Source: Paratrimastix pyriformis (taxonomy: Eukaryota; Preaxostyla; Paratrimastigidae). From it: a DNA stretch of 64,000 nt. Positions within the stretch are counted from its first letter, which is position 1; every line of letters begins with the position of its first letter. The notes under the pieces are model-generated. The model did no database searches, was not told the origin of the DNA, and saw nothing but the letters and a program-made list of their open reading frames with translations. Of the stretch, positions 1-64,000 are shown piece by piece. The DNA is taken from assembly GCA_027972325.1 (NCBI GenBank), contig JAPMOS010000006.1, forward strand, positions 722,501-786,500, written 5' to 3'. The position numbers and the translations under genes were made by a program.

Positions 1-823
1 ATGAGTGTGGCTCAGAAATGGCGGCCTGAGAGGTTGTTGAAGGTGCGGTGGGCTCAGGGGCCGAAGCCTCAGTAGCGGGGCCCCCAGGGGGAGCGGCCTG
101 TTGGAAGAAACGCTGAACACGGGAACTCCGTGGCGAGAGCGGCCTCTGGGACTGGCTCTGGGCGTCCTCTGCAGTAGCGATGTTTACAAAGGAGGGCCCA
201 GAGAAAACAGACCCAGGGCAGCTTTCCTCCGTTGTTCTACGCAAAAAAGGGCATCAACCGGAAAGGAAAACTCCCCGGCAGAACAGACCCATCCAGAGAC
301 GGGATTCGAGAGTGTTCAGCTGCTCCATAAAACCTCGGTTGGGGTCAATCGCGAGGTCTGTCTTTCCCCCAGCGCTGCATTTTTTCCGGAGGAAAACAAG
401 AGCCCCGTCGCGACTCATGCCTTGAGTCTGCATCAAATAAGCGGCCACAACTGATGGCGACCGGGAGTACCCGGCATTGCTGCGAAGGGACGTTGATTGA
501 AGGGAATGGTCCAAGCTGGGGACAGACCAGTGGACGAGAATGTTCCCGCCAGATGCAAGAGCCCGATCGATAAATTCGGTTGCCTGTGGAAGCTTCATCA
601 AGAGTGGTTCTGTGGGCATATCGTCAAGCCCAAGGAGGAAGTAGTTAATCTTCAGATGGTTTGTATTAATGGGCTCAAACGGATATCAGACTCCGGGCTC
701 CTCGACTGGAGCGGCCTGTTTGGTGACATTGAGAATGTGAGTGATATGGTGCGTATGGAGGAGCTCAACATTGGCCGCTGAATCGGCATTGCCAAGGAAG
801 AGCCCAGGGAGGATGAGTTCCAT
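1..823 (-). CDS. Dual-specificity protein phosphatase, C-terminus beyond the left edge
   Basis: A small cysteine-dependent phosphatase of the DSP family, which removes phosphate from Ser/Thr/Tyr. Four exons fit by homology and phase: 823-692, 649-528, 479-301 and 168-1. Exon 1 carries the DSP fold start (LPGLFLGNADSA, then THILNVT). Joining exons 2 and 3 creates the catalytic loop HCNAGYSRSP, matching HCxxGxxR, so the intron lies inside the codon of the catalytic Cys. After it comes AYLMQTQGMSRDGAL, typical of the family. Exon 4 is an open Ser/Ala/Pro/Gln-rich tail in the matching phase and runs off the window. Without the last splice the frame would stop at 254-256, giving a shorter protein. 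The ATG at 823 is preferred to an in-frame start at 916, which would overlap the divergent F-box gene. Donors are GTCTGA, GTCTGT and GTCTCT. Substrate unknown. Confidence 0.85.
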
Positions 824-887
824 CCACAGGCCCTGCAGCAGAAGAGCCCCGTAGGTTCTCGTTGCGTTTCGCAGGCACCACCGCACG
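824..887. promoter_or_regulatory. Divergent promoter spacer, phosphatase / F-box gene
   Basis: Only 64 bp separate the two start codons, so both promoters and 5' UTRs must lie here or overlap the opposite gene. No TATA-like element was seen. Confidence 0.55.
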
Positions 888-3237
888 ATGACGTCCTTCA
901 ACCTCGAGGTCCCCACAATTCACTTCGCCGCCTTGGACTGCATTTGAGTTTTTCTAGTGGCTCCCGGAAGACCTCCTCCCATTTATTTTTTGTTTCAATC
1001 CCTCCGTGGCTCTCCATTGTGCCCTTGGGGCGACGTGTTCCCAGTTTCGCAGGATTGTCCAGGATCGGAAGCATCTATCTACCACCGATTCCGTTGAGGT
1101 GAACCCTTTCGACTCGCCGAAGAAGATCACACAATCTCCTTTGACACCCGAGTCCTTTGTTGCCATCGTTGCCCGGTGTCCCGGTTTGGAATCTTTGGTC
1201 CTCCACGGATTCTCGGGGAACAAGGCATGCGCTGCTGCGTTGGGCGGGTTAACCAACATCCGACGCCTGGCCATCTCGGGGTGGGTGCTCACGGACGAGG
1301 AGCTCCGGCGGGCGGTTTGCGGTCTCCCGAACCTGGAAGTCTTCGACTTTCACGAAATGGCGGCGCTGCTGCAAGCCTCGAGCGCGTCGTGTTTCCCCTC
1401 GCTGCCCGAAGGGCTCGCGAAGGGCTGCCCGCATCTCCGCGAGGTGCGGCTCCCCCCCATCGGGGCTCGTTCGATCAAATGTATGGCCTCGCTTCGGGAC
1501 CTCTCCGCGCTGGTCGTTCCGTCTGGCATCGAGGGGCTGGACTTCCTCGCGGGCCGATGCCCCCTGACACGCCTCTCGGTGGGCCAGGTCGAATCCACGG
1601 ACCTCAGCCTGCTGGCGCCCCAGCTGCGGGCCCTGCGGCTCCGCGGGACGGTCCTGTCAGACCACATGGGGGCCCTCGCGGCGGGCGGGTGCGTCGCTCT
1701 CGAGAGCCTCACCCTGGGCCCGCCCTCCGTCTTCGGCGAGTCCGTGATGGCCGGCCGGCTGGCGGTCCTGCTGGCCCAGTGCGCCCACTGCCTGCGCAGC
1801 CTGCAGCTGCACCTGCCCAAGGAGCCGCACATCGAGCCCCTCCTCGAGACCCTGAAGGGCCTGCCCTGCCTCGCCGAGCTGTCCGTCACGGCCGGCGACC
1901 CGGAGCTCATCCAGACCCTCCTCGAGGCCATCCCCTCGTTTCCCGCCCTGCGCCTCCTCCGGGCCACCACCCGCAACCGGGAGACGGCCGCCATCCGGTC
2001 GGCCTTGCAATTCTCCCTGCGGGGAGACTCGGCCCTGCGCACGCTGGACCTGGGCGAGGCGGGGGCCGAAGTGGTGGCCATCGAGCTGCCCCACCTGGAG
2101 CGCCTCACCCTGTCGGCCTCCTCCCTGCGCCACTGCGCGCTGGGGTGCCCCCTCCTCGAGGTCCTGCGCCTGTGCCCCAGCCACCCCGAGGTCAAGCCGG
2201 TCCTCGAGCTTGCCTGCCCCGACCTGCGCAAGATCGACCTGGGGGCCGACATCGGGGCCCTCCGCACCGACGACATGCGCTGCCTCCGCAAGGCCGCCGC
2301 CGCCCTGCTGGGACCCGAGCTGCTCGCCCAGCTGGCCGCCCACGCCCCCCAGCTGGACACCCTAGCGGTGGGTGCGCTGTCCTTCGAGACCCTGACCGGC
2401 CTGCTGGCGGTCCTGCCCCAGCTGCGTGTCCTGCGCGCCGGCCTGGCCGGGCCGCCCCCCGAGGATGCGGTCCTGCAGGTGCCGGGCAGCTTGGCCGCGC
2501 TGGCCCTCTCGATGCCCCCGCCCGTCCCGGAGGCCAACCCCCGGGCCCCGGTCAAGCTGGCCGGGCTGACGGTCGAGGGGCCCCGACTGGCAGAGCTGAC
2601 CGTCGAGCCGGGCGGCTGCCTCGGCGCCCTGACCCTCCGCTGCCCCGCCATGCAGACGCTGCGGGTGGTGGCCCCCAGGCTGGCCGCCCTGACGCTCCTC
2701 CCCCCGGCGATCGTCGACTCGCTGACCCTGGCCGCCCCCTGCCTGGGGCGGGCCTCCCTGGACGGGCTGCTGGCCCAGCTGGGGCCCACCCTGCGCTCGC
2801 TGGAGCTGTGGCTGCCCGAGCCGCCACCGGGGGCCCGCGGGCCCGCCGACGAGGCCACCAGCCGCCTGGCCCTGGGGCTGGCGGCCCTGGAGAAGGCCAC
2901 CCTGCACGGCCGCCGGCTGACCCACCTGGAGCTGGCCTGCCCGGCCCTGTGGCGGGTGGCCCTGGACCTGTGCGCCCTGCGGGAGCTGGCCCTCGCGGAC
3001 ACGGCCGCCCTGCAGACGATCGTCTACCAGTGCACCCCCAACCTGCGCAAGCTCACCCTGGCCCGCCCGGTGCCCCTGATGACCGGCCGGGGGCTGCTGC
3101 CCGCCCCGCCCGACGCCGACCCGGACGGGGGCGCCGCCGCCTTCCCGTGGAACCTCCGGCGCCCCGACCAGCACCACCCCTGGTCGCCGGCCCTGCAGCC
3201 CCGCAAGAAGCAGCGCAACCCCCCGCCCGCGGGCTGA
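888..3237 (+). CDS. F-box and leucine-rich-repeat protein
   Basis: Predicted substrate receptor of an SCF (Skp1-Cullin-F-box) ubiquitin ligase. Exon 1 is 888-908 (seven codons, MTSFNLE); a 49-nt intron (909-957, gtcccc to tttctag) follows; exon 2 is 958-3237, giving about 766 residues. The splice joins to WLPEDLLPFIF, and residues to about 45 (ending CSQFRRIVQDRKHL) match the F-box pattern LPxDLLxxIF...CxxFRRL. The remaining roughly 700 residues are irregular leucine-rich repeats (for example CPGLESLVLHGFSG and LPNLEVFDFHEM), ending in a Pro-rich basic tail. The start is supported because upstream of 958 the frame is closed by TAG at 955-957, the acceptor itself, and the short first exon restores an in-phase ATG. 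The first 400 nt are less GC-rich than the rest. Target proteins cannot be told from sequence. Confidence 0.8.
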
Positions 3238-3675
3238 GAAGGCCACACCTCCGAGCCCGACCCCTCCCCTCTTTCTTCTCCTGCCCTGGGGACGACCCGG
3301 GACAATGGAAAGAAACTCTGACCAGACCAGGCACTTGGCGACCCAGGGTCGGGAGCTTTGGGCCAGGGGCCGACCAGGGTGGGGCTCTTCGAGAGAAACG
3401 CACCGAACGAACATGCCGTGGGGATGGGGAAGGGAGGGAGACGAGATCCGGGGGCGTAGTACTGCAGGGCCCGTCTGCCCCCGGGGCGGTGGGGCGGGCT
3501 GGGGCTGCAGCCACACAAAAGGGCGGCTCCTCCCGCGGCCCCCCCGCGGCGGCTCCCCGTCTGGCGAGCCAGGCGCCAGGCCATGCGGGAGCGGGATGGG
3601 GCGGGTGGGCGGTGGGCGGAGGACGCCGGTCGTTCAGTGGGGATGCCGGCAAAGCGAGGGGGAGGGGGGCCGGGC
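3238..3675. other. Convergent 3' flanks of the F-box and UTP15 genes
   Basis: No gene is supported in these 438 bp. The stretch is GC-rich and is presumably both 3' UTRs. Open frames crossing it in several registers reflect base composition. No canonical AATAAA was seen. Confidence 0.5.
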
Positions 3676-6274
3676 TCACCTCTCCTCCTCCTCGGGGTCG
3701 GCCTCCTCATCGGCCCCCTGGCCCTGCGGGGCGGCCTCCCCTGCGGGGCCCGCGGTGGGGACGGGCAGGGGCAGGGGCGTGGACGCGGTGGCGGGGGCGT
3801 TGCGGGAGGCGCCCTCGAGGAGCGCGTCCAGCATGCCCACCATCCCGTGCAGCTGCTCCTGCAGCCCCAGCTCCGTCGCAACCTGCGGGCCAACAGCCGG
3901 CGCCCAGCCCAGAGGCCGTGAGCGCCGAACGGGAGGAGGGGCAGGCTAGAACGGGGGGGGACCTGCTGGCGGAGGGAGACGAAGAGCTCGTCGATGACCA
4001 CCGACTGGCCGAGGACCCCGAGTACAGGTCTGCGCCACCACACAAGGCCCAGCAGCATCACCCACCGGGGGAGAGGCGTGGCCCGTGTGAGCGAAGCGTG
4101 TGGATGGGCGGGTGGGGCGAGGGCGGGAGGTGCGGCCGCGGGGTGCGGACCGAGGAGCTGGTCGGCCATGTCGATGAGGGAGGGGCGCGTAGCGGGGGTT
4201 GCAGATGTGGCGCAGCATGAACTGCACCAGGGGCTCCAGTTGCCTGCGGTGGTGGTGGTGGGTGGGCGGTGGTGGTGGGTGGGCGGTGGTGGTGGTGGGT
4301 GGGCGGTGGTGGTGGTGGGTGGGCGGTGGTGGTGGTGGGTGGGCGGTGGTGGTGGTGAGTCGGATGGACACCCAGCGGGCACGGGATGGGCGAGGGAGGA
4401 AGGGCTGGCCGGACGGACTCGTCGTTGCGGGCCGAGAGGGCGATGATGAGGCCGCCCCGCTGGAGGAGCTCGGCCACGAGGGAGACCACCACCAGCGGGT
4501 TGCGGGTGGCCAGGGCCGCGTCCAGGGCGGCCCGGTACTGGAAGCGCTTCAGCAGGGCCTCGTAGGGCTGGAGCCGCTTGCGGCGGTGGGCCTCGACGAG
4601 GAAGTCGTCCTGGTCGGTGACGACGTTCTTCTTGCGGGCGAAGTAGCGCCCCGTGCCGTCCTCGCCCTCCTCGGCGGGCAGAGGGCGCATCGAGAGGGCC
4701 GGGTCGCGGCGGATGTCCTCGCCGGGGCCCAGGGTCCGCGTCAGGGCCCCCAGGTCGTCCTCCTCGGCCCGGTCGCGGCGCCGGATGGAGAGCATCGGCA
4801 GGGACATGCCCACGACCAGGTGCTCGTTGGCAGGCTGCACACCGGAACCCACCACCACCACCGCCACCACCGCCGCGACCACGGCCAAGGACCCGGTCAG
4901 AATGCGCCGCCTCGCGGCCGCGGGGGCCAGGCGAGCAGACCGAGAGGGCCAGGGAGGCCACGGGGCCGGGGTACTTCATGGCGTGGGTCACACGGTAGTC
5001 GGCGAGGCTGTGCACCTTCAGGAACCTGCGGGTGGGGCGCCAGAGCGGTGATGAAGAAGGTCTCGAATGCAGGTCGGGCTCGGGGAGGGGGGGTAGGGAG
5101 GGGTACGGGCGGCGTGCAGACCCGTCGAGGCCGCCGGTGATGAGGCGGGACTGGGAGCCCTCGACGCACATCGAGGTGATGGTCTTCTGGTGGGTCGAGA
5201 ACTCGTGCAGCAGGGTGCTCGTCCCCAGCACGTCCCAGATCTTGACCGTGTTCCCACCGGCCGTGGCGATGAGCGCCCCGCCCGGCAGGAAGACCAGCGC
5301 CTCGACGGGGGCCCCGTGCTGCAGGGTCATCATGGGCCGGGAGGCCGGGCCCGCGGCCGCCCCATCGGCCACCCCGCCGGCGGGCATGCTGCGGTCCCAG
5401 AGGCACACCGTGTGGTCGTACGAGGCCGTGGCGATGAGGGAGGTGGTCGAGGGCGACTCGGCCGCGGCCCGGACGTAGTCCGAGTGGCCCGTCAGCTGGC
5501 CCACCTGGGCCCCCGTGGGCAGGTCGTGCAGCCGCAGCGTGCAGTCGTCGCCGCCGCTGATGATGGTGGTGTTGTCCCGCGAGAAGCTCGTCGTGTGCAC
5601 CGGCCTGGAGCCATCGTCCCACAGCACAGCCATCCACCCCAAGCAATGGCAACCGTGAAGCAAATGCGGCGGGAGCTGGGGGTGGAGGGTGTGGTCTGGT
5701 CGGGGGGGCACAGACCCTCGGTGGGAGGTGATTTGACGAAGCACAGCGCGCGTTTGGATGTCGAAGACCTGCACGATACCTTCCTCACCACCCTACGATT
5801 TCGATTGCGAGGACAATGAATAACAACTCACCGCGCCGAGGGAGAGCGGCGAACAGACTGCAACAAGAATGCGCCCATCGCTCCGGAAACGACCAGAATA
5901 GGCAGGGCCTTTGAAGCGGCTCAAAACACGTTTTGGTTTGAGAGAGTGTGAATCATAGATTTGAATCTGGGGGACAGGCAACGGTGACCCTGGGCGCCAG
6001 TGGTGATGAATGAGCAGACCCGAACACCCCCGGTGACAGCAAAATCGTGGGGAGCGACAGGAGAAAAATCGATACAAGTTGGGGTCGCGTTTTCATTGAT
6101 CAGGACGGGGAACTAGGGACCGGGGCCGGACGTGAAGGGTTTGTGGGTGATGTGATGCCAGACTTTAAATTTCCTCCAATATTGCGCCTCGGGTGTTCGT
6201 CGAAGACCCTCCTTTGGGAATCTCTTGATGGAAAGCTTTTTGAAGGCAGTGCGGTCAGCCTCGACGGCACTCAT
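3676..6274 (-). CDS. UTP15: U3 small nucleolar RNA-associated protein 15 (UTP15)
   Basis: Nucleolar component of the t-UTP/UTP-A part of the SSU processome, needed for pre-18S rRNA processing and rDNA transcription. From the ATG at 6274: MSAVEADRTAFKKLSIKRF ending YWRKFK, then spliced exons TPTCIDFSPVAPHDFAVTG, RIQIYDSHSLKPKRVL with SRFKGPAYSGRFRSDG, and EEGIVQVFDIQTRAVLRQ. These line up with the start and first WD40 blades of human UTP15. Further blades follow (HSDYVR, SYDHTVCLWD, TAGGNTVKIWDVL). The UTP15-type C-terminal domain is at about 4900-4450 and 4235-4130 (RYFARKKNVVTDQDDF, FQYRAALDAALATRNP, QFMLRHICNPRYAPL). The tail is acidic (EEADPEEEER, stop 3676-3678). Placed donors are GTCTGG, GTCTGC and GTCTGT. 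A TTG/ATG start further upstream at 6355 is possible but not needed. Confidence 0.88.
4250..4356. repeat. GGTGGTGGTGGTGGGTGGGC tandem repeat in a UTP15 intron
   Basis: About five copies of a roughly 20-bp unit lie just 5' of the acceptor before the exon coding QLEPLVQFM. On the sense strand it is a CCACC-rich tract that may serve as the polypyrimidine region. Translated in frame it gives His/Thr/Pro runs that I regard as intronic. Confidence 0.8.
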
Positions 6275-6431
6275 ATTGACCTTATTTGCCCCGGTCACAA
6301 TGGCTGAGCCGGGAAAAGCGAGCAGCGGGGCTCCCGAAACAACAAATCCCGTCATTCCTTTGTTGCAACAAGTCTGCGTTGCTCTCGCGTTTTTTTCTCC
6401 CCATTTTTAAATCGATGCGCAGTTTCTCGGG
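6275..6431. promoter_or_regulatory. Divergent promoter spacer, UTP15 / acidic protein gene
   Basis: 157 bp between the proposed start codons, distinctly AT-richer than either gene body, with short T-runs (tttttttct, atttttaaa) near 6390-6412. Confidence 0.45.
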
Positions 6432-7068
6432 ATGGTTATTGCACGCAAATGGCCGGAGTCTTTGGCACTTTCGGAGGAGAGTCTGTTCGACTTTGGTGGC
6501 GGCATCCTGACACCATTGAATGTAAGTTCTTAGGTTGGAGCCCGAAAATGCGACAGTCCTCGAGTTTCAGTCGATTTTTCGTGCCAAGATTGCCAGAAAA
6601 GGTTTGTTGCATTCTCTCCGAGAATACTCAACGCTCTGTGAAAAAAAAGTTGCTGACGAGGAGGAGGAAGAGGAAGAGGAAGAGGAAGAGGAAGAAGAAG
6701 AAGAGGAGGAGGGCGAAAGTGCCGAAGAGGAGGGGGAAGAGGAGGAGGAAGCGGGAGAAGAGGAGGAGGCGGACCAACCAACAGAAACTGCCCGATCTGG
6801 ACCAGCCAAGCCTCTTGCTCCCTGCACTTCGACTGCGGCAAGGCCCTGCGAACACACACACCCTCAAATGCAATCGCGCGCGGCGAGTGGCCGAACCGCT
6901 CCCGGACCCCCCAAGCCCGCTCGCTCCGTTGTGCCCTCGGTCGTCTCCCTCCCACCACCATCTCCGTCTTCGGCCGGATCTTCACATCAGACTCCAGGTG
7001 GGGCAAGGCGACCCCCCGCCCTTGGGGGGGTGCCACCCTCTAAACCAATCAGTATCACCAAAAGGTGA
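6432..7068 (+). CDS. Hypothetical protein with acidic run and Pro-rich tail
   Basis: Not recognised. From the ATG at 6432 the frame reads MVIARKWPESLALSEESLFD then FGGGILTPLN, followed by a GTAAGT donor-like site at about 6522. A downstream exon in another frame reads SIFRAKIARKGLLHS then LREYSTLCEKKVADE, followed by an almost uninterrupted Glu run (about 6659-6775) and a Ser/Pro-rich tail ending PPSKPISITKR. One acceptor giving an in-phase join lies after the AG in gagtttcag near 6571. The first-exon GTAAGT is the textbook donor and differs from the GTCNGY donors of neighbouring genes, so the intron placement is uncertain. A long acidic tail is common in nuclear and chromatin proteins, but no function is claimed. 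Other possible starts are at 6449 and 6535. Confidence 0.45.
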
Positions 7069-7381
7069 CGACTGGGTGGGACTGTATCTATATATACATT
7101 CAAACAGGTGATGAGAAGGAGCAGACACGGGGGGTTGGACTCTCCCGCGGTTGCCACCCTAATAATGGGCATTCCCATTTTTCTTTTCCCTGTTTCCTCC
7201 GTCTCTGGTTGCGAAAAAAATGGAGCCGTACCTGCCAGAATGTCCAAAGTGACCGCATCATAATTCGGATGTCGAGTGGATGTCACAAATTTATTCGGAT
7301 TCCTAAGCACAAAAGATTCCCGAAAAAAAATGCTCTGTCACCTCGGGAAGCTCCGCAACTTAGTCTCCCATTTGGATTATG
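7069..7381 (+). promoter_or_regulatory. Upstream region of DPE2
   Basis: About 310 bp, one of the AT-rich dips of the window, with no supported gene. A TATA-like stretch (tctatatatacatt) lies at about 7086-7099, roughly 285 bp before the ATG. It probably also holds the 3' UTR of the preceding gene. Confidence 0.4.
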
Positions 7382-10300
7382 ATGCAAGTCCGTCCTTTTG
7401 TCGGGTCGGAACCATTTTCTGACGATCGTATAGCAGCCCGTGAGTGTTGCAGTTTTTTCGGTGCATTATAGCACCCAGTGGAAGGAATCCGTCTTCCTCT
7501 GTGGGTCGATCCCCGAACTGGGTGCGTGGGATGTTTCTCGTGCTGTGCCTCTGGCTACCCATGGCGGAGTGTTCTGGTCCCTGGACATTGCGCTCCCTCT
7601 GAACCAGTCTTTCGAGTATAAGTACCTGGTTCGCAAAGAGGGCGAGGTCAGTTCGTTTTGCCAGAGCGTCGACTCATTTTTTCCGGAAGTCTTGGATTAA
7701 CTGGGAGCCTGGCATGAACCACCATTGCCACCTCGCTTGCACCCGTGGCGAGCTTGTTGAAATTCGCGACTCGTGGAATGTTGCTCTGGATTTCACTGGC
7801 GAGGCTGCCCAGTCGGCTGCTCTGCGCCTCATCATGGCTCGTGCCAACCCTCGTCCTTTGACTCCTCTCAACGTGCGTGGTCAGCATTTCCCCTTCTTTC
7901 TTATATATTCAAACCTCAATCAAACCTCATTCCGTATTGTCCCCCTAGGCAACCATATTGTTGCCCAACTTGAGGTTTGTGTCCCGTTCCTGAACCCCAA
8001 CGAGCAAGTTGGTGTCATTGGCGAAAGTGGCAACCGCCGTTTCTGGGTTCCTTCGGCGGCGCTGATGACCTCCGATGCTGATGCGCCAATCCACAAGATT
8101 CGCATTGAGGTCTGTACACGTTTTTGCAAGATTTTCACTCCAATTTTTCCCCTTGATATCAGCTCGATCCGGCTGAACTGCCCCTGCGCTACAAGTACGT
8201 CATCATTCACCCCTCGGAGCCCTCCCTGAATGTCACCGAGCCCGATGCCCCCCGTGTCCTTCATGCCCCAGTGGATTGGGACGAAGTCCCCGCCGAGGCC
8301 ACTGTCTACGGTCCCGGTGCGCAGCCGATGACCCATGCACAGGCCCGCCAGGCCGGATTCCTGCAGCCGAACATCAAGACGGCCCAGTTTGTGGTGCGGC
8401 ACGATGGCTCGTTCAAGTACCCGAACCCGCCCCACTGGCGGGCGGCCGGCATGGCCATCCCGGTCTTCTCCATCCGCACCGAGAAGTCCGTCGGCGTCGG
8501 CGAGTTCGCCGACCTGCCCCTCATGGCCGGTCCGTCCCCGCCCCGCCCCCCAACCGAACAATCGGATCATTTCGGCGTCCCCCCCCCCCCCCCCCCCCCC
8601 CCCGCCCCCCGCCCTCCGCAGAGTTCTGCCACCGGGCCGGGCTGCGGATGCTGCAGCTGCTGCCCATCACGGACACCATGGTCAACGGGGTCCACTGGAC
8701 GGACTCGTACCCCTACAGCAGCGTGTCCAACTTCGCTCTGCACCCGATCTACACCTGCCTGGAGAAGTGCGCCCCCCTGCCGGCGGAGGTTGTGCCCCTG
8801 ATCGCCCAGACCCGCGGGCGGCTCAACGGGCTGCCCCAGGTGGACTACCCGCAGACCCTCGAGGCCAAGATGAACATGCTGCAGCAGATCTACCGGCACC
8901 ACCACACCCTGGGCCTGCTCAACCACGACCCCGAGTTCGAGCGCTTCCTGGCCGACAGCCAGTACTGGCTGCCCTCGTACGCCTGCTTCAAGGTGCTGGC
9001 CGACCAGAACGGCGGCACCAACTGGACCCGGTGGCCCCGCGAGCTCCAGGAGGAGGCCGCCGTGCCCGAGCTGGTGCGGGCCATGTGCCAGCCGGCCCAC
9101 CCGAGCTACCCCGAGGTGCGCTTCTACATGTGGCTGCAGTTCCACCTGGACAAGCAGCTCCGCGAGGCCTCCGCCGAGTGCGCCGCCCTTCGGGTGGCCC
9201 TCAAGGGCGACGTGCCCATCGGCGTCGACCCCAACTCGGCCGATACCTGGTCTGCCCCTGCCGTGTGCCCTCACCGCCCGCCCACCGCCCACCGCCCACC
9301 GTTGCTCACGCACACGCGGCACCATCTGCAGGTACTTCCGCAAGTACTTCAACATCGGCACCCAGTCGGGCGCTCCCCCCGATGCCTTCTCGATGCACGG
9401 CCAGAACTGGGCCTTCCCCACCTACGTCCGCCCGGCCCCTCCCTCTCCTCCCCTCTCCACCTCCCTCTCCACCTCCCTCTCCACCTCCCTCTCCTCCGGC
9501 CCGGCGTCCACACCACTGACCGCCCGTGTCCTGTCCCTCCCCCCCGCATGCAGAACTGGGACGCCATCGTCGCGGACAAGTTCGTCTGGTGGGCGACCCG
9601 GCTGCACGTCATGGGCCGCAGCTTCCACGCGTCCGTCGCCCCTCCCCTCCCTCCCTCCCCTCCGGGCATGCCGTGCCTGTGTGTGCGCCATGATGATTTC
9701 TCTTGGCTGTCCGACACATGCCCTGGTGGATGCTTCAGAGAAGGTTTCGTGACTTGCGGCTGAGCACACGCACCCACGCCATCCAACGCGCCCCCACGCC
9801 CCTCTCCTCCACGGGCGGGAGCTCACACCCCCCCTTGCCTCTGTCCCTGCCCCCCTGCCCCCCTGCCCCGCGCAGCTATCGGATTGACCACATCCTGGGC
9901 TTCTTCCGGATCTGGGAGATTCCCCCATCGGCCCGGAGCGGCATGCACGCCCGCTTCAACCCCGGCCAGGGCATCCACCGCTCGTGGCTCGAGGCGCACG
10001 GCATCGTGGACCGGCACGGCCGGCTGACGGCCCCCTACATCACCCGGTGGCTGATCGAGACCCAGTTCGGCGAGGAGACCGACGCCATCATCGCCCAGTT
10101 CATGGAGCGCTCCCGGGGGGACGGCGAGTTCCAGTTCAAGGCCGAGTTCGCCACCGAGGACAAGATCGCCGCCTTCGAGGAGGCCCGGCTGCACATCACC
10201 CTGGACAGCACCCCGGCCCAGCTGAAGGAGTTCGACGTGCGCCTGAAGAAGTTCTGGGTGCTGACCAACTCGGTGTGCCTCTACCAGGACGAGCACAACC

Positions 10301-10616
10301 CGGACGTCTTCTACCCGCGCTTCGGCATCACCAACTCGCTCAGCTGGCAGACCCTGGGCCCCGACTGGAAGGCCCACCTGGAGCGGTTCTCCATCGACTA
10401 CTTCTACCGGTGGCACGACGAGACCTGGCGCTTCTCGGCCCACAAGAAGTTCCCCCACCTGCGGGCCGCCAGCCGGATGCTCGTCTGCGGCGAGGACCTG
10501 GGCCTGCTGGCCCCGTGCGTCTCGCCCATCATGTCCCAGTACAAGCTGCTCGGCCTCCGCGTCCAGCGGATGCCCGCCGACCCCAAGGTGACCTTCATCC
10601 ACCCCAACAGTCCGCA

Positions 10617-10689
<73 letters not shown>

Positions 10690-11220
10690 CCCGGCAACCC
10701 TTGTCCTCACGGTCATCCATCCTTTGTTGCTGTTGTTTTGACAGACTACGAGTACGGCACGGTGGCCACCACCTCGACCCACGACATGCCCCCGCTGCGG
10801 GCCTGGTGGCGGGTCATGGACCAGCGCAACTTCCGCTCGCAGGAGGAGATGTACAACTCGGAGGCCTACCGGAAGGAGATCGCCAAGATCGACCAGTTCT
10901 GGTACGACCCGGCCTTCCTGGGCAACCACAACCCCCGGCCCCGCGACCTGCCGCCCTCGGAGCTGGAGCGGATCGTGGACATGCACATGTTCTGCCCGGC
11001 CATGCTGGCCATCTTCCCGCTGCAGGACCTGCTGGCCCTGCTGCCCTCGGGGCTCTACCACCCCGAGCCCTTCGACGAGCTCATCAACAACCCCGACAAC
11101 CGCAAGCACTACTGGCGCTACCGGATGCGGTGCACCGTGGAGGAGCTCCTCCGCGACGCGGACATCATCGACCGCATCCGGGGCAAGGTCGCATCCTCGG
11201 GCCGCCTCTCCGACCACTAG
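7382..11220 (+). CDS. DPE2: 4-alpha-glucanotransferase (disproportionating enzyme 2, DPE2 type)
   Basis: Cytosolic GH77 amylomaltase that transfers glucosyl units from maltose to glycogen or other glucans. Ten exons agree in phase throughout: 7382-7387, 7437-7646, 7690-7879, 7949-8109, 8163-8529, 8622-9249, 9332-9425, 9554-9630, 9876-10609 and 10745-11220. They give about 980 residues, close to plant DPE2 (about 955). Residues 1 to about 250 hold two starch-binding CBM20 modules (WKESVFLCGSIPELGAWD; then NHIVAQLEVCVPFLN with RYKYVIIHP). The GH77 domain includes WRAAGMAIPVFSIRTEKS, LLPITDT, YRIDHILGFFRIWEIP, CGEDLGLL, LGLRVQRMP and TSTHDMPPLRAWW. As usual for DPE2, a long insert separates the early and late catalytic motifs. 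All nine donors are GTCHGY. The first exon codes only Met-Gln. Exons up to about 8100 are much less GC-rich than later ones. Confidence 0.95.
8579..8603 (+). repeat. Homopolymer C25 in DPE2 intron 5
   Basis: A run of 25 C just upstream of the acceptor at 8621, in the place of a polypyrimidine tract. Length may be unreliable in the assembly. Confidence 0.9.
10618..10690 (+). repeat. (CCTG)18 microsatellite in DPE2 intron 9
   Basis: About 18 perfect CCTG units fill the 5' half of the intron that starts GTCCGC at 10610. The acceptor is the AG at 10743-10744. The same tetranucleotide, on the sense strand, fills a striatin intron near 19 kb. Confidence 0.92.
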
Positions 11221-11808
11221 GCCGCGCCCCAGGCGCACCCCCAGCGGACCCACGACCCCACCCCCCGGCCACAATAACCACCCTCGGGCCGCCTCGCCCA
11301 GCACCATGCGCCAGGCGGCCCTCCTTGCCTCCTTCCTCCTCTCTCCGCGTGGGCTCGGCTTCTCTCCGGGCCGGCTCTCGCACCCCCTTTTGCACCATTC
11401 GCACCCTTTGCACCCATGTACGGCTTGCTCTGGTTTCCGGTCTTTCTTCTCATCTCTTCTCTTGCCCTTTCATTTCGGTTGGTCTTTTGGACCTGCGCCG
11501 TCCCCGCGATGACGTTGACGGATTCTTGTTTTAATGGAAGCGCCCGTCGCCGGCACCACTGGGGGGTGGGGTGGGTGGGGTGGGGTGGGGTGGTTCTCGC
11601 CGGTCCTTTATTAGCGGGGGACGCGGGTTGCACGTGCCAACGAAAACCAGGGGTCCCACGGCCGCGCTCCCTTCTCTCATCCCACTTCCTTCACCCCTTC
11701 GTCATTCTTCTCCGGCAATTGGCCCATCTCGCGAAATCTCAAAAGATCCGCCGGGTCTGGAAGGGGGCAGTGAGCCGCATAAGATCAGAGGCCACTCCGG
11801 GGTGGGGA
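11221..11808. other. Convergent 3' flanks of DPE2 and the PSTK fusion gene
   Basis: 588 bp with no supported gene. Composition is pyrimidine-rich after DPE2, then a short GGGGT repeat at about 11563-11592. Frames that cross it are shadows. Confidence 0.5.
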
Positions 11809-14222
11809 TCAGAGGCCGCAGAGCTGGGCGACGCGGTCCAGGAGCAGGTCGGGCGGCAGGGCGCCTTGGCAGGTGTTCAGGACGAGCACCTCGGGCCGCG
11901 GGGCCCCCGCCTCGGCCCCGGAGGCGGCTGGGTCGAGGGGAGGGGGGGCAGCCTGGTCGTGGGGCATGCAGTGGCCCGGGGGCGGGTCCGGGCCGACCCT
12001 CGTCAGCCGGTAGCCCGCCCCGACGCGGCCCTCGTGGGCCCGCAGGGCGGGCAGGGCAACCTGCTCCCAGTACGGGGCCCCGTCGGGACCTGCGCCGCCC
12101 ACACACCAACCCACCCGCACCGAGCAGACCCGGCCAGCCCGGAGCCCCAAGTCATGAGGCCGAGGGTCCGGGTCGGAGCGAGCACAGGCAACCCCCCACA
12201 ACAAGGCTCCAGCGAGAGCCCCGAGGGTCCACCGGGCTGCTGGACGATACGATACGGACAACCGGCCCAGCCGCCCTCGGGGTCGTGCCCGTCGGCCTCG
12301 TCCTCGTCCCCGCAGCAGGCGTCGAGGCGCCTCTGGCGGCGGGCCCAGAGGCAGCCCTCACAGGCGCACAGGTGCAGGCGCACCGTGCACAGGCGGGCCA
12401 GCTCGGGGTGGCTCAGCAGCAGGAAGCCCTCCACCACCACCAGCGGGGCGCCGCCCTCGACGGGGCTCCCTGTGTCCCCGCCGCCCTCGGCAGACGGAGC
12501 CCCCGGCTCGCCGCTCGGTCGGCTCGTGCTGCCGCTGTTAGGGGCCCCTTGCTCCTGCTGTGGGGGTGGTTGTGGGCCGGCGGCAGCGAGGGCGTCGATG
12601 CAAGCGCGCAGCTGGCGGGCCATCTGGTCGAGGTCGAGCGCCTGGGGCCGGTCGTAGTCGGGCCGCTCCGCCTGGCCTGCGGGGGTCGTCAGGGCAACCA
12701 CCGGGATGGCGGCCGGCTCGCGGTAGAACCGGTCCATGGCGAAGAGCCGCACCGGGCGCCCCGGCCACCGGGCCGAGGCACGCTCCAGCAGCTGCAGGGC
12801 CAGGGTGCTCTTCTGCGGGTGCGGGATGGCGGCGTGTTGGTGAATCGGCTGGGCTGCGTGGTCGGTAGTGGACTGGGGGTGTGGAGGGTGGGTTGGGGGT
12901 GTGTGTGTGTGTGCTGGGCGGACCCCGGAGCATGTGGGCCCGTCGATGCCGACGACCAGGGGCAGACCCTCCGCACACACCCGGCCCGCGAGCTGGGCGG
13001 GCAGGGCCTGGCGACACTCCGCCAAAAAGCCGGCCCTCTGCCGCTCCACGATGGCCGCGAGGTCTTGGGGGCCGCGGGCAGGCAGGGAAAGCCTGGACCC
13101 GCCCCAGAGACGCCAGAGGAAGGGAAGAAGGGGCATCGGGGGTGAGCTGGGGGAGGAGGGAGGGAGGGAGGGAGGGAGGGAGGGAGGGGAGGGAGGGGAG
13201 GGAGGGAGGGAGGAGGGAGAGAGAGAGAGGGGGGAGGGAGAGGAGAGGGGGCGATGGAGGGGCGATGGAGGGGGTGGGGTGGGGCCGAGACTTGTCGAGG
13301 AAGGCCCGCCGGAGTGTGTTCAGGGATTTGGCCCAGGAGCTGAGGGCGTCCACTCCCGGGGCGGCTCCGGCAAGGCCCTTGAGGCTGCCGAGGAGGGCGG
13401 CGAGGGCCTGCCGGGTGGCAATGTCCACCTGGTGGCGCACCGAGGCCTCCGTCTCGGCCCGGCTGGAGGCCTGGGCGGGGAGGTGACGGGAAAGTGGCGG
13501 TGATCGAAGGGCAGGGGTGATGATGATCGAAGGGCAGGGGCGGTGATCGAAGGGCAGCGACTGTGGCGTGAGTACGGACGCGGGTCTCTTCCTCCAGGGC
13601 GACATAGTCCCGGATGGGGGTCCGCAGCGCCCGCTCGAAGAGGGCCGGATCCACATCGGCCGCGGTGGGACCCACCTGGGCCACAAACCCCGACCGGGAT
13701 GGGTCCTCTCCTTGGTGAGGCGGCTCTAGCCGGGCAGCCATCTGCCGAATGACACGGTCAGGGACCCGGGTGGCAGCGGGCCGGCCGGCATTCCTCTGTA
13801 GGGCAGTGTCGACAGAGCAGTCACAGTGGATGGTCAACAACCCGTACGAGTCTTTGGGATTGTATGAATGGGACGAACAGTGAAGCAGACGGACATTTTC
13901 TGGCGAGGTGAAGGTAGGGCTGGCGCATGGAGGCGTAGTACATGTTGTCGTCAATGAACAGAATCGGATTCATCGCATTCTCCTCGCGCAATTTCTGGAT
14001 GCAGGATTCAACTTGCTGAAATACTCGCGCACGACTTTCTTTCCATTCGTCTGGATGAAACTCGTCGGACGCATCCACGGCAGGCAACTCATCATCGTAG
14101 TGGAAAACCCTCGTGGTCGAGTTCACTGACATTTGAGAAAGTGCAAGCGGGATAGTTCCCCTGAGTTTGTTGACAAGGGTGGTTTTCCCCGACCCAGGGA
14201 GCCCAACGACGAGACAGAACAT
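11809..14222 (-). CDS. L-seryl-tRNA(Sec) kinase (PSTK) fused to a nicotinamide-riboside-kinase-like domain
   Basis: The N-terminal part (14222 to about 13290) is PSTK, which phosphorylates Ser-tRNA(Sec) for selenocysteine synthesis: P-loop GLPGSGKTT, HYDDELP, FIDDNMYYASMR, LARKYSYGLLTIHCDC and C-terminal SWAKSLNTLRRAF. The C-terminal part (about 13110-11809) is a second P-loop kinase of the NRK/uridine-kinase family: GIDGPTCSGKST, MDRFYREP, VVVEGFLLLSHPELA, PYWEQVALPAL, stop 11809-11811. NRKs make NMN from nicotinamide riboside. An intron with donor GTCTCG at about 13290 joins the two in phase (Asp-Lys-Leu-Ser), there is no stop or AT-rich spacer between them, and the first domain lacks its own stop before the join. 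The intron at about 12815-12940 splits the second P-loop exactly before Lys (TCSG/KST). Start is the ATG at 14222; an in-frame TTG at 14234 was rejected. An internal ATG at 13136 leaves two separate genes possible. Confidence 0.8.
13150..13260. repeat. GGGA/GGGGA-rich tract in the linker intron of the PSTK fusion
   Basis: Imperfect GGGA repeats followed by GA repeats. On the sense strand this is a long CCCT/TC pyrimidine tract ending near the acceptor that opens the NRK-like half. Confidence 0.85.
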
Positions 14223-14290
14223 GCCCAGACTCAACCCTCAGGACCAGGGACTCTATTCGCAGTTGCACATCACCGCCGGAATATGCTCGG
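14223..14290. promoter_or_regulatory. Divergent promoter spacer, PSTK fusion / SPO11
   Basis: 68 bp between start codons, in a local GC dip that extends over both first exons. Confidence 0.55.
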
Positions 14291-15555
14291 ATGGAAGAAG
14301 AGTCAGCCGCCGAGGGACACCTCGTATTGACGCGTTCGCGAAAGGCTATTCTAGATGATATCGAAAAGATCCTTCTAACTTTTTTTGAGGACCTGAATTC
14401 ACACGAACCTCCTTCAAAAATGGATCCTTCCCAAAGCGACACCGAGCTTCCGCCTTATTCATTTCATTCGCCGAAAAATCTCGGTTAGAAATGTTTGGTC
14501 TTGAAATGCACTCCTTACAAATGAGATTCCAAAGCAATTTGGTTCCGAGTTCTCAGCCATGTCCAACTTCTTCTTCGTGAGAACAAGCATTCAACACTAA
14601 GGGATCTATTTTATCAAGATGTTTCGTTGTTTCAAGAGCAGAGAGCCTCAAATGAAGCTTTGGAGGTCATTACTCGAGCTCTTCGCGTGCGTCGAAATTC
14701 CCTCCACGTGGTCGGTGATTTTTCCGCCTCACCCATTCGAGGGGTTCTCCAGTTTGGCTCGTCGAAGGGACTCGTAATTGGGCCCGTGACCTTTCAGGAA
14801 AATGGGAATCCCATCGACTGTGCCCGCGTTGGACTGGGGGTCGGTCCCCCTCCTCCCGTACCTCCCGCTCACCCGAAGTCGAAACAGGGAAAACCTATCA
14901 TTTCGGGTGCCGTCCTGGGGAATATCAGAAGCACAGCCCAGTTCCTGGTAGTGGTTGAGAAGGAAGCAATTTTCGCAAGACTGGCCGAGGACCGATTCCA
15001 CGAGAAGCTGAATTGCATACTTGTGACGGTCTGCGAGAACGTATTTTCCTGTCACCAATCCGCCCCTTCAGGGCAAGGGATTCCCTGATTTGGGCACACA
15101 AGAATTCGTGAGAACGTTGTCATTGACGCTTGGCATCCCAACGGTGGCGCTTGTGGATGCTGATCCGTTTGGAGTTTCAATCCTCTGCCAATACGCCTTT
15201 GGAAACGAGGTCTGGTCTTGGGGTGGTTTCCGCCGTCAACTGGCATTGGCAGGGCCGCGAAGAGCATATCTTTCTGCGAACGGAGGGTCTCAAATGGCTC
15301 GGGGTGCGACCCAGCGATTTGGACCGATACCACGTCCCGGCTTCCAGTCGAATTCCTCTGACAGCAAAGGACCGTGAACGAGGGAGAAAACTTCTAGAGG
15401 GCCCCATCAGCCGGGTGCCCCAGTGGAGGGACGAACTCCTGTTCCTCCTCCACGGGGGCGAAAAGGCAGAAGTCGAGGGGTTGAGCTGGTTTTCGGTGAG
15501 CTTTCTGACAGAACAGTACCTTCCTGGCAAAATAAGGGAGAAGGACTGGATCTGA
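14291..15555 (+). CDS. SPO11: SPO11 / TOP6A-family meiotic DNA double-strand-break protein
   Basis: Topoisomerase-VI-A-like transesterase that makes the breaks starting meiotic recombination. The first exon starts at 14291 (MEEESAAEGHLVLTRSR, then KAILDDIEKILLTFF). A later exon reads LLLRENKHSTLRDLFYQD, matching the 5Y-CAP catalytic region of SPO11 (human RDIYYTD); the Tyr at the active-site position is kept (FYQD). Then come VITRALRVRRNSLHVVG, the Toprim domain (FLVVVEKEAIFARL, GKGFPDLGTQEFVR, LVDADPFGVSIL, which supplies the metal-binding acidic residues) and LKWLGVRPSDLDRY. It ends PGKIREKDWI, like the PNKLRFGGWI end of animal SPO11. Donors placed by phase are GTCTGC at 15030 and GTCTGG at 15211. 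The junction between exon 1 and the catalytic exon (about 14490-14550) is not fixed. The gene is less GC-rich than its neighbours along its whole length. Confidence 0.93.
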
Positions 15556-15595
15556 GGAGCAGCAGAAGACCGCGCAAAAGATACATCGCCATTAT

Positions 15596-19976
<4,381 letters not shown>

Positions 19977-20149
19977 TCAAACCCGGAGGAAAAAGACCTG
20001 GCCGGCCGGGGTATGCCTGACATTGACAGAGCTGTCTCACGAGATTTCAAACCTCAGCAAGGCCTTCTGCACCTTTGCCAGACATTCAGTATCCATAACG
20101 AGGAAAAGGGCAACAGCAACACGCCAGAAAATCTTCCAATTTAAAGAGT
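19977..20149 (-). promoter_or_regulatory. Spacer upstream of striatin, downstream of the USP gene
   Basis: 173 bp, AT-richer than its surroundings, between the USP stop and the striatin start on the same strand. It should hold the USP 3' end and the striatin promoter. No motif stood out. Confidence 0.4.
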
Positions 20150-23100
20150 TCAAGTTGGGAAAGAGGATGAATGAATATAAAAAAAGATGTAGCCTTCCTT
20201 CTCTCGGAGGTGGTTCACCACTTCTTGCTCGGAGACCTATGACGAATGAGAAAAAAATACACAAAGAAATTGGCTCGCCAAACCTTGAGCGTATACGCAT
20301 CATTCCCAGAGATCCATGCACCTTGGAGAAAATCGAAAGCATCACTCACATAGTGGCCTCCGCTTGCAGATTGACCTGTATATATGACAAGAAAGATGAT
20401 GTTAAAAACGAAACGCCACGGACCCTGATGTGAGACAACCCCCACCAAATGGTAGCTGGCAGGACCACGGGTAGCGAGTCTACCGGCAGGTGGAATCGCC
20501 AAAAGCGGAGGCTGCATGCGCTCAACCGGGACTGCCATCCGAACGTGGCGAGCAAACGTGTCCACTGCCAGGTTGGCATCACACGAGGAGGGGGGCGTTG
20601 GCGTTGCCACCGACGGAGTTGGTTGAGGCAAGGCCGCCTCCGAGACAGGGTTGTTGTCATTGTCGCCTTCGTCATCATCCAGGACGATGGGATCGGTCCG
20701 CCTCTGCAGCCGCCGGGGCGCCGGGGCAACAACGACCTTCGAGACGAGCCCAGCGCCGGGTGTTTCAGGAGCGCTCTCGTGGCTCGCTTGGGCCGGAGGG
20801 ATCGTCTTGCCAGTGATCGGGATGGGAATGAGGGTGGGGACGGCCGGCTTGCCGCTGGGGGTGGGTGGGGCCCCGTGGGTTCCCGAGGGCACGGCGGGGG
20901 CGTCCTCGTCGGGGAGCACCCGGCGCGCTCGCTTGAGGCGCACCGCCTCGTCCTCATCGGGCGGTACCCCAGCCCCAAGCCCGTGAGAGGGCTGGGGATG
21001 TTTCTGGGCCTCTCCCTGGGGAGGTGAGGGGCGCTTCCGCATCAGGGGCGGGTGAGCCACGGGGGCCCTGGGTGGGCTCTGGGAGTGGCGTGGCGGGACG
21101 GCGTGCCCCACTGTGGGGCTGGCGTCTTCAGGGAACACAGTGTCGTGTTCGACTTCGGCTTCGGTGGGTGCCTCCGGTCTGGGGCCACGTGGGTGCCGGC
21201 AACCGGCAGGAGGCGACTCCTGAGGAGCTGCAGTAGGGTCGGCCCCATGGAGAGCAGGGGCCTCGCGCTGTTCGGCCTCCATGTCGACCGTCTCGGCGTC
21301 GCTCACTGCGTCCTGTTCCACCCGGATGGCCACGCTGTCTGCGTCGTCGGAGTCCTCGTCCTCCTCGGCGCTCAATGAACGATCGTGGTCCTTGATGATG
21401 GCGGGGCTTTGCGGATCGGGTTGGGGTGGCGGGTTCTTGGGGGGCGCCCCACCTCGGAGGCCACCGCGACGGTGGTTGGCCTTCTGGCGCTCGATGAGGC
21501 TGGAGGTCTCGGTCTCGGGGATGCGGGTCCTCCCCCGGGGCGGCGATGGTGGCGGCGGGATGAGATCGCTCGGCTCCTCGGCGGCCCCCAACACCCGTCC
21601 GGCGGGGGGCAGCGTCGGCGACGCTTCCCCGAGGACGGCGATCAGGGAACGAACGGCCTCCAGCGGGATGCCCAGGATCTCGGCGAGGCTTCCGGGCGTG
21701 GCCTTGCCGCCCGAATCCTGGAGGACGGTCTGGGCCAGATCGCGGATCTCCTGGGGGAGCCCGTCGACCGACTTGCGATCAGCCGCCGAGACGCGTTCCG
21801 ACGGAGCCGAGGGTCTTGTCAGGGGGGGTGCGGCGGGGCCGGATTCCTCCATCGAGCGGCGAAGGGCCATCTGCAATTCGGGGTCCTCTTTGCCCTGGTC
21901 GGTGATGCTATAACAGGGACGACGGAGCGATCGAGTGAGCGAAGTGCGGCGTGCGGACCTGCGTTCCAGTGCCCGCTTAATCTCGTCGTCCTCTCGGGTG
22001 GTGGGGAACGGGAGGGAAAGGGAAGCGGAGGACTCCAGTGGCGAAGGCGGCGTCGGCGTGTCAAGAAGGAGATCCAAAACGTTCGTGGATGTGGATGCCG
22101 GCTGCGGCTGCGGCAGCGGAGGCGGCTGGTCAGGCCTCCGCTCCACGCGGGATCGGGCCGGAACGACGGGCAACGGGTCTGGGGCTGTGAACTTGGGGGC
22201 ACCTGCGGCAGACCGGTCGGCTGGCTGATGGGGGACGGAGGGAGCAGGATGGCCGTGACCGTCATCATACCGGCCAAAGTGGGGCAGATCTCCGGCCAGC
22301 GGGACAGGGGCAGCTGGGCCTGCCACAGGCACGGGCACGGCGGGCTGAGCCAACGCTGGAGCCGCGACCTTGGCGGGCGATCTGGAGCGCGTCGGGGTGG
22401 GTCGCACCACAGGAGCAGTTAAGCCCATCTGGGCCACTGTGCTGGATGTAGCGACGCGGGCCCCGCCCGAGGGTCGAGGGAGGGATTCGGCAGCTCCCGG
22501 TGGGGTGGGCGGACGGCGGGGGCCGTCCAAAGAGCGAGCCGGGACAGCGGCCGTGGTGCTTGGTGGTGAGACCACCGCAACTTGGTGAGGTGGTGGCGCA
22601 GGCTGGCTGTGGGGGCGGCGCGGTGGGGAGGAAGGGCCGGCTGGCGGGGGCGGGGGCACCAGGAGCAGGGAGGAAGGGGCTGGCGAGTGGGTGGCCGGGG
22701 GGTCCTGGGAGACGGCTTCCAGGGGGCCCTGCGCCGGCGAGGGCGGACGAGTGGCATGAATTTGAGCGAGAGTAGGATGGGCGGCGGGCGTGATGGTTGG
22801 CGGGGCCGAATGGGGGTCCGGGCGCGAGTTCGAGAGCGGGTGCGGAAACGGGGCTGCCCCATGAAATGGGTTGAAGAGTGGTAGCTGCGGCACGGGGGCG
22901 TTCTCGGCAGGAATCGGGCCAAGGGCACCGGCCTCGAGAAGCTCGGGCGCTGCACAGAGACAATATCAGGTGAGCCAAACCAGAGAATGACAGGGGGGAG
23001 GGGGAACTGACGTATGGTGATCCTCAGGGGGATCGTGACGTTGTCGGTGAGCTTGCTGGTGCGCTCGAAGCCGAACCGGTCGCGGCGAACGCGGAACCTC

Positions 23101-25881
23101 TTCAGGTGGACCACCAGTACCCGCGGCAGGGCCGAGATCCGGTGATTGACCCGGCTGGACAAGCCAGCACAGCCTGGGTGCTCGCACTTGAGGTTGACCT
23201 CGTTTGCCTAATGGGGTGATGAAGGGATGCAGAGGACCCGGATGGGAGAAGATGCTGCCGGACCTTGAAAAAGTCAAGGACGAGTGTTTGAAGGGATCGA
23301 TGCTGGCGAGCCGGGGGTGGTCGCTCGGCCCCAGCACGGGTGGCGGTCTCTTGGCGGGCTGGGGGATCGCCGGTGGAGATGGGGAGCCCGATGACCTTCC
23401 GAGGGGCCCCCGAGGGGCAGCTGCTAGTGGCTAGAAGACGGGGTGCAGCAGCAGAGGTGGGAGTAGTGGGGCCGCTCTTGGGTGGCGCCGTGGGCCCCAA
23501 GATCTGCGTGATGAAGTCGTCCTCCGGTTCGGGTTCCGTCTGGGGGGCCTTTGGGGCCCGAGGAGTAGCCACCGTCGCGGGAGGGGACGCGGGCGAGGGA
23601 GAAGTAGCCGCGCGCTGATCAGCGGCGGGGAGACTCGTGTCGGGAGAGGCCTCCTGAGCCGACTCGGGGCGCTCGACCTCGACGAGCCGGGCAGGGCGGG
23701 ACTTGCGCCCCCCGCTGGCGACCCGAGGCGGCGCAGGCTGGGGCCCAGAAGCCGAGGGCCCCGGGGTTGGGGTTGAAGGGCTGGGGCTACTGCTGTCAAT
23801 GTCCTCGTCCAAGTCCTCCGAGATCCCGTGCTGCAAAGCAGCGGAGGCCTTCAAAGGCTTCCCGACGGGTGGTGACGGAGAGGGCGGACGACCACCCCGG
23901 AGTTTACCGCCACCACTGTCGCGCCCGTCCCTGGGGGGGTTCGGACTCTGGGCGGTGGCTTGCGGTGACTGTTGTGGGACCTCTTCGTCAGTGGGGGCGA
24001 TGTCGATGTCACCGCACATCGGAGTGTCGTCCAACTCGAGGGGCTGCCCCGAGGAGACGTCGCATGCCGGAGGCACAGCCGAGCGGCAATCTGGGCCAAC
24101 GGAACCAGGCCAGGCATCGGATAGTCGTGTCACGCTCGGCCGGGCTACTGGCGACGCCATTCCCTGGGGAGATGATGAGGCCCCGGATGGCGGCTCGCGA
24201 GGAGGCAGGAGGGTCGTGGTTAATGGCCGCAGGCCAGCGGGGGGCGGAGGTGCCGAAGAGGGCGGTGGCGGTGGCGGCGGTGGTGGTGGAAGGGAATCCA
24301 TTTCCACCGAGATGACCCGGAAAAGCTCCTTCTGGGTCGATGTGTGCCCGCACGAGGTGCACTGCAGATGGTGCGTCACCTGAGGGAAAGGACCGAGCAG
24401 CAATGACGAGGCTTCAATGAGAGTCGACGAGCGCAGACCTCGCTGAGGAAGTTGCGTGTGACAGGGCAGAGCTCGTAGTTCGCCACGGCAACGTGGGGCG
24501 GCCGGACCATCTCAGGGTAGACTTCGGCGAACGGGGGCAGGACGGGCTTTGGTTTCTCTGCGGCGAGGGGCCGGGCCCCGGCGCTCTTCGGCGGCTCAGG
24601 CTCTGGAAGGGGGGCAGCTGGGTCCTGCTCGGGGTTGGCTGGGGGCATTTCGTGCTCGTCGCCCCCGCCCTTCTCCGAAGGCTGTGTGACGTCAGGGCTC
24701 GCCAGCTTGGTTCCCTCCTCTGCTCCCCTGGCAGGATCGGGCTGTGGTGGGGGGCTTGGCGGGGGTTGCGGCGGTTCAGGTGGCTCGGGTTGCTCGTCGA
24801 GCTGTGTCTCAGGGATGACTTCATCCTCCAGCAGGGTGAGCTCGAGCCGGTCCGATTCTTCGTCCCTGTGATCATCGCGGTGCTTGTGTTGCTGCCCTCC
24901 GCGTAAGTGTCCGGAGGAGGATGGTGGAGGAGCGGTGACGGACACCGAGGGGGAAAGCGGGAGTGGGGCTGGGCAGTGGCAGGTGAGGGGGACCAGCTCC
25001 TCGGTCAGCACATCGAGGAAGCTGCAAAGGAACTCGTGCGAGTCCTACGGAGGGGAATGGAATACGATGACTTCTGCGGGGGGGCGAGGGGACGCAAAAT
25101 ACAACCTCCATCGTGTAGCCTCCAAAGCGCCCGTAAGCGAGAGCCAGTGCATCCTTGATCGGTCGGGCGTTGATGGGGCTCTCGTGAGGGCGATAAAACC
25201 GTTGGACCGTCTGCAGAAGACCCATGTAGAGGGGGAAGGCACCCCGAATTCGGGGCCAGTCAAAGCCCTGCTCGTCCATCAGGGGTTCCAGCAGATGGGG
25301 GTCGTGGAGGTCGTCTACAAACGGCAACAGCCGCAGCAGACAGGCCAGGGGCCCGTTGATGTAGCAGGTATTCCCCCCGTTAATCAATCCGTCCGTATGG
25401 ACGGTGGAATTGACACCCACTCTGTCCACGGATGCTGAATATGGGAAAAAGGAGTCTTTGAGCTCCGTCGAGGAGGAGAGGATGAGAGTCGGCGGGGAGA
25501 GCCCGGATGCCGTTGAAAAGGCAAGCTTTTGCTGGGTGTACTTTCGGGGGGGGGCATTGTTATTGTTCTTGAGTGAATACTGCCGGGGAACGGAAGGGGT
25601 TCCATTGAGACTGCTGAGGCGGGCGTCAGGTTGTGGGGAGAAGGTGGAAGTGGCAGGTGTGAGATTCAGGGCGGCATCATACTCGTTGGCGTGAGGTTTG
25701 GTGGGAGGAAGTGCCGGAGAAATCGCTATGGCAGGGAGCGGTGACTGCGGTGGTGGTGGCGGCGGCTTTGGGAGCGCCAAAGCACGGTGGACACCTGGCG
25801 AGGCGGGCCCGGATGACTTTTGAGCGGCAAGTGCAGATGCCTCCTTCCCACGGGCTGTTCGTGTCGGGGAAGTCGGTGCAT
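20150..25881 (-). CDS. Ubiquitin carboxyl-terminal hydrolase, USP37-like
   Basis: Cysteine protease (peptidase C19) that removes ubiquitin from proteins; the closest layout is USP37/USP26/USP29. The ATG at 25881 begins MHRLPRHEQPVGRRHLHLPL; a GTCATC intron then joins in phase to a Pro-rich N-terminus. The Cys box is GLINGGNTCYINGPLACLL (about 25360), with the usual Leu-Gly replaced by Gly-Gly. Later come NYELCPVTRNFL, TSCGHTSTQKELFRV, LPRVLVVHLKRFRVRRDR and a His box YHLVGVVSHQG then SGGHYVSD, with GNDAYTLKV. The last exon ends EGYIFFYIHSSSF, stop 20150-20152. Between Cys and His boxes the long insert holds a ubiquitin-interacting motif, DPELQMALRRSMEESG, and a second weaker one, EDDEIKRALERRS; USP37 likewise has UIMs in this insert. 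An acidic DEDSDDADS block near 21330 may be regulatory. Several internal junctions are unresolved. Confidence 0.9.
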
Positions 25882-25953
25882 CTCGGAATCAAAAAAAAAA
25901 AGTCAGACATTGCCTGGCCTGGTTTGGTTTTGAGAGTGTGTTGTTCGGGAAAA
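25882..25953. promoter_or_regulatory. Divergent promoter spacer, USP / unknown gene
   Basis: 72 bp between start codons, in an AT-rich dip, with an A11 run at 25890-25900. Confidence 0.5.
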
Positions 25954-28900
25954 ATGACAGGATTGAAGGCTTCAGAAAACCGGCGGGATCCGACCCCAGA
26001 GGTCAGAATGGCTCATCTCGCAGGGCCCAGCAACGCAAGTGGTCCACCGGGGGGCCTGGTTTCAAGTTTTTCAACTGCTGCTTTGCCAGACCCGGTCCCG
26101 GAAAAGACTTTTGGCGATTTAAAAGTTTGAACGTTCTCATTTTCACTGCCGGGCCATTTTATTTTTTTCGGGTGGTCAGGATGACGTTTTCAACGAGTTT
26201 CGGCGACTCGTCTTTGCGAACAATCCTCACATCGGCACATCCAACGCCCATGTGCTTCTTTCTCCCCCGACCCGCACGCCTATCGCCTCCTCTTCTGTCT
26301 TCACCTTCACCACCTTCGGCGGCACGTCGACGACACCCCCGGTCACCCCCCGTGGCGATATGCCCACGCCAGTCACCCCCCGTCGCTCCCCCTCAACCTT
26401 TCATTCGCAAACCACGCCTCCCCGGCCTCCATTAACCAGCATCTCCTCGGGGGTGGTCTCGTCGACCGCCATCAGCGACCGCTTCCGGCTGCTCCTGAGG
26501 GGCCCCAACAGTCTGTGCGGGCCCGCTTCCCGGGCTCATCGATGTCCCTTTTTTCCTTCCCTTTTTCGCGCACAGGTCCGCCGGACCCCGACCCGACCCT
26601 CTTCCTGGAGACCCGCCCGCAGGCCTTCACGCACAACCAGGTCCCGCTGGCCCACCGCCAGTCGGTCGAGTACCAGGGTCTGGCCGAGCCCTCCGTCACG
26701 TGCCCCAGCACCCCAGCCTTCTGACCGGGCTCTGTTGTTTGTTTGTCGTGCCCCTGGGGCAGCCCTGAACAAGTTCATGCTCAGCTGTATGTTGTACTTC
26801 CGGAGCTACATGGCCATCCTGTCGGCCCAGGAGGCGGCCACCCCCCGCAACCCCCTGGTCGCCCTGCTGCCCAAGGCCGACGGCGGGCCGGCGGTCGGCA
26901 ACCTCCTGCCCTCGCCCCCCGCGCAGGCCAGTCATACCCTGGCTCCGCAACCTTTCTACCGGTCCGACCCGCCACCTCGCCCAGCCGGCCGTCGGGCCTC
27001 TTCCTCCAACAGTCATCCCCTCCCTCCAGTCCTTTCTTCGACCCGCGCCCCGCCCCCCTGACTCCACGTTCCGCGGGCCGTTCGGTGGGGCGCAGAGTGA
27101 CGCGTCCTGGCCCGCCCACCTTCTCGACGGCCTCCATCCTGCCCGCTGTGGCGGTCGCCGCCGGGGCCCCCGAGGGCAGCCCTCGGGGCGGTCTCTCCCC
27201 GCGCCGGTCGCTGCCGCCCCTCCGGCCCATCGGCCACCGGCCTGGGGGCGAGGGCTCGGCCACCTCGTCGCGGTCGTCATCCTCGGTCCGGACGGTGCCC
27301 CTGCCCCCCGAGGCGGCCGACCGGCCGGAGGATCTGCTGCGGAGCCACCTGCACATGCTGGGCCAGGCCTACTTCGAGCTGCTCCAGGTGGGCCTCACAC
27401 TCGCCACCGACGAGGCCCCCCGCCAACGCCAGGATGGCTCGCTGGGCCTCAGTCCCAGGCGCCCCCAGCCGTGGCTCCCACTCCAGGGTGACGACGGCTT
27501 GCCGGGGGTCGTTAGCCCCAGGCGCCGCCAGGAACCGCCCAGCCCGCGGCGGGGGCAGGTGGGCTCTCAGCTGACTGTGCCTCGAATCGGGCTGCAGCTG
27601 CTGCGCGAGCAGAACCTCTTCTTCCAGAACATTCAGGAGTACACCGTCCTCCTGCTGGGCCACCTCTTCAGCAAAGCCCGCCTGCCAGCCATCCGCAACG
27701 AGCTCTGTCGGGTGGTCCGTGCCCCCGGCCTCGCCTCCCCTCATGCCCATCCACGCATCCACGCATCCACGCATCCATGCATCCATGCGCACACAGCTTC
27801 GGACGGACGAGTTCAACCAGGTCCAGCACACCGCCCAGATGAGGCAGGTCCGCACCCCCGCCTCCTCCCAGCCCTCCCAACCATCACCGCGACCACCACC
27901 CAGCATCTGGAGCCGCAGGCGTGGGAGCTGCCCTGGGCCGCGTACGGCAGGCGGCTGGCCAGTGGCCAGAGCCCCGTCCCCTCGGCCGAGTCTGTCTCCG
28001 TCCCCACGCGCTGCTGCTCGGTCGTTGTGCGGGCTGTCTGTGTCTGTGTCTGCCCCCATACGCTGCTGCTCGTGGCTCTGCCTCCTCCTCCTCCTCCTCC
28101 TCCTCCTCCCCCTCCCCTCCCCTCCCCTCCCTCCCCCTCCCCCCCCCCCCACGGATGCCTCTGCTGCCTGTCTGTGCTGCCATTGTCCGTCTGGTGGCCT
28201 GCCTGTCCGGACCCGTGGTCTGTGCGCGGACCTGTGGGGGGGCTGGGTCTCCCCGTGCTGCCGACTGCCGGTTCACGGCCAGGGCTGGCATGGTCTTTGG
28301 CGCTTGGGCTTGGGGGGGTCGGGGCTGGGTAGCATCGGAGCACCGCACCTCAGCTCCCTGTCGCCTCGTCGGCGGGACGGGCCGGGGCTGCTCAAGATGT
28401 GCCGCTTCAAGTCGCCCCTCATCGGCGCGCTCTTCCCGGCCCCCCTGGAGCGTTTCCAGAACCCGTCCGCATCGCGCCCTCAGCATGCCTGCCCCTGCCC
28501 CCGCCCCTGCCCCGTCACCCACCGGCCACCCCTGCCTTTTTGTGCTTGCTTCGACTTCGACTTCGCCACCCCTGCCTTTTTGTGCTTGCTTCGACTTCGA
28601 CTGACTGCCCGGGGTCTGCTGGTGCGGGGGTGTGTGGGTAGGGATGCCGTCTGCCCGTACGCGATGAGCGATCGCGATTTGGACCGGCACGCGTGGGCCT
28701 TCGCCAGCGACCTGGACCGGCTCTGCCTGGCCGACCTCAAGACGTCCGCATCCCGCACCCAGCCATCTCTCACCCCAGAACCATCCATCATCACCATCAC
28801 CCCGATCGCCCGCCCCTCTCAGGGCCTGCACGGCGGAGATGATCCGCGACCGGGCCCTCGACCGACAGCGGCGCGAGGAGGAGCAGCGCGCCAGGCGGGA

Positions 28901-29576
28901 GCGCATCCAGTCGGGCGGGCCGCCCCCCGCCCGCTCGGCCTCCTGCGCCTCCCTCGCCTCCCTCGCCGCCTCCACTTCGTCCGACGGTCCGCCCGCTACC
29001 ACGCCCCCCATGACCTCTGCCCCTGCCCCTGCCTGCCGCCCGCACTGCCCTGCAAACGGAGGCGGCACGGCAATGAGGCTGAGGGGGGCCGGCCGGGTCG
29101 GGTTGGCACGGGCCCGGGATGAGCGCCTGCTGGCTGTTGGGTGTGGCTCGGGGCGGGGTGGCAGGGTCGGCCTCCGTGCGTCGGGTGCCCTCGGCGTCGC
29201 GGCTGGCCTCCCCCGGTTTGGGTCACGCGGGCGGGTCCATCCCCGGTCCCGCCACGGCCCTGCCCGCCACGGCCCTGCCCGCCACGGCCCTGCCCGCCAC
29301 GGCCCTGCCCGCCACGGCCCTGCCCGCCACGGCCCTGCCCGGGCTCACATCCGCGGACAGCGGTCTGCCCCGTCTCGAATACCCCCCCCCCCCCCCCCCC
29401 CCCCACGGGTCCTCCTCCCGCACATGGGCATCGCGTCGTCTCGCTCACACCGGGTCTGCGGCATTTGCGCGGCGGGTCGGGGTGGGCAACTTCCACTGCC
29501 GGTCCGCCCCGCGCCTCGGCCACGCCACACGCCTCGCAGCCCGTGCCAACTCGGCCTCGCCCCGCCCACCGAGTGA
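25954..29576 (+). CDS. Unrecognised multi-exon protein
   Basis: I do not recognise the family. The ATG at 25954 (MTGLKASENRRDPTPEV) or 26008 (MAHLAGPSNASG) opens exon 1, which ends LPDPVPEKTFGDLK. A 55-nt intron (26125-26179, donor GTTTGA) joins in phase to DDVFNEFRRLVFANNPHIG, then a Thr/Ser/Pro-rich stretch and SDRFRLLLRGPNS. Later exon-like blocks are LFLETRPQAFTHNQVPLAH, LNKFMLSCMLYFRSYMAIL, LRSHLHMLGQAYFELLQVG, LLREQNLFFQNIQEYTVLL, LLKMCRFKSPLIGALFP, DLDRHAWAFASDLDRLC and a charged helix MIRDRALDRQRREEEQRA. The hydrophobic helical blocks suggest an all-alpha scaffold. The 3' end is uncertain: the reading frame reaches a stop at 29574-29576 but passes through repeats that may be intronic. 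Confidence 0.5.
27749..27790 (+). repeat. CATCCACG short tandem repeat
   Basis: About five imperfect 8 to 9-bp units in the intron after the exon ending in an IRNELCR-like sequence. Confidence 0.75.
28526..28602 (+). repeat. Perfect 40-bp tandem duplication
   Basis: Two adjacent copies with 40-bp period starting ccacccctgcctttttgtgc. The copies are identical over the compared length, so the duplication is recent. It lies between exon-like blocks of the unrecognised gene. Confidence 0.92.
29248..29340 (+). repeat. 15-bp minisatellite CCCGCCACGGCCCTG, about 6 copies
   Basis: Six near-perfect copies. If translated it would give a five-residue repeat (Ala-Thr-Ala-Leu-Pro in one frame), but no frame around it is supported by homology. 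It is followed by a C23 run at 29382-29404. Confidence 0.9.
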
Positions 29577-29878
29577 GCCTCCTCCTCCACCATCACCTTC
29601 TCCTCACCCCTTCCCACCCCTTCTCACCGCCCTGCCACGATCCTGCGGGGCATTTTGCATTTTGTGTCGTGTGACGGTCTTGTTTGGGGTCCCAATCGCC
29701 ATCTCGCCATCTCGCCTTCGCTCTTCGCTCTTCGCTCTTCGCGAGGTCGGCGCGGGCATGCCCGAGCCTTCTTTATCCTCGCGGCTTCGGCAGAAGAAGC
29801 ACTGTGATGAGCAGACAACAACACGGCGGGACGGGGGGGGGGGGGGGGGGGGGAACCGGAGCCGCCTGCCTGCTGGTC
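29577..29878. other. Convergent 3' flank before PRKDC
   Basis: About 300 bp, moderately GC-rich, with short CTCTTCG repeats near 29718-29740 and a G21 run at 29833-29853. No gene seen. Confidence 0.45.
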
Positions 29879-32800
29879 TCAGAGCCAGGAGCACCAGCCC
29901 TTCCACGCCCTGCCGATGACGTTGTCGTCTGTGGCCTGGTCGAGGAGGCAGTCGACCTGCTCGCCCACCGAGGCGCACCGGTCGCCCAGCCGGGCCCGCA
30001 GGTTGCGCTCGGGGTCGCCCCGGATGACGTCCGCCAGGGCCGCCCCCAGGGCCCGGTCGCTCCAGTGGGTCGAGTACTCCAGCTCCGTTTGCATGACCGC
30101 TGCGCGCCCCCCCACAGCACCCGCCCCACAGCACCCGCCCCCGCCCCACAGAGCCACCCCGGCGGCAGACCAGATGGGAAACGGCGCGGACAGGCCAACG
30201 GAAGGGAGGGTGGGGGGTGGGGGGACGATGATGGGGTGTGGGTGGGTGTGGGCGGACCGCGTGGGTTGTGGAGGTCGAGCTTGCGCCGGGTCAGGTCGAC
30301 CCGCTGGCCGGCGTACCACTCGGGCAGCGGCACGTCATCGCCGACCTCCATCTGCGCCCACCACCGCCCCCCCACACATGCGTCACGCCCCGGGTGCATG
30401 AGGGGATTGCCGGGTGCACGGGGGATGATTGCTGGATGTGTGGGGATGATTGCCGGGGGCCGGGCGGGCGGGCGGGACGGACGGCCTTGTCCTTGTTGAG
30501 GAACTTGGTCCAGTCGACGATGGGCTCGCTGACGAAGACCTCCATGGCCGCCAGCAGCACCTCGCGCCGCTCGTGGAGGGCCCCCAGGGCGTGCACCATG
30601 GTGTGCTTCAGCAGCCCCTCGGGCCCCAGCGGCTGGCAGAACTCCGTCTGCAGCCAGGGATGGCGATGGGTCAGTTGGGGATCAGAACCATGGGTCAGAT
30701 CGGGGGCCCGGTCGGGGGCCCGGGGGTCAGGATGCTGGCCTCAGGCAGGGGGGCCAAGGAGAAGCCAAGGAGGGGGAGCGGACGAATTGGCGGGTGAGGC
30801 GGAAGGGCATCATTTCGGGGGCCGGCAGGCCCAGGGACGTGCCGAAGGCGTAGCCGAAGTCGATCAGCACCATCCGCCCGCTACAACACCCCAATCCCAA
30901 CCCCAATCCCAATCCCAATCCCAATCCCAATCCCAATCCCAATCCCAATCCCAATCCCAATCCCAATCCCAATCCCAATCCCAATCAGGGCGACGGGACG
31001 GGGGGTGAGCCAGGAGGATCCGCCATGGAAAAGCGCTCGGAGGGGCGGAGGCGGAGGGGCGGAGCAGGAAGGGTGCCGACGGGGGTGGCTGGAGGGACGT
31101 GGGCGAGGACGGACCTCTCCTGGTCGAGGAGGAAGTTGTCCAAGTGCCGATCGCCGATCCCTGCACACCCACCCACCCGCCCCCGTGCCCATCGCCAGGC
31201 CCGGCAGCGGGTGAAGAAGGAGGCCCCCGAAAACCACCCAAAGGCAAAGGCGGGCGGGCGGGGTGGCGGGCCCATCAGACCGCAGATGTAGGAGGCGATG
31301 GAGGCGGTGCCCAGGGAGCGGACGAAGTTGTTGCGGATGAGCAGGTACGACTCGGCCGACGAGGCCATGCTCATCACGCCCCGCCTGCACAGCCCGCCCG
31401 CCCGCCCGCCCACACACACACACACACCGGGCGGAGCAGCAGACAGGCCACTCAGCAAGTGGATGGTGGCCGGGGCATGGCGAGGCGAGACAGCTCGGCG
31501 GGGCGCGGGGGGGCGCGGGGGCTGACTTGAGGTGGTCGGGCTTGAAGGAGGCCGCGATGCGGGTCATCATGTCGACCACGTCCCGCCGGCGGGCGACCTT
31601 GTTCATCTCGCGCACCTTCTGCGGAGCCCCCAGGTCCTTGGCCTCTGCACACCGGGCCGCGTCGTCACGCCGCATCCCCACAGGGAGAGGTGATGAAGGT
31701 GTGTTGGTGTGTGGTGGCGGGTGCGGCGGCGGGGGGTGCGGACTGGGGTTGCGCTTGGCCATGCGCTCGACGAAGGCGTCGTACTCGAAGTTGGGGCCCT
31801 TGGTGGGGCTCAGGATGGGCACGTCGGCGGGCCGCTGGCGCTCCTCGATGATGCGCTTGAGGGGCTTCGTGTTGGGGACCCACTCGAGCAGCCCCAGCCG
31901 GCTCGACATGGGCAGCACCTGCGCCCCCCCCGCCCACCCGCACCCCATCAGCATCCAATCATCCACGCCAGGAGCGGGTGAGGCGGGCGGCCGTGGTGGA
32001 TGGGCGGCCGTGTGCAGGGGGTGGGTGGGGGTGGAGGGGGGGGGGGGGGGGGGGGGAGGGGGAGGATGACCTGGTGAGTAGTCGGTGAGGTGGAGGCGGC
32101 GCTGGGCGGCTGCGGGGTCCTGGCGGAAGATGTCGTTCATGATGGCGAAGAGCTGCTCGATGCGCTGGTCGAGGCGCAGGTCCTCGCCGCCCTTGACGAG
32201 GAACATCCGCTCGGCCTCGTCGTCCCCGCGCACCGTCAGCCGCTTGGGGACCCGCATCGAGTTGAGCACCAGCAGGTCCCGGTCGAACCCGGCAACCTTG
32301 GCGTGCAGCTCGGGCCGGGGCTGACTCCGGCCCCCCCGATACTGGCCAGGAACCTCGATCGCCTCGGCAGCCTGCGCCGACACATTCACACACACAGACA
32401 CGGCCAGCCACCAGGGCCCGGGGCAGCCGCCAGCCATTCGTGTGTGTGTGTGTGTGTGTTGAGGGGGAGGGGGGAGGGGGTGGCGAGCGAGAGGAGGAGC
32501 AGAGGGCGGCGGACGTTGGTCAGGTCGTAGTCTGCCAGCCACGGGGAGAGCTCCTGCAGGGGGAAGTGGCCGCCGGCCTCGAGGATGGTTTTCTTGGCGG
32601 CCCCCATCTTGGCGCCCATCCCGTTGGCGGCCGCCATGATCCCCTCGAGCACCTTCGTCCCCTGGGGCGCCGCCAGCCCGCCCACCACCACCACAGCCAC
32701 AACACCGCAGGGCAAGAAGGCACGGGTCACCGCAGGGCAAGAAGGCGCCGAGTCACAGGCCCCGACGGACACGGGGGCTCGGGGGCGGCTCGGAGGGCGG

Positions 32801-35800
32801 GGGCGGGGGGGAGCAGGCGGACCGAGTTTCGCTCGGTGAACTCGGCCGCCCGTCCGAAGAGGCTCACCATCCCCGACCGCTCGGCCTTGCCGAAGGCCAC
32901 GTCTGTCCGAGGGTCCGCCAACCGCCCCGAAGGAAAGCCCAGCTGACGGCAGCCCCTCGCGTCATCGCCCACACCCACCGCCGCCCACCCACACTGCCGC
33001 GCCCACACCGCCGCAGGCAGGATGGAAGCGAGGGGTGGCGGGGGCAGCGGACTGGTGGGGCCCTTGGCGGGGTCGAGGTCGTCGAAGAGGTCCTCCATCA
33101 TGCGGGTGCGCAGCTCGGTCGCCCGGCCGTAGTTCTTCTCCTTCAGGGCCGTGATGATCAGCCCCAGCCAGTCCTGCAACCAGCAGACGGGCGGGCGGGA
33201 GCCGCAGGTGGGCACGGGGCCGGCGGAGGGGAGGGAGAGGGGCCAGGCAGAGCAGGGGTGTGGCAGCTGGGGGCGGGCGGCGGGGTGCGGGGACCTTGCA
33301 GCGGAGCTGGGGGTGGGTGAGCCGCTCCAGCTCGGTCACCAGCCGGTCCATCGGGGGCAGCGCCAGCAGCCCCCGCAGCGATTGCACCTGCCGCAACGCG
33401 CCCGCCCGACCATGGGAGTGCGCGAGTGGGGACGGGATCGGCACTGGCGGCGGAAATGGCGGCGGCGGGGCGGAGCATCCGGCAGAGCGGCAGGTGCGGC
33501 CAGGGCGGGGGTTGGGGTGGCGGGCGGCGGGTGGTGCGGGACGGACGATGGGGCTGTCGGGGTCGAGGTCCTCTGAGGAGATCCGGAAGGGGGAAGTGCA
33601 CACAGCCTGCGGATACTCGGTGGCCATCTGCACGGACCCCACCGGCGGTGAGTCGGGCAGGCGGGCGGGCGGGCGGGCGGGCGGGCGGGCAGGCAGGCAG
33701 GCAAGCAGGCAGGCAGGCCAGGAGGGAAGGAAGGAAGATCGCGGGGTTTGCGGACCCGCTCGAGGATGGGCCGCAGGAGGGCGGCGGCGGCCGCTTGAGG
33801 GAGCCCATCATCTGGGGCAGCCAGGCAGCAGCAGCCAGGTCGGCACCCGGGCAGCCTGCGGGGCACCGAGGGAGGGAGGGAGGGAGGGAGGAGGTCAGAC
33901 GAGCTGTCTAAGCGGCCAAGGCAGGGGGGGGGGGGGGGGGGGGGGGGGGGGTGTGACGGACGTGGGCTGCGAAGAGGGCGTGCGTGGTCGGATGCTCGGC
34001 GGCCGTGTCGAGGGCCTTGGGGAACCTGCGCCAGACCAAAGACCAGGGCCCGAACGCGATCACGGACGGGTCCGCGGGTGGAAGCCCCCGCCCACCACCC
34101 GCCACCACCGGAGCGGACCGATCGCGGGCCAGGAAGCTGCCCAACTCGAGGGCCCGCAGCAGGCTGGTCACCAGCGTCCGGGCGCATTCGTCCGCCTGTC
34201 GCCGCCCAGCCACCGCCACCCACCATCCGACGGTCCGGCCGACGGCAGGGGCGACAGCAAGGCGTGGGCGTGGGCGTGGGGCGTGGGCGTGGGGCGTGGG
34301 CGTGGGCGTGGGCGTGGGCAAGGGCAGGACGGACCTGAGCCTTGGCGGCAGGGGCGGCGGGCTGGGCGGCCTCGAGGCGGGCCAGCCAGGCGGCACAGAA
34401 GAGCCCGTACTGGACGTGCAGCTTGGCCGCCTCCTGGAGCTGCTCCCCGCAGACAGTCCGCATGATGGGCGCAGGCCGCACCACCACACGGGGGTCGAGG
34501 AGCAACAAGCCCGAGGCGGAGGCCGGGGCGAGGCGGAGGCCGGGCGGACCTGCTCTGGGGCCGCCTCGACCATGCCGGCGGCCTGGCGGAAGCACTGGTG
34601 CGCCTCGGCCCAGCGGTCGGTGGCCTGGGCGCGGGCCTGGGCGCAGGTCAGGGCGGGCAGCACCTCGGCGGGTGGGGTCGCCTCGCCCTCGCCCCCGTGG
34701 CCCTCGGCGTCCACCGACCCACCCGCCGCTGGGCCCATCGCGCATCGCGCATGCATGCGAGCGGCAAGACAATGGTGATCAGAGGCACGCGCGGCATGGC
34801 CTGGGGGGAGGGGGGAGGGGGTGCTCATGACGGACCGGGGGGCAGGTCGGCAGGGAGCGCGTCGAGGGCCGTGGCCAGGCGGGCGAGGACCTTGCCCCGG
34901 TAGCGCATGAAGGCCAGGCGCTTGGTGGGCTCCCGGGCAAGCTTACCCTGTGTGTGCGGTGGCGTGGACCGGGACGGCCGAGCGGTGGAAGGAAGAAGAA
35001 GAAGAGGGCACAGTGAATCCTTTCCCCCGAGGGGAGATGGCGGCGGGGGGCCCAGTGGGACGGCTGGGGGCGGCGGGGCGGACGGGCGGGTAACGTGCCA
35101 GGTAGTCGGCCAGGGAAGTGAGGGCCGTCAGCTGGGTACGGCCGGGGGGCAGGGCGGCCGCCTTGGCCACGTGCAGCTTGACGAACGACCGCAGGAAGCC
35201 GAAGTCCATGGGCCTGCGCCAGACCAGCCCCCCAGCGAGGGGCGGGGCCAAGCGTGGAGGCGCCGGCCGGAGGCAGTGGGCAGGGGGGTGGCGGCTCTGT
35301 GGGCGGTGGATGGCGGGGGTGCGGACCGGTCCTCCTTTGCGGTGCCCGTGGCGGGGGCGACCCCGGCCGCCCTGGCGAAGGCCGCCCCGCCCAGGCGGAG
35401 GCCCATCTTGAAGGCGGCCTGGCAGAGGCGCAGGTACTTGGCCGCCACGGCGAAGTTGCGCTGCTTGCGGGCGCAGTCGCCCACCAGGCGGAGCATCGTG
35501 GCCCGCCCGTGGAACAGGGCCCCTTCCACCTCGGCCCGGCTCAGGGACGGCGCCCCACCCACAGCCGAGCTCCCGCCCCCGGCCGCCGGCTCGGCCTCGT
35601 CGGCTATCGGGCGCGGGATGGGATGGGATGGGATGGGATGGGATGGGATGGGATGGGATGGGGGGATGGGATGGGATGGGATGGGATGGGATGGGATGGG
35701 ATGGGATGGAATGTGTAATGTGTGAGGCGGGACGGCAGCGTGGTGTGACGACGGGGGTTCAGTGGAGGGTTGGTGGGCGGACGAGGGGCGGGCACGGCGT

Positions 35801-38800
35801 AGAGGATGGGCTGGAAGCGCTTAACGAGGGCCTCGATGATGATCGTCCGGCTGCTCATCAGGTCCGTCCAGACCTCCGTCCCGTCCAGCGCCGTCGACGG
35901 CCACCTGCAAGCAAAAAATGGGCCCGGGCGGCGATCGGGCGCCCGTTTCGGCCGGGACGGCATTGGGACGGGGCAGGGGCAGGGGCAGGGGGCAGGGGGC
36001 AGGGGGCAGGGGGCAGGGGCAGGGGCAGGGGCAGGGGGCAGGGGCAGGGGCAGGGGGCAGGGGGCAGGGGCAGGGGCAGGGGGCAGGGGGCAGGGGGCAG
36101 GGGGCAGGGGCAGGGGCAGGCAGGGGCAGAGGGCAGGGGGGTGGCGAACCTGCCGGCCCAGGTCTCGACCATCCTGAGGAAGCGTGCCTTGGCCACCTCG
36201 GGCGCCTGCGCCGAGCAGGAGGCCGCGAAGTCCAGGGCCTCGTCCAGCTCCCCGATCTGGGCCGCCCGTCCCGCACCCCGCCATACATGCCCGACGGTTG
36301 GATGCCGTGCCCCCGACAGACCGCCAACTACCTGCCCCGGAGGTGTGCGTGTGCCTGGTGTGCGTGTGTCTGGTGTGCGTGTGCCTGGTGTGCGTGTGTC
36401 TGGTGTGCGTGTGTCTGGTGTGCGTGTGTCTGGTGTGCGTGTGTCTGGTGTGCGTGTGCCTGGTGTGCGTGTGTCTGGTGTCGTGTGTGGGGCTCAAGCG
36501 GACCCGCTGGATCTGCTGCAGGAGGCACCGGCGGGCGTGGGTGGCGAGGGGATGCAGGGCCGCCCACTGGTCGAGGATCTGCCCCTGTGCCGTCCGGACG
36601 TACTGCCGCGCCCGATCGAACTCCTCCTGCGCCACCGCCACCAGGGCCAGCTCTGCCAGGCACGGCCGGGGGTGCCGGGGGTGCGGATGGGTGATGGATG
36701 AGCGCGGGGGCGGCGAGGGCGGCGGACCGGCGGCGTGGTGCTCCTGGACGAGGCCCAGCTGGCCGCGGGCCTGCGCCTGCCGGACAAAGTCGGCCAGCGC
36801 CTCGAAGCGCTGCGGCTCGTAGAGGTGCGACCGGATGAAGTACCCCAGCAGGGCATGCTGCGCCACCATCCAGCCGACCCCCGCACCCCCCCGGGGCGTG
36901 AGACTGAGATGGCGACGAGGGGGCAGCCCGCCGCATGCAGCCTCGTGGGGGGGCGGACGCGGTACTCCTCGGCCAGGAACTTGGTGGGGTCGCCGGCCAC
37001 CTCGTCCAGCACCTGGGCCCCCAGGTCGTCCCACCGGGTCAGCTGGGCGTAGCACTTCAGATAGCCCGCGTAGAGGGTGTCCGACTGCGGTGGGGCGGGA
37101 GCGAGGGTGAGGGAGGGTGTGTGACGGCCATTCGCAAGACCATCGCGAGGAAAGCTGCCAATCGGGGTCAGCGGGCTGGTTGATTGATGGTGGTTGTGGT
37201 GGGTGGGTGGGTGGGTGCGGCGGACCTCGAACGCGCTCTGCTCGTGGCCCTGCTGGCGCTCGAGGGCGCTGTGGTAGAGGAGCAGGGCCGCGTTGTAGTC
37301 GCCCGACAGCTCGGTGTCGATCGCCTGCCGGGTCAGCTCTTGCCGGGCCACCCGGTGGGCCAGGCCCCGCAGCACGTCCTGCGCCCCGACCGTACCACGA
37401 TGAGCCGACCCGACGAGGCGGCGGAGGCGGCCAGGGGATGGAGGATGGATGGATCATACGAATGGATGGAGGGATGGGGGCCAGACCTCCTCGCCCAGGG
37501 CCTTGTAGAGGTGGCCCAGGTGGGCATGGACCGTGTCGCGCACTTGATCGCCCTCTGGACCCGCCCCAACCCACCCCAGCAGACGAAGGCATTCGGTCAG
37601 CACCACAGACGAAGGCATTCGGTCGGTCAGCACCACGACGGCCCTTCCGATTTGGCGGGCGGCCCAAGGGTCGCAGCAACATTATCCGAAATCGCATCGA
37701 TGATCCGGCTGCCCCCGCTGCAGACCTGGGCCCGTGTCGGCACGGGCGTCCTCGAGGCGCCGCTCGAGGAGCAGGACGCCGGCCTGGTGGTTGCTCGACC
37801 GGGCGGCCGAGAGGAGCACCGTGTCCGGGTCCAGGGTGGCGAAGTTCAGCTCGAGGCACAGGCCCTGCAGGGCGCCCACGAAGGCCGGGTCGTGGGGGCT
37901 GCCCCTGCAGCGCAGCAACGCCAACGACCCCGCACCGACAACAGGGGAAGTCACGCAACAGGGGATGCCACGCAATATGGATGGCTGATGGCGGGCCCCC
38001 CCAAGGAGGGCAGCCGCGAGACAGGGCAGGGCAGGGCAGGGCAGGGCAGGGCAGGGCAGGGCAGGGCAGGGCAGGGCAGGGCAGGGCAGGGCAGGGCAGG
38101 GCAGGGCAGGGCAGGGCAGGGCAGGGCAGGGCAGGGCAGGGCAGGGCAGGGGGCGGACTCAGCGGCGCTCTGCTGGAGGAGGAAGTGGATGTGCTCGTAG
38201 AGGCGACTGGCGGTCCGCTCGCGGGTGGCGGCCTTCTGGGACTTGCAGGCCCACTCGTAGACGGCCCGCACCAGACTCTGCCCCGCCCCGGGGGAGGGAG
38301 AGGGAGAGGGGAGGGTTTGGGAGGGGGGGGGGGGGGGGGGGGAGGGGACGTGAGGCGGCAGGCGCAAGTCGCCGAGGTTGGTGCCGCCGAGTGGACGCGA
38401 CACCAGGGCCAGGGGCCAGGGGCCAGTGAGACATGGCCAGTGAGACATGGCCAGTGAGACATGGCCAGGGGCCAGGGGCCAGGGGGCCAGGGGGCCAGGG
38501 GGCCAGGGGGCCAGGGGGCCAGGGGGCCAGGGGGCCAGGGGGGCCAGGGGGCCAGGGGGCCAGGGGCCAGGGGGCCAGGGGCCAGGGGGCCAGGGGGCCA
38601 GGGGGCCAGGGGGCCAGGGGCCAGGGGGCCAGGGGCCAGGGGGCCAGGGGCCAGGGGCCAGTGAGACATGTGGGGGCCAGTGAGACATGGCCAGGGGGCC
38701 AGTGAGACATGGCCAGGGGGCCAGTGAGACATGGCCAGGGGGCCAGGGGGCCAGGGGGCCAGGGGGCCAGGGGGCCAGGGGGCCAGGGGGCCAGGGGGCC

Positions 38801-39446
38801 AGGGGGACAGGGGGACCGAGCCAGGGGGACAGGAGGGCCGGGCCAGGGGCGTGGGCGGAGGGCGGACCACGAAGAGGAGCCGAGCGAATGTGGCGTCCCG
38901 CTTGGCGAGGGCCTGCAGGGGGACCACCAGCTCGCGCGGCTTGAACTGAATGTCTGCGGCAGCGCCGGGACGCGGGGGGAGGGGAGGAACGTGCGGTGAT
39001 GAGGGCGCGCCCCGGGGGCACCCTGGGGTGGTGCTGCGGACCGGGCAGCTCGCCGGTGCGGTAGTGGCGGTACATGACGACTCGGGTGTGGCGCCCCTCG
39101 CGCTGCCGCTGCAGGTAGGCCTCCCGGGACCGCTTCAGCTGGGCCTGCCGCCTGCGAACAGCGGGGCCGCCACCCCACAGGAAGGCGAGGGGGTGGGGGG
39201 CCGGAAGGGTGAGCCGCCCACCGGATGCGGGGGCAGGGGCGGGGAGCGGGAGCCGGAGCGGCATTGCCGAGCGGGCGGACCGGATGATGAGCGACTGGGT
39301 GCTGCTCTCGGGCCGGGCCGCGAATCGCCGCACGACGTGTGCCAGGGGGCCCTGCTCGGCCGCGGGGATGTCCCCCGCCAGGGGCCGCCGCCGGGCCTGG
39401 GGCCCCTCCAGCCCTGCCCGGCCCCCAACATCAACCGGCAGGGCAC

Positions 39447-39477
<31 letters not shown>

Positions 39478-42400
39478 CACCAGAGTGCGATGAGCACGGG
39501 AGAGGGGGCGGAGCGCGGGGAGACGGAGGGTGATGGGACGGACCCTCGATCTGCATGGAGCCGGCCCCGGCCCCGAGGGTGGCGCTCTCGAGGGTTGCCG
39601 GGCCCAGGGAGAAGAGCATCGTGCTGGTGTTGAGCTCGTCCAGGGCGCTCTGGGTGGCCGTGAAGGAGGCCGCCTGGGTGGCCCGGACGAGCCCCATCTG
39701 GGTGGCGTTCTCCAGGATCTGCGCCCCACCCACCGCCCGACCCGACCACACCACCCGGACGTGGGCAAGGAACCCGGACGAGGGCATGGATGTTAGAAAC
39801 CCGAAGGGGGCGGAGGGCAGGCGGGGGCATGGGCGGAGGGCAGGCGGGGGCAGGGGGCGGGATGGCGTGCGGACGCCCTGCTGCTGGAGGTGGAGCGGGT
39901 GGAAGAGGGGCGTCCCCACGGCCCCGGCGGGGGCGCCCGTCCGGGTGGCGTCGGTGGCCGAGGCGACGGCCTCGATGGGCAGCGGCCGCCAGGTGGCGTT
40001 GGCCGTGAGCGGGTCGAAGAGGGGGCTCTCGTAGTCCCCGCTCCGGCTGCACAGGGCCAGCAGCAGCGGGCCGGCGTAGTGCAGGTAGCGCCGCTCGGCG
40101 GTGGGGGCGTACATCCGGTGGCTGAGCAGGTCCATCGCCCGGCCCAGCGGCTCCTCCGCCAGCCGGCCGCCCCCGTCCCAGAACTCGAAGAGCCCCGCAC
40201 GGATGGGCTCCGCGTCGTCCAGCAGCCCCTCCAGCAGCTGCCCCCCGAGGGACCCGCCAGAGGGAGGCAAAGGGGGCGGTGAGAATGGCAGGATGAGGGT
40301 CGGGGGAGGGACGGGGTGGGGGCACGGAGGGGGGGCAGAGGCGGACGTGCTGGCGGATGGCGGCGAGGAGGGGCGCCTGGGGGTCGTCGCTGCCGTGGGG
40401 CAGCAGGTCGTAGAGGCGCTTGAGCAGGCTGTAGAAGGCCGCCCGGCAGCGGACCGAGGGGTGCCCCCGCAGGTTGCTGACCAGCATCGGGAAGACCTGC
40501 CCCCGCCCCACCACGCCCCCCGCCGCCCATCAGAGGAGGGGCAAGTCGTCGCGTCAGCTGGGGCACCAACGGCCCGGCCCGTCAGGCGGCCAGGGCAGCG
40601 GAGGGGCACCCGTGCGGACGGCGTCGAGGAGGGCGGTCCGGTCGGCCGGGGGCATCTTGGGGAGGGCCTTCTCGAGGACGGCCACGGCCAGGGCCTGCAC
40701 CTGCTCGTCGCGCCGGCTGAGCAGGGCCCCGATGTGGGGCCGCACCGTGGGCCCGAACTCGGCCCGCACCTGCTCCAGCTTGGCGTTGGGCGGTGGGGGT
40801 GCCCGCCGGGGGGCCGGGGCCTCCTCCTGGCTGCCGCCTTCCCGGCCGGCCGCCGGCGGCTCGTCAGCCACGGCCCCCAACCGCCAGGCCAGGATCTGCA
40901 CCCGCCCCCGCCGCCGCTGCCAAGCTGCCGCTGCCGCTGCCGCCAAGCCGCCGCTGCCAAGCCAAGCCGGCCAAGCTGCCGCCGCCAAGCCAAGCCAAGC
41001 CAGACCAAGGAGACGCCGGACATGAGGCGCCAGAGGCAGCCGGCAAGGGGCAGGAGGGCGTGGCGTGGCGTGGCGTGTGGGGCGGGGCGGGGCGGGGGGC
41101 GAGGGGACCTGGAGGGCCTTGGCGAGGAAGAGCCCGTAGACGCGGCCGAGGAGCTCCATGCAGCGGGGCAGGTACTCGTCCAGGAAGGGCTGCCAGTGGA
41201 GCCCCACCATGTGCAGCGTCGTCAGGAACCGGTCGTAGCGCTCCCCGCTGTACATCTGCACCAGCTGCGCCCGTCCCAACGCCCCCAAGCAGAACCGCCG
41301 GAAGCGAGTGAAGCGGCCACGGGGGCGCAGGGGGCGCCCTTCCTCCGGGCGACGGACCTGGGCGTTGAGGGCCTCCGTGAGGCGGCCCCGCGAGAGGGCG
41401 GCCTCGGGCCCGGCCTCTGGGGCGGACAGGTTCTTGAGGGCCATCCCGCACACCTCGCCCGCTGCCTCGTAGACCTGCCCACCCCCAGCCCAGCCCAGCC
41501 CAGCCCAGCCCAGCCCAGCCCAGCCAGCCCCACACCGGTGCGCCGACGAGCGTGAGCGGCAAGCGCGGCCGATGGCGCGAACTGGGTGACAGCAGTCGGG
41601 ACGGAAGGTCTGTGGTTGTGGCTGGGCGACCTCGCGCTTGTCGTAGTCGATGCAGCGGACGAGGCCCTCGTAGAGGCGGGTCTCGTTGAAGTCGCCCGCC
41701 GCCTCGCGGATGTCGTACGGGGGCAGCCCGTTGGCCAGCAGCACACCCATGATCTGCCCGAGGTGGTGATGGGCAAGGGGCCGGGCGGGGGGCGGCCGGG
41801 ATGAGCCGTGACGGGCAGGAAGGAGGTCCGACGAGGTCAAGGATGGTGCCGGACCTGGAGGCCGGCCCCCTTGAATGTGCGGGTCATGGCCTCGTCGTGG
41901 TGGGCATCCATGCCGCCCGGGGGCGGGCGGAAGGTCAGGTAGCGGTGCACGATGCGCCGCTTGGCCGCCAGGATGGCCCGCCAGCGCTCCACGAAGAGCT
42001 TCAGGATCTCCAGGTTGCTCTTGACGATCCCCTGCAGCCCCCAGCCGCCGCCCATCCCCCCAAATGGCCCACACGACGACCGCGAGGATCCAGGCGGAGG
42101 TGAGGCAGCAGAGCGGCCAGGCGGGGAGGCGGGGCGGCCAGGTGGATGGCGTGCGGGCCTTGTGCTCGTTGGGGATGTTCTTCATGATGTGCTCCACCAG
42201 CCGGCTGGCGGCCGGCCCGGTGGGCAGGGGGGCCTTCTCCCAGCGGAGCAGCACCAGGCACAGGTCCCGGGCCATGTAGTGCAGCCCCTTGCCCCCGTTG
42301 GTGGGGCTCGTGATCAGCTGGACGCCCCGCCAACCCCACCCCCAACACCCAATGGCGGCCAACTACGGTCAGCATGGCGATGGCGGCAATGGCTGTGTGG

Positions 42401-45400
42401 CAGTGGCACTGTGGCCGTGCGGCTTGTGAATGGCAATGTGGCAGTGTGGCAGTGTGGCTGCGGCTGTGGCAGTGTGGCAGTGTGGCAGTGGCAGTGGCAG
42501 TGGCAGTGGCAGTGGTAGTGGCAGTGGTAGTGGCAGTGGCAGTGGCAGTGGCTGTGACAAGGACAATGGCAGAGGCAGGAGCAGTGGCGGCGGGGCGGGA
42601 GGCGGACGGCGATGAGGGGCTCCACCCAGTGGGCGGCGTAGGGCTCGAAGGCCGCGGGCCGGTTGACGATGAGCTTGGCCACCAGCAGCTGGGCGTTTAG
42701 GTGGTACCGCTCGGGCTGGGTCAGCACTGCCCCCGCCACCACACGGGCGCGGTTCGCACAGCCAGCCACGAGACGATGAGCACGGAAACCCCCCGGGAAC
42801 GCAGGACATGGATGGGGCAGGGCATGCTCGCTGGGCGGATGGGGCAGGGCATACTCGCTGGGCGGATGGGGCAGGGCATACTCGCTGGGCGTACTCGCTG
42901 GATGGCAGGCGGCCTGGCGGACCTGCGTGCAGCTCGCTCATCCATTTGGGCATCTCGGGCGGGGGCCCCCCCGGGACGGGCGGGGGCGGGTGGGGCGCAT
43001 CGGGCAGGGCGGCCATCTTGTCGATGACCCGGACCAGGGTGCCCATGCAGGGCAGCTGGTTCAGGTGGTCCGCCTCCAGGCGCCCCTCTGGTCGACACCC
43101 GGTGACCACGGAAGCCCGCTCAGGCGACACACCGAGCGGCGAGGCAGGAAGGATGGGGCTGGGATGGGATGTATGGGGATGGGGGACCTTTCGGGGCGGC
43201 GGGCTGCTGCTGGTGGCTCTGCTGCTGCTCGAGCATGCGGGGCGCGTTGGCGAGCATGGCGGGCGTCACCAGCTGGGTGGCCCCGAAGAAGGACCCCTGC
43301 ACGCGGTCCGGCCCGACCAGCGACCGCGGTGGGAGTTGGGCGGGCGGGATCGTCGAAGCGGGTTCGCAGGCAGGCGAGGAGGGGCGGGGTGGGGCGGGGG
43401 GCGGGACCGGACCATGTAAGGCAGCTCGGCCGTGAGGGAGCTGCCCTCGAGGTACTGGGTGCCCAGGTAGCGGGGCACGGGCGAGGGCGAGTCGGCGCCC
43501 TCGGACCCCTCGGCCTCGCTCTCGTCTGCCCCTGGATGGCGGGGAGGGCCGAGGGAAGTGGGAAGAGGCGAGCGGGTCGGGTCGACCGTGCCAGGGTGGG
43601 GGAGGCAGGCGGGGGGGTGGAGGACAAGGGCGGACCAGGGCCGGGCGAGGGCGCCGGCTTGTCTGCGGCCGCCTGGCGGATGCCGGCCAGGGTCGAGGTG
43701 GCCGCCGAGAACTGGGTCAGGGCCGTGAAGCTGTACGTCACCTGCGCCCCGCCACCCAGCCAGCCCACATGGCCACGTGACGACACAGCCAGCCTCCAGG
43801 TGTCCGGTGGGCGGGGGGGGGGGGGGGGTGGAGCAGCAGACGGTGGGGTCGATGAGGCAGTTCCAGAGGAGGTCCCCGTCCCTGCCCTCCTTGAAGAGGA
43901 ACACGTTGTAGAACTTGGAGAGGCTCTGGGTGGCCATGATCACCTCCGCCAGGCAGCACCAGGCTGCGCTGTGGTAGCGGAAGAGCACCCGCCCGTCCGT
44001 GGCGGGCAGGCGCGGCTGCCCCCCCAACAGCCCCATGGTGCCGTGTCGCTCGGGATGAGCCTTGGGATGGCGGCACTGGGATCGGGCCAGGGCCGGCGCA
44101 GGCAGGGGGGCAGACCCGCTCGGCCTTGGCGCGCTCGGTGAGGGCCATCATGTCCTTGGTCAGCTCGCTGCCCTTGGCCTGGGGCCCGTAGATGGCCCGG
44201 GTCAGGTGGGCCAGCCCCTCGGCCCCCAGGGCCCCGTAGGCGCCCTGCATCAGCCGGAAGTAGGCCGCCCGCAGCTGGAGGGCCTCGTTCTCGGCGGCCA
44301 CCACCGCAGGCGCGTTGGTCAACCCTGCCCTCGCGCGCCGGCCGAGACAGAGACGAGGCAGACCCGGGGCCCAGAGAGGTCAGCCGGGTGGCCCAGAGGC
44401 GGGGCCACAGAGGCGGGGGCGGGGGCGCAGCGGGACGGACCCAGGCCGGGCATGGGGGCCATGGGGGCCTTCAGGGCGGCCAGCGCCTCGGGGGCGACAC
44501 CATCCAGGGCCTGCTGGGCCACGGGGGCGCCCATCCGGGCCAGCAGGGGCAGCCCGACCCGCTCCAAGACGGCTACTCGGAGGTCCAGCGGCAGCCGGCC
44601 GTCTCGGAAGTGCCCAGCGGCTGCCCCGAAGGCCGCCAGCAGCCCCGCCGAATTGAGCGACCCCACGAAGCGCTGCAGGGCCCAGTTGATGCTAGAGTTC
44701 GGGGGGCGGTGTGAGAGGGATGAAGGATGACGGGCTGAGGGTCGGGCAGGGGGGCGGACCGGCTCAGACAGGTGTGGGCCTCCTCACGGAGGACAACGAA
44801 GAGCGGCTCCAGGACGGCCAGGCTCTGGGCCCCCACCAGCGTCTCCAGCAGGCACTCCAGCAGCGCCACATACCGGGTGTGCCTGGGCACAGGGCCATCA
44901 TCATCCACAGAGATCGCGCCCATGAAGCCGAGGAGTAGGCAGGGCCGGGAGGAGGGATGGATGGATGGAGGGATGGAGGGAGGGAGGTGGCAAACGGACG
45001 GCGGGGTGCCCGGGGTGAGGTCGGTCGAGCGGAGGGGGAAGTCCGCCAGCACGCAGGCCTGCACGTGCCGCTTGACCACCTCCCCGAAGGCCACCCGGCC
45101 CGCCCCCAGTACGGGCAGGGCCGCGGGCGGGGCCCCCTTGGGGTCGGGGCCCAAGGGCGGCAGCTCGGCCGGCACGTGCACCAGGAAGACCCGCAGCAGC
45201 TCCAGGGCCTGCAGCCGCAGCGCTGGGGAAGGGGGGTGGGGGGAGGGCAGCAGACGCAGACGGGTGGGGGTACATGAGTCGTCAAAACAGGCACCGTGAT
45301 CGTGCATGGCGGGGGCAGGCGGACCGGCGGCCTCGTCGCCCCGCTGGGAAGTGTCCAGCAGCTGCAGGTAGCTGTCCACCAGGTAGCGGTGCCATCCAGT

Positions 45401-48400
45401 CCCCGCCTAGGATGGTGGTAGGAGTAAGCGTGGATGGTGGTGGTGCTTGTGAGCGTGGGGAGGGGGGGGGGTGGGGGGGCGGACCCTCGCCGAGGGCCCA
45501 GGTCGAGGGCCAGCAGGCGGGTGAGCAGCACCAGGTAGCGGCCCCGCAGGTCGATCGCCTCGGGGCCAACCAGGCGGCCAGTCGCGCCGCCGCGCATGTC
45601 CGGTGAGACGCCGTGGCCGAGGTGCATCACGATCGTTGGGCGGGCGGGCGAGCGGGCGAGCGGGTGGGGGGGGCGGACGGACCTTCATGAGAGCTCGAGA
45701 GCGGAGGCGCCATTGGCGGGCCTGGCGGTACTGCCGCTGCCACTCGGCCCGCCCCTCGGGCTGCTCAGGTCCAGCGGGCCGGCCGGCCTGGGGCTCCGCC
45801 AGCCGGGGCCGCCTCGGGAGGCCCGGGCCCTTGGCGGGCTCCTTGGCGACCTCCTTGGCCATCTCGGCCAGGGGCCCGCGGGGCGGGGGCGCGGTGGGGC
45901 GCCGCCATGCGGGCGTGGTAGTCGACGACGGCCGTCAGCAGGTCGAAGGCGTGCGGGTGCTGGGCCAAGAAGGGGTGCACGACCAGCCGGGCCCCGTACC
46001 GGGCAAAGTGCACCGCCATGTGGTCCAGCACCTGCCCACACACCCGGCCGCCAGGGGAACAGCCGCAGACGGTGGCGGAACGGTGAAACCACAGTGAAGG
46101 CCGACTCGGAGAGAGAGAGGGGGGAGGGGAGGGGAGGGAGGGAGGGGCGTAGGGGTGTCTGCGATGGCCGGCGGCTGGGCGCGGACCACGATGCGGTAGT
46201 TCTGCAGGAGGACGGCGCCCCGGGCCATGCGGCCCATCCCCGTCCCGGCCTCCTCGCCCCCCATCAGGGCGATGTGTGGCTCGCCCTCGGCAGGCGCCTC
46301 AGCGACCGCGGCGGCCGCGGCGGCGGCGGGGCCCGTGGCCTTGGCCTTGGCCTTGGGGGCCTCGCTGGGGCCGGCAGGCTCGACCGCCTCCAGCGAGGCT
46401 CCCTTCGGCGGCCTGAGCCTGGGCTGCCCCCGGGGCGGCGGGCGTCCCCTCGGGCGTCGCGTCCTGAGCCCATTGCGCCTCCGAGAGTGAGCGTGCGAAG
46501 GGGGTGGGCACCCATTACCCATCTCCCCGCCGGGCCCTGCGGTTCCCAAATCGCACTTCGGGGGGGGGCGGACCGTAACCATGACCCAGAACTCGTCGTG
46601 GGGCAGCCCCAGCGCGAGGGCCACCCGGAGGGCCTCGGCCCCGAGGTCCTTCTCGAGGGGCCCCGCCTGCGAGGTGCGCTGCTGGGCGTGCCCCGCCAGT
46701 CGGCTTGGGGGCACCACGCAGATGGCCCAGCCAGGCCCGGGGCGCACGGTCCGGGTGGAATGACGGTCAGATGGGTGGCGGGCGGGGCGAAGCCAACAGG
46801 ACAGGCGAGCGGTGGAAGGGCCGGGCGACGGACCGTGCCAGGGCGACCGGGTCGCAGAGGTTGGCCAGCAGGCCCGCCGCGTGGAGCTGCTCGTAGCCGC
46901 GCAGCATCTGCAGGATGTGGCTGCTGTTGGCCTCTGGTCGCCCCCCCCCCGCCCGCGGAGGCCCCCCACCCACCCACCCCAGCAGCACCCGCCCGCTTCA
47001 TGTTGTGGGGGGCACCCAAAGGCTGAGGGGCGGGATGTGGGCGGGCGGGGCAGGACGCCGGACCGGCCTGGGCGAGGTCGGCCTCGAGGAGGTTGGCCCC
47101 GGGCTCGCGCCAGAGGGCCGCCAGCTCGGCCGCCAGCAGGCCGCACTGGGCGGGGCTGAAACCGCCCTGCGAGCCGCGCACCATCAGGTGCATCGTGATC
47201 TGCAGCAGCCGACGTTGCTGGGGAGGGGAGGGGAGTGGAGGGGTGTGCCCAGAGGGGGCGAGGCGAGGCGAGGAGGAAGCAGGGGTCAGTGTCGGGCAGC
47301 GGGGGTGCGGGGCATGGAGCCGGTGGGCGGGGTGGGCCGTGCGGGCGACCATCTTGGTGTCCTCGGGGGCGAAGCCGAGCCGCATGGGGCACATGACGGC
47401 CCGAGCCAGGAGCCGCATGTAGGGCGCCGTGCCCAGGGCGGCCGGCAGGGGCCCCTCGGCCGGCTGGGAGGGCGACTGGGACAGGACCTGCGAGCCCCCG
47501 GCGGCCCCCCCGGGGTGGCTGAGCTCCCAGAGCTGGGCCATCAGGTGCAGGATGGCCACCACAAGGCGGCACCGGGTCCGCTTCAGGCCCGCCGCGACGG
47601 CAGCCGTGGCTGGGGCGGCCATGGGGCCGGGCGTCCCGGGGGGCGGCGGCCCGGGGGCCGCGTCGGGGGCGGGCGGGGCGCTGAGGGCGTCGAAGGGGCA
47701 CGTCTCGAGGAAGTTGCACACGGCCGCCAGCAGGCTCGAGGGCACCTTGGTCGTGGCCGCCTTGCCCTGCAGGCGCCCCGCAGCCCCGCCACCACCCCGG
47801 GTGAGGGAGGCGCCACCAAGTCGGACAGCAGCCAGTGGACCATCTGGCGTGCACTGACGGGCAGGCACGGGGCAGTGACGGGAGGTTGCGGGGCGGGGCG
47901 GGGCGGGCTGCGGACGGGGGGCAGGAGGACGACGGCCGTGGGCATGAAGCCGGCCCGGAATGTCCACATGTGGCAGTCGATCGACCGCAGGAGCTGCTCC
48001 ATCCAGAGCAGCAGCTGGTCGGGGGGCGCCCCCCGGGCGAAGGTCGGCTCGCGGTCGATGCCCGCGTCGAAGACGTCCGTCACGAAGCGGCCCCCGCGGC
48101 CCGAGCCCTGGATGCTGTTCTTGATCCACGTCTTGGCCGACGGGTTCCCGGGCGTGGCTGCACGGGGGCATGGGAGGGGGGGGGGGGGGGGGGGGGAAGG
48201 CAGCAAGGGCGGGTCATGTGATGCAGGGATCCGAGACTCGGGAGGCGGGTTGGTGGTTGGTGGTTGTGAGAGAGGAGGCTGCGCGGGGCGGACGTGGGAC
48301 GGCGACGGGGACGAGGGCCTCGAAGAGGGCCATGGCCTCGGTGCGGCAGCGGGTCTCGACCCGGCCCGTCTCGGCCCAGAGGAACTCCACCACGTAGCCG

Positions 48401-51400
48401 ACCGTGTCCGACTCGGGCCGCGCCCGGCTGGGCTCGCTCAGCAGCGGCCCGTAGGCGCTCACGATCCGGCTGAGCTTCCCCACCACCCGCGCCAGCCGGT
48501 CCTCGGTCCCTGCGTCCCGAGGCCGCAAGGGGGTGCGTGGGACCATGCGGTGAGGCCCATGACGTCTGTGGGGCCCAGCCCCGGCCTCGGCCCAGGCGGT
48601 CGCGGAGCCGTCATCGCAGGGGGAGGCGTGGGGAGCCGGGAGGGGGGTGGAGGTCCGAGGACGTGGGGGGGCGGACCGAAGGCGGGGTCGTCGTGGTGTG
48701 CGAGGCGGAGGCCCACGAATGAGTGGCACAGCAGCCGGATGGCGAAGGCGTCCACGCAGAACTGGGACTCGCGCAGGAGGCCCTCCACCCGCAGCACCAG
48801 CTCGGCCGCCCCGAGCCGCTTGGCCGGGTTGGGGTGCCGCACCAGGGCGCACAGCCGCTCGAAGAACGAGGCCATCGGGTTCCCCGTCGAGTCGTTGCTC
48901 TGCGCCCGACACGGGCGGGCAAGCGCGCACCATGCCGATGAAGGGTGGGCGGGTGGGTGGGTGAGCGGTGGGCATGTGGGCGGGCAGGTGGGGCAGGTGG
49001 GACGAGGGGGGCAGGGCGGGACCTCGGCGACGGCGGTCAGGATGGCGGTGTGCTTGAGGAGCCAGCGGAGGTACTCGGCCAGGCAGGTGGCCGCGAACTC
49101 GCGCAGGGCGGCGTTGGTGCGGGTCACCAGGGCCCCGAAGCAGGCGTCCACGAGGGCCTTGGTCTCCTTGCTGCGACAGCCAGGACAAACGCATCTCAGC
49201 AGGGTCTCGGCGTGTCTGGGGGGGCTGAGGGGGGGGGGGGGGGCTGGGGGCTGGGGCGGGCCTCCTGGAACATGCGGTTTGTGAGCCAGTGGACAAGCTG
49301 CAGCACCAGGGGCTGGAAGAGGGTCCGCGTGACCGGGTCCGGGTCCGCCCCCAGCCGCAGGATGGCCGGGAAGACGTGGACGTAGGTCTCGTGCAGCGGC
49401 GTCTTCTGCAGGGTCCCGGGATGGGATGGGATGGGATGGGATGGGATGGGATGGGATGGGATGGGATGGGATGGGATGGGATGGGATGGGATGGGATGGG
49501 ATGGGGAGGCCACGGGATGGGAGCCAGTGAGAATCGAGAGGGGCAGGAGGGGCTTTGGAGGCCGATGCCGAGGGATGGAGGGAGGCGAGGCAGGCTGGGG
49601 GCACGGACGCCCTCCTTGGCGGAGTCGTGGGAGCTGTCGATGCCGACGCACAGCAGGACGGCCGTGTGGAGCAGCTCGCAGGCAGACATCTTGGTCTGCC
49701 GGTCGCCCGAGCTCTCGGCAAGCTCCACGATCCGCGGCAGAAGCGAATCTGCGCCACCCCACCGCCGCCACATCCCAGCCACCCGTGCGCCCGTCACGAA
49801 CGCCGCCAGCGGGTGGGCAGGGCAGTGGGCAGGGCAGCGGCCAGGGCAGCGGCCAGGGCAGCGGCCAGGGCAGCGGCCAGGGCAGCATTGGGGGCGGACC
49901 GAGGAAGAGCTCCGGCTTGGCGTCGCGGAAGGGCAGCTTGAAGAGGACGCAGGGGCTCTCGTCCCACTTCATCTCGAGCCCCTCCGCCCGGCTCGCTGGG
50001 CCGGACAAACCCGACCGACCAACCCGCCCAACCCGCCAACCCGCCATGCGTGGAGAACGGATGAGTGGCGCTCCAGTTAGAGGGCACATCGCCCTCCGTT
50101 GGGCGCCCCTCGTTGTCGGCCTCCATCCACCCTTCGACCCGCCTCCTTCCGAAGCATCTTCTCCAGCGCCCACAGTGGTGCCGCGCCTCCTTCGGGAATC
50201 TTTCCCGAGCCCTCTGGTTCTCGAAGAGGAAGCGCAGGATCCCCCGTCCAACGCCGCCCCGCCATGCGGACCGGGGGTGGCGCCGTCGGGGTCGTCCTCG
50301 TCGACGGGGGCCGGGTCCTGGGCGCCCACCTCGATGCCCCCGACCAGCGGCCCCGTGGCCAGCTTGGGGGCCCCCGGGTCGCCCTGGCCCAGCAGGACGT
50401 GCACGTGGGCCCCCCCGATGGCCCCCAGCAGCCGCAGCACCTGCCGCTGCACCTCGGCGAATGCAGACTGCCGAGGATGCCGCGACAGGGCGATGGGGGA
50501 GGGCGCGCCAATGATGAGCTGGGAGGGTGGGAAGGCGGGAGTGGCGGCGGTGGCGGGCCTTGGTGATGAGACGGGCCCCGGCCGTGGCCGTCTTGAGGGT
50601 CTTCGTCTTGAAGAGCACCACGGCCTTCGGGGCCACGGGCGAGCCCTCTGTGTCGCGACACGGATGGTGAGCCCAGGGAGAGGCGGTGGTGGTGAGCCCA
50701 AGGAGCGGGGGCGGCACGAAGCCACGGCAGGAGGGGTGCTGCGACGGGTGGGGCAACGGGAGCCACGGCGGGCATGGCATTGACCGACCGTCACCCTGGA
50801 GGGGCTCCTCCCTGCGTGCGAGGTACTCCGAGAGGAGGGGCAGCACGGCCGGGTAGCAGAAGCGGGCCAGCACCGGGCCGGGCAGGGCGCCCACCCAGCC
50901 CCGCATGGCCTCGATGGCCGTCTGGGCCAGGGGCAGGTGCAGCAGCCCCACCTGCAGGGCCACCCGCAGGGCGGCCACCATCCGCGACAGGACCATCAGC
51001 TGGGGCGGCACGGCCAGCGTGAACTGCACCACCGCCGTCAGCAGCTCGTCCTTGAATTGGCTGCGCCATCCGCCATGCCATCCATGCCCCGCACCACCCA
51101 TGCCCCGCACCATCCCCCGCCGCACACAGACCACTCGTGGTCAGCCACAGGGGGGATCGGGGTTGGCGACACTGGGCGGCAGAGGCAGCGGGACGGACCC
51201 GATGACGCCCAGGGTGTCGGCCAGGAAGCGGGACAGCAGCGCGTGGCAGAGGCACCGGTTGAAGAAGCTCACCTCAACATCCTGCCCGGGTGCGGATTGA
51301 GGAGGAAGAGGAGGAAGAGGAGGAAGAGGAGGAAGAGGAGGAAGAGGAGGAAGAGGAAGAGGAAGAGGAGGAAGAGGAAGAGGAAGAGGAGGAGGAGGAG

Positions 51401-53165
51401 GAGGAGGAGGAGGAGGAGGAGGAGGAGGAGGAGTCATCGGGGCTGCAGGGGGCGCATCGGGGCGGGGGCTGGTGGGGTGGGGCGCTGACCTTGTCCATGG
51501 CGACGGCCGCCACAGGGGCGTCCGCGTCGTCGAGGGCTGCGGGGCTGGGGCTCCCCTGGGGCTCCCCGTCGTGGGCCGGCTCGTCCCCGGGCCGGGGCCG
51601 CTTGCGGCGGGACGGACCCACGGGCTCCAGGGATGCTGACCCCCCGTCCGCCCCGCCCTCGGGGCCCTCGACCGCCATCCCGGCAGCAGCCTCCTCCTCC
51701 TCCTCAGGGCCGGCCCCAGGGGCGGGAGGGTCGGGACGCTGCCACACCCCACGAAATCCCAAGCCATCAGAGATGCCCCAACAAATGGAGCGATGGTGAT
51801 GGGAGGGGGTGCTGGTGTCCACCCTCCCAGCACCCCCTCCCAGCACCCCAGCACCCCCTCCCAGCAGCACCCCAGCACCAGCACCCCTCCCATTGATGGA
51901 GGCGGGATGATGGGCGGACCAGGGGGCGGCCCTCCATCAGGGCCATCATCTCGTCTTCCTCCTCGACCTGGTCGGGGGCCGGGCCGCGGCCGGGGGGCGC
52001 CGCCTTGTCGGCTCCCTTGGCGGCCGCCGGCTGCTGGGCTGCCAGGGCCCGGGCCGCGACGGCCCCCGTGATGCCCGCGAAGTAGCCGAACCGGTCGGCA
52101 AGCGTCATGGCCACCCCGAGCAGCTGCCGCGGTGGGGCCGGAAGGGCGGAGGCGAGCCAGGTGGCGGAGATGAGTCGGGCCGGTGGAAGGCGGGGCGGCG
52201 GGGGCGGGGAGTGGGCCGGTGGGGCCGGGGGAGGGGCGGGCCTTGTAGAAGCCGCTGATGAGGGGGTACCGGGTGGCGCAGTCCACCATCCGCCGGCAGA
52301 AAACGTGCATCCATCTGCGCCCGCCGTGCCGCCGCCCCGTGGTGAGGATCGGTCGCTCGGCCATGGCCATGACGAACTGTAGGGGCCACTGGAGGCAGCT
52401 GTGGCCAGGAGGGCCGGAGAGGGCGGGCAGGTGCGGGGGCGGGGGCGACGGACCTGGGGAAGTACTCGGGCCGGGTGCGGGGCAGGACGAACTGGCAGAA
52501 CTCGACCAGGTTCAGGAAGAGCTCGCAGTCCTGTCCACCCGCGACGAGGACGAGGCGGGCCAAGAGTCAGCCTCGACGAGCATTGGATGGCCAGCGGGGC
52601 AGGTGGGGCGAGGGGTCGGCAGCCGCGAGTGCGGGACGAGGAGGGGGCAGGAGCAGGGAGCCTGGGCGGGCCTTGGGGTTTGCGGGCCGGAGGCGGCTCG
52701 TGGGGTCCAGCCGGGGCACCAGCTCCTGCCCGGCGGCGGCTGCGGGGGCGGGTGGTGGGTGGGTGAGCAAGCGTGTCGGGCATGGCAAGGAGAGGACGGG
52801 GGTACGGGCGGATGCAGGGGGGCGGTGGGACGCCGAGTCGCGGCTGAGCGGACCGTCGGGCGGGGCTCTGGGACGGCCCACCCTGGGCGGCCGCGGGTGC
52901 GGGGGCGGGCCCATGTCCCCGTCGTCGTCCTCGGGGCGGCTGTCGGGGGCGGGGGCCAGGTTGAGCGAGCCCACCACCCGCAGCAGCTCGCCCATGAAGT
53001 GGTCGTAGAGCACGGCCCCCAGGCGCCGCTGCTGGTCGGCCCCCGGCAGGAAGGCCCCGATGGCCTCAGGGTCCGGGTGCAGCAGGGCCCGCCACAGGGG
53101 CGCGTACTGCGGCACCCAGGCGAGGCAACAGCCCCCTCGTGGTGATGGGGCAGCGAGGGCAGGGG

Positions 53166-53197
<32 letters not shown>

Positions 53198-56100
53198 GCG
53201 GGCACCTGATGTGGGCGCGGGCGGGCCGGCGGACCTCCTTGTACGGGGGCGCGCTCTCCCCGGGGCCCACGGCCGAGGTGCGGGGCAGCCGTGAGGCAGC
53301 CGTGTAGAGGAGGCCCTCGAAGACTACGACGAGTTGGAGGGAGCGGGGGGAGAATGTCAGCCGCCGGGGCGGGGGTGACGGAGAGGCCCGCGGACGGACC
53401 GACGCGGGAGAGCAGGGCGTGCAGGGCGGCCCCCTTGGTGGCCAGGGCGCCCACCATGCGGGCGATGGCCTCGTACAGGTGGGGCCGCTGCTTGGGGTAC
53501 AGCAGCGGGAAGACCTGCCCACGACCCCGCGACCCCGCCCCGCGATGGGCCCACACGACGGTCAGGCGGCGGCGCAGGGGGAGCGGGGAGGCGCGAGGGG
53601 CGCGGGGGATGGGGAGGGCGGACCCTGAAGACGATGCCCATGGTGCGCTCGAGGTCGGCCAGCACGAGGGGCTCGACCGTGTCCAGGAAGGGCAGGAAGC
53701 GCGACAGCGAGCTGACGATGAAGGCCAGGTGGCCCGCCATCTCGTCCACTTGCTCCCGCGGGCTGCCACGCAGACCCGCCCCACAGGGACAGCCGGGCCG
53801 ATGAGGCGAGAGGGGAGGGGGGATGCAGGATGCGGGTGGCAGGGCAAGCGGGTGGCGGTGGCGGCACGTCTGCGGACCCGGCGAAGAGCCGGTCGCAGAA
53901 GCGGAAGAGCTCATGCAGGGTCCGCTTGAGCTGGCCCAGCCCCTGGAACTGCACGTCCACCCGTCATGACCGCCCGCCCGCCCGCCCGCCAGCCCGCAGC
54001 AAAGCACCCGGCGTGAGAGGACAGTGGGGCAGGCAGGGCAGTGCAGCAGCCCAAGTTCCGCCCGTCCAGCCCCGGGGTGGGCGGGGGACCTTCTGGATGG
54101 CCGGGGCGAAGTGGCCGATGGCGCGCATGGCGATGTTGATGTCCCACGCCGGGTCGCGCTTCCCCTCGGGGGCCGGGCCCACGGGGGCGGCCGGGTCCTT
54201 GGCCCCGACGGGCAGCGGGGCGGGGCTCGACTGGAGCAGCTCGCTGAACTGCTGGCAGAAGTACTGCGCCCCTCGGCCCATCCCCCCCAACGGTCGGTGG
54301 GTCAAAGATTGTTCTCGATCGGTCGGTGGTGCGATCGTGGCAGCCCGGCCGGGCCGACTGGGGGCGGTCTGGAGGGCCGGGCGAGGGGGGGACGTGGGGG
54401 TGGCACGGCGGACGGCGAATGTGCGCCGGTTGGCCTCGGGCTGCCGGGCCGCCCCGACCAGCTCGCTGGCGACCTCCTTCATCAGCCCCTCCACCGCCAG
54501 CAGCGCACGCCCGCGCACGTCGCTGTTGCGCATCCTGTGGGAGGGCATGGGGCATGGGGCATGGGGCATGGGGGAACGTTGGCATGCGCACGGCTTTCGC
54601 CGAGTGGAGGAGGCGGTGCCGGGGAGCCGCCGGCATGGGGGCGTGGCGGACCTGCACAGGACCAGCAACATGGGCCAGACGTCCTCGATGTCCTCCGTCA
54701 GGTGCTGCCGAAAGAGGTGCCCCTGGGTCGCCAGCAGCCGCAGCCCCGCTGTGGGCGATGGGCGGTGGTCGCGTGGGTGGGTGGGGGGGGGGGGGGGGGG
54801 GGGGGGTGAGTGAGGCGGAAGGGGCGGAGGGCCGTGGGGCGGGGATGGGGGCGATAGCGGACCGCGGGCCACCTCGTAGCGCTTGACCTTGGGCGGGATC
54901 CAGAGGGACTTGCGCAGGTAGCCGTAGATCTCGCCCTGCTGGCGGCCCCCTGTCGGCCCGCCCGTCCCAGCACACCACCGCACATCGCAACGCACATGGG
55001 ACCCAGTCGCAGCCGGACCCGGGGTTGGCTGAGGGGAGCGACCGCCACGGGGAGGGCAGAGCAGAGGAGCGGACCGGCCTCGGCGCACTCGGAGAACTGC
55101 TTCAGGACGCAGGTGAGGCCCTCCAGGGCGCCCGTGATGATTTGCATCTCTGCCCAGCCCCCAGCCCCCAGCCCGTGCATGGAGGGATGATTTGCATTGC
55201 CACGTAGGCACCCGGGGGCGGGAGGGAGGGGCGGCCGGTCAGGCCACGGGGAGGGAAGGGGCGGGGCTATCGGACCGGTCTTGTCGTCGGGGGCGCCCTG
55301 GAAGTTGGCCCTGAGCCGGGTCAGGATGATCTCGGTGATGTCCTTGTAGTGGGGGAACATCTGCCCCACCCAGACACCGCAAGCGGAGCCGTGGCGCGGA
55401 GATCAGATCGGCCGATGTGCGGAGGCGCGGGCAACGGGCAGTGGGCAGGCGCGTGCGTCGGGAGGTGAGGCGTGCGTCGGGATGGGGGCGAGGGGCGGGA
55501 GGGGGCGGGAGGGGTGGGGGCGACCTCGGTGGGGTAATACTCGCAGAGCATGCCCAGCAAGTGCAGGATGCGCCCCTTGAGGCCGGTCGAACTCTTGGAG
55601 CGTTCCAGGTCCCGGGTCAGCCTGCACGCGCACCCGCCATGAAATCGAGGAGAGGGCCGAAGGGGTCAGGGGGAACATGTCGGAGGAGGAGGCGACATCG
55701 AGGCGGGCGAAAAGGGTCCAAGGGGCGGAGGGGCGGAGGGAAGGAGGGGCGGAGGGGGGGCGGAGGGGTCGTGGTGGAGGCGATCTGGCGGGCGGGGTCA
55801 GGAACTGGTACATCCGGATGATGGGGCCCAGGGCACTCACCTTGACTTCGTTCGATTCGTCGCACCGGTAGATGGCCAGGCAACGGTTCTGCAGCAAGTG
55901 GGCGGGGGTGGGGGCGGAATCAACCACCACCACCGAAAGCCGAGGATATGGCGAACCTTGATCTCGAGCGCGTACTGAGCAAGAGAATCACCCATACGTT
56001 TCATATGCTCATCGAGGAGAGTCAGGAGCTTGTCCCGAGCGCTCACAAAACGTCGATCTTTTTTAAATTGCATCCCCTCCACTTCGGCGAAAATTCCCTT

Positions 56101-56339
56101 TTCCTTGTGGAGGAGGAGGGATGTACAGAATGCTAACCAGCGACCGAATTCGTGAAACAACGCGTGAGATTCCGCGCCAACAGACGCAGGTCATTCTCGG
56201 AGATATCGTTCTGACAGATATCGGCAATGTTCCCCACCGTAGCTACGGGATCAGCCTGTGAGTTATTGCTATCAATGAGTGCTTTAAGTTCGTCCAAAGC
56301 ATCTTCTAGTTGTGTCAAGGGCTGGTTGACGGCGGCCAT
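29879..56339 (-). CDS. PRKDC: DNA-dependent protein kinase catalytic subunit (DNA-PKcs) homologue
   Basis: PI3K-related kinase of about 4,000 residues that is recruited by Ku to DNA ends in non-homologous end joining. The ATG at 56339 starts [19 protein letters not shown]; the next exon ([19 protein letters not shown]) matches the human N-terminus. Along the HEAT-repeat body follow LISGFYK (about 52250), [15 protein letters not shown] (49700), LLVAKLIVN and HWVEPL (42640), and [13 protein letters not shown] (39060), just before the FAT domain. Kinase domain: [56 protein letters not shown] (catalytic loop, about 31160) and LIDFGYAFG (DFG, about 30850), then [12 protein letters not shown]. The FATC ends [20 protein letters not shown], very near the human end. 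Stop is 29879-29881. A rough count of donor-like GTCCGY sites gives 80 to 90 introns. Only part of the exon borders was checked. Confidence 0.93.
30888..30986 (-). repeat. (CCCAAT)16 hexanucleotide repeat in a PRKDC kinase-domain intron
   Basis: It sits just upstream of the acceptor before the exon with the DFG motif on the sense strand. Sense reads ATTGGG; in one frame it would code Gly-Ile repeats. Confidence 0.92.
32036..32056 (-). repeat. Homopolymer (21 G on +) in a PRKDC intron
   Basis: Poly-C on the sense strand, in the intron after the exon ending HLTDYSP. Confidence 0.9.
33654..33719 (-). repeat. (GGGC)n/(GGCA)n tetranucleotide tract
   Basis: Adjoining GGGC and GGCA units in a PRKDC intron, related to the GGCA/CCTG arrays elsewhere in the window. 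Confidence 0.88.
33924..33951 (-). repeat. Homopolymer (28 G on +) next to a donor
   Basis: On the sense strand the intron starts GTCCGTCACA and goes straight into 28 C, so poly-C is at the 5' end of this intron. Confidence 0.9.
34260..34326 (-). repeat. (GGGCGT)n hexanucleotide repeat
   Basis: About ten GGGCGT/GGGGCGT units in a PRKDC intron. Confidence 0.88.
35616..35710 (-). repeat. (GGGAT)n pentanucleotide array, first copy
   Basis: About 18 units with a short GGGG interruption at about 35659, in a FAT-region intron. The same unit recurs at 49418-49506. Confidence 0.92.
35962..36135 (-). repeat. GGGGCA/GGGGGCA minisatellite
   Basis: Irregular alternation of 6-bp and 7-bp units over about 170 bp in a PRKDC intron. 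Confidence 0.9.
36343..36481 (-). repeat. 15-bp minisatellite GTGTGCGTGTGYCTG, about 9 copies
   Basis: Units alternate between C and T at one position, so a higher-order two-unit period is partly visible. Confidence 0.9.
38020..38150 (-). repeat. (GGGCA)26 pentanucleotide array
   Basis: Essentially perfect 5-bp repeat filling most of a PRKDC intron; the next exon border is at about 38155. Confidence 0.92.
38323..38342 (-). repeat. Homopolymer (20 G on +) in a PRKDC intron
   Basis: Poly-C on the sense strand. Confidence 0.88.
38400..38815 (-). repeat. CCAGGGG(G) minisatellite with interspersed CCAGTGAGACATGG units
   Basis: A 415-bp array of 7 to 8-bp units in which blocks are punctuated by 14-bp variants carrying GTGAGACAT. 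It is the largest repeat in the window and lies in the intron between the exons around 38.25 and 38.88 kb. Confidence 0.92.
39447..39474 (-). repeat. Homopolymer (28 G on +) in a PRKDC intron
   Basis: Poly-C on the sense strand. Confidence 0.9.
41480..41526 (-). repeat. (CCCAG)n pentanucleotide repeat
   Basis: About eight units in a PRKDC intron. This is one of the few arrays that is G-rich, not C-rich, on the sense strand. Confidence 0.88.
42436..42560 (-). repeat. (GGCAGT)n hexanucleotide repeat
   Basis: GTGGCAGT units degrading into pure GGCAGT/GGTAGT over about 125 bp, in a PRKDC intron. Confidence 0.9.
42811..42897 (-). repeat. 27-bp minisatellite, 3 copies
   Basis: Three tandem copies of a unit beginning tggggcagggcatactcgct, the first with one T-to-G difference, in a PRKDC intron. 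Confidence 0.9.
48176..48196 (-). repeat. Homopolymer (21 G on +) in a PRKDC intron
   Basis: Poly-C on the sense strand. Confidence 0.88.
49418..49506 (-). repeat. (GGGAT)17 pentanucleotide array, second copy
   Basis: Perfect array in the intron between the exon near 49.40 kb and the exon near 49.61 kb. Same unit and strand as the array at 35.6 kb. Confidence 0.93.
49811..49890 (-). repeat. 12-bp minisatellite GGGCAGCGGCCA
   Basis: About six copies, the last five nearly perfect, in a PRKDC intron. Confidence 0.9.
51298..51432 (-). repeat. GGA/GGAAGA purine tract (sense polypyrimidine)
   Basis: 135 bp of pure purine on + (TCC/TCT on the sense strand), ending about ten bases before the acceptor (gggcag/GATGTTGAGG). 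It is an unusually long polypyrimidine tract. The antisense poly-Glu frame is a shadow. Confidence 0.9.
53167..53196 (-). repeat. Homopolymer (30 G on +) in a PRKDC intron
   Basis: Poly-C on the sense strand. Confidence 0.9.
54783..54806 (-). repeat. Homopolymer (24 G on +) in a PRKDC intron
   Basis: Poly-C on the sense strand. Confidence 0.9.
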
Positions 56340-56417
56340 ATGTCAAAGCCGAGCCAGCTTTCCCCTTGGTGCCTCACCCAAACCTTGTTATTTTTTGGCG
56401 CTCACCAAATCTCCGAA
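56340..56417. promoter_or_regulatory. Divergent promoter spacer, PRKDC / glutathione synthetase
   Basis: 78 bp between start codons inside a GC dip of about 1 kb; a T-run (attttttgg) is at 56390-56398. Confidence 0.55.
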
Positions 56418-58634
56418 ATGGCCGAGACCCAAAACATTTTCCCTGGTCTGCCGGTTAACAATCGGAGTTCATTTTCATTTTCTTCAGAGATCCTTCGCAA
56501 CCAGACTTTCTTTTACGGGAAAGACTTTTCTGGGGTGATCAATGTCCCCTTTGCCCTTCGGCCGATGCCATTTCCCCGAAACCATTTCGACCATGCTGTC
56601 TCTTTGGCCCCACTGTTTAACACATTGATTATGCGGATCTGTGACGACCCACAGTGGCTCATCCAGGCTTTGGATCAGTCTGCTTGTCTGCCTTTGATGA
56701 CGGCCTCACACTCGATTCCAGAGTGGCGAAGATCGACGACTTCGTCGGCCATTTGCTGGACCTTTACCGGACGGTGCTGTCCGAGGGTGTCGAACCCCGG
56801 CTGGTGGGCGTCTTCCGTTCGGACTACATGCTCACGCCGCTGCACCCTCGCGACCCTCAGCAGCGGCTTCCAGTTGGAGAGGAGGAGATGGTCATGCGGC
56901 AGGTGGAAATCAACACAATTTCTTCATCCTTCATCTCGCATGGCACCAGCGTCTTCAATCTGCACCACCGGCGCAACCCGGCCGTCCCGGCCAACGAGGC
57001 CCTCCCCAAGGTGGCCGCTGCCCTTGTCCAAGCCCACCAAGCATTCTGCCAAGCCCTGGACCCGGCCGATGGGCGTGTGGAGCCTGTTTTTGTGCTTGTG
57101 GGCCAACCGGGCGAGCGGAACCTCTTCGACCAGCGGCTGCTCCTCGACCGGATCGAAGCGGCCGTCCGTCCCCCCCCAACGGCATCCCCCCCAACACACG
57201 CCACCCCGCAACCACCGCCACGCACTCGTTCCCACGCCCGCTTTCTTCCTCTGTGCGGGGGTGGACAGGGCGTGCGGACAATGATCCTGACGATGGAGCA
57301 GGTGGCCACGCGGGGCTCCCTGGACGCCCACAAGCGGCTCATCCTGTCTGTGGCCCCCACGCCCCCTTCGATCGCCCCCTTCGATCGCCCCCTCTCCGGA
57401 TTTTTCCACCAGGAATCTCCCATCCCTGATTTTCCCCTCCGCCCCAGGAGCGATCCGACCCGCCCCGCCACGGCTGCCCCCCTGGCGGTCTCGGTGTGCT
57501 ATCTGCGGTGCGGCTACACCCCCAAGGATTACATCTCCCCCAAGGTCGGCACCCCCATTCTCACTCGCCCTCGCCATACGCTCATGGGCACGCGCCTCCC
57601 TGCCCGGTCGCAGTGCTGGGAGGCTCGTCTGCTGATGGAGCGCTCGCGGGCCTGGAAGTGCCCCACCCTGGGGGCCCAGCTGGCGGGCTGCAAGCGCATC
57701 CAGGAGCTGTTGGCCCAGCCCGGGGTGGTGGAGCGCTTCATGGGCTCCGACCCGGCCGGCTGCGCCGCGCTGCGGTCGGTCTTCGCCGCCTTCTACCCGC
57801 TCGAAAAAGGTCCGCCCGCAATCGCCCGGCTCCCCGACCCCGCCCTTGCTGCCACCCTGAGCGTTCGTCGACGTTCATTGTGCGCCGCCTGTCTCTGCCT
57901 CTGGTTCTGTGTGCGTACCAGAGACCTACAGCAGTACCCTGGCCATGGTCAGGGCCCAGCCGCTGCGGTACGTCCTCAAGCCGCAGCGGGAGGGGGGCGG
58001 TCTGTCGGGGAGGGTTCCGCTTCGGTTTCCCTCACACCGCCGCCCGCAGGCAACAACTTCTACGGCCCCGTCATGGTGGACCTGCTCACTCGCTGCACCA
58101 CCGACCCGGCCCGGGTCAGTGAGGCGTGCCCCCACCTGCATTCGTTCACCCTCATGGAGCGCCTCTGGCCACCCCGGGTTCCGACCATCCTCGCCCGCGA
58201 CTTCCGATTCTTCGACGACGTCCAGCCCCAGCCCCAGCCCCAGTCGCAGCCCCAGCCCCAGCCCCAGTCCCAGCCCCAGCCCCCATCCGTGTCCTGTCCC
58301 TTGGTGATCGAGGTTCCTCGGGGCCCCGCGCGGGCCCTCCTCAACAACACGGAGCACAGCGGCCATTGGGAACAGGGCGTCTACGAACAAACCGATGCGG
58401 TAGCCGAGTTGGGCATTTTCTCAACTCTGATCGTGTCTGGCTGCTCTCCTTTTATAGCTGCCCCTCAATCTCAATCCACATTTTTTTAGTTCGCCAAGTA
58501 CGGGGGTGCTCAATAGCTGTGAAGCTGGATATTTGTTGCGATCCAAAGGCGCTCAATTTGACGACGGTGGGGTCGCAGCTGGTCTGCGCGCTCATCTTTC
58601 ATGCGCCGACGAGCTTTTCTCTTCATTCTCGTAG
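56418..58634 (+). CDS. GSS: Glutathione synthetase
   Basis: Eukaryotic-type ATP-grasp enzyme that joins gamma-glutamylcysteine and glycine, the last step of glutathione synthesis; cytosolic. The ATG at 56418 starts MAETQNIFPGLPVNN. Family signatures follow in order: VGVFRSDYML, MRQVEINTISSSF, RNLFDQRLLLDRIE, AVSVCYLRCGYTPKDY, WEARLLMERSRAWKCP, QLAGCKRIQELLAQPGVVE, YVLKPQREGGGNNFYG (glycine-rich loop, rebuilt by a splice inside it), FTLMERLWPP, DAVAELGIF and a last exon GYLLRSKGAQFDDGGVAAG, stop 58632-58634. Seven donors placed by phase all begin GTC (GTCTGC, GTCCGT, GTCTGT, GTCGGC, GTCCGC, GTCTGT, GTCTGG). A Gln-Pro repeat at about 58228-58288 is either an odd insert after FFDD or an in-frame intron (donor-like GTCCAGCC). 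Exon 1 is AT-richer than the later exons. Confidence 0.93.
58228..58288 (+). repeat. CAGCCC/CAGTCC hexanucleotide repeat in the GSS gene
   Basis: About ten units, in frame as Gln-Pro/Gln-Ser, flanked by a donor-like GTCCAG and a possible acceptor AG at about 58310. Confidence 0.85.
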
Positions 58635-58722
58635 GTGTGGCCTTCTTGGATGCTCCTGAGCTTACAGCATAAAAACGTTAATTTGTGCGGATTCCAGGCA
58701 TTGACAGAAATGTCATTTGGGG
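58635..58722 (+). promoter_or_regulatory. Spacer between GSS and the coiled-coil gene
   Basis: AT-rich, short; presumably the GSS 3' end and the next promoter. The true start of the next gene is not fixed, so this spacer may be longer. Confidence 0.3.
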
Positions 58723-59513
58723 ATGTCATTTGAAGACACGGCTCCTAAACCCGGCTCTCTCCACTAATCAACGTTTCAAATTTAAAAAACAGTACCTGTT
58801 GCACACCCAAAGGAAAGCTACATCGCATCTGCGGGGCCTTCGAACTCGGAGTCAACTCAGAAAAATAAGCAAGGATCGGGTGCCGCAGGCCGATGTCGCT
58901 TCTCTGATTGATACCCTCTCTGTTGCCCCCGAGGCGCCCTCTCAGAGGCACTCGTCCCTGCGACGATCTATTTCACCCAATGTCTGCGACCTATTCTCGT
59001 TAAAACCAAGGCACAGCTCTGTCCTTCCAGGTCTCCCCGCCACCCGGTCCCGGTGGCGACCTGAATGGGTGGGCCATCCGATCTACGCATGCCTGCGCGG
59101 TCCTGCAGTGCGAGAACGAGAGAATGGCCGCCAAGTTGGCACGGGTGGGTGCCCAGTGCCGCGAGCTTCGTGCCCGGGTGCAGACGACCGAGGAGCGCCT
59201 CCAGCAGGAGCACCTGGCCGGGGCCCGGCTGGCCGAGGACCTCCGCATCGCCCAGGGCAACGTGGCCGCCCTGGAGATGGCCATCCAGGGGCACCTGGGG
59301 GCCGTGCGCCCCCTCTTGGAGCAGGCGCAGCGGTGCGCGGACGAGGGCCAACTGGCCCTGATGCAGGGCCACCTGGCCGGCTGCGGGGAGGCCCTCGACG
59401 AGCTGGCCGGGATCGCCCGCCAGGGCACCGGGCCCGGGCACCCCACCGCGGCCCTTCCCTGCCTGCGGTGCGCTCAGGTCCGAACGACCCACCACTGCCC
59501 CCGCGCCTCACCG

Positions 59514-59544
<31 letters not shown>

Positions 59545-62416
59545 AGGCGCGGATGCTGGCCGAGCGGCACAAGGCCGATGCCGACCGGCTGGGCTTCGAA
59601 AATGATCAGCTCCGCTGCGCCGCGGAGCACTCCGACCAAAGCGCCCAGGACCTCCGCCAGCAGGTGGCCTCTTTGGAGGCCCAGCTCCAGGCCTGCAGGG
59701 TCCGCACGCCCAGCCCGCCGCGTGCAGCCGCCTCGCTCCGTCCCCCCATGCGCGTCTCATTGGCACGCCGGCCCGCGCTTCCTGGGGATGGCGGTGGGTG
59801 CAGGAGGAGAACCAGCGCAACCTCAGCCGGTGCGTGGACCTGGAGGGCTTCAACGGGCAGGTCACCCAAGGTCTGCGCCGCCCTCCCCTCACTCACCCCG
59901 CCATCCTCTGCTCACGCTGTCGTCCTAACCCCGGATCTCTCCGCTTCATTCCCCTCCCCCCCGCTTGGATGGGCAGAGCTGGCCAAGGCCCGGGAGACGC
60001 TGGAGCAGATCCGAGTGGACCAGACCCACGTCACCACCCGGGCCATCGCCTGGCGGAAGGTCGCGCGCCCGGCACTGAGACCGCTCGCCGGCGCCCCTCG
60101 CCTTGGTCGCACCCCCGATCGCTCCCTCACGGCTGTGGTCTATTGTGGGTTGGGGGTGGCTGCTGCAGGAGGCCGAGACAGCCCGACGCCAGCTGGCCGA
60201 GCAGCGCCACGACCTGCGCACCATGCGGGCCCTCCTCCAGGCCCGCGCCAGACCCTTCCCCATGTGCCCCATGTGCCCCATGTGCCCATATACCGCTCCG
60301 CTCTTGGTGGACCTCCCCCGTTCTGCCCTTTCCTGCCCTTTCCTGGCCACGCTGACCGCGCCAGAACGCCCCTCCCACCTCCCTCGTCGCTGGTCCGGCG
60401 CAGGCGCACCGGCTGACGGACGAGTACGTCATGGCTGCCGTGCCCAACCCGGTGGACGAGCCCCTGCCGCCCCTCAGCCCCCGCATGGCCCCCGCCGAGC
60501 CGCCCCTGCCGGCCTACCAGCCCCTGGCCCCGCAGCCCCAGCCCGCCCCGCCCGGCCCACTGCAACCTCCGGCCGCCCCCCCACCGGGGCCGGCGGGCAT
60601 CACTCCTCCCTTCACGGGCACCGCTCCCCCCTTCACGGGCACCGCCCGCTCGGGCAGCCCGCACCAGGGGCCCGGTTCCCATACAACGGGAGGCAGCCGG
60701 CCCACGGGCGACTCCGACTCGACCCGGAGCCGCTCCTGGCCCCACCGGCCCCACCATCGGCCCCCACCGCACCCGCCACCCCCACCGGCACCACCGGCGC
60801 CACCACCACGGATCGGCGTCCCCATCCATGGCCGCCTCCGCATCCACCTCCACCTCCTCCTCGCCCTCGCCCTCGTCCTCCTGGGCCGGCTCCCGGCAGG
60901 GGCACACCCGCTCCGAGGGGGCCTCACTCCAGAGCCGCGGCGGGGAAGCGCCCGCCGATGGGCCTCACGGCGCCAGCTTCGGACCCGCCAGCGGGGCCTC
61001 CCCCCCCAGGCTGCCCTTCTCACCCATCGAGGCGCCCAGTCGGGCCGCCAGCGCCCACTCGCTCGACCTGAGCCCCCCGGCGCCCTCCCCCAGTCGCGCC
61101 GACCCGGCTCCCACCCGGCCGCGCCACACCGCTGCCGGGCGCACCCGCCACCACACCAACGGGCGCCGCCCCTCCCACCCACACAGCCGGCCCAAGCCCA
61201 CCGGTCCCGCAGCCCCCGCCACGGCAGCCCCACTCACACCGCCCGCCCCCACGGGAGGCAGCGCCTCCCCGGCCCGGTCGCCAATTTCATCCGCAGCGGC
61301 CAGCCGACGACGGCACCGCGGCCACGCCGACCCAGCCCCGGCCCTGGCAGCAGCAGCAGGGGGCTCGTTCATCTCCCCTCATCGCCTGGCCCATTCTGCC
61401 CCCGGGCCTTCCGCGCCTCCTGCCGCGCCTCCTGCCGCGGTCCGACAGGACGAGTGGGAGCGCATCTACGTGCCGCCCCCGTTGCCGGGCGACTCGCCGG
61501 CCCCTCCTCACCCGGGGTGGGGCGTCCCGTCTCCGCAGGCGCCCGGCCGGGCAGCGCCGCCCCCCGGCAGCCCGCCGGGCCCGCCGCCATGGCCAGCCAC
61601 GAGCCCGCCACCCGCGAGCCGGCTGCCCAACCGCCGGTCCCCCGCCTCGGGCCCGCCCGTTAGTGGGGTCGCCCCCACTGCTCCCGCCGCAGGCTCCGCC
61701 TTCTACCCAGCCACCAGTGCGGGCGGGACGCCCTTGGGGGCCACCCTGGCCTGGGGCTCGCCAGCCCCGTCGTCGGTCCACGGTCTCCCCTCCGGGCCTG
61801 CGGGCCCCCCGCATCCCTCCCCGGCCGGCTCGCGGGCCACCCAGACGCCCTCGCCCGCCCAGCCGGCGCCTCCGGCCACCAACGCGCCCACGCCCCCGGC
61901 AAGCCTCTTTGCCTCGTCTCCTCCGGCCCTCTGGGCCCCTCCCCCGGCAGCGGCCCCCCCACCCCGGCCGGGCGGGGGCCCGGGCGGCGGGCGGCGGAGG
62001 GCGGACCCGGGTCGGCGGGGGCCGTGGGCGGCGGCTACACGACGGTCGACTCGACGGCCGCCTCGCGGTCCTACTCGACGTACTCCCTCCCGCCCCGGCC
62101 CGGCTCCGCGGCCGCCACCCGGCCCGCCTCGTCGCCGCCCCGCCAAATGCCGCCCCCGGCAGCCCCCTGGCCGCCACCTGGCCCCCTCGGCGGCATGCCC
62201 GGGGCCAGGCCGCCCCCGCCCCTGGCAGCCGGCCAGGGGTCCCCCTCGAGCCGCACCCCGCCGCCTCCCCAGCAGCCCCTGGCCCACTCGCCGCCCGCCC
62301 AGCGGGTGGGCCTGAGACCCGCGGGGCCCTCGCCGGAGGACGCGGCCCACCACACCTCGGTCAGCTCCACCTCGGCCTCCCACTCGTACAGCACATACTC
62401 GGCCCCCCCGGGCCCC

Positions 62417-62466
<50 letters not shown>

Positions 62467-63158
62467 GTCGGCCGGCAGATCTCCGTCCCAGGTGGGGGCC
62501 GGGGGCCCCGGCGGCGGGGCGGAAGGCTCCCCCAGCCTCACGGCCGGGCCGGGGGCCGAGCCACTGCACTACACGACGGCCAGCTCGACCTCGGCCTCGC
62601 AGTCGTACTCCTCCTACTCGGCCGGCCTGCCCCCGCCCCCGCTCGGCCCAGCGCCGCCCCTGGCCCTCCTGCCCCCCGGGTCGGCCGCCCCGCCTCCGCC
62701 CCCCCGGCTGGCCGGCGCCGGCACCCCGTCAGACTCGTGGGCGGGCCGGCCCTCCGCCCCGGCCCCCAGCGCCCCCTTCGCGCCCTCCTCGCCCGCTGCC
62801 GCGGCCTCCTCCCCCTCGCTGCCCCGGCCGGACCGCTCGATGGGGGTCTCGCCCGCCCTGCTGGGCCGCCGCCCCCCCGCTCCCGCCCCCCCGCCGCCGC
62901 CGACGCCCGCCTCGGGCCTGGTGCCCTCGCGCTACCTGCAGCCCTCCTCGCCGGCCCCGGCCCTGCCCACGGGGCCCCGCCACGAGCACCCCCGCCACCA
63001 GCGCCTGGGCCATGAGCCCCTCGCCCAGCACGGGCCGGGTGGGGGTGCCGCCCCCCTCGGCCGCCTCGGCGCCCCCGGGAATCGGGACCCAGTCCCGCCT
63101 CAGCTGGGCCGGCATCCCGGGCCGGGGGGCCCTCTCCCGGTCGGCAAACCCGCTCTGA
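58723..63158 (+). CDS. Coiled-coil protein with long proline/serine-rich C-terminus (unrecognised)
   Basis: Not recognised. The best-supported coding begins after the acceptor at about 59039 (SPPPGPGGDLNGWAIRS, then CAVLQCENERMAAKLARVG) and gives a heptad-rich coiled coil (ELRARVQTTEERLQQEHLA, DLRQQVASLEAQLQA, EAETARRQLAEQRHDLRT) cut by introns with donors GTCCGA, GTCCGC and GTCTGC. After LTDEYVMAAVPNPVDE the protein is low-complexity Pro/Ser/Ala/Gly for about 800 residues, with an island DEWERIYVPPPLPGD at about 61450. A 35-nt intron (donor gtctcc near 61916, acceptor cggcag) moves the frame so that three copies of a [HY]TxxxSTxASxSYSxYS motif are read. The first exon, the frame near the end and the stop (63156-63158, or 63382 if the frame does not change) are uncertain. 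Confidence 0.55.
59513..59541 (+). repeat. Homopolymer C29 upstream of an acceptor
   Basis: Intron 3' end reads C29, then ctccag, then the exon coding ARMLAERHKADADRLG. Confidence 0.9.
62418..62464 (+). repeat. (GCA)16 trinucleotide repeat
   Basis: In the frame of the flanking SYS motifs it codes polyalanine. It is one of the few repeats in the window that is probably exonic. Confidence 0.88.
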
Positions 63159-63840
63159 GCATCTGGCGTCTTCCCGAAAGAACGGCAACCCGGCGAGCAG
63201 ATGAGGTGCCCACCGGACAGGGGGAGTGGGAAGGGGGGGTGGGGAAGGGTGGTGGAAGGGTGGGTGGGAAGGGGTGGGAAGGGGGGGCGGAAGGGGCGGG
63301 AAGGGGGGGGGGGTTGAGGGGAGCGGGAGGGGCTAGACGAGGCGCCCAGAGGGCAAAGAAGCAGGGAGGCCGTGGCCATTAGGGATGGAGAGAGGAGCCG
63401 ACCAGGGGGAGGGGGGGGGATGGAGGATGGAGAAGATGAGCCGAGAAACACGCAGAGAGAAGGTCAGACCACTGGGAAATAGATGCGGGATGGAGGTGGA
63501 GGGGGGATGAGAGGTGGAGGGGGGAGGAGAGGGGGGGTATGGGAGGGCGGCGGCGGATCGACTCAGCGACCGGCGGCGCCAACGAAGAAACCGACGGACG
63601 GACGGGGACACTCAGCTCGGGCGCATTCAAAATACAGCCGCACACGGCACCAGAGTCAGCGTACAGCAAAGACCTGCAGAGAATGAGAAGAGTCGAAGTA
63701 CACCAGGAGGAAGGGGGAGGGGTGAGGGATCAGGAAGGGAGTTGGGAAATGGGAGGCGCCCAGGGGTCAGCCACCCAGGCAGGGGTCCCTCTGTGGTGTG
63801 CCCATGAGCGGCCTCGCTGATCCAACGCCAACTGCTGGGG
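63159..63840. other. Convergent 3' flanks at the right end
   Basis: About 680 bp with no supported gene: first G-rich (GGGAAGGGGT-type words, 63220-63320), then a lower-GC part (63560-63720). It should hold the 3' UTRs of the two converging genes. Confidence 0.5.
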
Positions 63841-64000
63841 TCAGGAGGGCCCAGGGGCACCGTCTCGCGGCGAGGCCTGGGACTCGGGGGTCGCACCAAG
63901 GGCGGCCGGGGGGGCCACAGCCGGGGCCGGGGCCGGGGCCGGGGCCGGCTCGGGGGTGGCTGGGCGCATGTGGGCCGCCAGGCGGGCGGCGATGCTGACC
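63841..64000 (-). CDS. C-terminal end of an unknown protein, N-terminus beyond the right edge
   Basis: The frame reads SIAARLAAHMRPATPE, then a run of Ala-Pro (from GGGGCC repeats at 63921-63950), then a Ser/Pro/Ala tail ending SPRDGAPGPS and TGA at 63841-63843, about 52 residues. The open frame, the tail-to-tail arrangement with the previous gene and the composition make this the likely 3' end of a minus-strand gene. No family can be named. Confidence 0.5.
   Translation of the reverse strand, partial: VSIAARLAAHMRPATPEPAPAPAPAPAVAPPAALGATPESQASPRDGAPGPS

Follow-up and report, generated by a model that had tools for sequence, protein, structure and literature searches.

Altered 5′ ends of U1 snRNA genes and 5′ splice sites with cytosine at +3 in Paratrimastix pyriformis

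The ACUUACC element of U1 snRNA is among the most conserved eukaryotic sequences, and its uridines at nucleotides 5 and 6 are pseudouridines in human and yeast. In a survey of 240 species, every U1 identified was reported to keep ACUUACC unchanged, including in species with a switched donor consensus; for the switches in Saccharomycotina, the authors name replacement of U1 Ψ5 by A as a possible compensation (PMC10581693). Elsewhere, METTL16 and SNRNP27K are linked to A at +4 (PMC11732430, PMC10581693), and +3, usually A or G, is described as interacting only weakly with U6 G44 (PMC11732430). Searches of the open-licence PMC literature turned up no other lineage in which U1 has been recoded wholesale. 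Introns of the free-living protist Paratrimastix pyriformis start mostly with GTC[C/T]G, where GTAAG or GTGAG is usual, and the nearly universal eukaryotic U1:donor pairing appears to have been rewritten across its whole genome.

Cytosine at +3 of P. pyriformis donors

The window, a 64,000-nt stretch of the genome, contains a DPE2 gene whose nine donors, as proposed in the initial annotation, all lie at the claimed sites (Table 1). Joining its exons gives a 981-aa open frame with 100% identity over 100% of its length to GAFH01000767.1.p2 (P0001), a cDNA-derived protein from GAFH01, the Trimastix (now Paratrimastix) pyriformis transcriptome assembly (PMC3596361). P0001 is one residue longer (MMQQ), which places the first acceptor at 7433; with this acceptor the whole of P0001 maps exactly onto ten exons and nine introns. 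Exactly one GT-AG placement reproduces P0001 at each junction, and all nine have C at +3. In GSS, exon joining places nine introns where the initial annotation had seven; all nine have +3 C and +5 G, and eight fit GTCNGY. Seven are present in the published annotation (P0121), which keeps the remaining two, both in frame, as coding sequence.

Cytosine at +3 is dominant, not invariant. The earlier figure of 29 out of 29 placed introns is too strict genome-wide, as TCP1-alpha, which lies outside the window, has transcript-checked donors GTTCGT, GTTTGT, and GTATAT. Among the 17 transcript-checked GT-AG introns of DPE2 and TCP1-alpha, +3 is C in 14, T in two, and A in one. A GT-AG placement exists for 17 of the 18 checked junctions. 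At the remaining one, TCP1-alpha intron 6, none yields the transcript protein and the genome reads CAGTCTGT, reflecting either an assembly error or a real exception; this intron is excluded from the 17.

Table 1. Genes and introns placed in the window (window positions).
Feature	Positions	Strand	Basis
DPE2 (4-alpha-glucanotransferase) gene, 10 coding exons, incl. stop codon	7379..11220	+	exon joining, match to P0001
DPE2 intron 1, donor GTCCGT, acceptor ATAG	7388..7433	+	sole GT-AG placement vs P0001
DPE2 intron 2, donor GTCAGT	7647..7689	+	sole GT-AG placement vs P0001
DPE2 intron 3, donor GTCAGC	7880..7948	+	sole GT-AG placement vs P0001
DPE2 intron 4, donor GTCTGT	8110..8162	+	sole GT-AG placement vs P0001
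DPE2 intron 5, donor GTCCGT	8530..8621	+	sole GT-AG placement vs P0001
DPE2 intron 6, donor GTCTGC	9250..9331	+	sole GT-AG placement vs P0001
DPE2 intron 7, donor GTCCGC	9426..9553	+	one placement of any kind vs P0001
DPE2 intron 8, donor GTCCGT	9631..9875	+	sole GT-AG placement vs P0001
DPE2 intron 9, donor GTCCGC	10610..10744	+	one placement of any kind vs P0001
DNA-PKcs gene region, 90 exons	29879..55995	-	Pfam DNA-PKcs and PI3_PI4_kinase exons; trained gene finder
Glutathione synthetase (GSS) gene, 10 coding exons, incl. stop codon	56418..58672	+	Pfam, exon joining, P0121, stop position
GSS intron 1, donor GTCTGC	56446..56487	+	exon joining; agrees with P0121
GSS intron 2, donor GTCTGC	56678..56721	+	exon joining; agrees with P0121
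GSS intron 3, donor GTCCGT	57164..57268	+	own placement; in frame, coding in P0121
GSS intron 4, donor GTCTGT	57346..57447	+	exon joining; agrees with P0121
GSS intron 5, donor GTCGGC	57545..57613	+	own placement; in frame, coding in P0121
GSS intron 6, donor GTCCGC	57810..57921	+	exon joining; agrees with P0121
GSS intron 7, donor GTCTGT	58000..58049	+	exon joining; agrees with P0121
GSS intron 8, donor GTCTGG	58435..58489	+	exon joining; agrees with P0121
GSS intron 9, donor GTCTGC	58582..58634	+	exon joining; agrees with P0121

To count donors more widely, we used a gene finder that knows only GT, AG, frame, and codon usage and has no donor matrix, and counted introns shorter than 500 nt with flanking exons of coding score >6 and a gene score >25. 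In this donor-blind set, which includes false introns, 184 of 231 introns in the window and six other 10-kb regions have C at +3, against a background of 35%. The window contributes 111 of 132 (35.5% of all window GT are followed by C; p 1.6e-30) and the six regions 73 of 99 (p 8e-16). The DNA-PKcs region is the main supplier of window introns. The trained gene finder, whose own matrix biases its output, gives C at +3 in 115 of 121 window introns and in 250 of 275 donors overall (16 T, 7 G, 2 A), so the U2-type introns of P. pyriformis depart from the GTRAGT consensus. The main codon model was trained with DPE2 and GSS, whose 18 introns are in its background; a model made from CCT exons alone gives lower values that are still far above background (93/123 in the window, 69/95 in the six regions). 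At the CCT loci themselves, +3 C is rarer than in the window (48/71 donor-blind, 58/69 trained). The CCT test used 46 of 47 exon matches, the lone match on C51 being omitted; among the 38 consecutive exon pairs, eight had a large profile gap and were set aside, and 26 of the resulting 30 have any candidate.

Ordinary donors a few bases away, which would have accounted for the pattern, are excluded as a general explanation: GTRAGY occurs within -12 to +18 of one in 275 donors (control 1/229), and the looser GTRNGY near 15 of 275 (control 10/229). U12-type introns were also considered and rejected. The U12-type donor is RTATCCTT, unlike the GTC[CT]G of most donors here.

Base composition could mimic a GTC signal, since the window is 70% GC and intron interiors are 42% C. 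Runs with eight decoy dinucleotides indeed show a modest rise each (+3 C 0.35–0.52 against backgrounds of 0.26–0.39). Yet such an artefact is scarcely credible: donors have 91% C at +3 against the 42% of intron interiors and 84% G at +5 against 23%, C at +3 is joined by G at +5 in 135 of 231 GT introns against 17 to 32 of 196 to 242 for the decoys, the signal persists, though lower, in CCT loci of 56–63% GC, and U1 itself is altered. The transcript-checked introns count against it as well. Total gene score alone fails to single out GT (6437) because GC (6819) and TC (6473) score higher; the enrichment at +3 and +5 does single it out. It is also highly improbable that a single founder donor was multiplied across the genome by introner-like elements. 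Introns are dense, with 275 in the trained sample, but they are not copies of one another: 20 of the 275 match another intron at E <1e-3, and among the 12 alignments listed those of great length (290 nt at most, 73%) recur on the same intron pairs and look repeat-like.

U1 snRNA genes and their predicted pairing with donors

A scan of the 64-kb window with all Rfam models gave no match. In the genome, an Rfam search found eight U1 genes, all of which begin with AUACAGACC (gene start ATACAGACCTTG) instead of the canonical AUACUUACC. Each carries C4-A5-G6-A7-C8, a change of two bases, so that the recognition sequence reads ACAGACC where RF00003 has ACUUACC. A search with a 30-mer from SL1 allowing up to three mismatches recovers the same eight genes and no other, and the canonical U1 11-mer ATACTTACCTG has no match on either strand of the 56-Mb assembly, compared with 57 for the reversed control.

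Like canonical major-spliceosome U1 (RF00003), the P. pyriformis U1 has an SL1 with a GAUCA loop, an Sm-like site, and a 3′ hairpin with UUCG; covariance model positions 1–166 align in all eight genes (E 3.7e-13 to 2.0e-10). It differs in its recognition sequence, AUACAGACCUUG versus AUACUUACCUGG, and in score: the best gene reaches 60.2 bits, and all eight fall below the Rfam gathering score of 69.5. The two alignments inspected contain a number of non-standard pairs. Because the curated threshold is not reached, we call these genes recoded U1 on their structure and number. When U1 is folded alone, nucleotides 4–8 pair with the Sm-site region, a pairing that a bound Sm ring would prevent.

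The upstream motif CCCATAA, shared by all 27 snRNA genes read, lies at -59 or -60 in the eight U1 genes and between -58 and -60 in the eight U2 genes read. Given this spacing, AUAC is the likely transcription start of the U1 genes, which are presumably expressed with AUAC as their 5′ end.

An altered U1 had been proposed to explain +3 C, and the predicted G facing +3 is present, as G6, in every U1 gene. The example sequence offered, GCGGAC, was right at nucleotide 6 and wrong at nucleotide 5, which is A, not G. On the donor G|GUCNGY, U1 5′-AUACAGACC would form C9:G-1, C8:G+1, A7:U+2, G6:C+3, and C4:G+5, and A3 would pair with +6 where this is U. A5 stands opposite +4, which in trained donors is C in 63%, U in 26%, and A in 5%; it could pair with U in about a quarter of donors and would face C in most others, so that +4 would be weakly constrained. 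G6 could wobble with U at +3, and the trained non-C donors are mostly T, as such a wobble predicts; in the donor-blind run T is not the main class (39 G, 23 T, and 8 A of 302 introns).

When all 16 dinucleotides at U1 nucleotides 5–6 are ranked by mean duplex energy over the 275 trained donors, GG comes first (-10.32 kcal/mol), AG second (-6.88), and UU last (-2.90); the 26 curated donors again put AG second, with UU 13th. GG would thus pair better than AG, with A5 unmatched to most donors. We conclude that U1 nucleotides 5–6 very probably changed from UU to AG in the P. pyriformis lineage and that the 5′ splice sites changed alongside, and we infer that recognition in the cell depends on U1:donor pairing.

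Proteins such as U1-C or U1-70K might instead read the donor without U1 pairing, leaving the U1 5′ end to drift. Entamoeba donors are GUUUGU. Precedents exist in Entamoeba, reported to be without U1 snRNA (PMC13292270), and in the red alga Cyanidioschyzon, described as having no U1 (PMC11732430). Such U1-independent recognition is nevertheless very improbable here: the 5′ end is invariant in eight copies on eight contigs with differing flanks, and the changed bases are non-random with respect to donors, AG being second of 16. The P. pyriformis genome encodes a U1-C orthologue, the second zf-U1 match (L075); the best match (L074) was rejected as U1-C, as it reads like WBP4/FBP21, which we take it to resemble.

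U6 and the shared AUACAGA sequence

A changed U6 or U5 contact had also been suggested. In the genes read, the recognition sequences are canonical (U2 GTAGTATC in 8/8, U5 loop GCCTTTTAC in 7/7, U6 ACAGAGA in 4/4), which argues against a sequence change there. After U1 binding, the donor would be handed to this unchanged ACAGAGA box, whose ACAG could also pair with donor CUGU, with G44 facing +3 C.

The U6 box GAUACAGAGAAG contains AUACAGA, the same seven bases as in U1, and because of this sharing GUCUGU is complementary to both RNAs. The sharing may have driven the change. We tentatively entertain the possibility that the U1 5′ end now duplicates the ACAGA box of U6. U1 would then read +3 to +6 with the same bases that U6 employs later, and both steps of 5′ splice-site checking would rely on a single donor word, GUCUGU. 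In that case METTL16 might also methylate U1 A5, now in a UACAGA context. The METTL16 target is A43 in the U6 ACAGA box.

Alternatively, U6 may have driven the donor change: +3 C would form a Watson-Crick pair with G44, and +4 U, +5 G, and +6 U would pair with A43, C42, and A41; U1 would only afterwards have acquired the U6 sequence AUACAGA. The shared seven bases fit this order of events, the most frequent donors at CCT loci are GTCTGT and GTCTGC, and C at +3 would be a stronger partner for G44 than the usual purine, judging from the weak contact described (PMC11732430). We nonetheless regard it as rather unlikely. GTCCG, the form of most donors in the window and the six other regions, lacks pairing to A43, and METTL16 and SNRNP27K genes are present although +4 A, to which they are tied elsewhere, occurs in only 5% of donors. 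U6 alone is also insufficient because other lineages keep canonical U6 without +3 C.

Comparison with known systems

On the preferred reading, a joint change of U1 and donors, both sides of the U1:donor helix have changed together in P. pyriformis. Extrapolated roughly from the 85 trained introns found in 60 kb, the recoding would affect tens of thousands of introns. The share of U1 versus U6 in setting the 5′ splice site becomes testable in nature, and the organism offers an orthogonal U1/donor pair. Annotators should be warned that standard splice models will fail in this lineage.

The oxymonad Streblomastix, a Preaxostyla relative, has GT-AG introns as P. pyriformis does, but its donors, reported from 21 introns of this one oxymonad, are GUAUGU-like with +3 A, +4 U, and +5 G (PMC1501061). 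Larvaceans likewise depart genome-wide from the usual donor; unlike in P. pyriformis, their U1 5′ ends are described as staying complementary to canonical donors, and the authors propose changed m6A (PMC13326754). The diplonemid S. specki also has a natural U1 gene with an altered 5′ end, reported as a C-stretch variant beside a canonical U1, with a canonical donor logo, whereas in P. pyriformis no canonical start was found and the consensus has changed (PMC12621601). The +4 A to +4 U switches of Saccharomycotina are, as here, lineage-wide changes of a donor position. There, ACUUACC is reported invariant wherever U1 was identified and the switch is associated with METTL16 (PMC10581693), whereas in P. 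pyriformis METTL16 is present and it is U1 that has changed.

Placement of introns in DPE2, GSS and chaperonin genes

All nine donors that the initial annotation had listed for the 4-alpha-glucanotransferase gene DPE2 were found in place. Joining its ten exons gives a single open frame of 981 aa, and P0001 (GAFH01000767.1.p2), a protein from the GAFH01 transcriptome, is 100% identical to it over the whole query in a protein search; GAFH01 is described as a 454 assembly of Trimastix pyriformis, now Paratrimastix (PMC3596361). P0001 is one residue longer than our first joining, and this extra residue places the first acceptor at 7433. With this acceptor, the entire P0001 maps exactly onto DPE2 with nine introns. 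At 9/9 junctions a single GT-AG placement reproduces P0001, and all nine donors have C at +3.

In the glutathione synthetase gene GSS we placed nine introns, with donors GTCTGC, GTCTGC, GTCCGT, GTCTGT, GTCGGC, GTCCGC, GTCTGT, GTCTGG, and GTCTGC. P0121, the annotated putative glutathione synthetase of Paratrimastix pyriformis, agrees on seven; the remaining two are probable introns, in frame, that the published annotation left as coding (see the table). The window also holds a predicted DNA-PKcs gene, here in a metamonad, recognized by exon matches to DNA-PKcs Pfam domains and a PI3/PI4-kinase domain.

The CCT chaperonin genes, located exon by exon with Pfam PF00118, provided a second sample. 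Forty-six of the 47 matches, on eight contigs, define 38 consecutive exon pairs. For 26 of the 30 pairs tested, one or more GT-AG combinations are consistent with frame and profile; the options include a GTC donor at 23 of these junctions, GTCNGY at 18, and GTRNGY at one. Where only one donor fits (n = 12), it is GTC in 11 cases and GTTGGA in one. Against its transcript-derived protein P0241 (GAFH01001226.1.p2), TCP1-alpha has a single GT-AG placement at 8 of 9 junctions, with C (5), T (2), or A (1) at +3. No GT-AG junction fits P0241 at intron 6, where the genome reads CAGTCTGT and one additional G would fit; the misfit is either an assembly error or a real exception. In conserved genes, the donors with T or A at +3 listed in the table sit on the 5' side, and position or base composition may play a part.

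Features of the introns and loci discussed (window positions unless a contig or locus is named)
Feature	Position	Size	Remark
Probable in-frame GSS intron	57164-57268	105 nt	Retained as coding in P0121
Probable in-frame GSS intron	57545-57613	69 nt	Retained as coding in P0121
Predicted DNA-PKcs gene	29879-55995 (-)	~4400 aa	90 predicted exons
CCT locus with TCP1-alpha intron 6	C223, 208442-213318		
TCP1-alpha introns 1, 3, 4			+3 T/A donors GTTCGT, GTATAT, GTTTGT
U1-C introns 1, 3			+3 T donors GTTCCG, GTTTGT
CCT junction on contig C28	Profile position 60		+3 T donor GTTGGA
Sub-threshold sR5 matches (two)	L024:152-273		Near U2 gene

Donor composition across the genome

The genome analyzed is a 56.06-Mb assembly of 495 contigs, and the 64-kb window, at 722501-786500 on its contig C452, has a GC content of 70%; the published assembly is slightly larger (56.63 Mb, 633 scaffolds; PMC10703272). 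To read donors without a donor model, we used a Viterbi gene finder informed solely by GT and AG, the reading frame, and codon usage, and applied it to the window, the CCT loci, and six 10-kb regions, each placed at round coordinates on a different contig; one of these contigs also carries the window, a long way from the region sampled. C occupied +3 in 111/132 introns of the window, 73/99 of the six regions, and 48/71 of the CCT loci, as compared to 34% of all GT in the sequences analyzed (35.5% in the window). The codon training set included CCT exons, DPE2, and GSS, and its background contained the 18 introns of the latter two genes; a codon model from CCT exons alone gave 93/123 in the window and 69/95 in the six regions. 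Across the window and six regions, eight decoy dinucleotides produced a modest increase in +3 C (0.35-0.52 vs a background of 0.26-0.39), and C at +3 together with G at +5 was found in 135/231 introns for GT vs 17 to 32 per 196 to 242 for the decoys.

After re-estimation of the donor matrix, +3 was C in 250, T in 16, G in 7, and A in 2 of 275 introns (C in 115/121 in the window, 77/85 in the six regions, and 58/69 in CCT). These donors have G at -1 (67%) and +5 (84%), C (63%) or T (26%) at +4, and C (49%) or T (36%) at +6; median intron length is 117 nt, and intron interiors contain 14% A, 42% C, 23% G, and 21% T. The GTCNGY consensus proposed initially is confirmed with a minor amendment, C at +3 being predominant and not invariant, and is best given as GUC[C/U]G[Y], with U at +3 now and then. 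For the published annotation, manually curated genes with RNA-seq intron hints served to train the gene finder, suggesting that it had in effect already learned these donors; the main text describing that work uses "splice" a single time, and "snRNA", "exon", and "donor" are absent from it (PMC10703272).

U1 genes and other spliceosomal components

A genome search with Rfam RF00003, which scored 41 out of 992 first-look candidates, returned eight U1 matches; their scores range from 50.8 to 60.2 bits, in every case under the gathering score of 69.5 bits. All eight begin with ATACAGACCTTG. A 30-base SL1 pattern allowing up to three mismatches recovers the same eight genes and no others, and a search of the genome for the canonical start ATACTTACCTG finds nothing, as against 57 matches for the reversed control. 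The copies lie on eight contigs with differing flanks and invariant 5' ends and SL1; their alignment retains SL1 with GAUCA, an Sm-like site, and a UUCG-capped 3' hairpin, with several non-standard pairs elsewhere. CCCATAA precedes all 27 U1, U2, U5, and U6 genes read (L001-L012, L017-L031), ~52-67 bases upstream of the match and with little variation in spacing within each class of RNA: -59 or -60 in the eight U1 genes and -58 to -60 in the eight U2 genes read, with U5 (7/7) and U6 (4/4) also carrying it. This spacing places the likely U1 transcription start at AUAC. One of the explanations initially offered, an altered U1, has the support of all eight U1 gene sequences recovered.

Among the snRNAs read (U1, U2, U5, and U6), only U1 departs from its canonical recognition sequence. 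Four U6 copies (96.7 bits; four weaker matches under the cut-off are left out of this count) carry GATACAGAGAAGATTAGC, seven U5 genes have the loop GCCTTTTAC, and U2 is represented by nine genes over the cut-off and one fragment, with GTAGTATCTG in the eight read. Near one U2 gene, two matches to the C/D-box family sR5 fall within a GATGATGA repeat and are probably low complexity. A U1-C orthologue is encoded on contig C68; its manually joined 42-aa N-terminus matches residues 1-41 of U1-C chains in solved structures and is interrupted by three introns (donors GTTCCG, GTCTGT, and GTTTGT).

Pairing with the donor and comparison with other lineages

In the pairing register, U1 G6 lies opposite +3 and A5 opposite +4. 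Ranking the 16 possible dinucleotides at U1 nt 5-6 by mean duplex energy with the 275 trained donors puts GG first (-10.32), followed by the actual AG (-6.88), CG (-6.34), and UG (-6.06), with the canonical UU last (-2.90); with 26 curated donors, AG is second and UU thirteenth. Thus, the actual U1 pairs far better than the canonical one, though short of the best possible. G6 accounts for +3; A5 matches only donors with U at +4. At this position the 26 curated donors include 13 with T and 10 with C, and the 275 trained donors 71 with T and 174 with C. Selection appears strong at +3 and +5 and weak at +4.

AUAC is already common to canonical U1 and U6; with AG at nt 5-6, U1 has AUACAGA in common with the U6 box. 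The hexamer GUCUGU, read in reverse complement, gives U1 ACAGAC, and its CUGU part gives U6 ACAG. The usual +3 purine is described as contacting U6 G44 only weakly (PMC11732430). A +3 C could pair with G44, and such pairing may be the reason that +3 C was tolerated or favored during the U1 change; alternatively, the pairing may follow from U1 and U6 both reading one word.

We found no other lineage with wholesale U1 recoding in the open-licence PMC literature. In the oxymonad Streblomastix, 21 introns have A, U, and G at +3 to +5 (PMC1501061), so the switch probably occurred on the Paratrimastix side, judging from this one relative. In Entamoeba, U1 is reportedly absent (PMC13292270). One diplonemid is described as having an extra, C-stretch U1 next to a canonical U1 (PMC12621601), and larvacean U1 5' ends as still complementary to canonical donors (PMC13326754). 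In Saccharomycotina, U1 ACUUACC is reported to be invariant although donors switched, where Psi5 to A is named as the compensation that might have been expected (PMC10581693).

METTL16 and SNRNP27K, described as tied to +4 A (PMC10581693, PMC11732430), are both present in P. pyriformis. Predicted METTL16 exons (contig C332) hit structures of U6 A43 methyltransferases first (6e-31) and those of the related psilocybin synthases second (~1e-23), and SNRNP27K (contig C9) scores 34.7 bits. Yet +4 A makes up only 5% of donors, so the link to +4 A described from yeasts breaks down in P. pyriformis.
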